This document shows positions 1 to 64,000 of a stretch of DNA of 64,000 nt, one piece after another; positions within the stretch are counted from its first letter, which is position 1, and each line of letters begins with the position of its first letter. The translations under genes and the position numbers were made by a program. This DNA comes from Turritopsis dohrnii (Eukaryota > Cnidaria > Hydrozoa > Anthoathecata > Oceaniidae): the NCBI GenBank assembly GCA_027922465.2, contig BQMF02000607.1, forward strand, positions 62,001-126,000, written 5' to 3'. The notes beneath the pieces were generated by a model. That model saw nothing but the letters and a program-made list of their open reading frames with translations. It was not told the origin of the DNA and did not search any database.

Positions 1-723
1 TCTAGCCAACGTGGGTTGTGTCACAAGCTCATATTCAAGTGAGATGTTGGATATTTTGTATTTACCGTCTGGGTTTTTTCTTTGACCTGCGGCAGAAGTT
101 GGAGGGTCAGAATAGATAACTCGGTTATAGTCGTTAAATGTGATCTCGTAGCAAAGCCTATTCCCTAAACCCGCTTGATAATATGGGATAGTACTATCTA
201 GCATCTCAAAGTCGAGTGGAATGACAAACTTGTTTTTATAGGTGTCAGCAATGGCTTTGTCTTCCGCATCATCGTCCTTTTTATCAGAAGCACCAATCCT
301 CAATTTCATACAATTTTCTGTACACCCATCGTCGATGATGATACCCTGTCTTATCGCGTTTCTCTTTTCAAACTTGGTTAACCATAAATCTCTGTAACAC
401 CCAAAAAGATCAAAGTCGTCGATACTCAATATCTCGTTACCTTCGAACTTGACAGCCAACTTTTTAACGATAGCTCTTCCAATGTTACTGACCAATGTTC
501 TTTTCGTGTCAGCTGTCGACTCGAGTTCAATATCAAAACTTAGATTCGTTGTTCCTGGGATAATAACATCATCACTTCCTAAATTTGGAAACCTAACCAA
601 TAATAGCTGATTTTGATCGATCTCACTCGGATTGTGTGTGACAATTACTTTTTGACGAGAACCTTTTACACCGTGGGCAGTTCTAAGTGAACGTTCTGGA
701 TTTAACCTCTTTCCATACTTCAT
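1..723 (-). CDS. Partial major capsid protein, double-jelly-roll type (Polinton/adintovirus-like)
   Basis: An open frame of 241 codons starts at an ATG on the minus strand (complement of 721-723) and runs off the left edge with no stop, so only the N-terminal part is present. The stretch around residues 180-215 carries a VIPLDFEML block, then a PYYQAGLG-like loop and a beta strand with FNDY. This layout matches the end of the first jelly roll in double-jelly-roll capsid proteins of Polinton/Maverick, adintovirus and NCLDV type. Upstream is a LVSNIGRAIVKKLAV strand typical of these proteins. The role would be the hexon-like shell protein of an integrated virus-like element. It lies 43 bp downstream of a co-oriented small ORF. 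The family assignment comes from motif memory, not a search. No frameshift is visible in the part present. Confidence 0.68.
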   Translation of the reverse strand, partial: MKYGKRLNPERSLRTAHGVKGSRQKVIVTHNPSEIDQNQLLLVRFPNLGSDDVIIPGTTNLSFDIELESTADTKRTLVSNIGRAIVKKLAVKFEGNEILSIDDFDLFGCYRDLWLTKFEKRNAIRQGIIIDDGCTENCMKLRIGASDKKDDDAEDKAIADTYKNKFVIPLDFEMLDSTIPYYQAGLGNRLCYEITFNDYNRVIYSDPPTSAAGQRKNPDGKYKISNISLEYELVTQPTLAR

Positions 724-766
724 TATTAATTATGATATATAATTAATTTTTACTTTTTATCTCGTT

Positions 767-1327
767 TTAGCGAATGTGCAAAACAACGGTTCTTCCTAGG
801 TCTTCTTTTAGTATATTGCCATGCTGATCTGTGAGTTTCAACGTGAGAGACTGAAATACACCATTTTTTAATTTTTTGTACTGAGGGTTTTTAGGCTCAA
901 TATGTGTGAATTCACTATATTCAGCCATGTGATGGGTTAGTAAAATATCACTTAGCTTTCCTTTCTCAAGATTTTGAGTGTTGTCGAGTTCAGAGAGATG
1001 CAAATTAATTTTGGTTATTTCAGCGAGCTTATTTGTTTTGATTATATGAGGGTCTTTGACTAATGATTTAAAACTTACCTCACCCTCTAAAAAGGCACCT
1101 GCTAAAAAGGCATTCAATTCCCTGCTCGTGAATGTTCCTTTAGGTACCAACTTTTCAGCTTTCCCATCAGCAGACAGTTTCACTGTTAGGTCTGTGGTTA
1201 TTTCATACGTAACATTGTCTGCAAACTTATCAACCAATGCAATTTCTTTTGAGCCATCCAAGTTTTGAATGGGGTAAGATAGATATATGGTCTTTTCACC
1301 TTTTGCGATATTTACCGTGATATACAT
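767..1327 (-). CDS. Small ORF paired with the capsid gene, possible virion protein
   Basis: This 186-codon frame (MYITVNIAKGEK start, VVLHIR end) is complete and sits just upstream of the capsid gene on the same strand, with a 43-bp gap. The sequence is rich in predicted beta strands (alternating Ile, Val, Leu and Thr), lacks a membrane segment or signal peptide, and has no cysteine. I do not recognise the family. Position and composition would suit a minor capsid (penton-like) or other virion component of the same element, but that is inference from context. The frame is intact over its full length, which suggests recent insertion or an assembly taken from a fairly young element. Confidence 0.55.
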   Translation of the reverse strand: MYITVNIAKGEKTIYLSYPIQNLDGSKEIALVDKFADNVTYEITTDLTVKLSADGKAEKLVPKGTFTSRELNAFLAGAFLEGEVSFKSLVKDPHIIKTNKLAEITKINLHLSELDNTQNLEKGKLSDILLTHHMAEYSEFTHIEPKNPQYKKLKNGVFQSLTLKLTDQHGNILKEDLGRTVVLHIR

Positions 1328-1368
1328 TTCTTGTATTAGAGAATAGAGAATTATATTTTTAAATAATA
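1328..1368. promoter_or_regulatory. Short divergent promoter region between virion-type ORFs
   Basis: Only 41 bp separate the start codons of the minus-strand 186-aa ORF and the plus-strand 381-aa ORF. The gap is almost wholly A/T and contains a TATATTTTTAAAT-like stretch. So short a divergent spacer is usual for compact viral or virus-like genomes and unusual for host genes in this window. No defined promoter motif can be proved. Confidence 0.3.
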
Positions 1369-2514
1369 ATGGAGGATAATTTTAAATATAATCCCAACGC
1401 GGCTTATAAGCCAAATGGAGGACAATACCTTCAGATATTGAATTCTAAAGATTTATACAAACAAACAATTATTGTCTCTGAAAATGGTTCTTTTCCTGCG
1501 AGCTTTCCAAATATTTTTACTAATTATGAAATGAATGAAAATGATCAACGTATGAAAATTTGGCAGGAACAACCATTTAAATTATGGCAAACCCAACTCA
1601 ATTTTGTCACTTGGTGTCCTTCAAGTGCTTGTGGGGTCAGTTCTGAACATCTGAAAGAAGGTCGCTCTACTCCTATGATTAGAGCAGTATATCGTTTTCA
1701 TGTCTATTATCATATTAGACGAATCATTAAGCGTCTGCAGACACCTCTACCTTTTGAAAACGGTTTCAACCAATACGATAATCCTTATAACAAAGAAGAG
1801 TTTTTAAAAATCTGTAGTGAATATGGTGTCGATTCTGATCCTAAAAAATATAAAGGACAATACTTTTTCAGCTCGTATCAAAAAATACGTAGAGACTATC
1901 CAACGCCAGGTGTGAGTTATTTCACAGACGACTCCATGACACGATGGATTATAGAAAAATCTAAAGGCTTTACAAAAACAGGGCTTGTAAAAATTTCAGA
2001 GAGTGTTAGAGCATATGCTTATCTTGTTCTTAGTTCGCAAGCCTCAGCTCGTTCTTCTATTTTAGGTAATAATTCAAGCTCTTTGACAGCTCAAAGAGTT
2101 TTTATGAACAACTTTGAAGACATTGTTAACCGCAGAGTTGATATTCAAGATGACATTAAACGTTATCAAGATACTTTAAATTACGCTTCAAGCAAAGTTG
2201 ATTATTCTGTTGGACAAGGTATTTACATGTTACCTAGTGACATGAATTTAAACATCAAGTCGGGAGTGTCCGGTTATAATAATAAAATTCTCATATCTAA
2301 TGACAACTTGAGCCTCGGAAGAAACAAAATGATTAATGTTATGCAAGAGCATCATATTTCACCCAAAGTGACTAGCTCTCCAACACAAACAAAAATAAAA
2401 GTTCACAAAAAAGTAGTGAGTCAAACAGATTCACTCCCATCTCATGAAGAAGAGAAAATAGCTTTGGTTTTAGCGATTACCACGATGTTTAGTATATGGT
2501 ATGTATTTCGCTGA
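1369..2514 (+). CDS. 381-aa protein with C-terminal membrane anchor in capsid cluster
   Basis: A complete 381-codon frame runs divergently from the two minus-strand virion-type ORFs. Its most obvious feature is a hydrophobic segment at the extreme C-terminus (about residues 362-380, ALVLAITTMFSIWYVF), which looks like a tail anchor. The middle contains aromatic-rich motifs (GVSYFTDDSMTRW) and a serine/asparagine-rich patch near 230. No catalytic motif is recognisable. It could be a virion-associated or internal membrane protein of the same Polinton/adintovirus-like element. That function is inferred only from neighbourhood. The frame is unbroken and uses a strong context ATG. Confidence 0.55.
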   Translation: MEDNFKYNPNAAYKPNGGQYLQILNSKDLYKQTIIVSENGSFPASFPNIFTNYEMNENDQRMKIWQEQPFKLWQTQLNFVTWCPSSACGVSSEHLKEGRSTPMIRAVYRFHVYYHIRRIIKRLQTPLPFENGFNQYDNPYNKEEFLKICSEYGVDSDPKKYKGQYFFSSYQKIRRDYPTPGVSYFTDDSMTRWIIEKSKGFTKTGLVKISESVRAYAYLVLSSQASARSSILGNNSSSLTAQRVFMNNFEDIVNRRVDIQDDIKRYQDTLNYASSKVDYSVGQGIYMLPSDMNLNIKSGVSGYNNKILISNDNLSLGRNKMINVMQEHHISPKVTSSPTQTKIKVHKKVVSQTDSLPSHEEEKIALVLAITTMFSIWYVFR

Positions 2515-3186
2515 TCAGCGTATGTAGTTTGCAATTATAGTCGGCATTGTGGATACATGCTAACACTTCTAAGCCCTGGCGTTTGTTGAATTTCGATCGA
2601 AATGACGGTAACCTGAATGTCTCTATGGACCAGAGAAACCTGACAGTGATAAATCACCCAGACACAATGCTAACCATTCCGCGATATATTCAACACAACT
2701 GCGGGGAAGTGCGCACTCATGCAAGTTTTACAACCAGAACATGAGAGATCTACAACCGCCGAAGTATATATACTTCCTCTCAGACGAACTGCGTGGGGTT
2801 CGAACACACGACCTTGTTGTTACAAGTTAGCGTTCTTATCCACTAGACTACGGTGATCTGTATGTTATATGTATTGTTAGCTCATTTATGTTATAAAATG
2901 AAACTACTACAAACTGCTTTTTACTACATTTTTATGAGATATTTAATTGTTTACATTTATGAGTAATTTGTGGTTATATAATAATAGAAACTGCTTACGT
3001 AATCAAAATAACACGTTTCGTAACTCGTATCGCGTTACGAAAACAAAGATCTTATATGATGATAATATTAGCTATAGTAGGGAAATTCCCGAAATCATAT
3101 GATTTCCCATGATACAATTTCTGTCCTAGCATCGGCACTTTCCTATCTCTAGCCTGGCTAGCTTTGCATAAAAAATTTTCGAATCA
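2515..3186. other. Non-coding stretch with a tRNA-like segment
   Basis: No supported gene. The only recognisable object is the tRNA-like segment at 2790-2858 on the minus strand. The rest is AT-rich sequence with no clear repeat boundary, so the right-hand end of the capsid-bearing element cannot be placed. Confidence 0.5.
2790..2858 (-). repeat. tRNA-like sequence (SINE head or tRNA pseudogene)
   Basis: On the minus strand there is an A-box-like GTAGTCTAGTGGATAA and, about 30 nt later, a B-box-like GTTCGAACCCC with a nearly paired T arm. The anticodon arm and acceptor stem do not pair well, so this is not a convincing functional tRNA. It is best read as a degenerate tRNA pseudogene or the Pol III promoter head of a tRNA-derived SINE. 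Confidence 0.4.
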
Positions 3187-3751
3187 ATGGTGCGTAATTC
3201 TTTGCTATCATATCTCAAAGCCAATAAACTTTTGTCAAATCACCAATTCGGTTTTCTTGGTGGAAGATCAACTACTCTGCAACTGCTCCAAGTTATAGAT
3301 AAATGGACAGAAATTCTTGAAAATGGAGGTGTGATTGATATCATATGTTGTGATTTTAAAAAAGCGTTTGATACTGTTCCCCACTGTCGACTAATTGAAG
3401 TCTTGCACCACTACGGACTACAAGGTGCTGTTCTCTCCTGGATCCGAGATTTTCTGTCCGATCGACAAGTTTGTGTAAATCAAATCAAATCCGATGTATT
3501 TAGGACCATTGCTTTTTGTTATCTTCATAAACACACTAACTGAAATTGTTGATAAGTCAGAACTTTGCTTGTACGCCGATGACTTGAGAATATTCAGAGA
3601 AATTGACGCCACGACTGACGCTGCTAACCTACAAAGCGATCTAAACAAATTATTGCATTGGACAGATACCTTCTTATTGAAATTTCATCCGGAAAAATGT
3701 GAGCACATGAAGATAGAGTCAAAGTTGAAGTTGAAATATTTTACCAGGTAA
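3187..3751 (+). pseudogene. LINE reverse transcriptase fragment, frameshifted
   Basis: Two overlapping frames encode pieces of one non-LTR reverse transcriptase. The first (3187-3543) has the NHQFGF block and CCDFKKAFDTVPH. The second (3494-3751) has GPLLFVIFIN and the catalytic YADD in LCLYADDL. The segment that should hold the PQGSVL motif is missing at the junction near 3490-3500, so there is a small deletion plus frame change. Neither the endonuclease nor the C-terminal part is present. This is a 5'- and 3'-truncated, inactive copy of a CR1/Jockey-type LINE. Confidence 0.8.
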
Positions 3752-3973
3752 GGATATTTAGAAGAGCAGGAAAGAGAGCATATTTTGATTCAGGGAAGGC
3801 ATTTATATAGAAGGACATTGCTTAGATGAGAAACATTAGAAATTCCTAAATAAAGTTTCCTTCACAGATGAAAAAGTACAGTGGGAAACAGAATTTGGGA
3901 ATTGTCTAAACTACAGTCCTGACTTCAGCATGGTTAAAGAGTCGAAACTAATTCGGACGGATCACCCGTAGCA

Positions 3974-4600
3974 TGGACGTATAAAAAGAGAAGGACTTAC
4001 AACTTTTATAAAACTCTTCAACAAACCTCGCCTCGGTCTATTGAAATTTTGACAAAAACAGTTTTGAACTCCCTCAAGTGCTGCTTAAAATAATGTTTGG
4101 CTTCCATGATCGTAACAACCAAAAATCAATTTAAAGATTTTATGATTATTTTGAAGCCAGTTTTTAAACTCTGATTCCTCGTGACTTGTTGCAGTCTCAA
4201 AAATGAAATTTTCTGAATTGAATGAAAAAGCATTGTTCTTCCTGTATTCTCAGGCATCACCCAGGCGTCTTTCAAAGTACCGATTCTTTAGATATAAGTT
4301 TATACACAAAATACTCCGAGAAATTTATCTTAATTCCAACATTTTTTAAAATGGTTGAGTAGAAGTTTTGTGATACTAAAGAATATTGCATTTGTACATG
4401 CAAATCGTATTTTCTCGCAATTCTTTGATTTTCTACATCTCATTAAGCCTAATCGTCGTATTAGCCCAACCGTGGGGAACCAAAATCCATTGAAATGTGA
4501 GGCGAAGATTACATCAAAGAAATGCCGACAGAAGAGATTTCAAAAATAGAAATGAAAGGCTTTAGTATAAGTTGGAGTCCTTCTCTTTTTATACGTCCAA
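3974..4600. mobile_element. MITE-like element with terminal inverted repeats
   Basis: The left end reads TGGACGTATAAAAAGAGAAG and the right end is its reverse complement (CTTCTCTTTTTATACGTCCA, ending at 4600), with the inverted match extending over roughly 30 bp. The interior is about 570 bp of AT-rich sequence without a transposase. The spurious ORF at 4355-4549 lies inside. No target duplication is clear, so the superfamily is unassigned. Confidence 0.6.
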
Positions 4601-5405
4601 GCCTGTAGCGAAGAGATTCGTCAACCCAACCCTTCCCGCTAGTAAAAATGAAAGTTAAGGCTAAATTTTAAACATTTGAATGTCTAGGCTTATTGTAAAT
4701 TTTCGCTACTGAGTAAATAAGGTTGAGCAAAAAAACTGTTTTCAATTATGACCATAAAAGTTCCCGTGGATTCAAATTTCCGAAGATTCAACACACTGCC
4801 ACATAAGTCAGTTTTGGTCGTTATATAGTTGAATTTGGTATAACACGGTCATCTAACGTTGTTTCAACGGCATTTGGACGTCGTAATTCGTCGTTTTATC
4901 ATCATATTTTGACGTTGTTTTGATGTTGCAATGTTTCCATTTCAACTATTAAACATCCGTCATTCAACGTCTTGCTTTTTATTATTTATTATTTTTTTTA
5001 TTATTAAAATTTATTTAACGTCAATTAGAAATATACAAAAATAAAAAGAAGTTAAAAAAATGTCGTCTCTCCGATGAAATGCAGTAATACATTTCAAAGG
5101 AGAGTACAACTAGCCCAATTCGGCTAATTAAAATTGAAATGCAATAAATAATAACGAAAATTTGAAACGACATATTATATCTACGGATATTTCGTCCAAT
5201 CTCTGTGGAATTTAATGGAATGAAAATTTACAGCGCAAAAGTTCACCTAAATCTATACAAATTACATACACATAATGACGTTACCATGACAAATATAATA
5301 TATAGACACATAAATAAAGGAATAATTACGGTAAAAATTCCCTTATCAATCACAAAGTACGTAACGCAAAAAACAACAAACTACATATAACATAAATCAT
5401 GAATC
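4601..5405. other. AT-rich intergenic stretch
   Basis: No gene supported. Around 4850-4975 the sequence is rich in AACGT/ACGTC words and could be part of another small inverted-repeat element, but no ends can be defined. The remainder is AT-rich with homopolymer runs. Confidence 0.4.
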
Positions 5406-7823
5406 ATGTCAAAGCGTAGAAAAATAAAAAGTCACGAGTTTTCCACATTGATGCCTGAAAGCAGCAATAAAAATCTGCCAGGAATTAACGATAACAAAAT
5501 CGATAGTTGCTCTGAGTTTCTTCAGCGATTACAAAAAGAACATAAATTCATGGAAAGTAAGTGAACTTTATATCATCGCTGTCTCTCAAAAACAAACATC
5601 CCTCTCGAAAATTGTTGTTTTCATTTATAGCTATTTCACACTCCGGTCTCAAAACTTACCGCTCCTGCTGATGACTTTATGGTGAGAAGTATTGATGAAG
5701 AGTTTGTGAAAACACTAACAAAGGAATTTAAAGAGAACCCACTATTTTGTGCGGGTCCATTATTATGCCTTGTCGCCGATGTACAGAATGCAAATCAATT
5801 CAGTGAAAATAACTTGCTTAATTACACGTTTCACACTATTGGAGGAAATCACAGAAGAAGAGCGTACGAAACGTTATTGTTTCAAAAATATATAACCGAA
5901 ACTACGTTGGTGCCTGTAAAGTTAGTTTTCGGTTAGTAGATGTACATCTTAAAATTTTGTTAACTTGTGTTTATTTGGAATGTATTTTTCAAAACTAGCT
6001 AATCATTGTTTTTTTCAGGATTGGGTAGATACGATATTTTAAAGTTAGCTCTTCAGCACAACAAGAAAGACGATGTTCGAAAAAGTATGACTCACAAAGA
6101 GAAAGTAAGTTGAAATGCTTTTTAAAATACCCGACTTCTGCGGCCTCCTTATATTATTCTAAGTTATGAACTATTTTGTGTTATATTTATCTAAACATTT
6201 TCAAAAAATTTTCAATTCAATTCCCATAAACATTTGCACAAGCTACAATTGTAAGATGCTGTTTTTGAATTTGCGCATCATGCTCTACATTCCTGTTTGT
6301 ATTGTTTAGGTTTTGATTTGTCGAGAAATTCGTTCCACACACTCGTTGAGATATCGTCAAAAATGTTGTGAAGTTTTATGTGAATCAGTAAGTACATCGT
6401 GTATTTCAAAACACGAATCTTTTCCAGATTATTGAAAGTATAAAGTATATCAATTTATTATTTTTTCAGGAGGTAAAGCTAGAAAACATATTGGGTATAG
6501 CGAAGATGGAGAAGATTGCTTTTGATAAAGTGATACAAGTTATGGATTTGTATGACAATTTCAAACTGAAAGGTCAACAAAAAAAGATAAAGGAGTAATG
6601 TGTAAGGTAAGTGGGATTAGGGACCTACAAAAAAAACTGGTGATGCAGTATTGATTCTGGATAATTGCATAAACGTGGAAATAACCTTTCCAGAAATAAA
6701 AAAAAGCCCTTATGGATGATCTTGGAGAATGCTGCTGGGAAGATGTGATAAAGAAGTCAGTATACACTTAAATTCATATAATGTTTTTAAAATATTGATG
6801 TTTTCATAATACTGTTACTATAGATATCCTTCACGTGCAAAATGTAGCACACTGGAAAGATTCCTAGGAAAAGTTAACCGAGGGCGCACCAACGCTGATT
6901 TTGCGCGGTTTATAAACCAGTGCAAAAGTGATACGTCCGAATTTACAGAAAAATCATTGCCGTCAGCTACCTGTATTAAAATCAACGACAACAACATACG
7001 TCAGTTATTTGAAACAATAAAAAAAGACAACTGCCTGCTGACAGAGAGTGGTATCAGTATGTTCATCATTAACGTTAAAGAGGTGTTATTCCTTGCTAAT
7101 TTTAATGCATATCTTAAAGCTTGAAGTTTTCTCATGCCTATGGTTATTTTTAGGATTATGAAGATGTTTTTTACTCGGAAGCAATCCGACAACTCATATC
7201 ATTGAACATCTGCGAAAACAGAGAAGGGAATTACTACGTAGTATTTGCAATAAATACGAATGGAACGGATTGGCTGAAAGTGGGCAGTAAAATCAAAGAT
7301 TTAATTGCATCAAGCCCACTTCATGCAATTGAATTTATTGTTGGTGATGATAAGAAAGGTAATAATTTTATTTGCGTTTTGGGATATAAGTTCTGTAAAA
7401 ATCAATAGTTAATTGATCCGTTTATTTAGGTTCATGTACTTTATGCATAATTGGCAGTCACAGTATAACATCACCCAAACGCTTTGCCAAGATCGAATCG
7501 AGTATTCCAAAAACAATTGTTGCAGCCTTTGACGTGAAGAAGAGTGACGGTGTACTGCTACACTTATATAATAATACTGGTAAGTTATGGTTAAAATCTC
7601 CCTGATTACAAGTTCCTTTTTTACATTGCCACTATATGAAATCTTTGATTTAGACCATTGTGTTTCAAATTTGTTAGCTGCCTACGACGTAATATTTGTC
7701 GACACTAATCCTGAAGCAGTGCAGACGTTAATTGACATGGCACGAGACAATTTCAATTTTGATGATATGGTTGATGAACCTCTCGCTGAAGAGGCGCTGG
7801 AACATTCCAATGTCAAATTATAA
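5406..7823 (+). pseudogene. Multi-exon gene with ParB-like GGNHR motif, probably damaged
   Basis: A spliced gene can be read from GT-AG boundaries: exons 5406-5556, 5631-5931, 6019-6104, 6310-6387, 6480 to about 6598, 6824-7082, 7154-7358, 7430-7579 and 7678-7823. Exon 2 contains TIGGNHRRRAYE, which resembles the GxxR/HR motif of ParB/sulfiredoxin-fold nuclease-like domains. The later exons encode a roughly 220-residue C-terminal region of unknown type. Joins 2-3-4-5 and 6824-7823 are in frame with consistent phases. Two faults are visible. Exon 1 to exon 2 is off by one base, and an in-frame TAA closes the fifth exon near 6596, with no clean bridge to a short candidate exon at about 6705-6765. 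So it is either a recent pseudogene or my first and middle exons are wrong. Confidence 0.5.
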
Positions 7824-9449
7824 TTAGGATAATGTTGTATTTATTTGTTTCTGTAAATATTTTGTACATAACCAAGTTTGATTGTCAATAGCTGCCATGT
7901 GTTTGATCACTTACAAAGCAAACCCATCGTGCAAGTAACCCTTTTATCCTTTTCCTTCAGTTTGGTGCGCGAGTTGATCCATGCAAAATAAGATTTGTAT
8001 TGATTGAGCAAACCAAAAAAAAATCAGTAATTACTGATTTTAGAAAATCAGTAATAACTGTTTCCAGAATTACAATTTCGTATTTTGTTCATCTCTGGAA
8101 TATTTAATACTGAACCTTGTAAAAGTATTTACTGATTTTATAAAATCAGTAATAACTTCTCCCAGGAACCTAAGTTTCGCATTTCATTCATTTCTTCTTG
8201 CTGATTCCTAATTCATAAGTATGAAAAAAGAGTTAAAACACAAAAAAATAACTAATTGAAAGTCTTCTGCATTGAAAATGAAGGTTATTCCTTATTTATC
8301 ACTGATAATCATTTGTAAAGCAACTGAATCAGTTAAAATCTTTCCTGAGAATTATGATCACAATAAATGTTTCAGTTTTCAGAAAAAAAATATGGTTAAT
8401 ATTACTTAAAATCAAGCAAAAGCCAAATTTCAATGTTGAGTGCCACACTGTTATATTTTTAATATCTTGCAGAAGACTAACTTTTCAACCGTTGCTCCAA
8501 TTACCCTGAAATTTTCAGTGCAAGTTTATCTCATTGTTATCAAGTTCCCCTAATTCTGACACAAGCAATAGGTCAACTGAAAAGAAGTTATGAAATGTTG
8601 AAAGTTTCCATTTTTGCTTAATTTTTTTAAAACCTCGATTTGTAAAGACCATAACTTCTTAAAAAATTTTTTTAATTTTTCACCTTGGAATTGTTTGCAG
8701 ATCTAGAGCCATATCTTTTGAACAAGTGCGCATTTCTTTTGTAATTTTCTGCAGAAATTGACTTCCTATTTATCTTACATATTTCATACTTATTCATAAT
8801 TAAAAATATCTTTATCTTATGCTTGCAGGCATTTCTTTTATTACCAATAGAACTCAAAAGAATTTTGAATTTTTTATTTAGTTTTTTGACTAGGGAACCA
8901 CCTTAAAATCATTTGTTTAGTCTTGTAATATTGTCGAGACTAATATAATTGTGAGACTCGTTAATCCATATAATCTTTGTTTTGCAAATGATTTCAATTT
9001 ACTTCTGCAAAATATGCTTTTCAGCTTCATATATGACTTATATTTTAAAATTGTTTAGGACCTATTCTGAAGCATTTCCAACAAGAAAAGAATGGATAAA
9101 TTCATTCAGGTATCTTGAAAATTAGCATGGAGTGGTTTCTTCTAGGGGTTCAAGCAGAAATTGTTCAAGCCATGAGGCTTCTAATTTACTTTGAAAGCAT
9201 TTGTGTGACAAGTACCTTTGCTGCCGTTATGCACCATCTGGCTCTTGCTCCTAATAATTTAGCGGACGTTGCATATCTTTAGCCATCCATTCTCACGGAA
9301 ATATAATGTTTGTTGAAAAGGTTTTTGTATGTTCTTGCATTCCACTTTTCGGAATTCTTTTTGAAAGAGTTGTAGTCTTAATTTGAGAGGCAAATTTTTG
9401 GATTTCTGCGAAAGCAAGAAATACCTTACAACCGGCTTTGGTTTTTCTT
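7824..9449. other. Intergenic stretch with palindromes
   Basis: No gene supported. It contains the palindromic duplication at 8023-8245 described separately. The segment near 8930-9040 resembles 35470-35590, which suggests a dispersed repeat of unknown type. Confidence 0.4.
8023..8245. repeat. Tandem duplication containing two 20-bp palindromes
   Basis: AAATCAGTAATTACTGATTT near 8024 and ACTGATTTTATAAAATCAGT near 8129 are perfect palindromes. Each is followed by related sequence (AAAATCAGTAATAACT, then a TTTCG.ATTT.TTCAT block) spaced about 100 bp apart. The unit therefore looks like a roughly 100-bp degenerate duplication with a hairpin at each junction. Confidence 0.5.
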
Positions 9450-10445
9450 TTTCATACTGTCCAAACCTAGCGGTTTTTGAAATTTCGTGCGTGCATTTAC
9501 ATGAAACCAAAGCACCGTGCATTGCATGTCAGCGAAAGATTTACAAAAGTTTCTTTGATCACTATTAAATGGATTTTAAAGAAGATGTACATATTTTAAG
9601 GTGAAAACAGAAAATATATAGAAGAAACTTATAATTATCTTGGACTGTGATCATTCTTTTCTAACTAAAAAGAAGTTCTCAACGTTTTGTAAACAGAAGA
9701 GTCAAAAGAGCTAATTAAGGTAGAAAGTACGTTTTCTTTGATATTTTATCACTTAATTGATGAAGGAATAGATATTAATCAAATAGGTCTACATAAAACT
9801 GGGACTTTTAGTTACTTTTATGGTACTGAATCAATGAACTTTGGCACTTGAAAATAGATATGTTTTTCGTGTCAGTAAAGCACAGACTTTCTTATTACTT
9901 TCTACGTTTGTTAGCTATCTGTTCTGTCTTTGAACATCAGGTTTTCAAAAACCGAGTTAAAAAAAAGGAAGTTATCTGTTCGAATTCATTTTCGGTTTCA
10001 AGAAATTATAATTCAAACATATATACATGTGTTTTTCGAAGAAACGAGTTTTTTTTTCTACATAAGCTCTTATAAAAAAAACGTACGTTATAAACAGCTC
10101 ATGCATGTATAATTCTTTTGTCTAATAAATTAAATTGCTGGTGTGCTACAATTAGACCCTATTTACACGAGTTAGTAATTTTAAACATTATTATCGTTTA
10201 TTCCACCAGTAAGATATTTCAAGAAATAACGTTTACAGAACTTTTAAGAACTTTAAGTAAAATTTAGAAAGTATTCTTGTGGCAAGTACTTTTGCTGTTA
10301 CCGTTTTGCGCCATCTGGCCATCTGGTTCGAACCCACTTAGATCGACATTTTTTAGTCGAATTTCATAAATGTCATAGCATTTTTCATTTTTCATGCTTC
10401 AACAGATTTTGCAGAAATCTTTCTGCCCGTAAGGGCATCTTGTTG
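9450..10445 (-). repeat. Diverged copy of the 1.6-kb repeat seen at 56.3-59.4 kb
   Basis: Read on the minus strand, the segment begins with an AACAAGATGCCC..GGGCAGAAAG hairpin (about 10415-10445). It ends near 9450-9490 with a sequence matching the CTAGGTTTGGACAGT end of the repeat copies at 56325-59425. The interior is strongly diverged, so only the two ends support the call. The hairpin stem GCCC/GGGC is conserved while its loop differs. Confidence 0.4.
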
Positions 10446-11247
10446 TGTTTATATTCTGATTGTATGCTGATTGTGTTTGTTACGCAGCAAAGGTTTATTG
10501 CTTGCAAATTCGCTTCTTATTCCTGTTTCATGTAACTATTTCATGACTTTCCGCGCGGAGTTTACTGCCGCTTACCGCCTTTTAATTATGGTTTAATATC
10601 TTTCTTTTTAACATGCAGAATGGACTTCTATAGATGTTATTGGTCAATCAGTGCAAAAGTTGTGTTAAATGAAACTTTTCAAATAAACACTATTTGGTTT
10701 CCTGTTATCGTACCAGTCCATACTCGTTAACTTCCTACCTTTTTATTATAATTACACGAAAGGAGTTTTTGGTGATATTGCAAATGCCACACTGGCTCGA
10801 AGTCCAGAAGGGTATTTCAAGTTTGGAGGAGGAACGTGGGGAAGATTGGTAGGGCTATAAATCGCTTAAGAAATTAAGAATTCTTAGAAATTTTAATGCT
10901 TGCACCTGCGGCTATAGTTTAGGTAGCATTGTTATTAACGTTTTCCTGATGAAAGTTTTAATTGAGATTGCATGTTGTTGGTTGCATAATATGGTATTAA
11001 AATTCCATCTTATTTTTAAGGACAGAAATTTCACAATTACAACTGCAAACGCATCTGGAGTATATGTAAAGATGAAGCAATAAAATAGATCGAACCTTAT
11101 TAACTATCAAATTCTCCTAGAAATATTGCTATATTCAGTCATTCAAATTCTGACGTCCAAACAGTAAACAAAACCTAAAGCTTTTGCAACATTTTTCCAG
11201 ATTTTGACGAAATTTAATAACATGGAGAATTTTAACATAACTTGTCC
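10446..11247. other. Intergenic stretch, nothing recognised
   Basis: No gene, RNA or element boundary recognised. AT-rich with short direct repeats. Confidence 0.4.
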
Positions 11248-11465
11248 TTAATCTTTGATCACTTTTTTTGAAATTTCATAATCTTCCTGCACAATATCAT
11301 TTGTCTTACTCTGTGATGATTGTAGCACCACATAGTTTGACATTTGGACATTACTTATATTCAAAGTTGTGTAGCTTTCTGGTGAGATGATATCAGATGT
11401 GCCATTTCCTTTGACATTAGCGTTATCTTTTTTGAAATTCTGCTTTTCACTTGCCTTGTAATGAT
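11248..11465 (-). CDS. Cytoplasmic tail exon of receptor paralogue A
   Basis: The acceptor TTTATAG precedes the exon (complement of 11466-11472), and the frame enters in phase 1 as Asp-His-Tyr-Lys and ends with TAA. It encodes about 72 residues with YTTL and SNYVVL tyrosine motifs. SNYVVL fits the ITIM consensus S/I/V/L-x-Y-x-x-L/V/I. An NGTSDI.SPES.Y..LN.SNV block is shared with the tail exon at 29331-29545, showing that the two are paralogues. Confidence 0.65.
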
Positions 11466-11508
11466 CTATAAATAATGGATACATTTAATTGATTGATAAG
11501 GTTATCGC

Positions 11509-11559
11509 AACCCTAATCCTAACCCTAACCCTAACCCTAACCCTTTACCCTAACCCTAA
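11509..11559. repeat. Interstitial telomere-like (CCCTAA)n block
   Basis: About eight tandem CCCTAA units with two variants (CCTAAT, CCCTTTA) lie in the intron between the tail and TM exons of paralogue A. The unit is the TTAGGG telomere repeat usual in animals. It is too short and internal to be a chromosome end. Confidence 0.85.
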
Positions 11560-12585
11560 ATTTATGTTAACATATCGTTTCACAATCAGTGCTTGAGTCC
11601 ATTTGATGACAAAATACATGTTGATGTTGCATCACTGTCAATTTTTAATATTTAATATTATGGAACTTCATTATTGAAAAAAAGAAAAACGAAAAATGAA
11701 ATCTCTCCTGTGATAAACGAATTATTAACCAAATCACATCCATGTCATAGTTCGTATAGATTGAAAAGTGAATCATTGATTATTTATACATTATCGCAAA
11801 AAAATTCCTAAGCGAGCAATAAAGTTCATCTAGGTAAACAGACGTACAAATATAACATATTTTCAATATTTTTTCATTTTTTTCGATGTTTATAATATAA
11901 GAAGGATTAGTTTGCAGGCTTTCCAAAACATATAATTTATAGTCAATAAATTGAATATTTATAAAGATGTATAGATGTTTTTATTCCAGATACGCTCGTT
12001 AGTTTCAAAATAATCGATTAGAAATGTGTCACACACTAACGTTACTAATTCACCCAATTTAAATCCTACATTGCTCCTAAAATACAGGTTCAGACATTTT
12101 ACATTTTACTTTTAGTACACTATTTTTCGAAAAAAAGATATTGCATTATACGGCCGTTTCTGCGAAAGCTCCTGTCTCTGAAAATTAAAAATAATGCAAT
12201 TCTAACTGTTCTTTGAGCAAAATGTGTTATTGTTCTTACTTTATTACTTAGTTTAATTTAAAAAGTAAGGGTGAAGTAGGTTACAGCAAATGAATGCTAA
12301 AATCCCATACGCAGCAGCTTTAAAAGACAATAAGAATGTAAATTTTTTCAGAATTTTGTTTGTGTAAATATATAAGATTCAGTTATCTGTAGCCATGTCC
12401 AGCAATGACAGTTTTTGCATTTGTTACACAAGAAATATAATGACTTCACGATATCTATGTTAAGTTTAAGTGGGACATAGTAAATGTCATTACACCAGTT
12501 AATTGTTTGTCAGGTGTTCGTAATATAATCATTCGAGGAAACTCTTACAGTAACAAGCTAGGCAATAATTTTGTACAACAATTAC

Positions 12586-12717
12586 CTTTGTGTTTTTTGT
12601 TTATGAAACGTCGTGAATGTAAGGTCACCGTAATTCCAAGAATTAGACCAGCTAATAATCCACCCATCAAAGCTCCAATAAGGTTTTCTGTACCAAAAGA
12701 TTCGTTTGAACAAACAA
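12586..12717 (-). CDS. Transmembrane exon of receptor paralogue A
   Basis: The acceptor GATTCTTTAG and donor GTAATT bound a 132-nt phase-1/phase-1 exon. It encodes a glycine-rich membrane span (GALMGGLLAGLILGITVTL) followed by a basic stop-transfer (SRRFINKK). The paralogous exon of gene B is at 45212-45334 and has the same span and the same RRFIN junction. Confidence 0.7.
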
Positions 12718-13264
12718 CTAAAGAATCAAACATGAGAAAAGTTCAGTTCTCGGGAATATCGGAATATTGAATACAAGTATTTTTACTAGTTAAGAAGCTT
12801 AAAACTCGCTACAATTTTTCAGTAGAGGCTGTACAAAATACTTGTTGTCTTGATTTTTTAACTAAATAATTCTATTTCTTTCTTATGAAATATTAAAGAA
12901 TGCTAAAAATTGACCTACTTAAAATGGCTTATTTTAGTATTTCAAACCTGTTAAAATAACGAGTGTCTGTATATTACAAACCATAGACCTCCATTTCCTT
13001 ATATAAACACACACCATTAAATGCGTATTTTTCCTGTTAATTCTCACTTGATCACAGTAAGATCCTTCGGTGTGTAACCTTTGTTACTTCTTTGGAAAAA
13101 GTTGGAACAAGTTGAACAGTGCTTTTAGAAGTTTCTTGTGATGGAGCTCAAAGATATCATATGCCTTACTGCTAAGGACACACAAGATCCATTTCATCAA
13201 AGCAAATGTTGTGGTTATGGTTAACCCCAGTAAACACAAAAAGGTCTCTAAGACGTCTTTAAGA

Positions 13265-13870
13265 CGTCTTTTAACATACCCAAGAGACGTCTTTGAAACG
13301 TCTTAGACTGGTTAAAATGTGTTAACGCTTTGAGACGAGTCACAGAACGTCTTTAAGACGTCTTTAAGACGAGCTGAAAAGACGTCTTTAAAACGTTTTT
13401 AGGTCGTTTTTGAGACGTCTATTTCGACGTCTTAAAGACGTCTTTGAGACCTCTATTTCGACGTCTTAAAGTCGTCTTTAAGACGTATTTAAATCGTCTT
13501 TTAACATACCCAAGAGACGTCTTTGAAACGTCTTGGACTGGTTGAAATATGTAACGCTTTGAGACGAGTTACAGAACGTCTTTAAGACGTCTTTAAGACG
13601 AGCTGAAAAGACGTATTTAAAACGTTTTTAGGTCGTCTTTGAGACGTCCATTTCGACGTCTTAAAGACGTCTTTGAGACCTCTATTTCGACGTGTTAGAG
13701 TTGTCTTAAAGACGTCTTTGAGACCTCTATTTCGACGTCTTAAAGTCGTCTTTAACACGTCTTAGAGTTGTCTTAAAGACGTCTTTGAGACCTCTGTTTC
13801 GACATCTTAAAGTCGTTTTTAACACGTCTATTTCGAAACTTAAGGGACGTCTTTAAATCTTCTCCTGGCT
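13265..13870. repeat. Left GACGTC array, unit about 230 bp
   Basis: The landmark TTAACATACCCAAGAGACGT occurs at 13271 and 13501, giving a 230-bp period, followed by shorter internal repeats of a TTTCGACGTCTTAAAG-type word. The palindrome GACGTC recurs throughout. It forms the subterminal region of the element at 13226-15170. Confidence 0.75.
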
Positions 13871-14794
13871 GTAATCTTAAAACGCATGTGATTTTAAAGG
13901 TTTTTGCTTGTTAAAACATAAACAACGAAAGTATTCCTTTTTCCATAAATATTTTCTCCAATACAAAGTCTTACAAAACATATAAAGTTTTCCTTTAAAA
14001 AATGCAATACAACTCTTTATAAAATATCTACATGAAATTTCCAATACAAACTTTTAAATACACGCTTTTCATCTTCCCCTTTGCAATTTTTCTTGTGACT
14101 ACGAAAACCTTTTATTAACCTTTTATTGTCGTAGCGTATCATATTGTGTTTGTTGATTGGTTCTTGAGATATTTATTTATAATTATCCTTTTGTTTAAAT
14201 AATTTTTGATATGCGTATTGCGTTAAAAAAGTTGACTTTATTTTAACTTTTCACGTGTCGTACCGTAGCGTATCAAGATCAATCAATCTGGCCAATCAGA
14301 TGTCAGATTTTAATACGATACGCTTATCAGTTTTTTCTATTGGAAAACGGGCTTTATATGATTCGGAGCATTGAATTTTTTAGAGCACTCGCGCGCTTTG
14401 TTTTTGTACTTCATTGTTCAACTTGTCTATACAAAATAATTCAATGAGTTTTCGAAATCATCGACTCAAAACAGGTGTTAAATAAATATCGACTATGTTT
14501 TCCCAAAAAAAGTTGTCTTTGCTTTTTGATAATAATTTGCTGAAAGCATTGAAAGCAGAATGAGAAATGGAACTAAAATTGAAATCAGATACCCGGGTGT
14601 GTTCCCATTAAATTATCATGAACATTAATTAACGAAAAAGGTACAACACGTAGGCCCGAATTGAACCATTTCACCAATGCATATAAAAGGACCGTGTAAT
14701 CTAATATCAGCAATCACCATTATGTCGTCAAGGACTAGTTATGACTTTAAAGAAGCGTTTTACATAGACTTAAGAAAGGCTTTATTTTGTCTCG

Positions 14795-15165
14795 GCAAGG
14801 ACGTCTTTGAGACGTATTATGAAAAACGTCTTAATAAAGACAAGTTGAAGACGTCTTAGAAACGTGTTTTAAAAGACGTCTTATCTACGTCTCGACAAAG
14901 ACGTCTTTCGCACGTATTATCAAAGACGTCTAAGTAAAGACAAGTTGAAGACGTCTTAGAAACGTGTTTTAAAAGACGTCTTATCTACGTCTCGACAAAG
15001 ACGTCTTTCGCACGTATTATCAAAGACGTCTAAGTAAAGACGAGTCGCAGACGTCTTAGAGACGTCTCAAGAAAGACGTTTTATAAAAGACCAGCTAAAG
15101 ACGTCTTCACTCGTCTCAGATACGTCCGTACCAGTTTGAGACGTCTTAAAAACGTCTTGTGTTTA
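14795..15165. repeat. Right GACGTC array, unit 100 bp
   Basis: CAAGTTGAAG recurs at 14841 and 14941 and a variant follows at about 15041, giving a 100-bp period over about 2.6 units. The array is oriented as part of the right subterminal region of the enclosing element. Confidence 0.75.
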
Positions 15166-15325
15166 CTGGGACATTGAATTGAAGTTGAGCTCCCGCGTAA
15201 GGTATAAATTTTATATAAATTATGAACAAATGACCCGAATGAAAAACCTTCGTTGAAATACATCTGGCATAAGAGTTCAACATTCATAAGAAGGAAACGT
15301 GAAGAAGAAATCATTCAAATCTTAC

Positions 15326-15641
15326 TGGTTTCTTTCTGTGTTGTAGCTGAAGTGTTTGCATATACAAAAGGGATATTCTTAGGCATGGGTAGACATATAT
15401 TGTCCTGCATTAGATGCTGTCACTTTTGCAATAGTTGCATTTTTTCTTTCTTCTTTTGAGAAGAATTTTATGTCAGCAGAGAGTTCAAAGGTATGATTTG
15501 TTTTCATCAATTTCAATGATTTATCAAATACATCTACGATAAAATGTACATAACATAAACCTTAATCTGGTTGTTTCCAGGATAATACAATCTTTGCTTC
15601 AGTTTCATTTGTAACAGTCACAACGGATTCATAAGATGTAA
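15326..15641 (-). pseudogene. FN3-like exon of receptor paralogue A with stops
   Basis: The acceptor ATTTTTAG and a donor-like GTAAGA bound an exon that aligns with 45585-45887. Shared features are VDVFDKSLK, a basic ERKNAT patch and VTAS near the end. A TAA near 15562 and a TAA near the 3' part break the frame. This is the membrane-proximal domain of the dead paralogue. Confidence 0.6.
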
Positions 15642-15748
15642 CTAAAAATAATTAAAAATGAAAGATATGCATTATCTCAAGAAAAAAAAACCATCTTTTT
15701 TACCGGAGCATCTACTTACAACTGACACAATCAGTTGATAAATAACCG

Positions 15749-15749
<1 letters not shown>

Positions 15750-15779
<30 letters not shown>
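15750..15779. repeat. (AAT)n microsatellite
   Basis: Ten or so AAT units in the intron between the Ig-like and FN3-like exons of paralogue A. The same unit forms the 3' tail of the LINE ending near 25016. Confidence 0.9.
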
Positions 15780-15780
<1 letters not shown>

Positions 15781-16172
15781 GGTTTATATTTCAGTTCCAA
15801 AGTTTTACATTTGGCTAATTCTACTGAAATAGCGAAAGACTAGTGTATGTGCACAATCATAAATTAAACATTAGAAAAGTAACATTTGCTAATAAACATA
15901 TACTTCAGAAACAAGAACAAGAAGGTTGAGAAGACAAGGGTCAAAAATGAAAAATGAAGACAGGCGTATGACGTAAACTTGAACGATGTTGAGAATTCTT
16001 GTCGTAACTATTGTGGTCGCCCTTTCGATGTATACGGAGACAAATTAGCCCTTAGCGTGAGAAATACATAAAGTACATAAAATATATGAAGAACAGAAAA
16101 AAAAAATCATATGGTCACTATAGCCAGAATCGTTAAACAGAACCGCACTAAATATATTGGGAGGCATTGTAC

Positions 16173-16456
16173 TCATAAACGAGAAAAAGGTGAGTTGACT
16201 ATAACGCTATGATTCCAACCAATGAGTGAATAGTGCGACGGGTATCCGAAAGATTGTCTTGTAAGCAATGGCATTATGACTTCATAAGTGTATTCATGTT
16301 TACTGTTAATACTATATGATCCTGCTAAATTCTTATCACGAAATGTCAACAAGACGGTAGGTCTAGGAGTACCAAATGCCACTATCCGGACTGTTGGTTT
16401 ATCATTATCATTAAAGAATAAGGATGCAACCAATGATTTAATAAGTTTTGGATAAG
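16173..16456 (-). pseudogene. Ig-like exon of receptor paralogue A, truncated
   Basis: The acceptor TTTTTGCAG precedes YPKLIKSLVAS, matching gene [11 protein letters not shown] at 46254. The body shares NDNDKPT, SKHEYTY and LTRQS with B. The conserved Trp in B (VVWKF) is Leu here and the Cys in QSCGY is Phe. The end, where B has the strand leading to its splice donor, is replaced by unrelated residues and a stop at 16173. Confidence 0.65.
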
Positions 16457-16611
16457 CTGCAAAAATAACAATTATTGAAATACATATAACATGCTAAATC
16501 TGTTTTTTTAGATTCATATTTTGACATATGAATGACATATTGTTTGAGAAAACTTTATTAACCCTAAAATAAGTATCACGACGACCTTGGAATGGAAGTT
16601 CAAGGGTACAA

Positions 16612-16677
16612 AAGGGTACAAAAAACACGACCTCTTGCTTGCCGGGAAACTGCTACAACCACTAAGCTACCCCATGT
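16612..16677 (-). repeat. Degenerate tRNA-like sequence
   Basis: On the minus strand GGGGTAGCTTAGTGGTTGTA resembles a tRNA D arm/A box, and a decayed B-box region follows. Arms do not pair well. It is probably a tRNA pseudogene or SINE head. Confidence 0.35.
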
Positions 16678-17590
16678 GATCACATCAGTTCATAGCACCC
16701 GATCGTGCCGCTCAAGTTAATTTTTTTCATTAACACTTTTCACTACAATGTTGTTGAATTATTTCTACAACTAGCATCTTGTTCATGACATGTTTACATT
16801 TTACCGGGCCTCGGAAGACGTCTAAATATCCGGTGAATAAAGATTCAATGAACTGAATACGTAATAAATTGCAGAATCGAGAAAATCAAACTTCCTGCAT
16901 CTAGTAGAAAGCGTAGACGCAATGATCGCCGTATATGCTGTATCAAAACTTAAAATTGCGAAGATTGCAGAAGGCAAGAAAAAGACGAATAGTCCATGAT
17001 TATGTACCAACACCATGTAATAGCAAAACATTTTCGCAAAGCAATCAATGAAAACTTAGAAGTACAGGTGCAGATGTAAGTAGGTGGACATAAATGGAAA
17101 TTAAAAGCCACAAATTAGTTGATCACTTTCAAAACCCTATTCTATTTCATAAAGTGATTAAATGTCATATTTTAATAAAACCTTTTAATACAAAAAGATT
17201 TACTCTTCGTTTCAGCCATGTTTGGTAGCTGGAAAAAGGGGCTACCTTACTAATGTATAACAATAACAGTTGTCTTTCCTCATTATAACAGCCCGATATA
17301 AAAATGCTGTCTAAATAATTCAATACAAAACTGCAATTATGTCAGAACTTATCTTAGATCGAAATTGTTTTGTATTAGTGCTCATTATGATTATTTGAAG
17401 AAAATTCTTGAAGAAAAACAAAATTCCCTAAGAATTAATGCAAAATCTGTTGAAGATTGAATAAGGAAAGACTTTCTGACACTCTTGATATTTGAAATAA
17501 TTTGCATAATTTCTACAATATAATATTACCTCTTGAATTACCAACTCCCCAGGGCTCTGTAAAGAATGATTCTCACTTTGAACATTTTTA
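16678..17590. other. Intergenic stretch, nothing recognised
   Basis: AT-rich sequence upstream of paralogue A. No exon matching the outer Ig or FN3 domains of gene B is seen here. Confidence 0.4.
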
Positions 17591-17597
17591 ATATATA

Positions 17598-18310
17598 GAG
17601 TGTTTCAAAAATAATGGAACCAATAATTATAACTGTGTTTAATTCGATGAATTGTTGTCAACTGACGATAAGCGTAGTTTCCGACAGTCGAAGATAGTCG
17701 GAAACGCAGTTTCTTATTAACTCTGGACAAAGAGTAAGGAGGAGGACGCGCATGCGTATTAATGTAATTAATCGCATGCACAGTAAACGATATAAAAAGG
17801 AGGCACATGTTGGAAAATGTTTCTGAGGCGTTAACAGTACGTGTGTCAAGCTTTAAGTTTAACTTTTGTTTCTTTTCTTTTTTATGAAACATACGACGGA
17901 GAGCAAGTTTGCATCAGCACTAAATCACTAGTTAATGGGAAAGGCACCTTTCGAAGAATTTTGTACGTCCTTTACCCTCGAGACTCAGTGACTACGCATT
18001 GGGTCGAGGAATATGTGATTTCCCACAATTGGGGTTTTAGAAACGCATCCGGCTAGTCACGTTGGTACGAAATCGTGTTCGAGATATCGAGGTGTCAGCC
18101 ATGGAAAACATTTCGGAACGAAATCTTAATGAAACTTATTGTATTTTACTTCACACACTACCGATAATCGCCACAAGACCAATTACTCCAGAGAAAGACG
18201 TTGTATTGTTTTAATAGCGCATTCCGTTAGTCTCGTTGGTACGAAATCGTGTTCGAAATATCAAGGTGTCAACCATGGAGAACATTTTGGAATGAACTCT
18301 TTATGAAACT
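17598..18310. repeat. Degenerate mariner-like end and a 78-bp direct repeat
   Basis: At 17598 AGTGTTTCAAAAATAATGG resembles the terminal repeat of the MITE at 25184-25461, so a mariner-related end is likely. Downstream, 18044-18122 and 18219-18296 are direct repeats (GTTGGTACGAAATCGTGTTC in both) offset by 175 bp. No intact transposase is present and the opposite end cannot be placed. Confidence 0.35.
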
Positions 18311-18539
18311 TAGTAAGGAAGAGTAGAAAGAACTGTTAATTGTTAGGGTTAGGATAACTGTTTTTGTTTTTGTGAATTGATGTTATTGTTGAACATCTTA
18401 ACTGATCGTTAATTGATTGATAGATCATGTATTTGTCTTCAACACGACGGGAGACCACACTCATAAATTTGCATCTAAACTAAGGAGGTGGCCAATAAAT
18501 ATTTATTATCAGAGACGATTGTATAAATATTTCTAAGTT

Positions 18540-18715
18540 TTTTATAAAATTATCAGAAGAAGCAAAAAATAAAAATAAATAAATAAATAAATACATAGAT
18601 AAAAAAAAATAACAAATAAAAAAAAATAAAAAACAAATAAAAAATAAACATAAAAAAATTAAATAAATAAAAAATAAATAAATACCAAAAAAAATAATAA
18701 TAATATTAACATAAG
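18540..18715. repeat. A/T low-complexity tract at LINE 3' end
   Basis: Runs of AAAT/AAATA units with few other bases directly follow the 3' end of the minus-strand LINE at 18718-20156 and form or adjoin its tail. Confidence 0.7.
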
Positions 18716-18717
18716 AT

Positions 18718-20156
18718 CTAAGATTGATTATTGATAGCGACATGAGATGATAGAAAGTAGAACTTCGCAAGGTATTTGAGACGACCTAGTGCCAGTGTTG
18801 ATAGGTCGTCGATGGCAAAATAATTTTGTAATAAATTCCAGGAAAAAACCAATTGGTAACTAAGACAGTTATTACCGAACGTAACAGTTGACACATTTGG
18901 AAGTTTTAGTAACCCAGCGTTGGCGCGACTAAGATAACCACGATTATGTTGGTTTAAACGGAGCAAATCAAAAGTAGTAATAAGAGGAGAAGGTAATTTA
19001 CTGTTCATAAGCTTAAAGACGGATATGATATTTAAAAATTTAACAAAGTCAAAAAAGGAAAGTAATTCAAAGCGTAGGAAGAGTGGCGAGGAAGGAGCAC
19101 GAAAATCAGAAAAAGACATAATTCTCAGGGCTCGTTTATGAAGAGTTTGAAGACTTTGACGTTGTCCCCAAATTTGAGCACCATATGAAAGATGAGAATG
19201 AAATAAAGAGTAGTAAAGAGATAGAAGAGTTTTTTCAGGAACAACGTGACGAAGCTTACTCAAGGCCCCATTAGCTCTCTTAAGTTTGTTACAGACAAAG
19301 TTGATGTGATATTTCCAGCTTAGTTCGTCATCGATGAAGATACCGAGGTATTTCACAACTTTGCTCGGACGCAATCTTTGACCATTGATTTTAATTTTGA
19401 CGTCAAAATTGATAGCCTTACATTTTGGTTTGAAGATTAAAAGTTCGGTTTTGGTTCGATTTAAGGCTATCTTATTGGCATTAAGCCAATGAGTTAGAAG
19501 TTTCAAGTCAATGTTAGCTTTCTTGGTCAGGGATTTTAAAGAATAATCGTTATGAAATAACATGGATCATCTGCAAATAGGTTGACATCCGCATAAAGAA
19601 TAGCATTGGTGAGGTCATTGACATAAAGTAGAAAGAGGGCCAAGAACGGAGCCCTGTGGGACTCCGTGAAGAATGCGTCTAAGTTTAGATTTAAATCCAG
19701 ATACAGAGACAGACTGTGAGCGATCAGTAAGAAAAGAACGAAACCAATCAGGTGGCAATCCTCGAATACCATAGAACATTCTGTCGGTGTATGCTCAACT
19801 GAGTAGCCTTCAAGGGAGAAATCAAACGTTGGGGGAGAGTGTTGCATAATCCTAGATGAGGAAATCCCAATCACACTAAAGCTTAAGCTTAAAATTGACA
19901 GAAGTGCATTAAATTCATCTAAGTGTCGAGAAAGAGAAGAGATGTTCAAGTGAAAAGCAGACAAAATTGAACGAAAGGAAGGAATAAGTGTTTTGAACTC
20001 CTCACAATCATAATACTTACAATTTACACTGTTCAAAAAAGACTGATCAGAATTATCAGTGGAATCGAGATTTAGACTCAGGGCATTAAGATCAGAAACC
20101 GGAGACCTTAAATGAGAACCACTAAGTATTGAATTTCCCTTACTACTAGACATCAA
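18718..20156 (-). pseudogene. LINE copy with internal deletion joining EN start to RT end
   Basis: The 5' part (about 19820-20156) encodes the start of an APE-type endonuclease (FHLNISSLSRHLDEF, ISSSRI). It then joins out of frame to reverse transcriptase sequence near 19600-19800, recognisable by LFLLYVNDL and FADDP. The frame 18718-19563 carries the RT thumb and C-terminal domain (VVKYLGIFIDDELSW, SYGAQIWG). Most of the endonuclease and the first RT motifs are therefore deleted. The 3' end meets an A/T tract. The C-terminal domain resembles that of the LINE at 30.2-31.2 kb, so both belong to one family. It faces a second LINE head to head at 20157-20163. Confidence 0.8.
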
Positions 20157-20159
20157 AAG

Positions 20160-22057
20160 GCTGTGAATTGTGCAGAGTGTCTTTCAAAACTACATTTAAA
20201 ATGCTCTAAGGACAAGTTGATATATGGGCGCGAAAAATTATACTGTCATACATGTTTTGTTTATAACACTGGCGGTCAAGGTGAAACCGATAATACAACC
20301 TATGAGCAACTCAACAACTTCCTCAAGTCTAAGGGACTTAAATTTTGTCACTTGAACGTTAATGGATTATTTTGCAAATTCGCTAGTTTAGAAATTTTAT
20401 TCAAAGAAACTTGTAAAAATATTCACATCTTTGGAATCACCGAGACACACTTAAACAATATTACAGATAGTAGTCTATTCTCTGTTGACGGGTACACGTT
20501 TATTAGAAGAGACAGAAAAACCGGACTAGGTGGAGGCGTAGGGTGCCATATACGTAATGATGTCAACTGGCAAAGAAGATCGGATTTAGAATCATCGGAA
20601 ATCGAATCAATTTGGATTGAGATATTCCAAAAAAACACAAGTTCTATCCTAATCTGTATTGCCTACCGACCCCCGGATACATCTAAACACCTTCACAAAG
20701 ATTTTAACGACAAGTTGAGTGAAATTTTGGAAATCGGTATAGCCGAGAACAAAGAAAGCATTATATTAGGCGATATTAATTGTGATTTTTTAAAACCATC
20801 TAACAAAAAACTAATTAAGGAGATCTTCAAACGCTTTGGTTTTAAACAAATCATTAAAAATGCAACACGGATTACACACTTGAGTAAAACTCTAATTGAC
20901 GTTATTCTGACTACAAGAGAAGATCGTATAAGTGATTCCAATGTATTCCCAAACTCTATAAGTGATCATGATTTAATTGCAGGAGTAAGAAAAATGAACT
21001 GTTTAAAGTTTATACCTCGCAAAGTCATATCTCGTAATTACCGTAAATACAACAAAGACAATTTCAAACGTGATCTTAAACAACAACCGTGGTCAAATAT
21101 ACTTGATTTAAATAACGCCGATAGAGCATGGTCAACATTTAAATCCGTTTTCCAAGCTATAGTCGACAAGCACGCACCACTAGTTGAAAGGAAAGTTAGA
21201 GGACAGGATTGTCCTTGGCTCACAGACGACATACGTTCCAAAATGAAAGATCGTGACTACCATGTTCTCAAAGCTAGAAAAACTAATCATGACGACGACT
21301 GGGCTACTTATCACAAGTTGAGAAATAATGTCACTCTCAACATAAAAACAAGTAAAGCAAATTTTAATCGTGAAACTTTACGTGAAACTATTACAAAACC
21401 AAAACAATTTTGGCAAAGAATAAAAAAATGCATCGGAAAATCCAAAATCAAATCCGAAACGAATCCATCAATTATTGTTAAAGGAAGACTGTCAACTGAT
21501 AAAAAAGAAATTACAAACGGCTTCTGTCATTTCTTCACTCATATTGGTAAAACGCTTCAGAAACTATTGCCTTTCTCTGGAATTAACATATGGAAGAAGC
21601 ACGATCACTCCAACATTGAACGTGAAGTAAATCCTAACCAACATCGTTTTACGTTCAAGAAAGTATCAACAGAAAGTATACTGAAGAAAATCGCCTCATT
21701 TAACTCATCTAAATCGCCAGGATATGATAATATACCAGTACGATTCCTAAAAGATGGCGCTGACGAAATAGCACCAATCATTTCCCGTCTAATTAACAAC
21801 TGCTTAGCGTCATCTGTTTTTCCAACAGACGAGAAAATTGCCAAAGTCACGCCTATACATAAAGGCGATTCAAATCAGAGGATGGACAACTATCGTCCCA
21901 TATCCGTTTTAACCTGTTTTTCAAAGTTATTTGAACTTGTAGTTCATGAACAAGTTTATGAGTATCTTGAGACGAATAAATTTCTCATTCCATCTCAGTT
22001 TGGTTTTAGAAAGAACCGTTCCACTCAACACGCTGTAACTATACTTACAGATCATAT
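20160..22057 (+). CDS. LINE ORF2, 5' part: PHD-like finger, endonuclease, RT start
   Basis: The long frame opens with a Cys/His cluster (CAEC, HLKC, CHTC) like a PHD finger. Next comes an APE endonuclease (CHLNVNGLF, GITETHL, GDINCDF, ISDHDLI), then the N-terminal RT blocks (VTPIHKGDS, NYRPISVL, SQFGFRKNRSTQHA). It lacks a 5' UTR and initiator in clear context, so the copy is 5' truncated at about 20160. The frame is cut at 22057 by the TIR element 22058-23559 and resumes in frame at 23560. Sequence suggests the CR1/L2-related group. The ORF is otherwise unbroken over some 630 codons, which marks it as a young copy. Confidence 0.85.
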
Positions 22058-22109
22058 CCCAGCGGGCACAAGACGTCTTTGAGACGTCTCATTTTAATCG
22101 TAAAATGGT

Positions 22110-23225
22110 CGTTTGCTTTCCAGATCATATTGCGACGTCGTAGGGACGTCTGAAACGGGACGTCGCAATTGGGATCCTTTTACGACGTTTTTAGGACGTC
22201 TTTATACGGATTGAATAACGACCTTTGAAACAATTATAAACTTAAGATCATTTTGGGACGTCGTAGGGACGTCTGAAACGGGACGTCGCAATTGAGATCC
22301 TTTTACGACGTTTTTGGGACGTCTTTATGCGGATTGAATAACGACCTTCGAAACAATTTAAATTTAAGATCATTTTGGGACGTCCTTGGGACGTCTGAAA
22401 CGGGACGTCGCAATTGAGATCCTTTTACGACGTTTTTGGGACGTCTTTATGCGGATTGAATAACGACCTTCGAAACAATTATAAATTTAAGATCATTTTG
22501 CGACGTCGTTGGGACGTTTGAAACGGGACGTCGCAATTGGGATCCTTTTACGACGTTTTTAGGACGTCTTTATACGGATTGAATAACGACCTTTGAAACA
22601 ATTATAAACTTAAGATCATTTTGGGACGTCGTAGGGACGTCTGAAACGGGACGTCGCAATTGAGATCCTTTTACGACGTTTTTGGGACGTCTTTATGCGG
22701 ATTGAATAACGACCTTCGAAACAATTTAAATTTAAGATCATTTTGGGACGTCCTTGGGACGTCTGAAACGGGACGTCGCAATTGAGATCCTTTTACGACG
22801 TTTTTGGGACGTCTTTATGCGGATTGAATAACGACCTTCGAAACAATTATAAATTTAAGATCATTTTGCGACGTCGTTGGGACGTTTGAAACGGGACGTC
22901 GCAATTGGGATCCTTTTACGACGTTTTTGGGACGTCTTTATGCGGATTGAATAACGACCTTCGAAACAATTATAAATTTAAGATCATTTTGCGACGTCGT
23001 TGGGACGTTTGAAACGAGACGTCGCAATTGGGATCCTTTTACGACGTTTTTGGGACGTCTTTATGCGGATTGAATAACGACCTTCGAAACAATTATAAAC
23101 TTAAGATCATTTTGGGACGTCGTAGGGACGTCTGAAACGGGACGTCGCAATTGGGATCCTTTTACGACGTTTTTGGGACGTCTTTATGCGGATTGAATAA
23201 CGATCTTCGAAACAATTATAAACTT
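22110..23225 (+). repeat. Nine-unit 123-bp tandem array with 368-bp higher-order duplication
   Basis: The landmark GGGATCC/GAGATCC occurs at 22171, 22294, 22416, 22539, 22662, 22784, 22907, 23030 and 23153, spacing 122-123 bp. Variant markers (TATACGG against TATGCGG, GTCGTAGG against GTCCTTGG) show that units 1-3 and 4-6 are the same trio repeated, a 368-bp higher-order unit. Each unit carries three to four GACGTC palindromes. Confidence 0.9.
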
Positions 23226-23287
23226 TCAAAAGCAATCAGTCTGTATAGAATGATTTATTGTAAATGTTTTTAAACGTCTTGACAACA

Positions 23288-23358
23288 AGCAGCGGTGGCA
23301 TAACGGTTACGAGTTCGGCTGGCACACCAGAGGTTCCCGGTTCGGGTCCGCCTGTGGC
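23288..23358 (+). repeat. tRNA-like segment inside the TIR element
   Basis: TGGCATAACGG fits a Pol III A box and GGTTCGGGTCC a B box, spaced as in tRNA genes. The stems are imperfect, so it is unlikely to be a working tRNA. It may be a captured SINE head or a Pol III promoter belonging to the element. Confidence 0.4.
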
Positions 23359-23559
23359 CTATTACCGTTTTTCAAAGAGTAAATTTCATAATCCTGCGAC
23401 GTCGTTACGATGTCGTTGGGATGTCATCGAGACGTCTCAATGAAGATGTAATTGGGACGTCTTTTGAGATTCCCACTTCGCGACCATTTTGCGACGTCTT
23501 AGGGACGTCTTGAAAAGACGTCTTTACGACGTCTTTACGACGTCTTTGTGCCTGCTGGG

Positions 23560-24651
23560 ATAAGACATGATATGGATAATAGTATCCTAACTGGTGCGGC
23601 TTTTATAGATTTAAGCAAAGCATTTGACACTGTAGATCATGGTTGCATCCTATCTAAACTTAAGTGTTACGGAATAGCTGGTCGCGAGTTATCATGGTTT
23701 GAAAGCTACCTCTTCAACCGAAAGCAATTTGTTGTTCTGGACAATGTAAAATCTGAAATGAATACCGTTTTATGTGGCGTTCCACAAGGCTCCGTCCTTG
23801 GGCCATTGCTATTTGTTATATTGATGAATGATATTAATTCTGCCCTGAAGAAATGTAAGATATTGCTATATGCTGATGATACAGTGATATACACATCTCA
23901 TGCCAACATCGATATTATTATCACTGAGCTCAATAATGATCTGGATAACTTATCAAACTGGTTCTATATGAACAATCTTATCGTCAACTTCAAAAAAGGA
24001 AAAACTGAGTATTCAATCTTTGGTACTGCACGAAAACTGAAGAATTTAGATTTGGTGAAAATTGAAATGAATGGAGTTACTTTAAATCGCACATCGACGT
24101 ATAAATATCTTGGAGTAATCTTAGATCAGTCATTGAATTATATCGATCATCTTGATACAGTGTACAAAAAGGTTTCTGCTAGATTGAAGATGCTAACAAA
24201 AGTACGTCAATCCATGAGTCCATTTGTAGCTGAATCCGTTTTCAAAGCAACAATGTCTCCAATTATGTTCTATTGTTCGAACTTGTTCCTTTACAAAGAC
24301 CACCAGAAATTACAACACCTACAAGATCGCGCAAATTATGTTGTCTACGGGCACAAATCTTACCCCTAGAGATCGGTAAAAAACGAGATGAAATTCCGTT
24401 GTGCAGTGGAAGTTTTTAAATGTTTAAATGGACTTAATCCCGAAAACTTCCGTCAATATTTTACACGATCACATCATTGTAAAGTTACCAGAGGGAATAA
24501 CTCTCTCATTACATTGCCTAAAGTCCGCACCGAATCTGGTCGGAGATCATTTATGTATCAAGGTGCATATATTTTTATCGACATAAGCAAGAGTGTTAGA
24601 GACAAAGTTTCGTTAGTTCGTTTCAAACACTGTTGCAAAGATATTTTTTAA
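23560..24651 (+). CDS. LINE ORF2, 3' part: RT catalytic core and C-terminal domain
   Basis: The frame continues the LINE interrupted at 22057. It shows [28 protein letters not shown] and the catalytic YADDT near 23874, then YKYLGVILDQSLNY. A stop at 24367-24369 ends this frame. The next frame (24388-24651) carries the usual C-terminal region with CLNGLNPE, so a small deletion or frameshift lies near 24365. The copy therefore could not make full-length protein even without the inserted element. Confidence 0.8.
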
Positions 24652-24991
24652 CTTTTTATACACTTGTGCCTCTTACTTCGACTATCCTTAACACACAACT
24701 CCTCCCAGTGACTTTCGTCTCGATTATTCACTAGCGTGTAGCCTTCTTTCTCAACTGGGGCGACATTTTTCATCACTTCCTTTTTGTGTTTGAACCCAAT
24801 ATTTTATCTTGGTCTATATATTTCATAATTTTATATGTCTCATAATCATATTTTATATTTTCATATTTTCACTTATATATATATATTCAATCTATTTTAT
24901 TTATTTTAGAATAATTTTTGCTTTAACAGGGCGCCTATTAATAGCAATGTTTATATACGTTGAAAGGATTTTACCCTGTATAAATATGTTT

Positions 24992-25016
24992 TAATAATAA
25001 TAATAATAATAATAAT
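24992..25016 (+). repeat. (TAA)n tail of the plus-strand LINE
   Basis: Eight TAA units end the LINE about 340 bp after its last coding frame. Microsatellite tails rather than poly(A) are known for CR1/L2-type LINEs. Confidence 0.7.
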
Positions 25017-25183
25017 CGGTTAAACAATTAAAATGAAAGTTACCTAAAAATCATGCTCCATATCCAAAAATATTATAACGCTAACTATACACAAGTTTAA
25101 CTAAGCACTAAATAATCCTATAGAGAAAAAGATATCAGTAAAAAATTTACAAAAGCTTGCAAGTAGTGTAAAGTGCACAATTA

Positions 25184-25461
25184 CAGTGTGTTTCAAAAAA
25201 GTGGCAACAAGAATTATAACCGCTTATATTTCAAGAAATTCTGATCATTGGATGATCAGATCGTTAAGAAAATAATGAGTTTTTCTAGAGTTATTTTTTC
25301 GATTTTCTCCTCTTCTATTTTTCCAATTTCGAAACAAAATACATCATTGGAAAGAGGAAACAATAAGGTTGTCAATGATATAAAAATTATCATCCAATGA
25401 TCAGAATTTATTGATATATAAGCGATTATAACTCTTGTTGCCACTTTTTTGAAACACACTG
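25184..25461. mobile_element. Tc1/mariner-type MITE, 278 bp
   Basis: Ends CAGTGTGTTTCAAAAAAGTG and its inverse (CACTTTTTTGAAACACACTG), with the inverted match running over 45 bp, flanked by TA on both sides (25182-25183, 25462-25463). There is no coding capacity. The ends resemble the degenerate sequence at 17598. Confidence 0.85.
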
Positions 25462-25463
25462 TA

Positions 25464-26159
25464 GCAATTAATTAACTCTAAAGCGTGAATAGATGTTTTA
25501 AGTGAGGTTTGAAAAAACAAAAAGAAAGGAGCAATAAAAACTGATAGCAAAGGTAAATTGAGATAAACGACGACAATCGAGAACAAAAGTTGGAAAGGTC
25601 GCGAGAGACTTAGGCATGTTTAGAAAAAAATAATAATGCTATAGATGAGTTTCTAAGTGACGTGACGTTTATAAACATTAGTGTTTTTTGCTCGATTATT
25701 GCTGTGGGCTTCAACATGCTTAATGCTTAATAGATCAAGTCAATTTCCTACCAATATGCGCATTCATCTTGGTTGGCAATTAGATGCTCTCTGCACACTG
25801 TCGGTTAAACCGGTTCTCAGGAGGCGTTTTTAAGACAAAAAAATTATTAAAAATAATACTCATTAGCACTCGAAATCTATTTTTGTGAAGTTTATTAAAT
25901 TTTTAGTTTAAACAGATCTTTAAATGGTAATTAACATCAAAAACTCATCTATACAATTCTAGCAAGATATTAAGTTTTTGGAATGCGAAATACGTCCAAA
26001 AGATCTTATGAAATACAGGAGAGAACACCGTACAAAAGCATAAAAAAACAACAGAAAGAAAGGAAAAAAACAACAACAAAAAACTTAATCAATATTAAGT
26101 CAGTCAATTTTGTGGAATGAATCCAACGAGTCAAAAAATTTATAGCTGCCATCTTTCAT
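25464..26159. other. Intergenic stretch, nothing recognised
   Basis: AT-rich, no gene. It directly follows the 3' side of the LINE ORF1 remnant and may include its untranslated sequence. Confidence 0.35.
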
Positions 26160-26810
26160 TTAAGCTACAGTCTTGCAATTTATGTCTGCAAACACAAAGT
26201 TTGCATTGGTGACAGAGTTAGAAATAAAAGTTGAAACTTTGTCCAAAAGTTCAAGCTTTGTCTTAGTAAGATCTAAGTGTATCTTACACGAAGCATTCTT
26301 GCGATTTTTATAGAGTAATGTTCTTTTCCGGAAAGAATAAAATTTAGCGATTATCGCTTTACCGTTTTTTCCTACTCTGTGAGCACGATCTATATCTTCT
26401 TCCTTAATGTTAAGTTTGAGATCTTGACAAACCTTTAAAACTTTGGCTAGGCAATCATCAGCAGTTTCGTCTTGATCTTTTTTCAAGCCCACCAATCTCA
26501 AACAGTAACGCCTTGAATACTGTTAATTTTCTTCTGAACGTTTGCATATACTTCCAACAGCGCTAGACAACACAGCAACTTTATCTTCTAACTTGATTAT
26601 ATCATTTTTCTGTGAAGCGACTTTATCTTCGAGGCATTTTATTCCCTCGTTTTGTTTATTTATAAGTTCATTTTGCTGAGTTATCAAGTTCTTTAGGTCA
26701 TTAATACTTTCTTGCGAAGCTAGAGTTTTATCTAATTCATTAAATTTTTTATCAATCACTTCTTCAAATTCAGTGTATTCACTTGATTCTTGCTTACTTC
26801 TTGTCATCAT
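26160..26810 (-). pseudogene. LINE ORF1-like coiled-coil/RRM-type protein with one nonsense codon
   Basis: Two frames are one protein split by an in-frame TAA (complement of 26523-26525). The N-terminal half is a heptad-patterned coiled coil (DKKFNELDKTL, EDKVAVL). The C-terminal half has DIDRAHRVG followed by a KAIIAKFYSFRKR strand, a pattern seen in nucleic-acid-binding ORF1 proteins of non-LTR elements. No ORF2 follows on this strand, so it is a separate fragment. With one stop only, the copy is fairly young. Confidence 0.6.
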
Positions 26811-27600
26811 ATCAAATTCAGCATAAAATTTTCACCGCCCATTTTTGTCTCGCTAGCTCAGAGCTCAGAGCATGACCGCACTCATTGACGGTCGTAATGA
26901 CAAATTAGATTCGCTGTCTAACATTCATCTTTCGATAAGTTTTCATTAGAAAACATTTCATTCGGTGTAGGAGAGTTAAAAAATGGTGTGCGATATAGCA
27001 CACAATTTTCCAAAGACTTTCTCAAAGCATATTTTCAAAGGCAGATCCAACTAGCCTCTTGAAAGCTAAAAAAGATTCATTAAAAGGTTAGTAGAAGATG
27101 AGAAGCTGGACAATAGAACAATTAGTTCAATGAAATATGATGATCTGAAAGATTTAAGGATTCTTGCAATGGCAGACAGAATTCGTTTATTAGAAGCATG
27201 CAAGAAAATCAGCATTAGCAATAATAAATTCATAATAAATTCATCATGTCTCCATTGTTAATTAATCCAAGCTCATGGAGATCTGATTCTGTCAACTTTC
27301 CAACAATGTCTGGTGTAATTTTCTCTTTTAGAATGATTCTTATAGCGCCTTAAATCCAATTTTCTCTCTAAGACATTTTCCATGACACAACTGGTTTGAG
27401 ACGCCATGTTTTTTATCTATGTTTTACCTTGGGTTTTTAGGTGTAATGTGCTATGGGTAAAACATTGTCAACATGTCTAATGACTTTTTGTGAGTGTTAT
27501 GCAAATTTTGTTTCAATCAAATGAAATATATCTTTCTTTCGAATGAGTAATTCAAAAGAAAAGGAAAAGAAAAGAAAAGTGTTATGATCAATTATTACTA
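26811..27600. other. Intergenic stretch, nothing recognised
   Basis: AT-rich sequence with no defined gene or element ends. Confidence 0.35.
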
Positions 27601-27638
27601 ATTGTGTTTTTATTGAATAGAAAGACGTTTTTCTAGCA

Positions 27639-27883
27639 GATCGAATGATATTTGCGTCGAGCTGAATAAAGTCTGTAGCAAATTGAGTGGCACTTGTGCC
27701 GAATTGAATGACATTTGGGTCAAACCGAATGATAATTTTGCCGAAAAAACTTTTAGAATCCAGAGAGAAAAATGGTTTCTTAGCTAAATCGAATAAAGTT
27801 TTTGGATAAGAAAATGATATTTGCGCCGCATCGAATGAAGTTTGTAACAAATCAAATGGTGTTTGTGGCGATTCGAATGCGTA
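27639..27883 (-). repeat. 21-bp minisatellite with an open frame
   Basis: Degenerate 21-bp units with the core CGAATGATATTTGCGCCG recur about ten times. On the minus strand the region is open (within 27497-27850) and reads as seven-residue repeats such as IRFDPNV, IQFGTSA and IQLDANI. No start context, signal or neighbouring exon supports a gene, so I list it as a repeat. Confidence 0.65.
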
Positions 27884-29330
27884 ATTCGGAAGATCTAGGT
27901 TGAAAGTTGATAGTTATGATAGTGCTGGTTTTCTATAGATTTTAATCGTTCCTCGAGGGTTCTGCTTGTGCTAGACTTATATACGAGGAATAATTTTAAA
28001 AGTGTAAGAAAGATACGATAACTCAGGATAGCAATGAAAAAGAATAGAGGTTCTGAAAAATAGTTATTCTGCTATATAAATACACAATCCTTCAAAAAAA
28101 AAAACACAAAAAGAAGAGTACATCGTGAATAAAATGTTTTAGTTTTCCTAATCAACATGAAATATACGCTAAGTCGATCATTTTATTATTTAAGTCCTGA
28201 TCATACAGTTTATACAGACCATACATGTGTGAGTTCTTCTAATTTTTCTGAAGTGAGAAGTTTGATACTTTGAAAGGTCCGAAATACATGATTTTGATAC
28301 AAAGAAAAGTTCGGCAAATTGCAAAAATGTAAAAAAGGCGACGAAGATTGAAACATTTTCTGGAGATCAAAACTGAAAAAATCAAAATACTTGAATCGTG
28401 ATTACATTTCATATTTTGTACTTGATTATTAATAGATTGCCAAAAGTACCGTCAATTTATTCACATTAGATCAGCTAAAGATGACATGCACTGGCACTGT
28501 GCTGCTAAAATATTTCATTGCTTCAGTATGTTTGAGTAAATACGATTGGTGTTTTTAGACAAACCTTTTGTCCACATGACAACCAACTCGCATTAGTGTA
28601 AATCCATCTAAAAACTCGTTATTTGCTTTTGCGAAATAGGAACAAGGCTTGATGTTTTTCTCAACCATCAAAATTTAAACTCCCACTTTAGCATTCTAGT
28701 CCTTTGAACTTCATATTCTTAAATTTAATTACTTACATTTATTACCTTTTCGATATCATTTATTATATTACATTTATATTATATTTACTATATTGACAGG
28801 AATGATTTGAAGAACATTAAAAGTTACAAATAAAATAGTTACTCTATACATATACAAAAAAGTCTGATGTAAGTCGTGACTTAACTATGAAATTTGAAGT
28901 AATAACCCTAACTTCCAAATCTACAGCCAATATATCTTATTAATACTAACAATTGTGTCACAAAATGTCTTGATTATTTAACGCTTAATTTCATTAAAAC
29001 ATGGATTGGTGTTGGCTTTTCCGTGTTTCTAATTCTCAACAAAACCATCCAAAGAATCATGATTTCGTTAATAAATGAAAATATCTCTCAAACATTCAAC
29101 CTTTCCTGTTGTTTATTTTTTCTTTCAAAATTTAGGGCTAGGTATGCTTGGTTAACTTGCAATCAACAAATCAACTGCCAGCAGGAAATGTATCAAATGT
29201 CACAAAATGTTTAATTGAAATACTTCACTACTTCAATTATTTTCTGCCGTGACATGTTGAGCTGTAGATAGCAAGAACCAAACCTGTTGCAATATATACA
29301 AAGAGCAGTACGGCAGTGTCACAAATCCTT
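27884..29330. other. Intergenic stretch downstream of receptor gene B
   Basis: No gene recognised. It includes the 3' flank of the receptor B tail exon and AT-rich DNA with short homopolymers. Confidence 0.35.
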
Positions 29331-29545
29331 TTATCTCATTGTAGGAAGAATTTCATATTCTTGCTGCACATTGACGTAATTTGTATTTTGTGCTCCTTGC
29401 AATTCCATGTAGTTTGATGCTTCAACATTTGACATATTCAAACCTGTATAGTTGCTTTCTGGTGAGTTGATGTCAGTTGTGCCACTTCCTTGAGCAATAA
29501 CATTGTCGTAGTTCAAATTCTCCATACATGATGCTTCATTTTCTG
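29331..29545 (-). CDS. Cytoplasmic tail exon of receptor B, five tyrosine motifs
   Basis: The acceptor TTTTTTCTAG leads into a phase-1 exon of 215 nt ending in a stop. The roughly 71 residues contain YDNV, YTGL, YMEL, YVNV and YEIL. The first three have Leu or Ser at -2 (LNYDNV, SNYTGL, SNYMEL) and so fit the ITIM consensus. YMEL and YVNV are only 12 residues apart, a spacing near that of ITAMs. Such motifs recruit SH2 proteins when phosphorylated. The TGLNMSNV and ITIM region aligns with the tail exon at 11248-11465. Confidence 0.7.
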
Positions 29546-32500
29546 CTAGAAAAAAGTATAGTTGGATATCAAAACCCAAGAAAATTATATATTACCAATA
29601 TACGTTTTGAAAACTCTTTTAAAAAAACAAACTAATATCCCCTTTACCGTATGAAGCTTTTTTTCATGAGAAAATTTCTCCTCAGAATAAGTGTTCTTGT
29701 TCTCAATACGTATGATCATAAATTCTTTAATTGCAGCTTTTGGCCTCGTTTTCCAGTTTTAATGATCAAAGTGTTATTTATCACAACAAAGAACTTCATA
29801 AAATAACTTTTCCCAGGTATCTCGACAAGATTATAATGATGGAAACGTCATTATCAATGAAAATAAAAATTCGATAGAAGTTGTTGTAAGGACTAAATTA
29901 TCAGCTAATGACGGATCTATTCATTTAAGTAAGTAAGTAAGTATCAATTTATGTCAATACAGATAAGAACAGAATTAGTCAAAATTTCAATAGAATTAGT
30001 CTAAATGAAGGAAGGGCCACCACATCAAAAAGTTACAAACATCAAAATGTTACAAAATTTAACAAACAAGTAAACAAATAAAAAGTAAAAAAAAGCTACA
30101 AAACACATTGTGTGACAACTAAAACAAAAGTAAAATTAAAAATAACTAGTTTTTTTTTTTAATTTTTTACTTATTTTAAAAATTGAGAAAACATTCAAAA
30201 TCTATCAATACTGTACATGCAACAGAAAAATTTTAGGGCCAACTTACCGTAAGAAGACAAAAAATATAATTTGACTAGGTTTTTCAACCTGTTAAGTGAT
30301 AAAGTTGACAAATCATCAACATCAAGGTAGTTCTGAAGAACATACCAGGGGTCACTGATTGGTATGTTAAAGAGTAATCGCCAAACCTCACGGTGGAAAC
30401 TTTCAGAAGACGCAAAATACCAGACTTCGCTCTTCGAAGACAAGAATAATCACGAGTAATATCAGCGAAATCAAAAGTGTCATACAACGGAGAAGGTACA
30501 TTGCCGTTCAGAAGCTTATACATAAAGACTATGTTACAAAACTTGATAAAATCATGAAAAGAAAGAATTCTAAGGTGAGTAAAAAGGGGAAGAGAATGAG
30601 CATTAAAATCTGAAAATGTCATAATTCTAACAGACTTTTTGTGAAGAGTCATAATGCGTTTCGTTGAATTTTGATTTAAAGCCCATACATTAGCTGAGTA
30701 AGACAAATGAGAATGAAATAATGCATAATATATTGATAAAAGAACTTCCCTCGACACATAATATCGCAGCTTACTTAGTGAACCATTCGCTCTAACTAAC
30801 GTTTTGCAAACAAAGCTTATGTGATCAACCCAGTTGAAATTCGAGTCAATGATCACACCTAGATACTTTGCAGAGTCACTAGGATAAAGTCTAGTACCAT
30901 TGATTTTAACCTTGAAATCAAAAAAAAGGTAGTGTAAGTGCTGGTGAAAATAAAAGTAGTTCAGATTTTTTTGAATTTAGTGAAATCTTTTTGGCGTTCA
31001 ACCAGTTAACTAAACATTGCAAGTCAATATTCATTCTCTTTGCAAGATAATTTAATGAGCTTTGTCGATCTAAAAGCATAGTGTCATCAGCAAATAGATT
31101 TACCAAAGAAAAAGGGATAGCATGGTGTAAGTCGTTAATATAGATTAAAAATAAAAGTGGGTCTAACACTGATCCTTGGGGTACACCGTGCAAAATTATC
31201 TTAATTAATGGACAATTTCGATCCATAAACAGATACAAACTGCGATATTCCAGCCGAGGCACGGCACGTGCAGCCATTTTGGTTCTCCTCCCCAGTTGCA
31301 TTCATGTAGCAGTATGACGTAATAATAGTGTACAGGGTGATTCAAAAAAATGGCACCCCTAGAATTTTTGACGTAACTTTTTTTCTGTTTGTCAAATAAC
31401 CTTGAAATTTTACATGCTTTCTCCCTAGTATATTTGTAACAAGTGTGCAAAGTTTCAGCTTTATATGTAAAGTATTTTTGAAGTTACAAAGGGTAACGGT
31501 AAGGTAAGGTAAGGTTTATTTTGACGTCAAAAAGGATGCGCTTTTAAAACGATATTCAAGCTTCTACGGCTTTACGGATTAAAAATCAACTTTTAAGTTG
31601 GACAAATCTCGATCAATTCTCGATCTTGCAAGGGGAGTAAAGATGCTCTTGCATTGCAAGAACTAAGACTAAGATGTCATTGCAGTGCAATAACCAGTAA
31701 AAATGTCAAACAGGACGCTATCCTTTGCCAGTTTCAAAATGTCGTTCAGTGAAGAGGACAAGATCATCATAAAGCATTATCGCATTGATAAGAACTATGG
31801 TGTAAAGAGATTGTTGAGTGAGTTCCCGAACAAAGGCTGGACAAAAGGAGGCTTGAGACATTTGTTGACAAAAATCGACAAAACTGAAGATGTCAAGCGT
31901 GTGCCTGGGAGTGGTCGTCCACGAACGGCGGTGACAGAAGAGATCGCAGAAGAAGTTGAAGAAATGATTTGTAGCCAAGAAGAATTTCCTGGGACCCACA
32001 AAAGCCAAAGAAAGATTTCTGAAACGCTCAACATTTTGCAAAGCTCGGTCAGCAGAATTTCAAGTCAATGTTTGGGTCTCACTGCATACCGTAAGACCAA
32101 GGTTCAAGATCTTCGCGATTCAGATAGGGAGAAACGTGTTGTAAGAACTAAACGACTTTTGAGAATGATGACAAAGGAGAACATTGGAAAAACCTTTTTT
32201 ACAGATGAGAAACTTTTTAAATTAAATCAGCCAAGAAACACCCAGAATGACAGGGTTTATGCAGTGAACAAGAGCGATATCTCTTTGGAAGGGATTGCCG
32301 TCAAACGAAAAACTTTCCCGAAAAACGTCATGATTTCTGTTGGTGTTTCAAAACTTGAGAAAACCTCCGTATTTTTTGTTGAAAAAGGTGTTAAAATAAA
32401 TTCAGAATATTACATGCGTGAAATTCTTGATGAAATGCTACCCGAAATGAGTGCTCTTTCTGGTGGTGATTACATTTTTCTTCAAGACGGAGCACGATCA

Positions 32501-35500
32501 CACACTTCGAAGGCTTCTATCGCTTATCTGGGTGAAGAATGTCCTTGTTATGTCAAACCACATTTTTGGCCTCCGAATTCTCCAGATCTCAATGTTTTAG
32601 ATTTTTCTGTGCGGGGTGATTTTGAATCGAAAGTGTGGAAGCACAAACCAACAGATGTTGAAAGCTTGAAAGAGGCAATCAAAGCTGAATGGGCTGTTTA
32701 CCCGCAGGAAAACATCGACAATGCCATTGACTCTTTTAAGAAAAGAATGAAGTATATCGTTGAAGCGGACGGAGGTCATATTGAACATTATAGATAGTTT
32801 TTTTCAATCAGATATTCTTGTTCTAAACTTGTTCACTGTTTTAATTAAATTTCGAAGCCATGAATCATATTCAATTGTATTCCAGAGAAATGAAATACAT
32901 CTTTGTTATTTTGACGTCAAAATGAATTCTCTTGTTCACTTCTGATTTCCGTACTTTTTGGTCTACCCTTTGTAACTTCAAAAATACTTTACATATAAAG
33001 CTGAAACTTTGCACACTTGTTACAAATATACTAGGGAGAAAGCATGTACAATTTCAAGGCGATTTGACAAATAGAAAAAAAGTTACGTCAAAAAGTCTAG
33101 GGTTTATCCCTTATATTATTTCTAGGGTGTTATATGTTTTATGTAATTTCTTTGTTTGCTATTGTGACTGTCCTTTTGTTGTAATTGCTGCTCGTGTTTA
33201 GATGTATGTATAAATTCATTTCAGTTGTTGTAAGGCGTTTGTGTACACTTATGTTAGTGTTGTGAGACGTGACTTATGTTAGTCACATTTTAGCTATGGT
33301 TTTCGCTTTTTGACATCCCTGTGTTTTTAACACTGTTATTTAGTAAGTATAATTTTTGTGTGTGTGTTTCTGGTTTTGTTTGAATGTTTCTAGTTGCTCA
33401 GCCGATCTTAAGATCGAGATGAGTATTGGAATCGGCGTTTTTTATTATTCTTCATTAAATTTTGCCGTTTTCGGAAAGTCCGTTCAGATTTCGGATTGTT
33501 TGTTTATTCAGAATAGTTAATGACAGACCCAAAATTTATGCTAAATGTAATACAAAAAGGCCACTTTCAGTATTAACTCATGAAAATATTAACTTTTTTA
33601 TAATTTTGAAATACTTTTAGAAGTTATTTTAGCTGCTTTATGTTGAAAAGTTTCCAATTCAATCTTTAAAATTTTTATTATCTAGTCTGTAAAATATGCA
33701 CACAGAGAACGTGAAACGTTTTCGATTTTGTTTTGAGGAAGTTGTAAAAGTAGCTTTGTAGAGTATTTGAAGAAGAATTTTAAGACTTCTTTCCTGTCTT
33801 TATTAACTATTGCCATGGAAATATTACCATGAAAACATTCCTTGTAGGCAATGTTTATGTTTAGTTGACTCTGGGAAAAGTTCTTGAAAAAGAAGATGAA
33901 GGATTGATAATAAACAAAACTGTGCTGTGCAAAAACTTTCATCATCACAACAGAAATGTATGTACATTACTGGTGAATATGCCTTATCAATAAATCCATA
34001 AAGCAGCTCATTTCCTTTAATAAATATTACACTGAAAGTTGAAGATATTGAAAAAATGTAAGCAAGTGAAATTGTCATTGAAAGCACAAAATTACTTCAC
34101 TTGTGACTTAATGGACCCAAACTGTCTTCGGTCCGATATAATAACTGCAAGTATAAACATCATGCGCAAGATATTGGTGAACGATTATGTTTAATAAAAC
34201 TGTTTTTCTGGCTCCGTAATGTCACAGTGAATTGAAAAGTGGTTGAGATTAACGTTTAATAAATTAAAGAAGGGAGTAATTTGGTGAATTCCAGACTGTA
34301 TCAAATTATTAGTCACTGTATAATGCTCGATCAAGTTAACACTGTGTGGGACTGATTAGTGTTAAATTTACATTGGAATTTTCTCTACTGCAAACCACGC
34401 GATGCAGGCACAAATGATTATGTTTGGGATATACTCAATGTCAGGAATGATAATTGGAATCAAACCAATATACATACACGTACTTTGAAGATTTGGAGTG
34501 TAACATGCTAGGACAGAATATAACATGTTTGAAAAGAACATTGTAATACGGATCCTAACAAAGTTTTTTGTCTTTTCGTGCACGATTGCTTTTTCTATAA
34601 ACTCCATGAAAAGATTCAAATGATAATATGCAGTCAGTGGCAGATCTAAAGGGCAGGCGCAACTTGTTGAGAAGCGCATTAACATAATTTGTCAATTTGT
34701 TTTTCTTTTATGTTTGATTTATTAACACTCTCTTACACAAGTTGCCACTTACCTTAAAGGGATTTTTTTGCGTCGATTAACTTTTGCGACTTTCGCGAAT
34801 TTTGGCCAAATTCGCAAAAATAAATCACGCAAAACGTCAAGACATGAACGATTCGGAAAAAAAATCCACGCAACATTTCATGATTTTATTTGCTAATTTT
34901 TGGGCTATGTGTACCTTTCGTAGAGTAACTGTTTCCTTGTACTTATCAAGCACCCATTGGTTTTGCAACGTGGCAGGCATGGAAATGGTGATTTTCGCTG
35001 ATATTTCTGAGCTATGTTATAAAATACACGCACTGCATTTTGTTCACATTCGCAAAAATAAATCCAAACATTTTCCTTGAGAATATCTGACTCGCAAAAA
35101 TTAATCCACGCAAAACGCTCTCAAACCCCTCGCAAAAATAAATCCGCGCAAAAGTAAATCTCCTTAAGGTACTTCTTGATCCGCCACGGGAAGGTTTAGT
35201 AGAAATAGATTTTCATATTATATACAATATAATTTTTTATATTGTCATGGAGTAAAATCTTTGAAATGCCCAAGTTTCTTCTGCTCCTACTAATCCAAGT
35301 TTTGAACAATTTCATGTAACGTTTACTTAAATATGCTTCGCATTTCTGGCAAAATTTGAAAGGTTTGCACAAAGAGCAATTGGAAGGTCCGGATGTTAAA
35401 TCTGGCAGTCACTTTTGCAGATTTGACATGGTCTTCAGTTTTTAAGCAAGTTTGACCTATTTTAACTCATTTGATTGTAATAGATTTAATAGTGTTGAAG

Positions 35501-38500
35501 TCAATACAATTGTGAAAGTCTTCGATCCATATAATTTTACATAATTTATGCTAGATATACTTCTGCAATTTATTTAGTCTTCCTCACTTCGCACTAGCCT
35601 CTTACTATAAGCGTCATCTCAAAGGGTTTGCCTGTAATGTAACATGAGCACAATTTAATCGCAATTATAATTGTTATATCGGCTGAGTTACCGCCCTTTA
35701 GTGCTGTTTTATTTCTTGTTTAATTTAAGATTAGGATTTCTATTATTTTTAAATTGAATTTATAATAGCCTCTTTTTTTGTTCTTTTTTTTGGAGCGTAT
35801 TTGCTGTTTGGAAAATATATATTTATCGTTTCAAACGCATTTTGAATAAGTTTCAGTTACAGTAAATAACAGTCGTTAGGCGGATTGGGATCCCCATATA
35901 TAAGGGAAGGCTATGTCAGCCGAAGACGTTAGGGAGCGGCCCCTCACTGAAAAGGGACGCATCTATAAACTGGAAATATACACCAGAATCAAATCGCTGT
36001 TTGAGAGGTCAATCAGGGAGGAAATCTTAAACATTCGTTCGCATATCGAAAGAAATTATCCTGTGTACATGGATTCTGCGAAAGGTTTATCCGCGTGATG
36101 AGATGAGAAGGCAAGATTGGCAGAACTGCAGCTTGAGGCAGATTTCGCAAGAAAGAGAGCAGAAGATGAGGCCAGGATGAGAATGAGTGAGATCGAATTT
36201 GAAATGGCAAAGGCAAAAGCGAAGTTAAAAGTATACGAAGAAGAAGAGAAGCCATTACCCGAAATGCCAATGCCAAAATGCCAAAAGATATGTATTGAGC
36301 AACGACAGTGAACAGAATCCAACAAACATTTTTGGTGTTAGTCGAAATGCCCAAGCCAATGCGACGCAAGCTGAGGCGACCGTGACGCAAAATGAAGCGA
36401 CTTTGACGCAAGCTCCAATTCAAAACGCAACACAAGCTGTTCTGCAAGATTCAGCACAGGCAATTATTTCTGATGCAGAACAATTCGCAAATCTGACAGA
36501 CATGATCACAAATACAGTTAGAACGACCGCGAATCCAGTAAATTCTGCCGCAACTTTTGCGAATGCAGTTGCAAGTATTACAAATCCGTGTTTAACGATC
36601 ATAAAACCTTCTGAAACGATTTCAAGACCTGTGACCTGTGACAATGTTCGTGCGACCAGCTCAAACGTTCATTCGTTCAGCCCCACCATTCGTGCGTCCT
36701 ACTCCAACGATCGCAACACCATCTGCAACGAATCTCTGTCCGTCGGCAGCGCCTTTCCAGCCGAAACCCACAGGATCGAAAACTTCAAGCCTTGAAGCGT
36801 CACAAGTTCTGTTGCAGCAAGCAATAGACCAGTTGCAGGCACCTATTCTTTACCTCGAAGTGTTTTATGGAAATGCTGTAGATTTTCTCTACTTCATCAC
36901 CCTATTTGAACAGGTTGTTGAAACCAAGGTCAGCGATCAAATGCGGCAGTTGACCCGACTTATAAAGTACACAGATGGCGATGGTAGAGAGATTGTTAAA
37001 AGCTGCATCTACCACCCACGTGATTCGTGCTACGATAATGCAATAAGTATGGAAATATCCACAAGATAAATGCAGAGTACCAGAAGCACCTATACAGTTG
37101 GCCGAAATTAAAACCGAGGGATCCAACATTTCATCCAACATCCTAAATTTCCTGTTGAGGTTTCAGTCAACTCTTGCAGTCATCGACAAGTCCAGAGAAA
37201 GCAACCCAGAGTTACTTCAACTGCTGATAACAAAGTTACCAAATTTTCTACAGGATCGTTGGAATCGTCGAATCAAAGAGCTGAGAAAGTCGAAAAGCAT
37301 CGAACCATCTGTATCCTTCTTTGTATCATTCATCGACAGCGAGTCAACCTTGATAAGTGACCCTTTGTATTCAAGGAACGCGTTACGCGAAAGTTCGAAA
37401 AAGCAAGAGACATCAAAGTTGAAGTCTTTTGAAACAAATACTAGAGAAGTAAAGCAGTGTATCATATGCTCTAAATCGTATCATGAAATCGAGAGCTTCC
37501 AAAAGTACCTATCGTTATCACCCAATGAAAGACGGAAAGTTGTCTTCGAAAAACGACTTTGTTTCGGTTGTTTGAAGCCCATGACATCAAATCATAACGG
37601 AAAGACGTGCAGGAACAATAAATCTTGTAGACAGTGCAAGAAGCCTCATCTTTCGAGAGCCTTGGAACCGTTAAAAACAATCACAAGCCAAAACAGGATA
37701 GTTAGGATAGTGCGTCGCTGGACCCCTGAATATCAGTCGTTCAAAGTCGAAATCGATATCGGTTAATCGTGTAGATGTCAAAAAGGTTAATGACAACACA
37801 GTCGCCGATCATTACTTTGCTGTTAAGGAGTCCTTGAAAGACGAATCCATCGAAGACGTTCTTTTGAAAATGTACAAATCAGATTTCAGTGAGAACGTAC
37901 CACACCCAGATCTTGCAACGGCGTCAAAGATTTCTGTCGAGGACCAACGATTTTTGCAACTGATGGATCAGGAGTCAACACATGTCAATGGTCATTACGT
38001 CTTACTTTTACCGTTTAGAGACGAAATGAAAGAAGTGCCTAACAATCGAAATCAAGCAATCCAACTAGCAAGATGGTTGAAAAAACGCCTGCTATCCAAT
38101 CCTACAATGCTGAGTGATTACAAGAAGTTCATGAAGGTTCTTTTCGAAAAGGGATATGCTGAACCTGCTCCAGACCCTCCTGTAGATTTATTTATTTTAT
38201 TTATTTATTTATTTATTTATTATTTCTTTATGGTTGGAGTGTAAAATAGTACAATAGACTAATAAATTCCAATATCAATGATAAAATATAAAAAAATGTA
38301 TATATATAAAACAAACAAACAGGTATTAGTTGCAATATTTGCATTTGCAATAAATTGCAAATGATTTCAGTTTACATTTAAATTTAGACAAGGACTTCTC
38401 TTGCTTTAAATTTGAAGGAAGATGATTCCAGGTTAGTGGAGCACGAAAATCAAAGGAATTTGTTGCACGATTTGTTTTAGCTCGTGTAATAACCAAAGAG

Positions 38501-41500
38501 ATTCCTTGTCTAAGACAATAAGCTTCAGGTTTGAGAACAAAAAAATCCCACATAAACTCTGGATTTAAATGATTCAAGGATATAAAGATTTCAATAACCA
38601 GAAGTTGGAGGTTATTAGCATGTACTGTGATGGATTTAGATGACGATAAAAGCTCGTCAAAGGTTTCTTCGAACCTGTTAAATCTGGCACAAAGAGCTTC
38701 ATGATGAGTTCTATCAATCAAGTTATGCGCCATCTTACTACAAAACATCCACTCCAGTGGACAGTAATTAAAAGATGACATTATGTACGCCTTATACAAG
38801 TGATCTACCTGATTTTGTGTAAGAAAACCTCTTATCCTCATCAAAGCCTTTATTTTAGAGGAGGCTTTCTTGCACATACTATCAACATGAGGATAAAAAG
38901 ATAACTTACGATCTATTGTGACTCCAAGGAGGGTGACGCTATTGGAGCGAACACTTTTGGCTGGACCTAAGTCTAAACAGACATTATTATCTTCAGTCCC
39001 CAGAAAAATTGCTTGAAACTTTTCAGAATTTACTACCATACCGTTACTCGAGAACCAATCTAACACAGAACTTAGGTCACTATTAATTCGACGAATGATA
39101 TCAGTGATATCTGAGCCGCAAACATATAAGGTGTTATCATCGGCAAAGTTGCATATGTTTTCTTGAACTGAAAATAATAAGTCGTTGATAAAGATGTTAA
39201 ACAGTAAAGTAGACAACAAAGTATGGTATTTGCCTCATCACGGAGTCTATCACCCGAAGAAGAGAGATAAAATTCGAGTCGTATTTGATTGCAGTACCCA
39301 ATACTCCAACTACTCCATCAATAAGAAATTGATGCAAGGACCTGATCTGACAAACCAGCTAGTGAATATTCTGACTGGATTTCGTCTAGATCCGATTGCA
39401 GTTGTCGCAGATATCGAGGCTGTTTCATCAAATCCAATTTCCAGCTAATCAAAGAGATTTGTGTGGTGGGAGAACGGTGATTTGGAGGACGAACTTAAGG
39501 ATGTACATCTGTTTGGAGGTGTACATTCTACAAGTACCGCCAACTATGCGCTAAAGAAGACAGGTACTGACTTTGGTGATGCATACCAGCCAGAGGCTGC
39601 AAACACAGTTCGAAACAACTTCTACGTCGACGATATGTGTAAGGCCTTCAAAACCGCATTATTGGCAGTTCAACTTTTTTAAGCAATTAAAGCTCTATGT
39701 CAAGAAGGTGGTTTCCGCTTAACGAAATTCAATTCAAACTCACGTGAAGTCCTGCAATCGATACCATTGGAAGAGCGAGCAAAGTCGCTTGGCAGCATTG
39801 ATCTTCATTGAAACATCGAGGCCGACCGATTTGGATATAACATTAATCTAAAGTCGACAGGATGCACTAGAAGAAAAGATACTTTCGTCTGTCTCAACAG
39901 TCTATGATCCACTAGGAATCGCGTCACCATACATTCTTCAAGGTAGGAAGCTGCTGCAGGAGATTTGCAGTGACAACTTGAAGTGGGATGACAACGTCTC
40001 AGAGGACCAAGAGAGATTAAGAGAAATCTTTGGAAGTCCCAGATACACCACCTTGAAAATCTTCAGCTTGCGCGTTGTTTCAAGTCATCAGGATTTCAAC
40101 CTACCGTAACCGAAATCCATCATTTCTCCGATGCCTCCTCTGAGTCCTATGGTCAGACATCATACATTCGATACGAAAGTTCCAGTGGCGATATTCATTG
40201 CTCCTTTGTGATTGGAAAGTCCAGAGTCGCACCAATAAAACGGCAGACGATTCCGAGACTAGAGCTGACCGCTACCGTTACCTCAGTGAAAGACGCAAAA
40301 AGTTTGAGACCACCATTCAAATGTAGTGATCTCGAAAAGTACTGGGCCGATAGCAAAGTTGTACTCGGTTACATATCCAACGAGATTAAACGATTTCATC
40401 TTTTCGTTTCAAATCGGATAAAGTTCATCAAAGACCACGCAGAGATCACACAATGGAGATACGTCCCAAGTGGAACGAATCCAGCGGATATTGCATCACG
40501 TGGTATGCAAGCAGAAAACTTGGTACGAAACGATTGTTGGCTGCGTGGTACTGAATTCCTATGGAAACATCGAGAGGAATGGCCTGCGCAAGAGGTGAAT
40601 TGCGTCGAGGATAAGGATCCCGAGGTGAAGAAGGTACGATCCAACGCAATTGCAGTTCCACATTGCCACGATCTTCTCACAACGTTAGAAACGCGGATTT
40701 CGAAGTGGAACCGAATGAGAACGGTCGTTGCTATCATGTTATCATGGAAGCATAAATCCAGACAGATTGATGTAACTTCCCTTCAAAACGCTGAAAAGGT
40801 CATCATTCGCCTGTTACAGAAGAAACATTTCAAGAACGAGTTGAAATCACTACCAAGCCAAAGAAACGAATCTTCAGAAAAAAACCGAAACCCGTTAAGA
40901 AAGATCAGTGACATCTATCGTCTCGATGCCTTTATCGACGAAGAAGGGATTCTACGTGTTGGAGGCAGATTGAAGGATTCTATGCTGACGTTTGAAGAGA
41001 TGCATCCAATTTTACTGCCGAAAAATAGCCCAACAACAACGCTAATCATTCGATGGTGTCACGAAAACGTTCAACACTCAGGACGAGGAATGACAATGAA
41101 TGAATTACGTCAAATCCTCATTCTGGTTCATCAAAGGAAATTCACAAGTTAATTTCGTAGTTTCGCAATATGTCAAGTGTCGATTTCTTCAAGGCAAAGC
41201 ACAGTCACCGAAGGTGGCCAACCTTTCGATTGACCGTCTTGAAGCTGCACCTCTTTTCTCGTTTAGCGCTGTCGATATGTTTGAGCCATTCCACATCAAA
41301 GAAGGACGGAAGGTTCGAAAACGATATGGGTCTCTCTTCATGTGTCTTGCCAGCAGAGCGATCCACATCGAGAGCACGAATACGATCGACACCGACAGTT
41401 TCATTCAAGCATTACGACGTTTCATCAGTCGACGTGGGCCAGTACGGATGTTACGAAGCGACAACGGCACTAACTTTGTTGGTGTGAAAAACGAGCTACA

Positions 41501-44500
41501 GAAAGCGATTCTGGAGCTCGACAACAAGAAAATTAAAAAGTTCTTATTAAGTCTAGATGCAGATTGGATCAACCCAACGTTGATAAGAAATCCTCCAACT
41601 GCAAGCAACTTCGGTGGCGTTTGGGAAAGGCAAATCAAGTCGGTACGAGCGATCCTTGCATCATTACTGAAGAACCACGGTGAAAGCTCAGACGACGAGT
41701 CGTTTTGCACATTGTTGACGGAAGTCCGATGCCAGTTTTTTCAATTCCACTACTCACAGCCAAGTCGAAAGTTGTACTTCCACCACCAGGCGTCTTCCAG
41801 AAGTCCGATTTGTATTGTCGACGACGTTGGTGACGCGTACAACATTTGTGTAACGAGTTTTGGTCACGGTGGAGAAAGTAATAAATGCACAATCTCCAAT
41901 AGCGTTCGAAATGGAACGAAAACCCATCAAACCTGGCAGTCGGTGACGTAGTCCTGCCAAAACAAGACGATGACTTCACGTGGCAAATGGGGTGTCGCAA
42001 TTGTTGCGATGGCGTGGTACGAATTGTTACTATTCGAAATGCTAATGGTTCTTATGTTAGACCAGTCAATAAAGGAAGATTCCTTGACGGAGAGCCAACA
42101 AAGTAGATAAGATCAAGTGTTACTTAGAGAAATAATTTCAAGATAATGTATTTTTCTTGAGTGGAGCCAGATATTCCAGCCGAGGTACGGCACGTGCAGC
42201 CATTTTGGTTCTCCTCCTCAGGTGCATTCATGTAGCAGTATTACTTAATAATAGTGTATTGATGTATTTGTCCTTTATATCGTCTCTAGGGTGTTATATG
42301 TTTTATGTAATTTCTTTGTTTCGTATTGTGACTGTCCTTTTGCTGTAATAGACCTTTCTCGAATTTCTGTTTAAACGATGCATTGTGGCCGAGTTGTCGT
42401 GTCTAACCTCGCTTTTAATATTTAAACTGTCTACAATTATTGAAATTGGAATTGAGAATAATTGAGACTATTGTTAAGCTGTAAAGTAATGATATTAGTA
42501 GAACAATGAATCGCATAAAAACGAGGTTAGATATGAAACTGATTCACAGTTCAGTGCTTAAAATGAAATTCGGGAAAGGTCTATTGCTGCTCGTTTTTTG
42601 ATGCATGTATAAATTCATTTCAGTTTTTGTAAAGCGTTTGTGTTCACTTATGTTAGTGTTGTGAGACGTGACTTATGTTAGTCATGTTTTAGCTATGGTT
42701 TTGTTTTTTTGACATCCTTGTATTTTTAAGACTGTTACTTAGTAAGTACATTTTTGTGTGTGTTTCTGGTTTTGTTTGAATGTTTCTAGTTTCTTGTTTA
42801 ATTTAAGATTAGGATTTCTATTATTTTTAAATTAAATTTGTAATAGCCTCCTTTTTTTGTTCTTTTTTTGTAGCGTATTTGCTGTTTGGAAAATATATGT
42901 TTATCGTTTCAAACGCATTTTGGATAAGTTTCCGTTACATGCGATCTATTTGATAAAAAAACTTGAACCAATTAAGAGCTACTCCTCGAATACCATAGGA
43001 ATATAGCTTTAAAAATAAAATATTATGGTCGACCGTATCGAACGCTTTTTGTAAATCTATCAGAATAGAGCAAGCATACTCACCAAAATCCAGAGCTTTT
43101 CTTATTTTCTCTGTGCAATTTATCAAGGGAGGCGATGTTGAGTGCTTAGATCTAAATCCAAACTGTAGAGGATAAAGACAATCACTTTTTTCAAAAATAT
43201 GGACAAGCCTCTTTTGCATGAGTTTCTGATAAACTTTATCAATACTATATAGTAGTGAAATAGGCCTAGAGTTTTCAGTACTTAATGGAGACCCTTTATT
43301 TTTAAAAACAACCATTGCTCCTTTAAGTTTTGAAGGAAACACACCTGTTACGAAAGACAAATTAATGAGTTCTGATAAAATAACAGAAACTTGATTTGAA
43401 ACAAGATTAAGAAGCTTAAAATGAATGCTGTTGGGACCAGAAGCTTTGCATTTACTGAAGGAATTTAAGATGTTTTGGACTTCAGAAGGATCTGTAGGAC
43501 TAGGAAAGATGGAATTCTGGTTTCAATTTTTAAGCCATTTGGAAAAATGATGTGTTGATTCAGGGATTTTAGAACAGACTTTGGAGGCAACATACGAAAA
43601 AAATTCATTAAATGTCTCTGAAACTATTAAAGGATCTGAGGTAACAGAGTTTTCTACAAGCAAGGAGATATTCCTGTTCGTCTTGGAATTTTGAACTGAT
43701 GATTTCTTTAATACCAGATCAAATCTTTCTCAAATTATTACTGTTAGTGACAAAACACTTGTTATAACAAAGCTTCTTACTAAGGCGCAAAAGAGTAACA
43801 ATAGGATTACGATAAAACTTATATCTGAAGAAAAGGAAATCTCTCAATCCATGGTCATCTGTATTATTGATGTCACCTAGGATACTATCTCAAATTTTCA
43901 TAGAAATTAAAAGTCCTTTTGTTATCCAAGGTTTACTTTGTAACTTAGCCTGCTTTTTGGTGAGTTTCGTCAAAGGCACGTGTTTGTCATAAAGAACATT
44001 ATACTCGTTTAAAAAAGCGTTGAAAATGCATCAGGGCCATTATCTTTGACTTTAAGAATTTCATCACAATTATTATTGCTAAAGTCCTGATAAAATTTTC
44101 CTTGATCAAACTTAAACCAGTTTCGTACCATACCTTTTGGCTTAGACGACATAGATTTCAGTATTAAATCAAGAAAAAGAAACTGTGGTAAGTGGTCCGA
44201 GATCCCAATACTGAGTTTACCAGAAGTTGAAGAAAAACTGTTAACAGACAAAAAAATGTTGTCAATCAAAGTTTCACTAGTAATACGAGTTGGTAGAGTA
44301 CTATATGGTAAAATTTGATATGAACCAAGATAATCAACAAAATTAGAATATGAAGATATACAATCACTGTTCAGAAGATTAATGTTAAAATCTCCTAGAA
44401 GAACACAAAGTTTATTGTCTTTAGAAACTTTGTTCAGAAAAGGTGACAAAAAACTTTCATTAAAAACTTCAACATCCATTGAAAGATGCCTATAAACACA

Positions 44501-47500
44501 ACCTACAATGATACTCTTTTTATTCATAAATTTAACTTCACAAAAAACCGATTCTAGGCAGCCACTTCAGTAAAGAAGGGTAGAAAAGTCATCACGAGGA
44601 ACACATGTCAATTTGTTCGAGATGAAAAGGCCTGCGCTGCCCACTTCAGTTTCTGAGGTTGTGTGCATAAAATAATAGTCTTGAAGGTTGATATTACCTG
44701 ATGAATTGTTATGTAGTCTAGTTTCAGTAATACCCAATATACCCAAGATATCAAAAGAAAGTAAAGTTGATAAAAAAGAAAGTTCACTAAAGTGTTTTTC
44801 TAAAGACAAAATGTTCAAATGAAAAAAATTAAAAAATTTCTTTAGAGGGAATAGATTTAAAGTCTTCACACAGTGAACCAGCAACCTCGAAAGTCTTTTT
44901 AATTTTTTTTTGAAAGTATGAAATTCTTTTTTGGAATAATTCTTTGGTAGTGTTCATATAAGACTGCTCAAATTCCAGAAAGTTATGCGAAAATTTAGCT
45001 TAACAATGAAATTTTTAGGCTTTAATGTCAGTAGCTATGTTTTAGTGATGAAACCTCTAACATTTCATACTGAAGAGCCTTCATTGACTGGAGCATATCT
45101 ATGCCAACAAATTAAAATGGGACAAAAACAAAGCCAGTGGACCAAATGAATATCGCCATCTCATAAAATTTCACAGTTATAATCACTGGAATAATTATGC
45201 ACTTTAATTACCTTCTTTTTTTTGGTTTATGAACCGACGTGAAAGTATGGTCATTAAAATTCCAAGAATAAGTCCAGTTACCAATCCACCCATCAAAGCA
45301 CCAATGATATTTCCCATACATTTTGTACAAACATCTGAAGAATCAAACATAAGTCGTTCAGTTATTACGGTTTTTGCAACACAAGTACCACTATCAGACT
45401 CAGTAATATTTTAACTAATTGTCATTCATAGCCATCTTATTTTTATTTTTATCAATCATTTCAATCTTTAGTTGATCACAGTATACAAGAAAATGAAGCA
45501 ATGTTATTCCAATTGTGATCAATGCTAATGTATGTTAGCAAAGAACTACTCACCATATAAAATACCTATTTATAAACTACATACCTTCTTTTGTTGTAGT
45601 TGAAGGTTTTGTAGGAACAAAAGTAATATTTGCTACTCTAGATCTTTGTTGCCCTCGATAGGATGCTGTTACTTTCACACTTGTTGCATTTTTCCTTTCG
45701 TCTTTCGTAGAGAATGGTATGTCCACCAACTGTTTTGTAGTTTGGATCGATTTCATTACTTTTAATGATTTATCAAATACATCAACTGTATAATTTACAG
45801 AACATTGACCATAATCTTCTTTTTGCCAGGTGATTTTCACATTTTCTTCGGTTATTTCAGTTTGAATCACAGGTTCATCAAGTGTAACTATGAATGATTG
45901 AAAATACAAACGTCTATAAGACTGTAAAAACTCAATAGATGTGATAACTCACATAGCAGATCTACTTACAGTTGACATAAACAGTTGTGGTGTAGTCAAA
46001 TACACTGTCATTCCAACCACTGATTGAATAGCTTAGCTCATATCCACACGATTGTCTTGTTAGCGGTGGCATCGTCACGTTGTAAGTGTATTCATGTTTA
46101 CTGTTATTACTATACAATCCTGTTAAAGTATTATCGCGAAATTTCCACACAACATTAGGTCGAGGAATACCAGATGCCACTATCTGGATTGTTGGTTTGT
46201 CATTATCATCAAAGTATAATTCCGATGCCACTGATTGTATGAGTTTTGGATAAGCTGAAGGAATCGGAAATTATTCACATACATCTTCTTCTAAGTTAAG
46301 CCTTTCCATAGATATAAAGTCATAAACAGTCATAAAGAAAACAGCTTGTAGCCTGCGTAAAAGTTATACATTTTAAATTTAGGGAAGTATGCAAAAGGTA
46401 GCTCAAATTTTCTATTAGCCGGTTACAAAACTAGAAGAGTACACAAAAGGTAGATGAAAGTATTGGACCAAGTGCTATTGTTGCTTAATTAGGAATAAAG
46501 AAATTCAACATGAAATCCTTTTCAAAACGTAATTATGTATTTCCCTATTGGCCCCATAGGGCATTCTCCTTCTCCTCCTTATCCGTTCACTGCTCAGCAT
46601 TGTACTCTGGCCTATTTTATTTTTCAGTAGTGATGCAGAGATGCATTGGAAGGCTTTTGTTTTCTGCTAGCTTTTAAAATGATCGAAGAGACAAACCGTA
46701 AAATGATGTAAATAAATGGTTTTAGTTCAGTGTTGTCCTAAAAGCTTTTGTATTACATTTTGAATGAAGGTGTGAAAAACAGAAAAACAGTTATGGTGTT
46801 TTGTTTGTTAATGGTGATGGGTAATTAAATTCTTGGAACAGTAAAAGATTGAATCTGTGACTTCAGAAAAAAGGTGAAAGTTCATCATTATGAAAAGCCA
46901 GGTTGTTATTTTACTTAATGATGTATAGCCCAACCTAAATACACATGATGATGTACTACTACAGAAAAGGAAATCCTTTGCTTTATGCGGAGAACAGTCT
47001 GTGATGTCAATTCAAAGAGAATATATGTAGCCAGTAGAAATGTGGTGTCGTATAAGAAGTTTAGAAAACCAATTAGTCCATGTATGATTTTTTAATTGAG
47101 ACAAATAATATATTATGAAAGAATATGGTTGACTTTGTTTGCTTCCTAGATAGTTGTCTAATTTAACAACATAAACATAGTGTTCTGTGGATAAATTCCA
47201 TTAATGCACATATTGTTTTGATGCTGTATATATATATATATGATATTCTAAATCAAAAACACATTCCATCATGGCAGTCTTAAAATAAAAACTCTACACA
47301 TCCTTTGCAGTCAATCAAACCAGAACACAAACATCTGCTTTCATTTGGAATTTAGGAAAGTCATTCTTTGAATTAACAAAACCTTTAGGAGCTCTTATTA
47401 GGAAGAAATAATGTTTGCAAACATATATTTTGAGTTACTGATATTTATTCAAAATATTTAAATTTAATTTAGTAAATTGTCATTTTAAGCTCTTCTCTTT

Positions 47501-49794
47501 TTAGAAAACACCTCTCTTTTTTGAAAATAACCCTTTTTATCCTAATTTGAATTGTTACACATAATATTTGTTAGCAGAGATTGGTTTTTGATTGCCTTTG
47601 ATTGTTTTTTTTCCTTATATGTCTACCCCAAAGTATTTTGATAATATAGCATTGTAGTATTTCAATAAGGCTTGAAAGGTTTTGTATTGTTCTTTCTTAA
47701 ACCTTTGTACAAATTTGATTGTACAATGTTGTAAATGTTATATGAGTTACAAAAAACGATTGTTTTGTTGACTTCCAGTCGTTCCTGTGATTTTATGGTA
47801 AAAGAGATAGGAAACTTGTCAAGCTCCGCAAAAATAAAGATCATACATTCACCATGATTAAATTGCCTTATTGATGCTGTTGTTGATGTGTTCTGCAAAG
47901 AGCTATTTATGGGAAATGTTAGTTGTACTTAGGACTTATGATTTATAGCTACACCTATGGTAACTTTTCAGCCGCATTTAACTCATCGGCAAGAATTTTT
48001 AGTGAAACCTTATCATTTGACCATGAACATCTTTATTTCATAATAAGTTCAAAATAAGTTCTGTTGTTTTATTAAATTCAAATCCACCCTGATTATCAAT
48101 GTACACACAATAATTGATAAAATGGCAACTTTGACAAAATTTATAGTCGCATTTTTTGCTAACAGTGTTTAGTTCTCAAATCGGTTAAAACGTAATTATT
48201 AGGATACATTTAAAACATGAAATGCAAAAATTTGATTCATGCTAGATTCATCCTTGTTATGTCATTAAGTGAAGTGATAGAATAGTTTGCTATAGAACAT
48301 AATGATAAAATGAAGAATAAAGAAAAATTATAAGAAAAAGTGTATTCTATGTTCACTTTGAATGAAATTAGCAATTAGGAATTAACAGTTCCTATATTTT
48401 AACCAGCTTTTTAGTTTGTGCTAAAATTCCATCTTTGGGAATATTTTATTACAAAATACTGTTATACGAGTGTCACTAAATATGTTGGCGATTCACCATG
48501 CGCAAGTGAATGTACCATAGCGCTGGGTCGACCCATGCCATGTGAGGGAAATTGGGTAGATGATACATCAGGTTTTGCAGGGAGGTCATCCAGAAGAGCA
48601 CAGGCCCTTGATTGGGTTTGTGTCACTCATGAGAGTGTCAAATACTTCGGAGCCTCCAGCCTAAGCCGTGGCCCCTCCTGGAAAGCAAATGCAATAGCAA
48701 CTGAGTCAGGCTAGCCACGTAAAACAATACCAAATAAATAAATAAATAAATAAATATTCCACATCACTGATTGTATCTACGTCCCCTACCTTCAGAAATA
48801 TAATAGGGAGAAAAGGGATTATACAATCTAAAAATTGCTTATATGACGTTACCTGAACCACCTGTTTCTTTCAATGTATCGATGTTGTGGGTCTGTTTCT
48901 CTGGTCCTTCACCGTTTTTGTTTTTTGCACTGACGGCAAATCGGTACACAGTGGAAGATTCCAGATTACTGATGATTTTTTCTGTCACCTTTCCCGACAG
49001 ATGAGTAATTTTCTGTTCTCCCCCAGTTTCAACATTTCGAATACTTATCACATACGCAGTGACTGGTGGCAATGAATTGGCTGCCGGCTCGCTCCAAATC
49101 AATTTCACGCTAGTTTGTTTGACGTCGACCACCTTTAATAATGGCACTTGTCCTGGTCTGCCAGAATCAGATGCTTAAAGAGAGTAGCAAATAAACTTTA
49201 GAGTTCACAGTTAAATCTATTACAACCAAAATAGTGTATAGGGACGCACTTATGACTGTAACAGTACTGATTTTAGTGTCCGTGCCACCAACACCTGTAG
49301 CTTGACACCTGTTGCATAATAAAAGAACAAGTGATAGATATAGAAAGAGTAGGCCTGTTAACTATACTTGAAATTCTTTCTGTTAATTTAATTGGTTGCT
49401 GTTTTTCTAAAGAAATTTTCATAACATGCTGGTTCTTCAATGCAAACGCAAATTTCGTGACCCACAAAGAAATGTCAGATAAAAATGCACAAGCAATGTT
49501 TTTGTAAGCATCGTAACTATTTTCCATCAAATTCCAGAATGAAAAGAACGAACCTATAAGCTGCAGAATCCTCCAGAATAACATGCTCTAATAACAGATC
49601 ACTTCCTCCATCAACTGATTGGATTTTAATGCCAGACGTGGCCGAACTGATTTTCGTGTTTTTAGCAGCAAGATACCATTCAAATTTAAGCGCTTCAGAA
49701 GACGTTCCTTTACATGATAGAGTAAATTTTCCTCCTTCTCTCACAGTTGTGGTGACGGGTGTTAGTGAGATGCTTGGTGGTGGAGCATTAGTTT
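29331..49794 (-). CDS. IgSF/FN3 transmembrane receptor with ITIM-like tail (gene B; joined exons)
   Basis: Seven minus-strand exons join in frame: 49554-49794 and 49250-49308 (Ig), 48853-49173 (FN3), 45970-46254 (Ig-like), 45585-45887 (FN3-like), 45212-45334 (TM) and 29331-29545 (tail, stop). Every intron between domains is phase 1, as in exon-shuffled receptors. The predicted product is a type I plasma-membrane receptor. Its tail has five YxxV/L/I motifs, three in ITIM form. Signal-peptide exons are not seen and would lie right of 49794, possibly beyond the 13.6-kb transposon at 50177. The last intron (29546-45211) is 15.7 kb and filled with nested transposons. Domain order recalls the Alr allorecognition family of Hydractinia, with an extra canonical FN3. 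The function is inference. The paralogue at 11.2-16.5 kb is dead, whereas I see no stop or broken splice site here. Confidence 0.65.
29546..30174. other. Intron of receptor B before the nested LINE
   Basis: No gene. It contains a short (GTAA)n microsatellite near 29930-29942 and A/T runs that mark the 3' end of the LINE starting at about 30175. Confidence 0.4.
30175..31240 (-). pseudogene. LINE, 3' half (RT core and C-terminal domain), left of BEL insertion
   Basis: Frames 30918-31301 and 30284-30856 on the minus strand encode the RT core ([14 protein letters not shown] near 31085) and the thumb/C-terminal domain ([22 protein letters not shown]). Frames 30195-30443 and 30284-30856 overlap, showing frameshifts near 30300-30400. 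The C-terminal domain is closely related to that at 18718-19563. The upstream half of this same copy is at 42940-44990. The BEL/Pao element 31246-42939 splits it, and the reading frame is continuous across the deduced empty site. Confidence 0.8.
31241..31245. repeat. BEL/Pao target duplication, left copy (TGCGA)
   Basis: TGCGA here and at 42940-42944 bracket the BEL/Pao element. A 5-bp duplication is usual for this group. Confidence 0.75.
31333..33113 (+). mobile_element. mariner-type (DD37D) transposon in BEL 5' LTR
   Basis: The left end CAGGGTGATTCAAAAAAATG follows TA. Long inverted repeats (31350-31495 against 32966-33105, sharing TTTGACGTAACTTTTTTTCT) flank one transposase gene. The right end has lost about 13 bp of the terminal repeat just inside the border. 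The empty site is seen in the sister LTR near 42257. It is probably not mobile from the damaged right end, although the gene is open. Confidence 0.85.
31703..32797 (+). CDS. Tc1/mariner transposase, DD37D type, open
   Basis: The frame of 364 codons has an N-terminal helix-turn-helix region (residues 20-60, [27 protein letters not shown]), a GRPR linker-type motif (SGRPRT), and the catalytic triad in [17 protein letters not shown] and SPDLNVLD. Between the second and third acids there are 37 residues if the last Asp of SPDLNVLD is used, the spacing of maT-like mariners. An in-frame ATG at 31739 (MSFSEEDK) is an alternative start and fits homologues better. It cuts and pastes the element at TA sites. 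No stop or shift is seen. Confidence 0.9.
   Translation: MSNRTLSFASFKMSFSEEDKIIIKHYRIDKNYGVKRLLSEFPNKGWTKGGLRHLLTKIDKTEDVKRVPGSGRPRTAVTEEIAEEVEEMICSQEEFPGTHKSQRKISETLNILQSSVSRISSQCLGLTAYRKTKVQDLRDSDREKRVVRTKRLLRMMTKENIGKTFFTDEKLFKLNQPRNTQNDRVYAVNKSDISLEGIAVKRKTFPKNVMISVGVSKLEKTSVFFVEKGVKINSEYYMREILDEMLPEMSALSGGDYIFLQDGARSHTSKASIAYLGEECPCYVKPHFWPPNSPDLNVLDFSVRGDFESKVWKHKPTDVESLKEAIKAEWAVYPQENIDNAIDSFKKRMKYIVEADGGHIEHYR
33682..34685 (-). other. Hydrophobic ORF fragments, unknown
   Basis: Three minus-strand frames of 87-105 codons contain several membrane-like segments (for example [19 protein letters not shown]). They overlap in different frames and could be fragments of one multi-pass membrane protein gene carried in the insertion. 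I cannot name a family, and chance AT-rich ORFs remain possible. Confidence 0.2.
34752..35169. mobile_element. MITE, 418 bp, TA target
   Basis: CCTTAAAGGGATTT at the left and an inverted CCTTAAGGAGATTTACTTTT at the right are flanked by TA (34750-34751, 35170-35171). Internal inverted words such as TTCGCAAAAATAAATC recur. The element lies inside the 2.3-kb insertion in the BEL LTR and is the deepest nested insertion on this side. Confidence 0.75.
35913..37766 (+). pseudogene. BEL/Pao gag-like region with zinc knuckle, frameshifted
   Basis: Coding starts 52 bp after the 5' LTR ([10 protein letters not shown]) and continues through frames 36117-36311, 36295-36795, 36638-37069 and 37098-37766, so several frameshifts and stops break it. 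The last frame has a gag-type helical region ([17 protein letters not shown]) and then Cys/His clusters ([25 protein letters not shown]) as in BEL/Pao zinc knuckles. Alanine/threonine-rich repeats of ATQAEATVT type occupy 36340-36480. The protease that should follow is not recognisable. Confidence 0.7.
37790..38186 (+). pseudogene. BEL/Pao pol, start of reverse transcriptase
   Basis: The frame from about 37797 encodes the region leading into the RT ([38 protein letters not shown]). It ends at 38186 where a LINE is inserted, and resumes at 39209 with [20 protein letters not shown] duplication flanks the insert. Confidence 0.75.
38187..39208 (-). mobile_element. 5'-truncated LINE in BEL pol, GTAGA target duplication
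   Basis: The minus-strand frame 38326-39219 encodes the RT from the FADDN motif (NFADDNTLY) through the C-terminal domain ([28 protein letters not shown]). The 3' end carries an (AAAT)n tail at 38187-38222 (reverse complement). GTAGA stands at 38182-38186 and 39209-39213, and the BEL frame is continuous across the deduced empty site. The RT is open from the truncation to its stop. Confidence 0.85.
39209..41990 (+). pseudogene. BEL/Pao pol: RT, RNase H and integrase, frameshifted
   Basis: Frames 39185-39448 and 39461-39682 hold the RT ([15 protein letters not shown]). Frame 40208-41152 holds the RNase H region ([29 protein letters not shown]) and the start of integrase. Frame 41100-41951 holds the integrase core with D in AVDMFEPF, D in LRSDNGTNF and E in [11 protein letters not shown] pol C-terminal domain follows. 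RT is interrupted near 39450 and 39680-40200 is out of frame. An envelope gene is not seen. Confidence 0.8.
42172..42939 (+). repeat. 3' LTR of BEL/Pao element, containing a MITE
   Basis: It starts TATTCCAGCC after a purine-rich GAGTGGAGCCAGA and ends GTTACA before the TGCGA target copy. It matches the three blocks of the 5' LTR once the MITE at 42351-42581 is removed. Confidence 0.85.
42351..42581. mobile_element. MITE, 231 bp, in BEL 3' LTR
   Basis: GACCTTTCTCGAATTTC at the left and its near-inverse GAAATTCGGGAAAGGTC at the right, with TA on either side. The 5' LTR copy near 33182 lacks it, so it entered after the BEL element. Confidence 0.85.
42940..44990 (-). pseudogene. LINE, 5' half (endonuclease and RT start), right of BEL insertion
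   Basis: Minus-strand frames carry the APE endonuclease (44567-44884: [22 protein letters not shown]; 44009-44527: [25 protein letters not shown]) and the first RT blocks (42935-43360: [31 protein letters not shown]). The region 43360-44008 is out of frame. The copy continues at 31240 on the far side of the BEL element. The true 5' end is unclear, near 44990. Confidence 0.8.
45212..45334 (-). CDS. Transmembrane exon of receptor B
   Basis: Acceptor GATTCTTCAG and donor GTAATT bound 123 nt, phase 1 at both ends. Two cysteines (DVCTKC) precede a glycine-rich span ([17 protein letters not shown]) and a basic SRRFIN stop-transfer. The GxxxG-like spacing could favour helix-helix contact in the membrane. 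It splices in frame to 29331-29545. Confidence 0.75.
45585..45887 (-). CDS. FN3-like membrane-proximal domain exon of receptor B
   Basis: The acceptor ATTCATAG and donor GTATGT bound a 303-nt exon. The strand pattern ([33 protein letters not shown]) fits an FN3-like sandwich, followed by a Thr-rich stalk ([10 protein letters not shown]). In Alr proteins the domain next to the membrane is also described as FN3-like. Confidence 0.7.
45970..46254 (-). CDS. Ig-like domain exon of receptor B
   Basis: The acceptor CCTTCAG and donor GTAAGT bound 285 nt, phase 1 at both ends. The Ig core Trp is in VVWKF. Cys residues occur late (QSCGY and the last codons, YVNC), not at the usual B- and F-strand positions, so the disulphide pattern is atypical. 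The exon aligns over its length with the decayed exon at 16173-16456. Confidence 0.7.
46255..48469. other. Intron of receptor B
   Basis: No gene. It contains a short (TA)n run near 47228 and AT-rich sequence with no clear transposon ends. Confidence 0.45.
48470..48757 (+). mobile_element. Retroposon 3' fragment with (AAAT)n tail
   Basis: A block of clearly higher G+C than its surroundings ends in GGCTAGCCACGTAAAAC and an (AAAT)n tail. It looks like the 3' end of a non-LTR element or a SINE mobilised by one. The frame 48418-48714 across it is not a convincing protein. Confidence 0.5.
48853..49173 (-). CDS. Fibronectin type III exon of receptor B
   Basis: A 321-nt phase-1 exon with a canonical FN3 pattern: the B-strand Trp (VKLIWSEP), the C-strand Tyr ([10 protein letters not shown]), the E-F Leu ([16 protein letters not shown]) and the NGEGP turn. 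It is flanked by acceptor TCTTTAAG and donor GTAACG. It is not seen in paralogue A. Confidence 0.8.
49250..49308 (-). CDS. Short exon completing the first Ig domain of receptor B
   Basis: The 59-nt exon supplies the F-strand Cys (YRCQATG when joined to the previous exon) and the G strand. The entering phase is 2 and the leaving phase 1. The acceptor is ATGCAACAG and the donor GTGCGT. Confidence 0.7.
49554..49794 (-). CDS. First Ig domain exon of receptor B
   Basis: Acceptor TATTGCAG and donor GTTCGT bound 241 nt. Ig features are the B-strand Cys (FTLSCKG), the Trp (FEWYL) and the D-x-A-x-Y motif (EDSAAYR). The matching F-strand Cys is in the next exon, so an intron splits this domain. Confidence 0.75.
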
Positions 49795-50170
49795 CTGCAA
49801 TAGAGGCATTGAATCATGTTCCTAATCATTTTGATGTCCTGCTCAACACTCTGTATATTTTTATGTGGAAACTATCATTTATTGTGAATTCCCTGATGAA
49901 AAAAACCACAATTGTATTCTCACAAATTTGACCATCAGGATTCTATAACTTTTAGAAAGCTGACTGTTCCAATGAACTAATCTTAGCAAAAAATGAACTT
50001 TCAACGTTGGAATATTGTGGAAATGCATATTATAATGAACAAAGGAGAATATTGACACATTACTGCTAACCAGATGTACATTTTCTGAACTTAACAATAA
50101 GTTTCTTAGGAATATTTGTTTATTATTAACATAACAAATCATGGCAGTGAAGATCATTTTTCGAAGCTTC
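49795..50170. other. Upstream flank of receptor B exon, no signal exon seen
   Basis: I searched the minus strand for a signal peptide exon with a phase-1 donor and found none. The next 13.6 kb is transposon. Confidence 0.45.
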
Positions 50171-50176
50171 TTAGTG
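50171..50176. repeat. 6-bp target duplication, left copy (TTAGTG)
   Basis: TTAGTG abuts the left TIR. The same six bases follow the right TIR at 63764-63769. Confidence 0.85.
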
Positions 50177-50310
50177 TATGGTGGCCGAGAAGGGCCATCG
50201 AGAAAAAAATTTCAAAATCAAGAACAAGGTTTTCAAAATCGTAAAAAAAATATTCAAAATCGAGAAAAAAAATTTCAAAATCAAAATCAAGAAATTAAAA
50301 TTGAAAATTC
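50177..50310 (+). repeat. Left TIR and subterminal TTCAAAATC repeats
   Basis: After the TIR, copies of TTTCAAAATCGAGAAAAAA (about 18-19 bp) are iterated four to five times. They are inverted relative to those at 63595-63740 and are likely transposase binding sites. Confidence 0.8.
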
Positions 50311-50409
50311 TTTCGGAGCCGTAATTTTGCAAGGATAATAAATAAATATGGCGAACATACCGTGGATCAAAGGTGACATTTGTTCGTCATCTTTTTTTTT
50401 TTTTTTTTT

Positions 50410-50580
50410 TTTAAAAAAAAGTCTTCTTGTAAAAGTAGTCGTGTTTAGTATTACTTTTTTTTTAAAAAAAAAAAAGTCTTCTTGTAAAAGTAGTCGTGTT
50501 TAGTATTACTTTCTTTTTAAAAAAAAAGTCTTCTTGTGAAAGTAGTCGTGTTTAGTATTACTTTTTTTTTATCAAAAAGA
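50410..50580. repeat. Three A/T-rich 52-55-bp tandem units
   Basis: GTCTTCTTGTAAAAGTAGTC occurs at 50421, 50476 and 50528 (one change) between T8-18/A7-13 tracts, so each unit can fold back on itself. It lies just upstream of the integrase A promoter region. Confidence 0.8.
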
Positions 50581-50778
50581 AGTATCCATGTAACATGGAG
50601 ATGTAGCAGTTTAATTCTTTTTTAACAAGAAAAACAAAACAACAAGAAAAAAAAAACAACCGCTGATATTTTTGTTACACTTTTTTAATTTGTTCAAAAA
50701 GTGCATGATTCAATAAGTTGTTGTGCTTTTGTGTTTTTACTTTTCTATAGTTACTCGGTTGTCGTACATTTCGGTTTT

Positions 50779-50786
50779 CATATATA
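50779..50786 (+). promoter_or_regulatory. TATA box candidate for integrase A
   Basis: CATATATAAGACACGTG begins about 120 bp before the chosen ATG (50899). The TATATAAG core is the best TATA match in the region. Confidence 0.4.
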
Positions 50787-50898
50787 AGACACGTGTAGCT
50801 CCTGCCAGTTGTCTTTTCAGGTACACGTTATCATAGCACAAACAGGTAAAGTTCAATTTCTCTTAGTTAAAGTTTTCTTCCACACGCTGCGACTTTTC

Positions 50899-52104
50899 AT
50901 GGCATTCAGTCCTCGTTTTGTTATAGACGACATGCAAAGACAGTCGAGGGACAGAAATGATGTCATTAAGCAATACTTTCATTATGGTTATTCGTACAAG
51001 GAAATAATCAGTTTGTTAGAAGTACAGCATGGTTGCAAAGTTAGTGTGCGACAACTCAATCGTATACTGAGGTCTCTGTCACTTTATAGAAGGTATGATA
51101 AAACGTCGTTGAACCGTGTAATTGACGAAGTTGGTGAAGAATTGCAAGGGTCCGGATCTTCGTTTGGTTATAGACTAATGCATCAAAAATTACGGTCGAA
51201 AGGACTTGTTGTTGACCACCACACAGTTAGATTGGTTATAAAAAGTCTTGATCCGGATGGCGTGAAAGCCAGGGCAGCTAAAAGGCTGACGCGCCGTATA
51301 TATTTATCACAAGGTCCGAATTTTACCTGGCATGTTGACGGATACGATAAACTCAAACCGTTCGGATTTGCAATCCACGGTGCTATCGACGGTTATAGCA
51401 GGAGAATTCTGTGGCTAAATGTAGCGGCTAGTAACAACAACCCGAAAGTTATAGCAGATTATTTTGTCAATTGTGTAAAATCATTGCAATTTGTACCTCG
51501 CTTAATTCGAGCTGACAGAGGTTCAGAAAATGTCGTGTTGGGCGGAATACAGCGCTTTCTCCGCAGACAGTTCACAGATTCATTTGCTGGTGATGCAAGT
51601 TTTATGTATGGACCATCTACACGCAACCAACGAATAGAATCTTGGTGGTCACTTTTCCGACGCAATCGGTGTAACTGGTGGATCAACTTTTTCAAAGATC
51701 TCTGCGAAACTGTTACATTAGATTTGAGTCTGAACTACCACGTAGAATGTATTCGTTTTTGCTACATGGGAATTCTTCGCCAGGAGCTGAATGAAACGCA
51801 GAATTTATGGAATAATCATCGCATTCGATATATTCGAAATTCAGAGTGTCCAGCAGGCCGACCTGAAATTTTATTTTTTGCTCCCCATTTGTCAGGTGGA
51901 ACAGATAGAAGTTATAGTATAACCGCCTCTGATATAGCGCTAGCAAAGCAATTTTGTGAGGAGCCGTCAGAATTAGGCTGTTCAGACGAATTCGTGGAAC
52001 TAGCACAGATTATAATGCAAGAAAACAACTTCAACATGCCTACGACTATAGCAGAGGCAACGAGTCTTTTGGAAACACTTTTGACAGAAATCGACAGTCT
52101 TTGA
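50899..52104 (+). CDS. IS3-like DDE integrase/transposase A, intact
   Basis: The frame of 401 codons begins at ATG 50899 (MAFSPRF). An upstream extension to 50809 lacks an ATG, so this start is preferred. Residues 30-62 form a helix-turn-helix region. The rve-type catalytic core has D147 in WHVDGYDKLKPFGF, D206 in RADRGSEN and E247 in NQRIESWW. The SNNNP and SFAGD motifs are typical of this animal integrase family. A Glu-rich C-terminus follows. It would cut and join the element at its TIRs. It converges with the HECT gene at 52991-55550. No stop or frameshift is visible, and all three acidic residues are present, unlike copy B. Confidence 0.88.
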   Translation: MAFSPRFVIDDMQRQSRDRNDVIKQYFHYGYSYKEIISLLEVQHGCKVSVRQLNRILRSLSLYRRYDKTSLNRVIDEVGEELQGSGSSFGYRLMHQKLRSKGLVVDHHTVRLVIKSLDPDGVKARAAKRLTRRIYLSQGPNFTWHVDGYDKLKPFGFAIHGAIDGYSRRILWLNVAASNNNPKVIADYFVNCVKSLQFVPRLIRADRGSENVVLGGIQRFLRRQFTDSFAGDASFMYGPSTRNQRIESWWSLFRRNRCNWWINFFKDLCETVTLDLSLNYHVECIRFCYMGILRQELNETQNLWNNHRIRYIRNSECPAGRPEILFFAPHLSGGTDRSYSITASDIALAKQFCEEPSELGCSDEFVELAQIIMQENNFNMPTTIAEATSLLETLLTEIDSL

Positions 52105-52990
52105 AGTTAAGATAAAATAGTTCATGGTTTTGTATCTCACTAATAATTTTGCAATAACAAGTGAACATATACATCATATAAACACAACATTTCTACTAAA
52201 ATTGCTTCACATACCCATTAAACAATTCCCAGGCGGAACAAAGCCGAAGGATAAAGTTTGATGGATTAGTTTTTGAGAATATTCTTTAAGCCAACGTTAA
52301 CCAAAATGAGAAAAATATAATTAAACCATAAAATCAACTCACGCGAACCCACCTCAAGCCATAGGTTAACGTAGGGAAAAACTTCAAAAAATTCGATAGT
52401 GAGAACCAAGCTTAAAAACCAAAGTAAAGGTCTAGAATAATTTATCACTAATTTCACAACGCCGTAAAAATTAGTTGTTTTTTTCTCTAAACATACACAT
52501 AGAACCAACTGATATTGCTCAACAAAATATTTTATCTAAGATATGTGGCACTTTGCTTTAAAAACAGTAGACAAACACTTTTTTCTGAAAGTCAGGAATG
52601 AAATGTGTCAAAACAGAAATATCTCTTACATTAATCTAAAACTTATATAATCTGTTAAAAATGCCACAAAACAACTTTCTCATTAAGAAAATTAAGAATA
52701 GAATATAAAACACAGCAAAATCAAACTGTCTGCACTGGTAAGTATAAAGTAAATTTATGAGTTCACTTTCTTTGGGAAAAAATAACTTTTACGGAATAAA
52801 AACAATAAAACTATTGACATTTGTGTTGGCAATAACATAATATCCAATCAATGCAACAAGCTTTCAAAACCAGTTTGAAATGTTACAATATTTTTAAACA
52901 AAAACAGCAAATTGCTATCACAAACTTAACATAACATATATGTAGAAACAAACTTCCAAAGTACAACACATTAGTATGCAATAGCATCAA
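52105..52990. other. Convergent 3' flank between integrase A and HECT A
   Basis: AT-rich 886 bp with several AATAAA-like signals on both strands. No gene seen. Confidence 0.5.
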
Positions 52991-55550
52991 TTACAAAGCA
53001 TCATGTACTGCCCATGTGTCCTCACTACCAATGTACGTAGACAAATTCTGTCTCAAAGCTGTAAATGAATTATACTGTCTCGGCAATATCAATATCTTAA
53101 AGCAAGTTTTCGATATAGGTCTCAAATGATCCAATTTTTGATTTGAAAACTGTACACGTATCACAGAACTTGGATTGAAATTCGTACCTCCAGTGATGAA
53201 TCTAATGAATTTGGATAACTCGGTTTTACTTGTGCTTCTTATATAACGGTGTAGCCAAGTGGTAATTCGATCATCATTTTTACATACAGGAAAAGTTTCT
53301 AGACTTTTAATAACAATGTCAGGAGTTGGTATAGTTACATGATACAAAGCATCCACTGTTTCTGGTGATATTTTGTTGAAAAGAGGCCCAAAACCCTTTC
53401 CCATTGATTGCATAGCAAAGCAAGGCATTTGAATCAGAGCAATTCTCGCTGCCTTGGTAATCAAATCCATTACATTACTTGAAGTTGGAAGAGTGAAGAT
53501 AGAATACTCAGTCAATATATCCATGATTGGCTGTGTTTCTTTTGATTCACCTCGAGAAAATGAGTTGAGTAGTTCAAATTCTTGAGGAGTCACAAAATGC
53601 ATGAATGAATTTTGAAGATCAGTATCAGTTACATCTTTACACAATAGTTGTTTAAACGACGATTTACATAACTGTATTGGGAAAATATCATACAAAACAT
53701 ACCCATGGTATATAATTTTCCCAATTACTTCTAGTTCTTCTTCATCAAATAACGTTGGCGGAACCTTCTCAAAAAATCCATCCATTCTTGAATAAAGTTG
53801 ATCATAGAATGCTGAGTAAGCATCACGACATACCCCATCTCCAACTGCGTCTTCACCACAAAAAGAAATAGCTATTGTTCCTTTAATAGTTTGTCTTTTT
53901 TTGTACAAGGTTAACATATCCTCATAGATTTTATCACGTGAAACTGTGACATGTTGTTGTTCTTGTTTTAAATGTTCTTTCTCCTGATTACGTAGCCGTT
54001 GAAATTTACTGTATTCCATATCATAATCTGTATCCTGAGGTTTGCCTATAACCTCTGAAGCAACTTCTGATGACTTTGTTGCGGACGATTCTTCTGATTC
54101 CATATTATACACACCTGACACTACAGTAGTATCAAGATCAAACTCGTGCTTAGTATTGAATCCTTTAAACGCTACTTCTGGTGACATAATCATAGGAGAT
54201 TCCACTTCTTGCATGTTATAGACACCAGGTACTGCAACATTATTAACATCAACAACCTTCCCCTTGTAGTCTATCAGACAAAAATATTCTGGACGTACTG
54301 AAAAGCTCCCAATCCAATCATATACCTCTAAGAAAAAGCAGCCATCTCTAAACAACCTAACTTTTTTCCCACAATGGATGTGTCTGACTGAAATTGTAAT
54401 ATGAGCTTCATCTAGCAATGGTTCTGGTTTAACCCTTTCTTTTCTTGCATTCATTACTTCTAACAGTCTATTTTCTTCAGCTTTCATTCTTTCTTTTTCT
54501 CTATCACTTCTCAGCGATTCCATGTACTCCTCATCTTGTTTTTTAATCAATGACATTCTTTCTTCACTTGTTTCTGAAACTCTATTGGTTGATGTTAATG
54601 GTAAGGTGACATGACTACTCTGTGGCAATGACGTCAAATCAACAACAGCTGGCATATCAGAGGAGGCTGAAAAAGATGATGATATAATATATACAGTAAT
54701 CTAGGACATAAAGATTTTAACTTTTCTAAAAGACACAAAAGTTATTTTTTAAAGCATCTATATGTCAAATATTGTCATATCACAGCAAGAGATGAAAATT
54801 TCCTGAATGATTAAGTCGAATTTTTGGTATACTAATTTTATTTTCATACCAAGCTGTTACATTTTTCTCCTGCATATATAAATATAAGATTTCGTTTTAA
54901 CATTTTATTGTCATATCACATAAATCTTTTCACACACCAATCAATGCATCAATACTAACAAGAAATACAACAATACTACCTTTGCTGTCAGTTCTTGAGG
55001 GATGTTCAATAGTAAAATCGTCGTCTGAATCATTCTCGTATCCATCTACATCTAGGAGTTTTTGTATAACTGATTTCTCTTTTGTTAGTAGATACAGTCG
55101 AGTCTTTGCGAGCTTATGTTGATTAATGTAATCCTGAAGTGTAATTTTTTCAGCTTCAAAAATTGCCACTGCATTGTAATTTCCAACTGCTCTATGAAAG
55201 TTTTTAATAGGTTTTTTAACATTACAAAAGGTAGCTTCTCCATCAGGAAAAAAAATTGCTTCCATAGGTTGGCTATAAAACTTGAACTGGCTACCTATAT
55301 ACATCGTGTTCAAATGTGATAAGTAAATACTGAAGACTTTGTTGAAGTTTTTTTTAAACTTATACATTTTATGTGTATAGGTAGCACTTTTAATAATATA
55401 TATAATAAATAGTTTAGTAGATATAGATGATACATTTATTATAGAGAGAGAAAGAGAGAGAGAGGAAGAACATTCACAACACACCTTGTTGTCTTTGAAA
55501 TTTTGAACCACTACATCTGATACACCCCTTTCGAGCAAGAATTCACATAT
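52991..55550 (-). CDS. HECT-type E3 ubiquitin ligase-like gene A, spliced
   Basis: The last exon (52991-54666) begins after TTTTTCAG and encodes over 550 residues. It has a charged coiled-coil segment, a small beta domain (KVRLFRDGCFFLEVYDWIG), a linker with repeated VPGVYNM-type words, then a HECT-like domain (FCGEDAVGDGVCRDAYSAF) ending with the catalytic-type Cys in SKTCFKILILPRQY (about residue 518 of the frame from MPAVV). The second exon (ending at 54980 with donor GTAGTA) joins it in frame as DSK-ASSD. A further short exon, 55485-55550, encodes ICEFLLERGVSD, a SAM/UBA-like helix. Its link to the second exon is not in phase as I read it. The HECT Cys forms a thioester with ubiquitin. 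The first exon is not found. Confidence 0.7.
54980..55320 (-). CDS. Second coding exon of HECT gene A
   Basis: Open on the minus strand with FYSQPMEAIFFPDGEATF and AEKITLQDYINQHKLAKTRLYLLTKE, ending at donor GTAGTA (54978-54979 complement). The 3' join to 54666 is in frame. The 5' border is uncertain: candidate acceptors near 55310-55345 give different phases. Confidence 0.55.
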
Positions 55551-55859
55551 CTATAGATACAATCAGAAAAAAGGGACATAACATTCAAAGTTTGAAAATA
55601 TAAGTGGTGCTTGGTTTATTTATACTGGCATATTTATTTCTCGAAGAATAGTAAATCAAAACAGTCGAAACATTCTTCAATTCAAAACATTATAGGTGAT
55701 TATGTTTCAAACCTTCCTGAAAAGTGGTTTTACACTCACTTGTTCAACAGAAAAAGTTCCAGTTTCAGACATGTTCTCCGCACCACTGGTCAGCATCTTT
55801 ATAATTTTGTTTTGTTGATGTTGCTAACTTTTACGACAACCGATAATTTCACCACGTGG

Positions 55860-56320
55860 TTGTTCAAAAAAAAAAAGAGCGACGAATTTTTAGCGTGTGA
55901 AACGAGTCGTGTTTTTTTTAAGCATTTTTTAAGCTAAAAAAAGAACGACAAATAAACATAAAATGAGTTGTGTTTTTTTTCACAGAAAAAAGCAAGAAAA
56001 TGCACATAATGTGAGTCACGTTTTTTTTTAAAAAAAGAGTGACAAAAAACAAAATACATAAGTCGCGTTTTTTTTTTTTTAAAAAAAAAGAGCGACAAAA
56101 AAAACAAAATACATAAGTCGCGTTTTTTTTTTTTAAAAAAAAAGAGCGACAAAAAAAAACAAAATACATAAGTCGCGTTTTTTTTTAAAAAAAAAGAGTG
56201 ACAAAAAACAAAATACATAAGTCCCGTTTTTTTTTTTTAAAAAAAAAGAGCGACAAAAAAAAACAAAATACATAAGTCGCGTTTTTTTTTTTTTAAAAAA
56301 AAAAGAGCGACAAAAAACAA
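55860..56320. repeat. Array of self-complementary A/T-rich 52-bp units
   Basis: At least five regular units (ATAAGTCGCG at about 56060, 56113, 56168, 56218 with a change, 56271) and some degenerate ones. Each has GTCGCG, T10-14, A8-10, GAGCGAC, so each folds into a long hairpin. Long translated frames over it are low complexity only. Confidence 0.85.
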
Positions 56321-56324
56321 ACAA

Positions 56325-57900
56325 GATGCCCTACCGGGCAGAAGTATTCCTGCGGATGACTGTAAGACTTTCTGGAGCCTTTTCAGAAAGAAATGAGTGT
56401 TAGTTCACGCTTTAAAACCATATGCATAATGCGGAATGATGTTTGCAGTATTTTACATTTTACTTTTTAGCTACGATAACTATTAAACTTTGTTGTTTCA
56501 TATAAAACTTCAGTCTTGCATCAATTTAGAGATTTTTTTAAAAAGATTTCCATTCGAAGTTGCACTCCCTAAAGCATCTTCAAGTAGCAATTAACTAATT
56601 AAAAGATTATCGCGTTAAGAATAATCTGTGCTTTAAAAGGTGAATGTTTGTTCACGGTTTAAAACAATATGCATAATGTGGTATGATGTTCTTTGTGTTT
56701 TACAGTTTATCTTGTAGCTGTGAAAGAAGTAATATTTGTTATTTCATATAAACTGCACTGTTTTGCATCATTTAGAGATTTTTTCAAAAAGTTTTTTATT
56801 CATAGTTATATTCCCTAAAGCATCTTCAAAAAGTAATTAAGTAATGAAAACATTGTCACATTAAGTTTTGAATGGAAAATCTGTGGCGTAAATAGTAATA
56901 GCTTCGAATTCATTTAATTACAATCCCGAGAGCATCATAAAAGTTAAGAGACTTTGAAAAATTTTGCTGGAGATCAAGCTTAAAAAAGAACACCGTCAGT
57001 TTAAAAATCCATTAGAGAACACTCTTCCGTGGACGTTTCAAAATACTCCTTTTAAAACTATACAGTATGAAAATCTTTATGTTGTTTGTACCTGAACTTC
57101 ATAATAAAAAACTTTTACTTGGCCTTGCGAAATAATAAAAATATCTGTGTTTCCTTTTTATCGTCAGCTTGATAGTATACAAATTTTAGAATCATACAAT
57201 ATTTTAAATTCGACTAGTCAATTAAAAAAGTGGTCATCTATTGATTAACAAAATGGGTATAAGCTGATGAGGAAGATGAGCTGTGCTTCAAGATTCCAGA
57301 GCTTTATAAAAACAGGATAGCTTACCTAGGAACATGAAATAGAAAATTGTATTATATTTAGAAAAAGACTAATAGAAACCTTACGCATTTTTTTAAATCG
57401 ATGTAAGCATACCGTTTTTGTAGTCGTTCATATCTGATTTGAAGCATCAAAAACTGCTTATTTATCAGGAATAACTACTAACAGTATTAGTTTCACGTAG
57501 ATTATCAGTTTGGATCATAAATGTTCTTGATTCTTTTAAGTTTGACAGCCGTATAACCTCTTCTATATCCATATATTCAACCAAGAAATTTTCTCAGATC
57601 TACGCGTGCTTCTTCGCTTCCATTTTTAAAACAACTACGGAAAACGTAAGAACGTTGCATAAGACTCACGTGAAACAACATTTCTACCTTGGCATCTGCG
57701 ATTTAGCCATATGTCAACTATTCCTTTCAGTAGAGCTTATATTATACACCTTTAGAGTCTTTTCAAGCAAAGTACTTGCACACAATGAATGTAGTGTGAG
57801 TTAAGATATTTAAAGCATAAAAAAAATGTAAGTTTGGAACTTAGAGGATTTGACTGACTATTTCCCATCGACAAAAATCGGTCTAGGTTTGGACAGTGAA
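56325..57900 (+). repeat. 1.6-kb repeat, copy 1
   Basis: It starts GATGCCCTACCGGGCAG, a small hairpin, and ends CTAGGTTTGGACAGTG plus an A-rich run. No coding frame. An internal weak duplication links 56389-56600 to 56640-56830. Copy 2 lies head to tail 1600 bp further on. Confidence 0.85.
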
Positions 57901-57924
57901 AAAAAACAAAACAAAACAAAACAA

Positions 57925-59425
57925 GATGCCCTACCGGGCAGAAGTATTCCTGCAGATGACTGTAAGACTTTCTGGATCCTTTTCAGAAAGAAATGAGTGT
58001 TAGTTCACGCTTTAAAACCATATGCATAATGCGGAATGATGTTTGCAGTATTTTACATTTTACCTTTTAGCTACGATAATTACTAAACTTTGTTGTTTCA
58101 TATAAAACTTCAGTCTTGCATCAATTTAGAGATTTTTTTAAAAAGATTTCCATTCGAAGTTGTACTCCCTAAAGCATTTTCAAGAAGCAATTAACTAATT
58201 AAAAGATTATCGTGTTAAGAATAATCCGTGCTTTAAAAGGTGAATGTGAAAGAAGTAATATTTGTTATTTCATATAAACTGCACTGTTTTGCATCATTTA
58301 GAGATTTTTTCAAAAAGTTTTTTATTCATAGTTTTATTCCCTAAAGCATCTTCAAAAAATAATAAAGTAATGAAAACTTTGTCACATTAAGTTTTGAATG
58401 GAAAATCTGTGGCGTAAATAGTAATAACTTCGAATTCATTTAATTACATTCCCGAGAGCATCATAAACGTTAAGATACTTTGAAAAATTTTGCCGGAGAT
58501 CAAGCTTAAAAAGGAACACCGTCAGTTTAAAAATCCATTAGAGAACACTCTTCCGTGGACGTTTCAAAATACTCCTTTTAAAACTATACAGTATGAAAAT
58601 CTTTATGTTGTTTGTACCTGAACTTCATAATAAAAACTTTTACTTGGCCTTGCGAAATAATAAAAATATCTGTGTTTCCTTTTTATCGTCAGCTTGATAG
58701 TATACAAATTTTAGAATCATACAATATTTTAAATTCGACTAGTCAATTAAAAAATTGGTCATCTATTGATTAATAAAATGGGTATAAGCTGATGAGGAAG
58801 ATGAGCTGTGCTTCAAGATTCCAGAGCTTTATAAAAACAGGGTAGCTTATCTAGGAACATGAATTAAAAAATTGTATTACATTTAGAAAGACTAATAGAA
58901 ATCTTACGCATTAAATCGATAGTCATTGGTAGTCGTTCATATCTGTTTTGAAGCATCAAGAACTGCTTATTTATCAAGAATGACTACTAAGAATATTAGT
59001 TTTACGTAGATTATCAGTTTGGATCATAAATGTTCTTGATTCTTTTAAGTTTTACAGCCGTACTACAACCTCTTCTATATCCATATATTCAACAAATAAA
59101 CTTTCACAGATCTACGCATGCTTCTTCGCTTCCATTTTTAAAACAACTACGGAAAACGTCATAACGTTGCATAAGACTCACATGAAACAACATTTCTATC
59201 TGGCATCTGCGATTTAGCCATATGTTAATTATTCCTTTCACTAAAGCTTATATTTTACACTTTTAGAGTCTTTTCAAGCAAAGTACTTGTATACAATGAA
59301 TATAGTGTGAGTTTAGACTGCTAAATCATAAAAAGAATGTAAGTTGGGAACATTAATGATTTGAGTGGCTATTTCCCATCGACAAAAATTGGTCTAGGTT
59401 TGGACAGTGAAAAAAAAAAAAAAAA
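57925..59425 (+). repeat. 1.6-kb repeat, copy 2, ending in poly(A)
   Basis: It matches copy 1 over its length but lacks about 74 bp (equivalent to 56647-56720) and ends in a 25-base A run. The head-to-tail pair with A-rich ends looks like a retroposed or tandemly duplicated unit inserted in the hairpin array, part of which resumes at about 59480. Confidence 0.85.
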
Positions 59426-59609
59426 AAAAAAAAAACACGAACGGTTTCAAAGTATTCCTTGCTTACGCAGGAATACAAATACATAAGTCGCGTTTTTTTA
59501 AACAAAAAACAACAGAAGAAAAAAAAGAAAAACGACCGAACGACAACATTGGCGTGATTTTTTTTCAATTTTCAAGAAGATCACCTTAAAAAAAAAAGAT
59601 GACCAAAAA

Positions 59610-60188
59610 ATGTCACCTCTGATCCACCGTACGAACAGGATCTGCAGTGTGTTTTGTCGCGGTTGTGGTTTTTCGTTGGAAAGTGAGGATAGATTTTGCT
59701 TTAGATGCGGTAGAAAGGTTAAATCTGACCATTCAGGTAGCTCAAGTATATTAGTAACGAATAATACTGACGTTGTCGGTGATGCAACGATGAAAGCTGA
59801 AAAAAGACTTCTTAAACTTTCAGAATACCAGGACGAAAAACGTAAACAACTTGTATCACATTTCAAGAAACCTAAATCCAATCAAAGTTCAAAGCCTCGC
59901 AGCTCTGGTGGTAATGTTGATAATAAAAAATCAGTTCTTGTGAATGTTGGTATCATGACTAGGGATGATTTTGGTAATTTGAAGCCTGTACGTGGAAAAA
60001 AACTGCCAATAAAGGTTTTTGAAAAGTGTTCTTCTACCGAATTAAAGTTAGCTTCGATAGATAAGCACGCATCTCATGACCAAACGTTTTGCAAATTAAA
60101 GGAGTACTGCTTGTTATATCCGGATGGAAAAGAGGTTATATGCTTGCCGGGAGTTCCACTATCTGAGGAGCCAAAACCACAGTTCTAA
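59610..60188 (+). pseudogene. Zinc-ribbon N-terminal part of HECT gene B, cut by a hairpin
   Basis: The frame starts MSPLIHRTN and has a C-x2-C / C-x2-C zinc ribbon (CRGCGF, CFRCGRK) at about residues 17-36, a basic linker, and a ubiquitin-fold-like domain (VNVGIMTRDDFGNLKPVRGKKLPI, EYCLLYPDGKEV). It stops inside the left arm of a perfect inverted repeat (60178-60203). The natural continuation is in another frame on the other side, starting near 60208. The protein is therefore broken here. Confidence 0.7.
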
Positions 60189-60236
60189 TTTATAATCCTG
60201 TAGACTAAAACTACAGGATTATAAATTAGAACTGTG
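60178..60236. repeat. Perfect 26-bp inverted repeat with 7-bp loop
   Basis: Arms 60178-60203 and 60211-60236 are exact reverse complements. The right arm is coding (LQDYKLELC in the HECT frame), so the left arm is probably an inverted copy of it made by template switching. It adds a stop and shifts the frame. Confidence 0.95.
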
Positions 60237-61733
60237 CAAACCATACTCTCAAATGATATTCTACTTTTGTATGACATCACAGTTCGAAGGTGATACGCAC
60301 AAGAGTAGTGATTACATTAAACTCGGCTATCTTGATGACAGTCACTGTCAACCTCCACTATTACCCTATCAAATGTCTATTCCAAATTACTTTGAAGCAG
60401 ACAATATCCTGTCAGATTCTATTGTGGATGTAGATAGTAACTTGGAAACAGTAAGTCAACCTCCTGATAACCAGGATTTTTCTACAAACCAAGCCTCGAC
60501 TTCTTCATTGCATGCTTCAAGTTTCAATACATTTAGTGAAGGATCAATAGTCAATGACAGTGTTCCAACTTGTTCAGATAGCACTTTGAAATCGAATTTC
60601 TATAACGAGTTGAAGAAATTGTAGAATATTTTTACAAGTGACCCTGATGACAAGTATAAACTAGTTATTTGTCGGCGTGAGGTATGGAAGGATACAAACG
60701 AAAAATTGCAACGTTTTTTCTTAAAAGGTATTAAGACTATTAAAGTCCAATTCATTGGTGAGGAAGCAGTAGATGAGGGAGGAACTTTGCAAGAATTTTT
60801 GAAGATGCTCCAAGGTTTATAATGCAAGAAAATTCATCATTTACATTTTTGCATGATATTGAAAAGGTATCAAATGGGGATTTCTATCGCTTTGGGATAC
60901 TCATTGCCCTGTCCCTTTTGCAAGGCTCTCCAGGCCCTCGAAACCTTATGCTAGCTGTTGCATCATACCTACTAGATGGACCTTCAGTAAAGCCTGATAT
61001 TGGATGTGCCTTATTTTGAGTTGCAGGAAAAATTACAACAACTATCTCAATGCGAAAATGAAGCATTATTCTCAGAGGAACTGACAATTTACCCGAACGT
61101 TTTGATTGTGGTGTTACCAAAAGTTCAGTGTCATTTTCAGAGAAATGGAATCTGATCGCAAACTTTGCATATCACTGTTCAATACCGATCTGTCTTCAGG
61201 AAATGAATGAAGTAAAGAAAGGTATGGAAATTCTTGGGGTTATTGACTTAATGAAAGAACATTATCAGGAAGCAGTAAAAGAACTAGAAATGTGTCAAGT
61301 CCAAACATGGGAGGAAGTGAATTGCTTGATTGGTAAAGTTATTTATTCAAGTGTAACTGATGAAACTGATTTAGTTAACAGAAATAAAAAAGATTTAGAG
61401 GAGGATATTTACTACAATTTTACAAACATGCTTGAGAGTTTGCAGCTTGAAGAAGCATCCGGGATGAATGTGATTGATCTAGATTTGAAAGCTGATGGAA
61501 ATGAAATTACAATTTCCAAACCATTCACTCCAGAAGATATTGTTAGATTTCGTACTGGTTCAAAGTTTGTTAGTCCTTCAATTATGAACACAGGAATCAT
61601 TTGTTTTGTTCACTCAACACCAACAAATGATAATTCTGGTAGGCATGTCACTGCGGACACATGCTCCAGCCAGCAGTTCAAACTCAACTTGATAGAGGAT
61701 ATTCTTATGGCTCCTTGGTTTGGGAAAGTTTAA
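60208..61733 (+). pseudogene. HECT-type ligase gene B, decayed
   Basis: Coding continues from the hairpin (KPYSQMIFYFCM), then a Ser/Asn-rich linker, an in-frame TAG at 60622-60624, and the start of the HECT domain (KVQFIGEEAVDEGG). A frameshift lies near 60790-60825 and another near 61020. The last frame (61128-61733) holds the distal lobe with SGRHVTADTCSSQ, where the Cys could be the catalytic one. No introns, in contrast to HECT gene A. It converges with integrase B. Sequence is clearly diverged from A, so this is not a recent duplicate. Confidence 0.75.
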
Positions 61734-62332
61734 AAATTGTTTATATTTCTTTAAACTTATCTGAATGATATTTTTACTTATGTTACTTCACTAAGTACAT
61801 TTTTAGTTTCATTTTTTGAAAATAAGCTTGGATTTTGTTGCCATTTTGTGCTGTTTGTACTTCCACTTGATATTTTTGTTTGCTTAAGTTGATCTTTTAT
61901 AAGCTTGTATGTATTTACTTTAAGGGGAGATATTTTTGTAGAAGAAATTTTGGCCCTAAATCATAAAAGTAAATTCTGTAAAAATAGTTATGAGTGACGA
62001 AATTTCTACTGCAAAAGTTGAGTTTTGTTATTGGTTAAGATCCACATTTTATCAGTCTGCTAAAGTGAAAAGCTAATTCTGATGTATAATACAATAACAA
62101 GTCACGTTTTAATAGCTATAGTCACGTTTTAATAGCTCATAAGATAATTTTATCCTACAAGTTGAGTTGTTTGTTGTTGTACTATACTTATGGCGTTTCT
62201 TTTGTTTTGTTAAAAAGGACGATTTTGTTGCTTTATAAACTTTTCCTATTCATTCTACGTCTTCAATCCCCACAACGCACCACGAAATACTTTCCACTAT
62301 CTTTAAACAGCATGTGATATGAGTTCTAAACA
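61734..62332. other. Convergent 3' flank between HECT B and integrase B
   Basis: No gene. A short tandem repeat AGTCACGTTTTAATAGCT occurs twice near 62100-62140. Confidence 0.5.
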
Positions 62333-63660
62333 TTAATTTCTACCACTATTCCAATCGTTAGGCGGGTGAACAAGATTTAGCTCGTTAACAAGATAGATAA
62401 AATATTCACTTAGTTCTTCATCATGTTCTTCTATTGCATCCTCCGCCCAATCGAGAAAGTCGTTCTCTGTTAAGACTTGGTTTACTTGTTCTACGCTTAC
62501 TGCACGCTTACAGTTAAGATATCCACGTAATTCAGGGAGAAAAAAGAGTTCCTCAGGTCGGCCTGGGATAGTATCATGTCTAGATTGGCGGATGTAATGT
62601 GAGTTCCAAAGTTTCATAACTTCGTCAAGTTCGTGTTGAAATTAAAGCAGAGAATTTGAGCCATGCGCATTCTAAGTGCAATGAGTTACCAAATACCATT
62701 TGATTCCTTGAAACTAGGTCTTTGAAAAAATCGATTAACCAAGACGTAAATCCTCGCTTACAATGCGACCAGAAATTCGCTATTCGTTGATTGTAATGAG
62801 AAGAACCATACGTATGAAACAAACTTGCATTGAATAGACGCACTAAGTCCATTTTCCGTTCCACAGTCGGTTCTAAGATTTTCTGGACAAAATCCAAACT
62901 TGACTACACTTTTTAAGTAACAATAAGCTGGTACAATGGGGTTGTTATTAGACCAAATGCTTTTCCTGGAAAAGCCATCTATGCAACCATGGATGGGAAA
63001 GCCAAATGGTTTAAGTTTGTCGTAACCATCCATGTGCCACACTGCGTTGGCACCAGGTGAAATGTATTTTCTTCTTCTTAATCTCCTGGCTTTCCTAACA
63101 CGGGTCCCCTCAGGGTCAATTTCTTTTAATAATGACATAATTTTATCACGTGCCACAGAGATTCCATAAGACTGGCGTAAAAAGTGCCACATGCCTCTAT
63201 AGCCACGCATAGATGACGGACCTTCGACTTCATGTTCAATGATCTCCCTTAATACATCGTCAAAGACTTCAGAGTCATTTCTTTTTAAGCCGAATTCACT
63301 AAGTCTTCGTTTTAGTGTTCTGACACTCATTTTTATTCCATGATGGAGCTTTAAAAACTTTACAATTACATCGATAGGGTGACCAGCATAAAATTAATAT
63401 CGGATCAACTCTTTTTCTGAACAAACAACGGTTTTCATGGTCGTCAAATCAAATTCCATCCCTCTCTTACATCCACAAGAAGAACAAAATATTTCTTCAT
63501 CTCCAAGAGCTTTTCCACAGTTGTGGCAATACGTTACGTGTGGAACTGAATCCGGTTTCGTGTTCAATGGCTCTGTTTGACATCCTGATAATTTTTCCTC
63601 GATTTTGAATTTTTTTTCTCGATTTTGAATTTTTTTTCTCGATTTTGAATTTTTTTTCAC
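62333..63660 (-). pseudogene. IS3-like integrase B with N-terminal zinc ribbon, inactivated
   Basis: Read on the minus strand, a zinc ribbon (YCHNCGKAL, CSSCGCKRG; 63397-63570) leads in the same frame, across one TAA at 63394-63396, into the helix-turn-helix (MSVRTLKRRLSEFG) and the catalytic core (WHMDGYDKLKPFGF, RTDCGTENG). A small deletion removes residues before SNNNP, a frameshift falls near 62850-62890, and the third acidic residue is Ala (NQRIANFW where copy A has NQRIESWW). Another shift precedes the C-terminal part (62333-62617). The frames upstream of 63594 are translated terminal repeats. It cannot be active. Confidence 0.85.
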
Positions 63661-63763
63661 GATTTTGAATTTTTTTCACGATTTTGAAATTTTTTTTCAC
63701 GATTTTGAAATTTTGTTCTCGATTTTGAAATTTTTTTCTCGATGGCCCCTCTCGGCCACCATA
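63595..63763 (-). repeat. Right TIR and subterminal repeats
   Basis: Eight or so CTCGATTTTGAATTTTTTT-type units of 18-19 bp end in the TIR CTCGGCCACCATA. They mirror 50177-50310. Confidence 0.85.
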
Positions 63764-63769
63764 TTAGTG
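63764..63769. repeat. 6-bp target duplication, right copy (TTAGTG)
   Basis: It matches 50171-50176 exactly and abuts the right TIR. Confidence 0.85.
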
Positions 63770-63895
63770 GTATGTCTAAAACAAATAGTGGCAAAAATTG
63801 CATGTTAAAAAAGAAAAAAAAAGCAACTAAGGAATTTCAAAATTTTCCGAGATTACTTCTCATTTTAGTAAAAATTGAATTCAGGAAGTTATAAA

Positions 63896-63955
63896 GAATT
63901 TGATTGATTGAACATTTTCTCTGAAAATGTTTTTTCATTAATCAAATCAATCATG
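63896..63955. repeat. Imperfect inverted repeat
   Basis: AACATTTTCTCTGAAAATGTT forms an 8-bp stem and is framed by TTTGATTGATT and AATCAAATCAATCA, which also pair. Right-hand flank of the composite transposon; no gene. Confidence 0.5.
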
Positions 63956-64000
63956 TTAATTTCAAAATAACTCAAACGAAGCGTCAAATCTGTTGACACT

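Follow-up and report, generated by a model that had tools for sequence, protein, structure and literature searches.

IS3EU transposons, which form one lineage with GingerRoot, have been described with TA..TA termini and with target site duplications (TSDs) that are usually 6 bp long (PMC10045372). In the TET-bearing IS3EU elements of fungi, a TET/JBP gene lies between the transposase gene and an alpha-kinase gene, the latter two being oppositely oriented, and escape from methylation silencing has been proposed for TET/JBP in these elements (PMC12730594). Neither report uses the word HECT in its main text. A search of the literature by title and start of abstract found no HECT-bearing transposon; a prior description in Repbase or in the GingerRoot paper, which lay outside that search, is possible.

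Herein, we analysed a window of 64,000 nucleotides from the hydrozoan Turritopsis dohrnii (assembly GCA_027922465.2, contig BQMF02000607.1, positions 62,001 to 126,000; C607:62001-126000 in our numbering). An initial annotation of this window had noticed a DDE integrase and a HECT ubiquitin ligase paired twice and had proposed them as a possible two-gene mobile module and a candidate for an undescribed system. The latter term was overstated: the transposons fit the known IS3EU/GingerRoot superfamily (PMC10045372) by the domain of their core, by their TA..TA ends and by TSDs of 6 bp, and an alpha-kinase is already on record as a second gene in fungi (PMC12730594). What the window holds belongs to a known superfamily: a real two-gene transposon, found repeatedly in this genome, whose HECT cargo we did not find in print.

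A family-A element inside the HECT gene of a family-B element

The two pairs of integrase and HECT genes are real, but they are explained by one transposon nested in another and not by adjacent modules. They had been placed at 50899-63660; the observation was confirmed there, although the true limits are wider, at 50177-63763 for the outer element B and 50358-59631 for the inner element A. Element B, an IS3EU-type transposon of 13,587 bp including A (about 4.3 kb once A and one TSD copy are subtracted), has terminal repeats beginning TATGGTGGCCGAGA.., in which 24 of 25 end bases match, and is flanked by an exact TSD, TTAGTG, at 50171-50176 and 63764-63769. The 20 bases at 50177 return inverted at 63744-63763 with one mismatch. 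No other occurrence of this 20-base repeat was found in the window at up to three mismatches, and none of 100 shuffles held two. Tandem repeats of about 20 bp, detected by Tandem Repeats Finder, adjoin the right end of B (63592-63743).

Element A, likewise of IS3EU type, is 9,274 bp long and has the inverted ends TACCGTGGATCAAAGGTGACATTTGTTCGTCATC and TACGGTGGATCAGAGGTGACATTTTTTGGTCATC, with 22 of 25 end bases matching and an exact TSD of its own, CGAACA, at 50352-50357 and 59632-59637. Tandem Repeats Finder also located repeats within the integrase-side end (50403-50634) and the HECT-side end (55936-56321) of A. The left tip of A had at first been guessed at TATGG near 50347, and the TSD scan put it at 50358.

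The insertion point of A falls after base 10 of the HECT coding sequence of B. The start of HECT B, ATGGCGAACA (50348-50357, + strand), is separated by A from the remainder of the gene, which is decayed (59632-61733, + strand). When the flanks of A were rejoined, ATGGCGAACA was continued by GGATCTGCAG..., and the sequence translated as MANRICSVFCRGCGFSLE..., a zinc ribbon with which HECT B begins; the start of its relative at locus L011 of the same genome reads MAIFCGGCG. Since the rejoined flanks restore a HECT B start like that of L011, A was inserted in the first codons of the HECT gene of B. A family-A copy thus sits inside the HECT gene of a decayed family-B copy, while the integrase and the main HECT exon of A are open. 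The inner ends' own TSD, CGAACA, and the HECT B start obtained from the rejoined flanks together exclude a single composite element made of two adjacent halves.

The interval 56344-59476 of A is bounded by inverted 11-bp ends, GTATTCCTGCG, and contains a unit of about 1.6 kb twice, head to tail, the matching pieces being 92-95% alike. This segment is probably a third insertion, inside A; no TSD beyond 2 bp was found for it. A minus this segment would be about 6.1 kb, close to the length of its relative L033 (6.7 kb).

In the surroundings, a 270-bp segment (48487-48756) is 97% identical to positions 1349-1618 of L018, in the integrase region of that locus, and is likely a short dispersed repeat. 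Inspection by eye of the open reading frames at 44009-44884 and 45577-49147 suggested a fragment resembling the endonuclease of a non-LTR retrotransposon and exons of fibronectin-type-III-like character, the latter probably from a host gene next to the insertion.

Genes of the two elements

In both pairs the integrase gene had been said to run toward the HECT gene, tail to tail, and this is the case: integrase A (IntA, + strand) faces HECT A (- strand), and HECT B (+ strand) faces integrase B (IntB, - strand). IntA (50899-52104; 401 aa) contains the rva_4 integrase core (PF24764, E = 5e-32), with the catalytic triad D147, D206 and E247, of which the last two are separated by 40 residues. Across 37 aligned sequences (IntA and 36 homologues), D206 was invariant and D147 and E247 were at least 90% conserved. 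In IS3EU/GingerRoot, the core is expected to have no HHCC zinc motif in front of it. The predicted structure of IntA (pLDDT 90) starts with helices, and B and L011 have a CxxC...CxxC ribbon at this place. Against NCBIfam, the core matched IS3 (E = 3.5e-9) and IS481 (E = 1.5e-5), both under the curated cut-offs. Among the best 120 of 812 relatives, five carried a species name, and all five were cnidarian (one from Hydractinia, two each from Clytia and Acropora).

IntB (62336-63530) is decayed and lies in several frames, and was recognised by a PF24764 match of one piece (E = 1e-10) and by tblastn to IntA; like HECT B, it is interrupted by stops and frame changes. A zinc ribbon stands ahead of the IntB core at 63475-63528. 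On integrases, such a CxxC...CxxC ribbon was seen only in B and L011, and the HECT proteins of the same two elements start with a ribbon (HECT B, 59655-59708) or with a ribbon-like segment whose second CxxC is incomplete (L011), the Pfam zinc-ribbon scores for these ribbons being under the curated cut-offs.

The main exon of HECT A (52991-54666, - strand; PF00632, E = 2e-11) contains the catalytic Cys518 in the motif TCF, and when HECT A was aligned with 21 homologues (22 sequences), this residue showed at least 90% conservation. The equivalent Cys is visible by eye in the HECTs of other families that extend to that region. The fold of HECT A matched UBR5 and HUWE1, with structural alignment rows that span mainly residues 201-546 and cover little of the N-terminus. 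An upstream exon (54980-55217, - strand, 5' limit uncertain) matched the profile of the HECT A family at positions 25-90 (E = 3e-7). It is separated from the main exon by a predicted GT...AG intron (54667-54979, - strand), across which the frame is open and which resembles the exon split in L033 and L034. One HECT gene had been reported to have introns and the other none; HECT A does have one sequence-supported GT-AG intron, but HECT B, whose HECT domain begins at about 60625, is too decayed to be called intronless.

With regard to a candidate UBX (p97 adaptor) domain in the N-terminus of HECT A, a profile of the whole HECT A family matched FAF1 (E = 2e-8); profiles of the ubiquitin-like part only missed FAF1 at E up to 1, and Pfam UBX matched one of the 22 family members (E = 0.019). 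Fingers in the N-termini of element HECTs, which were found with a motif of our own making and received no name from Pfam, are presumably UBZ-like. A protein search with the HECT of L021 returned 12 matches, none bearing a name. Relatives in viral contigs were sought by pattern: one search gave no matches, and another gave seven pattern matches, none of which was a relative.

IntA and IntB share 37% identity over aligned profile columns (41-51% in tblastn pieces); for the two HECT proteins, A and B, the figure is about 18%. The A and B proteins are therefore clearly diverged, as first noticed, and the pairs are not the product of a recent duplication, in agreement with the earlier view that the pairing is not simply one such event.

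Recurrence and joint divergence of the pair in the genome

The genome sampled comprises 436 Mb in 891 contigs. A search for HECT gave at least 139 matches; 129 of 548 candidates were scored, and the counts are therefore lower bounds. The main sample consisted of 20 stretches of 9-9.5 kb around near-full-length, mostly single-frame HECT matches, which were picked by eye; similar HECT rows on C439, C2, C405, C548 and C108, among others, were left out. Two A-type loci, L033 and L034, were added from HECT rows with open frames of more than 500 aa, and four host-type controls from multi-exon rows. All loci were chosen via the HECT search, so the counts express the presence of an integrase given a HECT.

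A profile of 120 homologues detected the rva_4 integrase in 16 of the 20 element-type HECT loci, with the two genes convergent in 14 and on one strand in two (L009 and L013). L033 and L034 both hold an integrase and a HECT in convergent orientation, the latter with an upstream and a main exon; in L033 the integrase and the two-exon HECT are open and the ends near-perfect. No integrase was found in the four spliced host-type HECT loci (9.5 kb each), and no integrase match was found in the eight short loci L001-L008. Counted by family, 12 of 14 are convergent (P = 3e-6 if orientation were random) and two have both genes on one strand. Four loci of the main sample had no integrase (L014, L015, L016 and L019). 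Comparison with its relative L013 shows that the stretch of L014 stops short of the integrase, and L019 is without the integrase side of the L018 family. L015 and L016, in which no integrase lies within 9.5 kb, have 99-100% identity, so that the two may represent different haplotypes of a single locus.

Twelve bounded elements from 10 families, A and B included, contain both genes inside matching terminal repeats (22-25 of 25 end bases) with exact 6-bp TSDs, and all 12 have TA..TA termini. TA was required in the scan for A, the first end scans being run without that requirement; TSD length was fixed at 6 in the scans, and 12 of 12 were exact at that length. Ends with a TSD were recovered in 10 of 20 loci versus 2 of 362 mismatched locus pairs, in which the left and right flanks came from different families. 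This set of 20 differs from the main sample by the removal of L016 and L024 and the inclusion of L033 and L034, and the scan gave no ends in L009, L014, L015, L018, L019, L022, L025, L026, L027 and L034. Same-family copies at different TSDs (L017/L020 and L021/L028) are 97-99% identical inward from the repeat tips, their homology beginning at the tips and stopping at the tips or within 2 bases. The proposal of a mobile module made of a DDE integrase and a HECT gene was thus upheld, in that the pair recurs in the genome, usually convergent, with both genes between terminal repeats with TSDs. As a side observation, the HECT-integrase pair of the L021 family is present twice in direct tandem within 6 kb of L024 (L024:1873-7307).

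The initial annotation had also suggested that the two proteins be tested for shared divergence. Integrase and HECT distances were correlated across the 14 families (Mantel r = 0.83, p = 5e-5), in favour of such divergence, with some pairs discordant. The integrases form two groups, one of A, L033, L034, B, L011 and L020 and the other of the remaining eight families, and the within-group correlations were r = 0.80 (p = 0.046; 6 families) and r = 0.44 (p = 0.012; 8 families). Transposase and HECT diverge together in the sample of 14 families from this genome. Given that ends and TSDs enclose both genes, that an integrase is present at most sampled loci and that divergence is correlated, HECT is a recurrent second gene of these transposons of IS3EU/GingerRoot kind, usually placed tail to tail to the transposase between TA..TA ends with 6-bp TSDs.

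Identities between the 14 families range from 24 to 71% for the integrases and from 10 to 50% for the HECTs. L012 and L027, with 71% integrase identity and 33% HECT identity, are a possible case of HECT exchange between element families, and some such swaps are likely. The HECT A type is distant from the other HECTs (14-21% identity, and 10-13% to L011, whose piece misses the C-terminal part). In a tree of 12 families, IntA was placed with IntB, but HECT A was apart from HECT B; this discordance may stem from swaps, from repeated capture or from a long-branch effect. Within families, dN/dS was 0.25-1.69 (three of the pairs are integrases, and one pair without synonymous changes gave no value), values that resemble those of dead copies and give no indication of selection since insertion. 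Between families, dN/dS was 0.21-0.52 in 14 of 21 pairs among seven second-group loci, including L015, which has no integrase; with saturated dS these values are rough, and in the other seven pairs saturation left no computable value.

Role of the ligase and relation to known systems

Two-gene transposons that carry a transposase and a HECT are the best overall explanation, to which we give a probability of roughly 85%; their structure is well supported, and the ligase would serve the element's own cycle. The resemblance of HECT A to HUWE1 and UBR5 and of another type to UBE3A, all of them host proteins, could suggest host HECT genes that lie by chance beside transposons. This is scarcely credible, since the HECT is inside terminal repeats in 12 elements, the same-family copies at different TSDs already contradict it and none of the four spliced host-type loci has an integrase in 9.5 kb. 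A captured HECT that travels as a passenger, without a role for the element, would agree with the near-neutral change between recent copies and with the existence of a HECT locus without integrase in 9.5 kb (L015/L016), but we hold it to be quite improbable: the pair is found again and again across 14 families (integrase identity 24-71%), keeps one orientation in 12 of them and diverges in a correlated manner, and long open HECT frames with the catalytic Cys are retained.

Everything beyond the encoding of an active-looking ligase is what we infer. Our first choice, held tentatively and at somewhat less than even odds, is that the ligase tags the transposase or end-bound proteins, by which a stable post-integration complex would be cleared or the transposase dose limited. 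Co-localisation of the two proteins would be in keeping with the zinc-ribbon-like start that transposase and ligase share in two B-type elements. On the other hand, the HECT may degrade host repressors of the transposon, comparable to the TET/JBP proposal for fungal transposons including IS3EU, some of which carry TET/JBP and an alpha-kinase and for which methylation escape has been proposed (PMC12730594); the wide HECT divergence (10-50% identity in 14 families) would fit an arms race. We consider such anti-silencing doubtful, as no host target was indicated in the sequences examined and the ribbon-like start shared by transposase and ligase in two elements of B type speaks more for the complex of the element itself. 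The transposition complex is thus our first guess for the target of the ligase, with host silencing factors as the main rival.

The phage Mu transposase is removed by ClpX, and a stable integration complex needs dismantling. By analogy with ClpX and MuA, the element ligase could be part of the transposition machinery and tag the transposase on newly joined DNA, from which the host segregase p97 and the proteasome would strip it. This specific scheme is decidedly unlikely in our estimate; the leads for it would be the FAF1-like N-terminus of HECT A, a candidate, and the ribbon-like start common to the B-type transposase and ligase.

If the overall explanation is right, a DNA transposon superfamily often carries a ubiquitin ligase, and ubiquitin control of transposition would become a testable, element-encoded step. 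The elements would also be a source of compact HECT ligases that differ in their N-termini and could help explain the many HECT matches in this genome. As a warning for annotation, HECT "genes" of a single exon in animal genomes may belong to transposons. With its open genes and near-perfect ends, L033 is a subject for a cell assay.

The elements are like IS3EU/GingerRoot in their integrase-like DDE transposase akin to bacterial IS3/IS481, their TA..TA termini and their 6-bp TSDs (PMC10045372). With the fungal IS3EU elements that bear TET/JBP and an alpha-kinase, they share a non-transposase enzyme gene in opposite orientation within the same element, convergent or divergent arrangement being left unstated in that report; unlike them, they carry an E3 ligase, whereas the cargo of the elements in fungal hosts is a kinase and a dioxygenase (PMC12730594). 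The likeness to phage Mu and ClpX is a works-like analogy only: here the ubiquitin ligase is element-encoded, and the removal step is a proposal. With the HECT E3 ligases HUWE1, UBR5, UBE3A and ITCH, the element proteins, which are putative ubiquitin ligases, have in common the HECT fold and the catalytic Cys. In contrast to these ligases, the element HECTs are compact (about 430-790 aa in open frames and homologues) and transposon-carried, and their N-termini vary between a UBZ-like finger, a zinc ribbon and a helix with a ubiquitin-like part.
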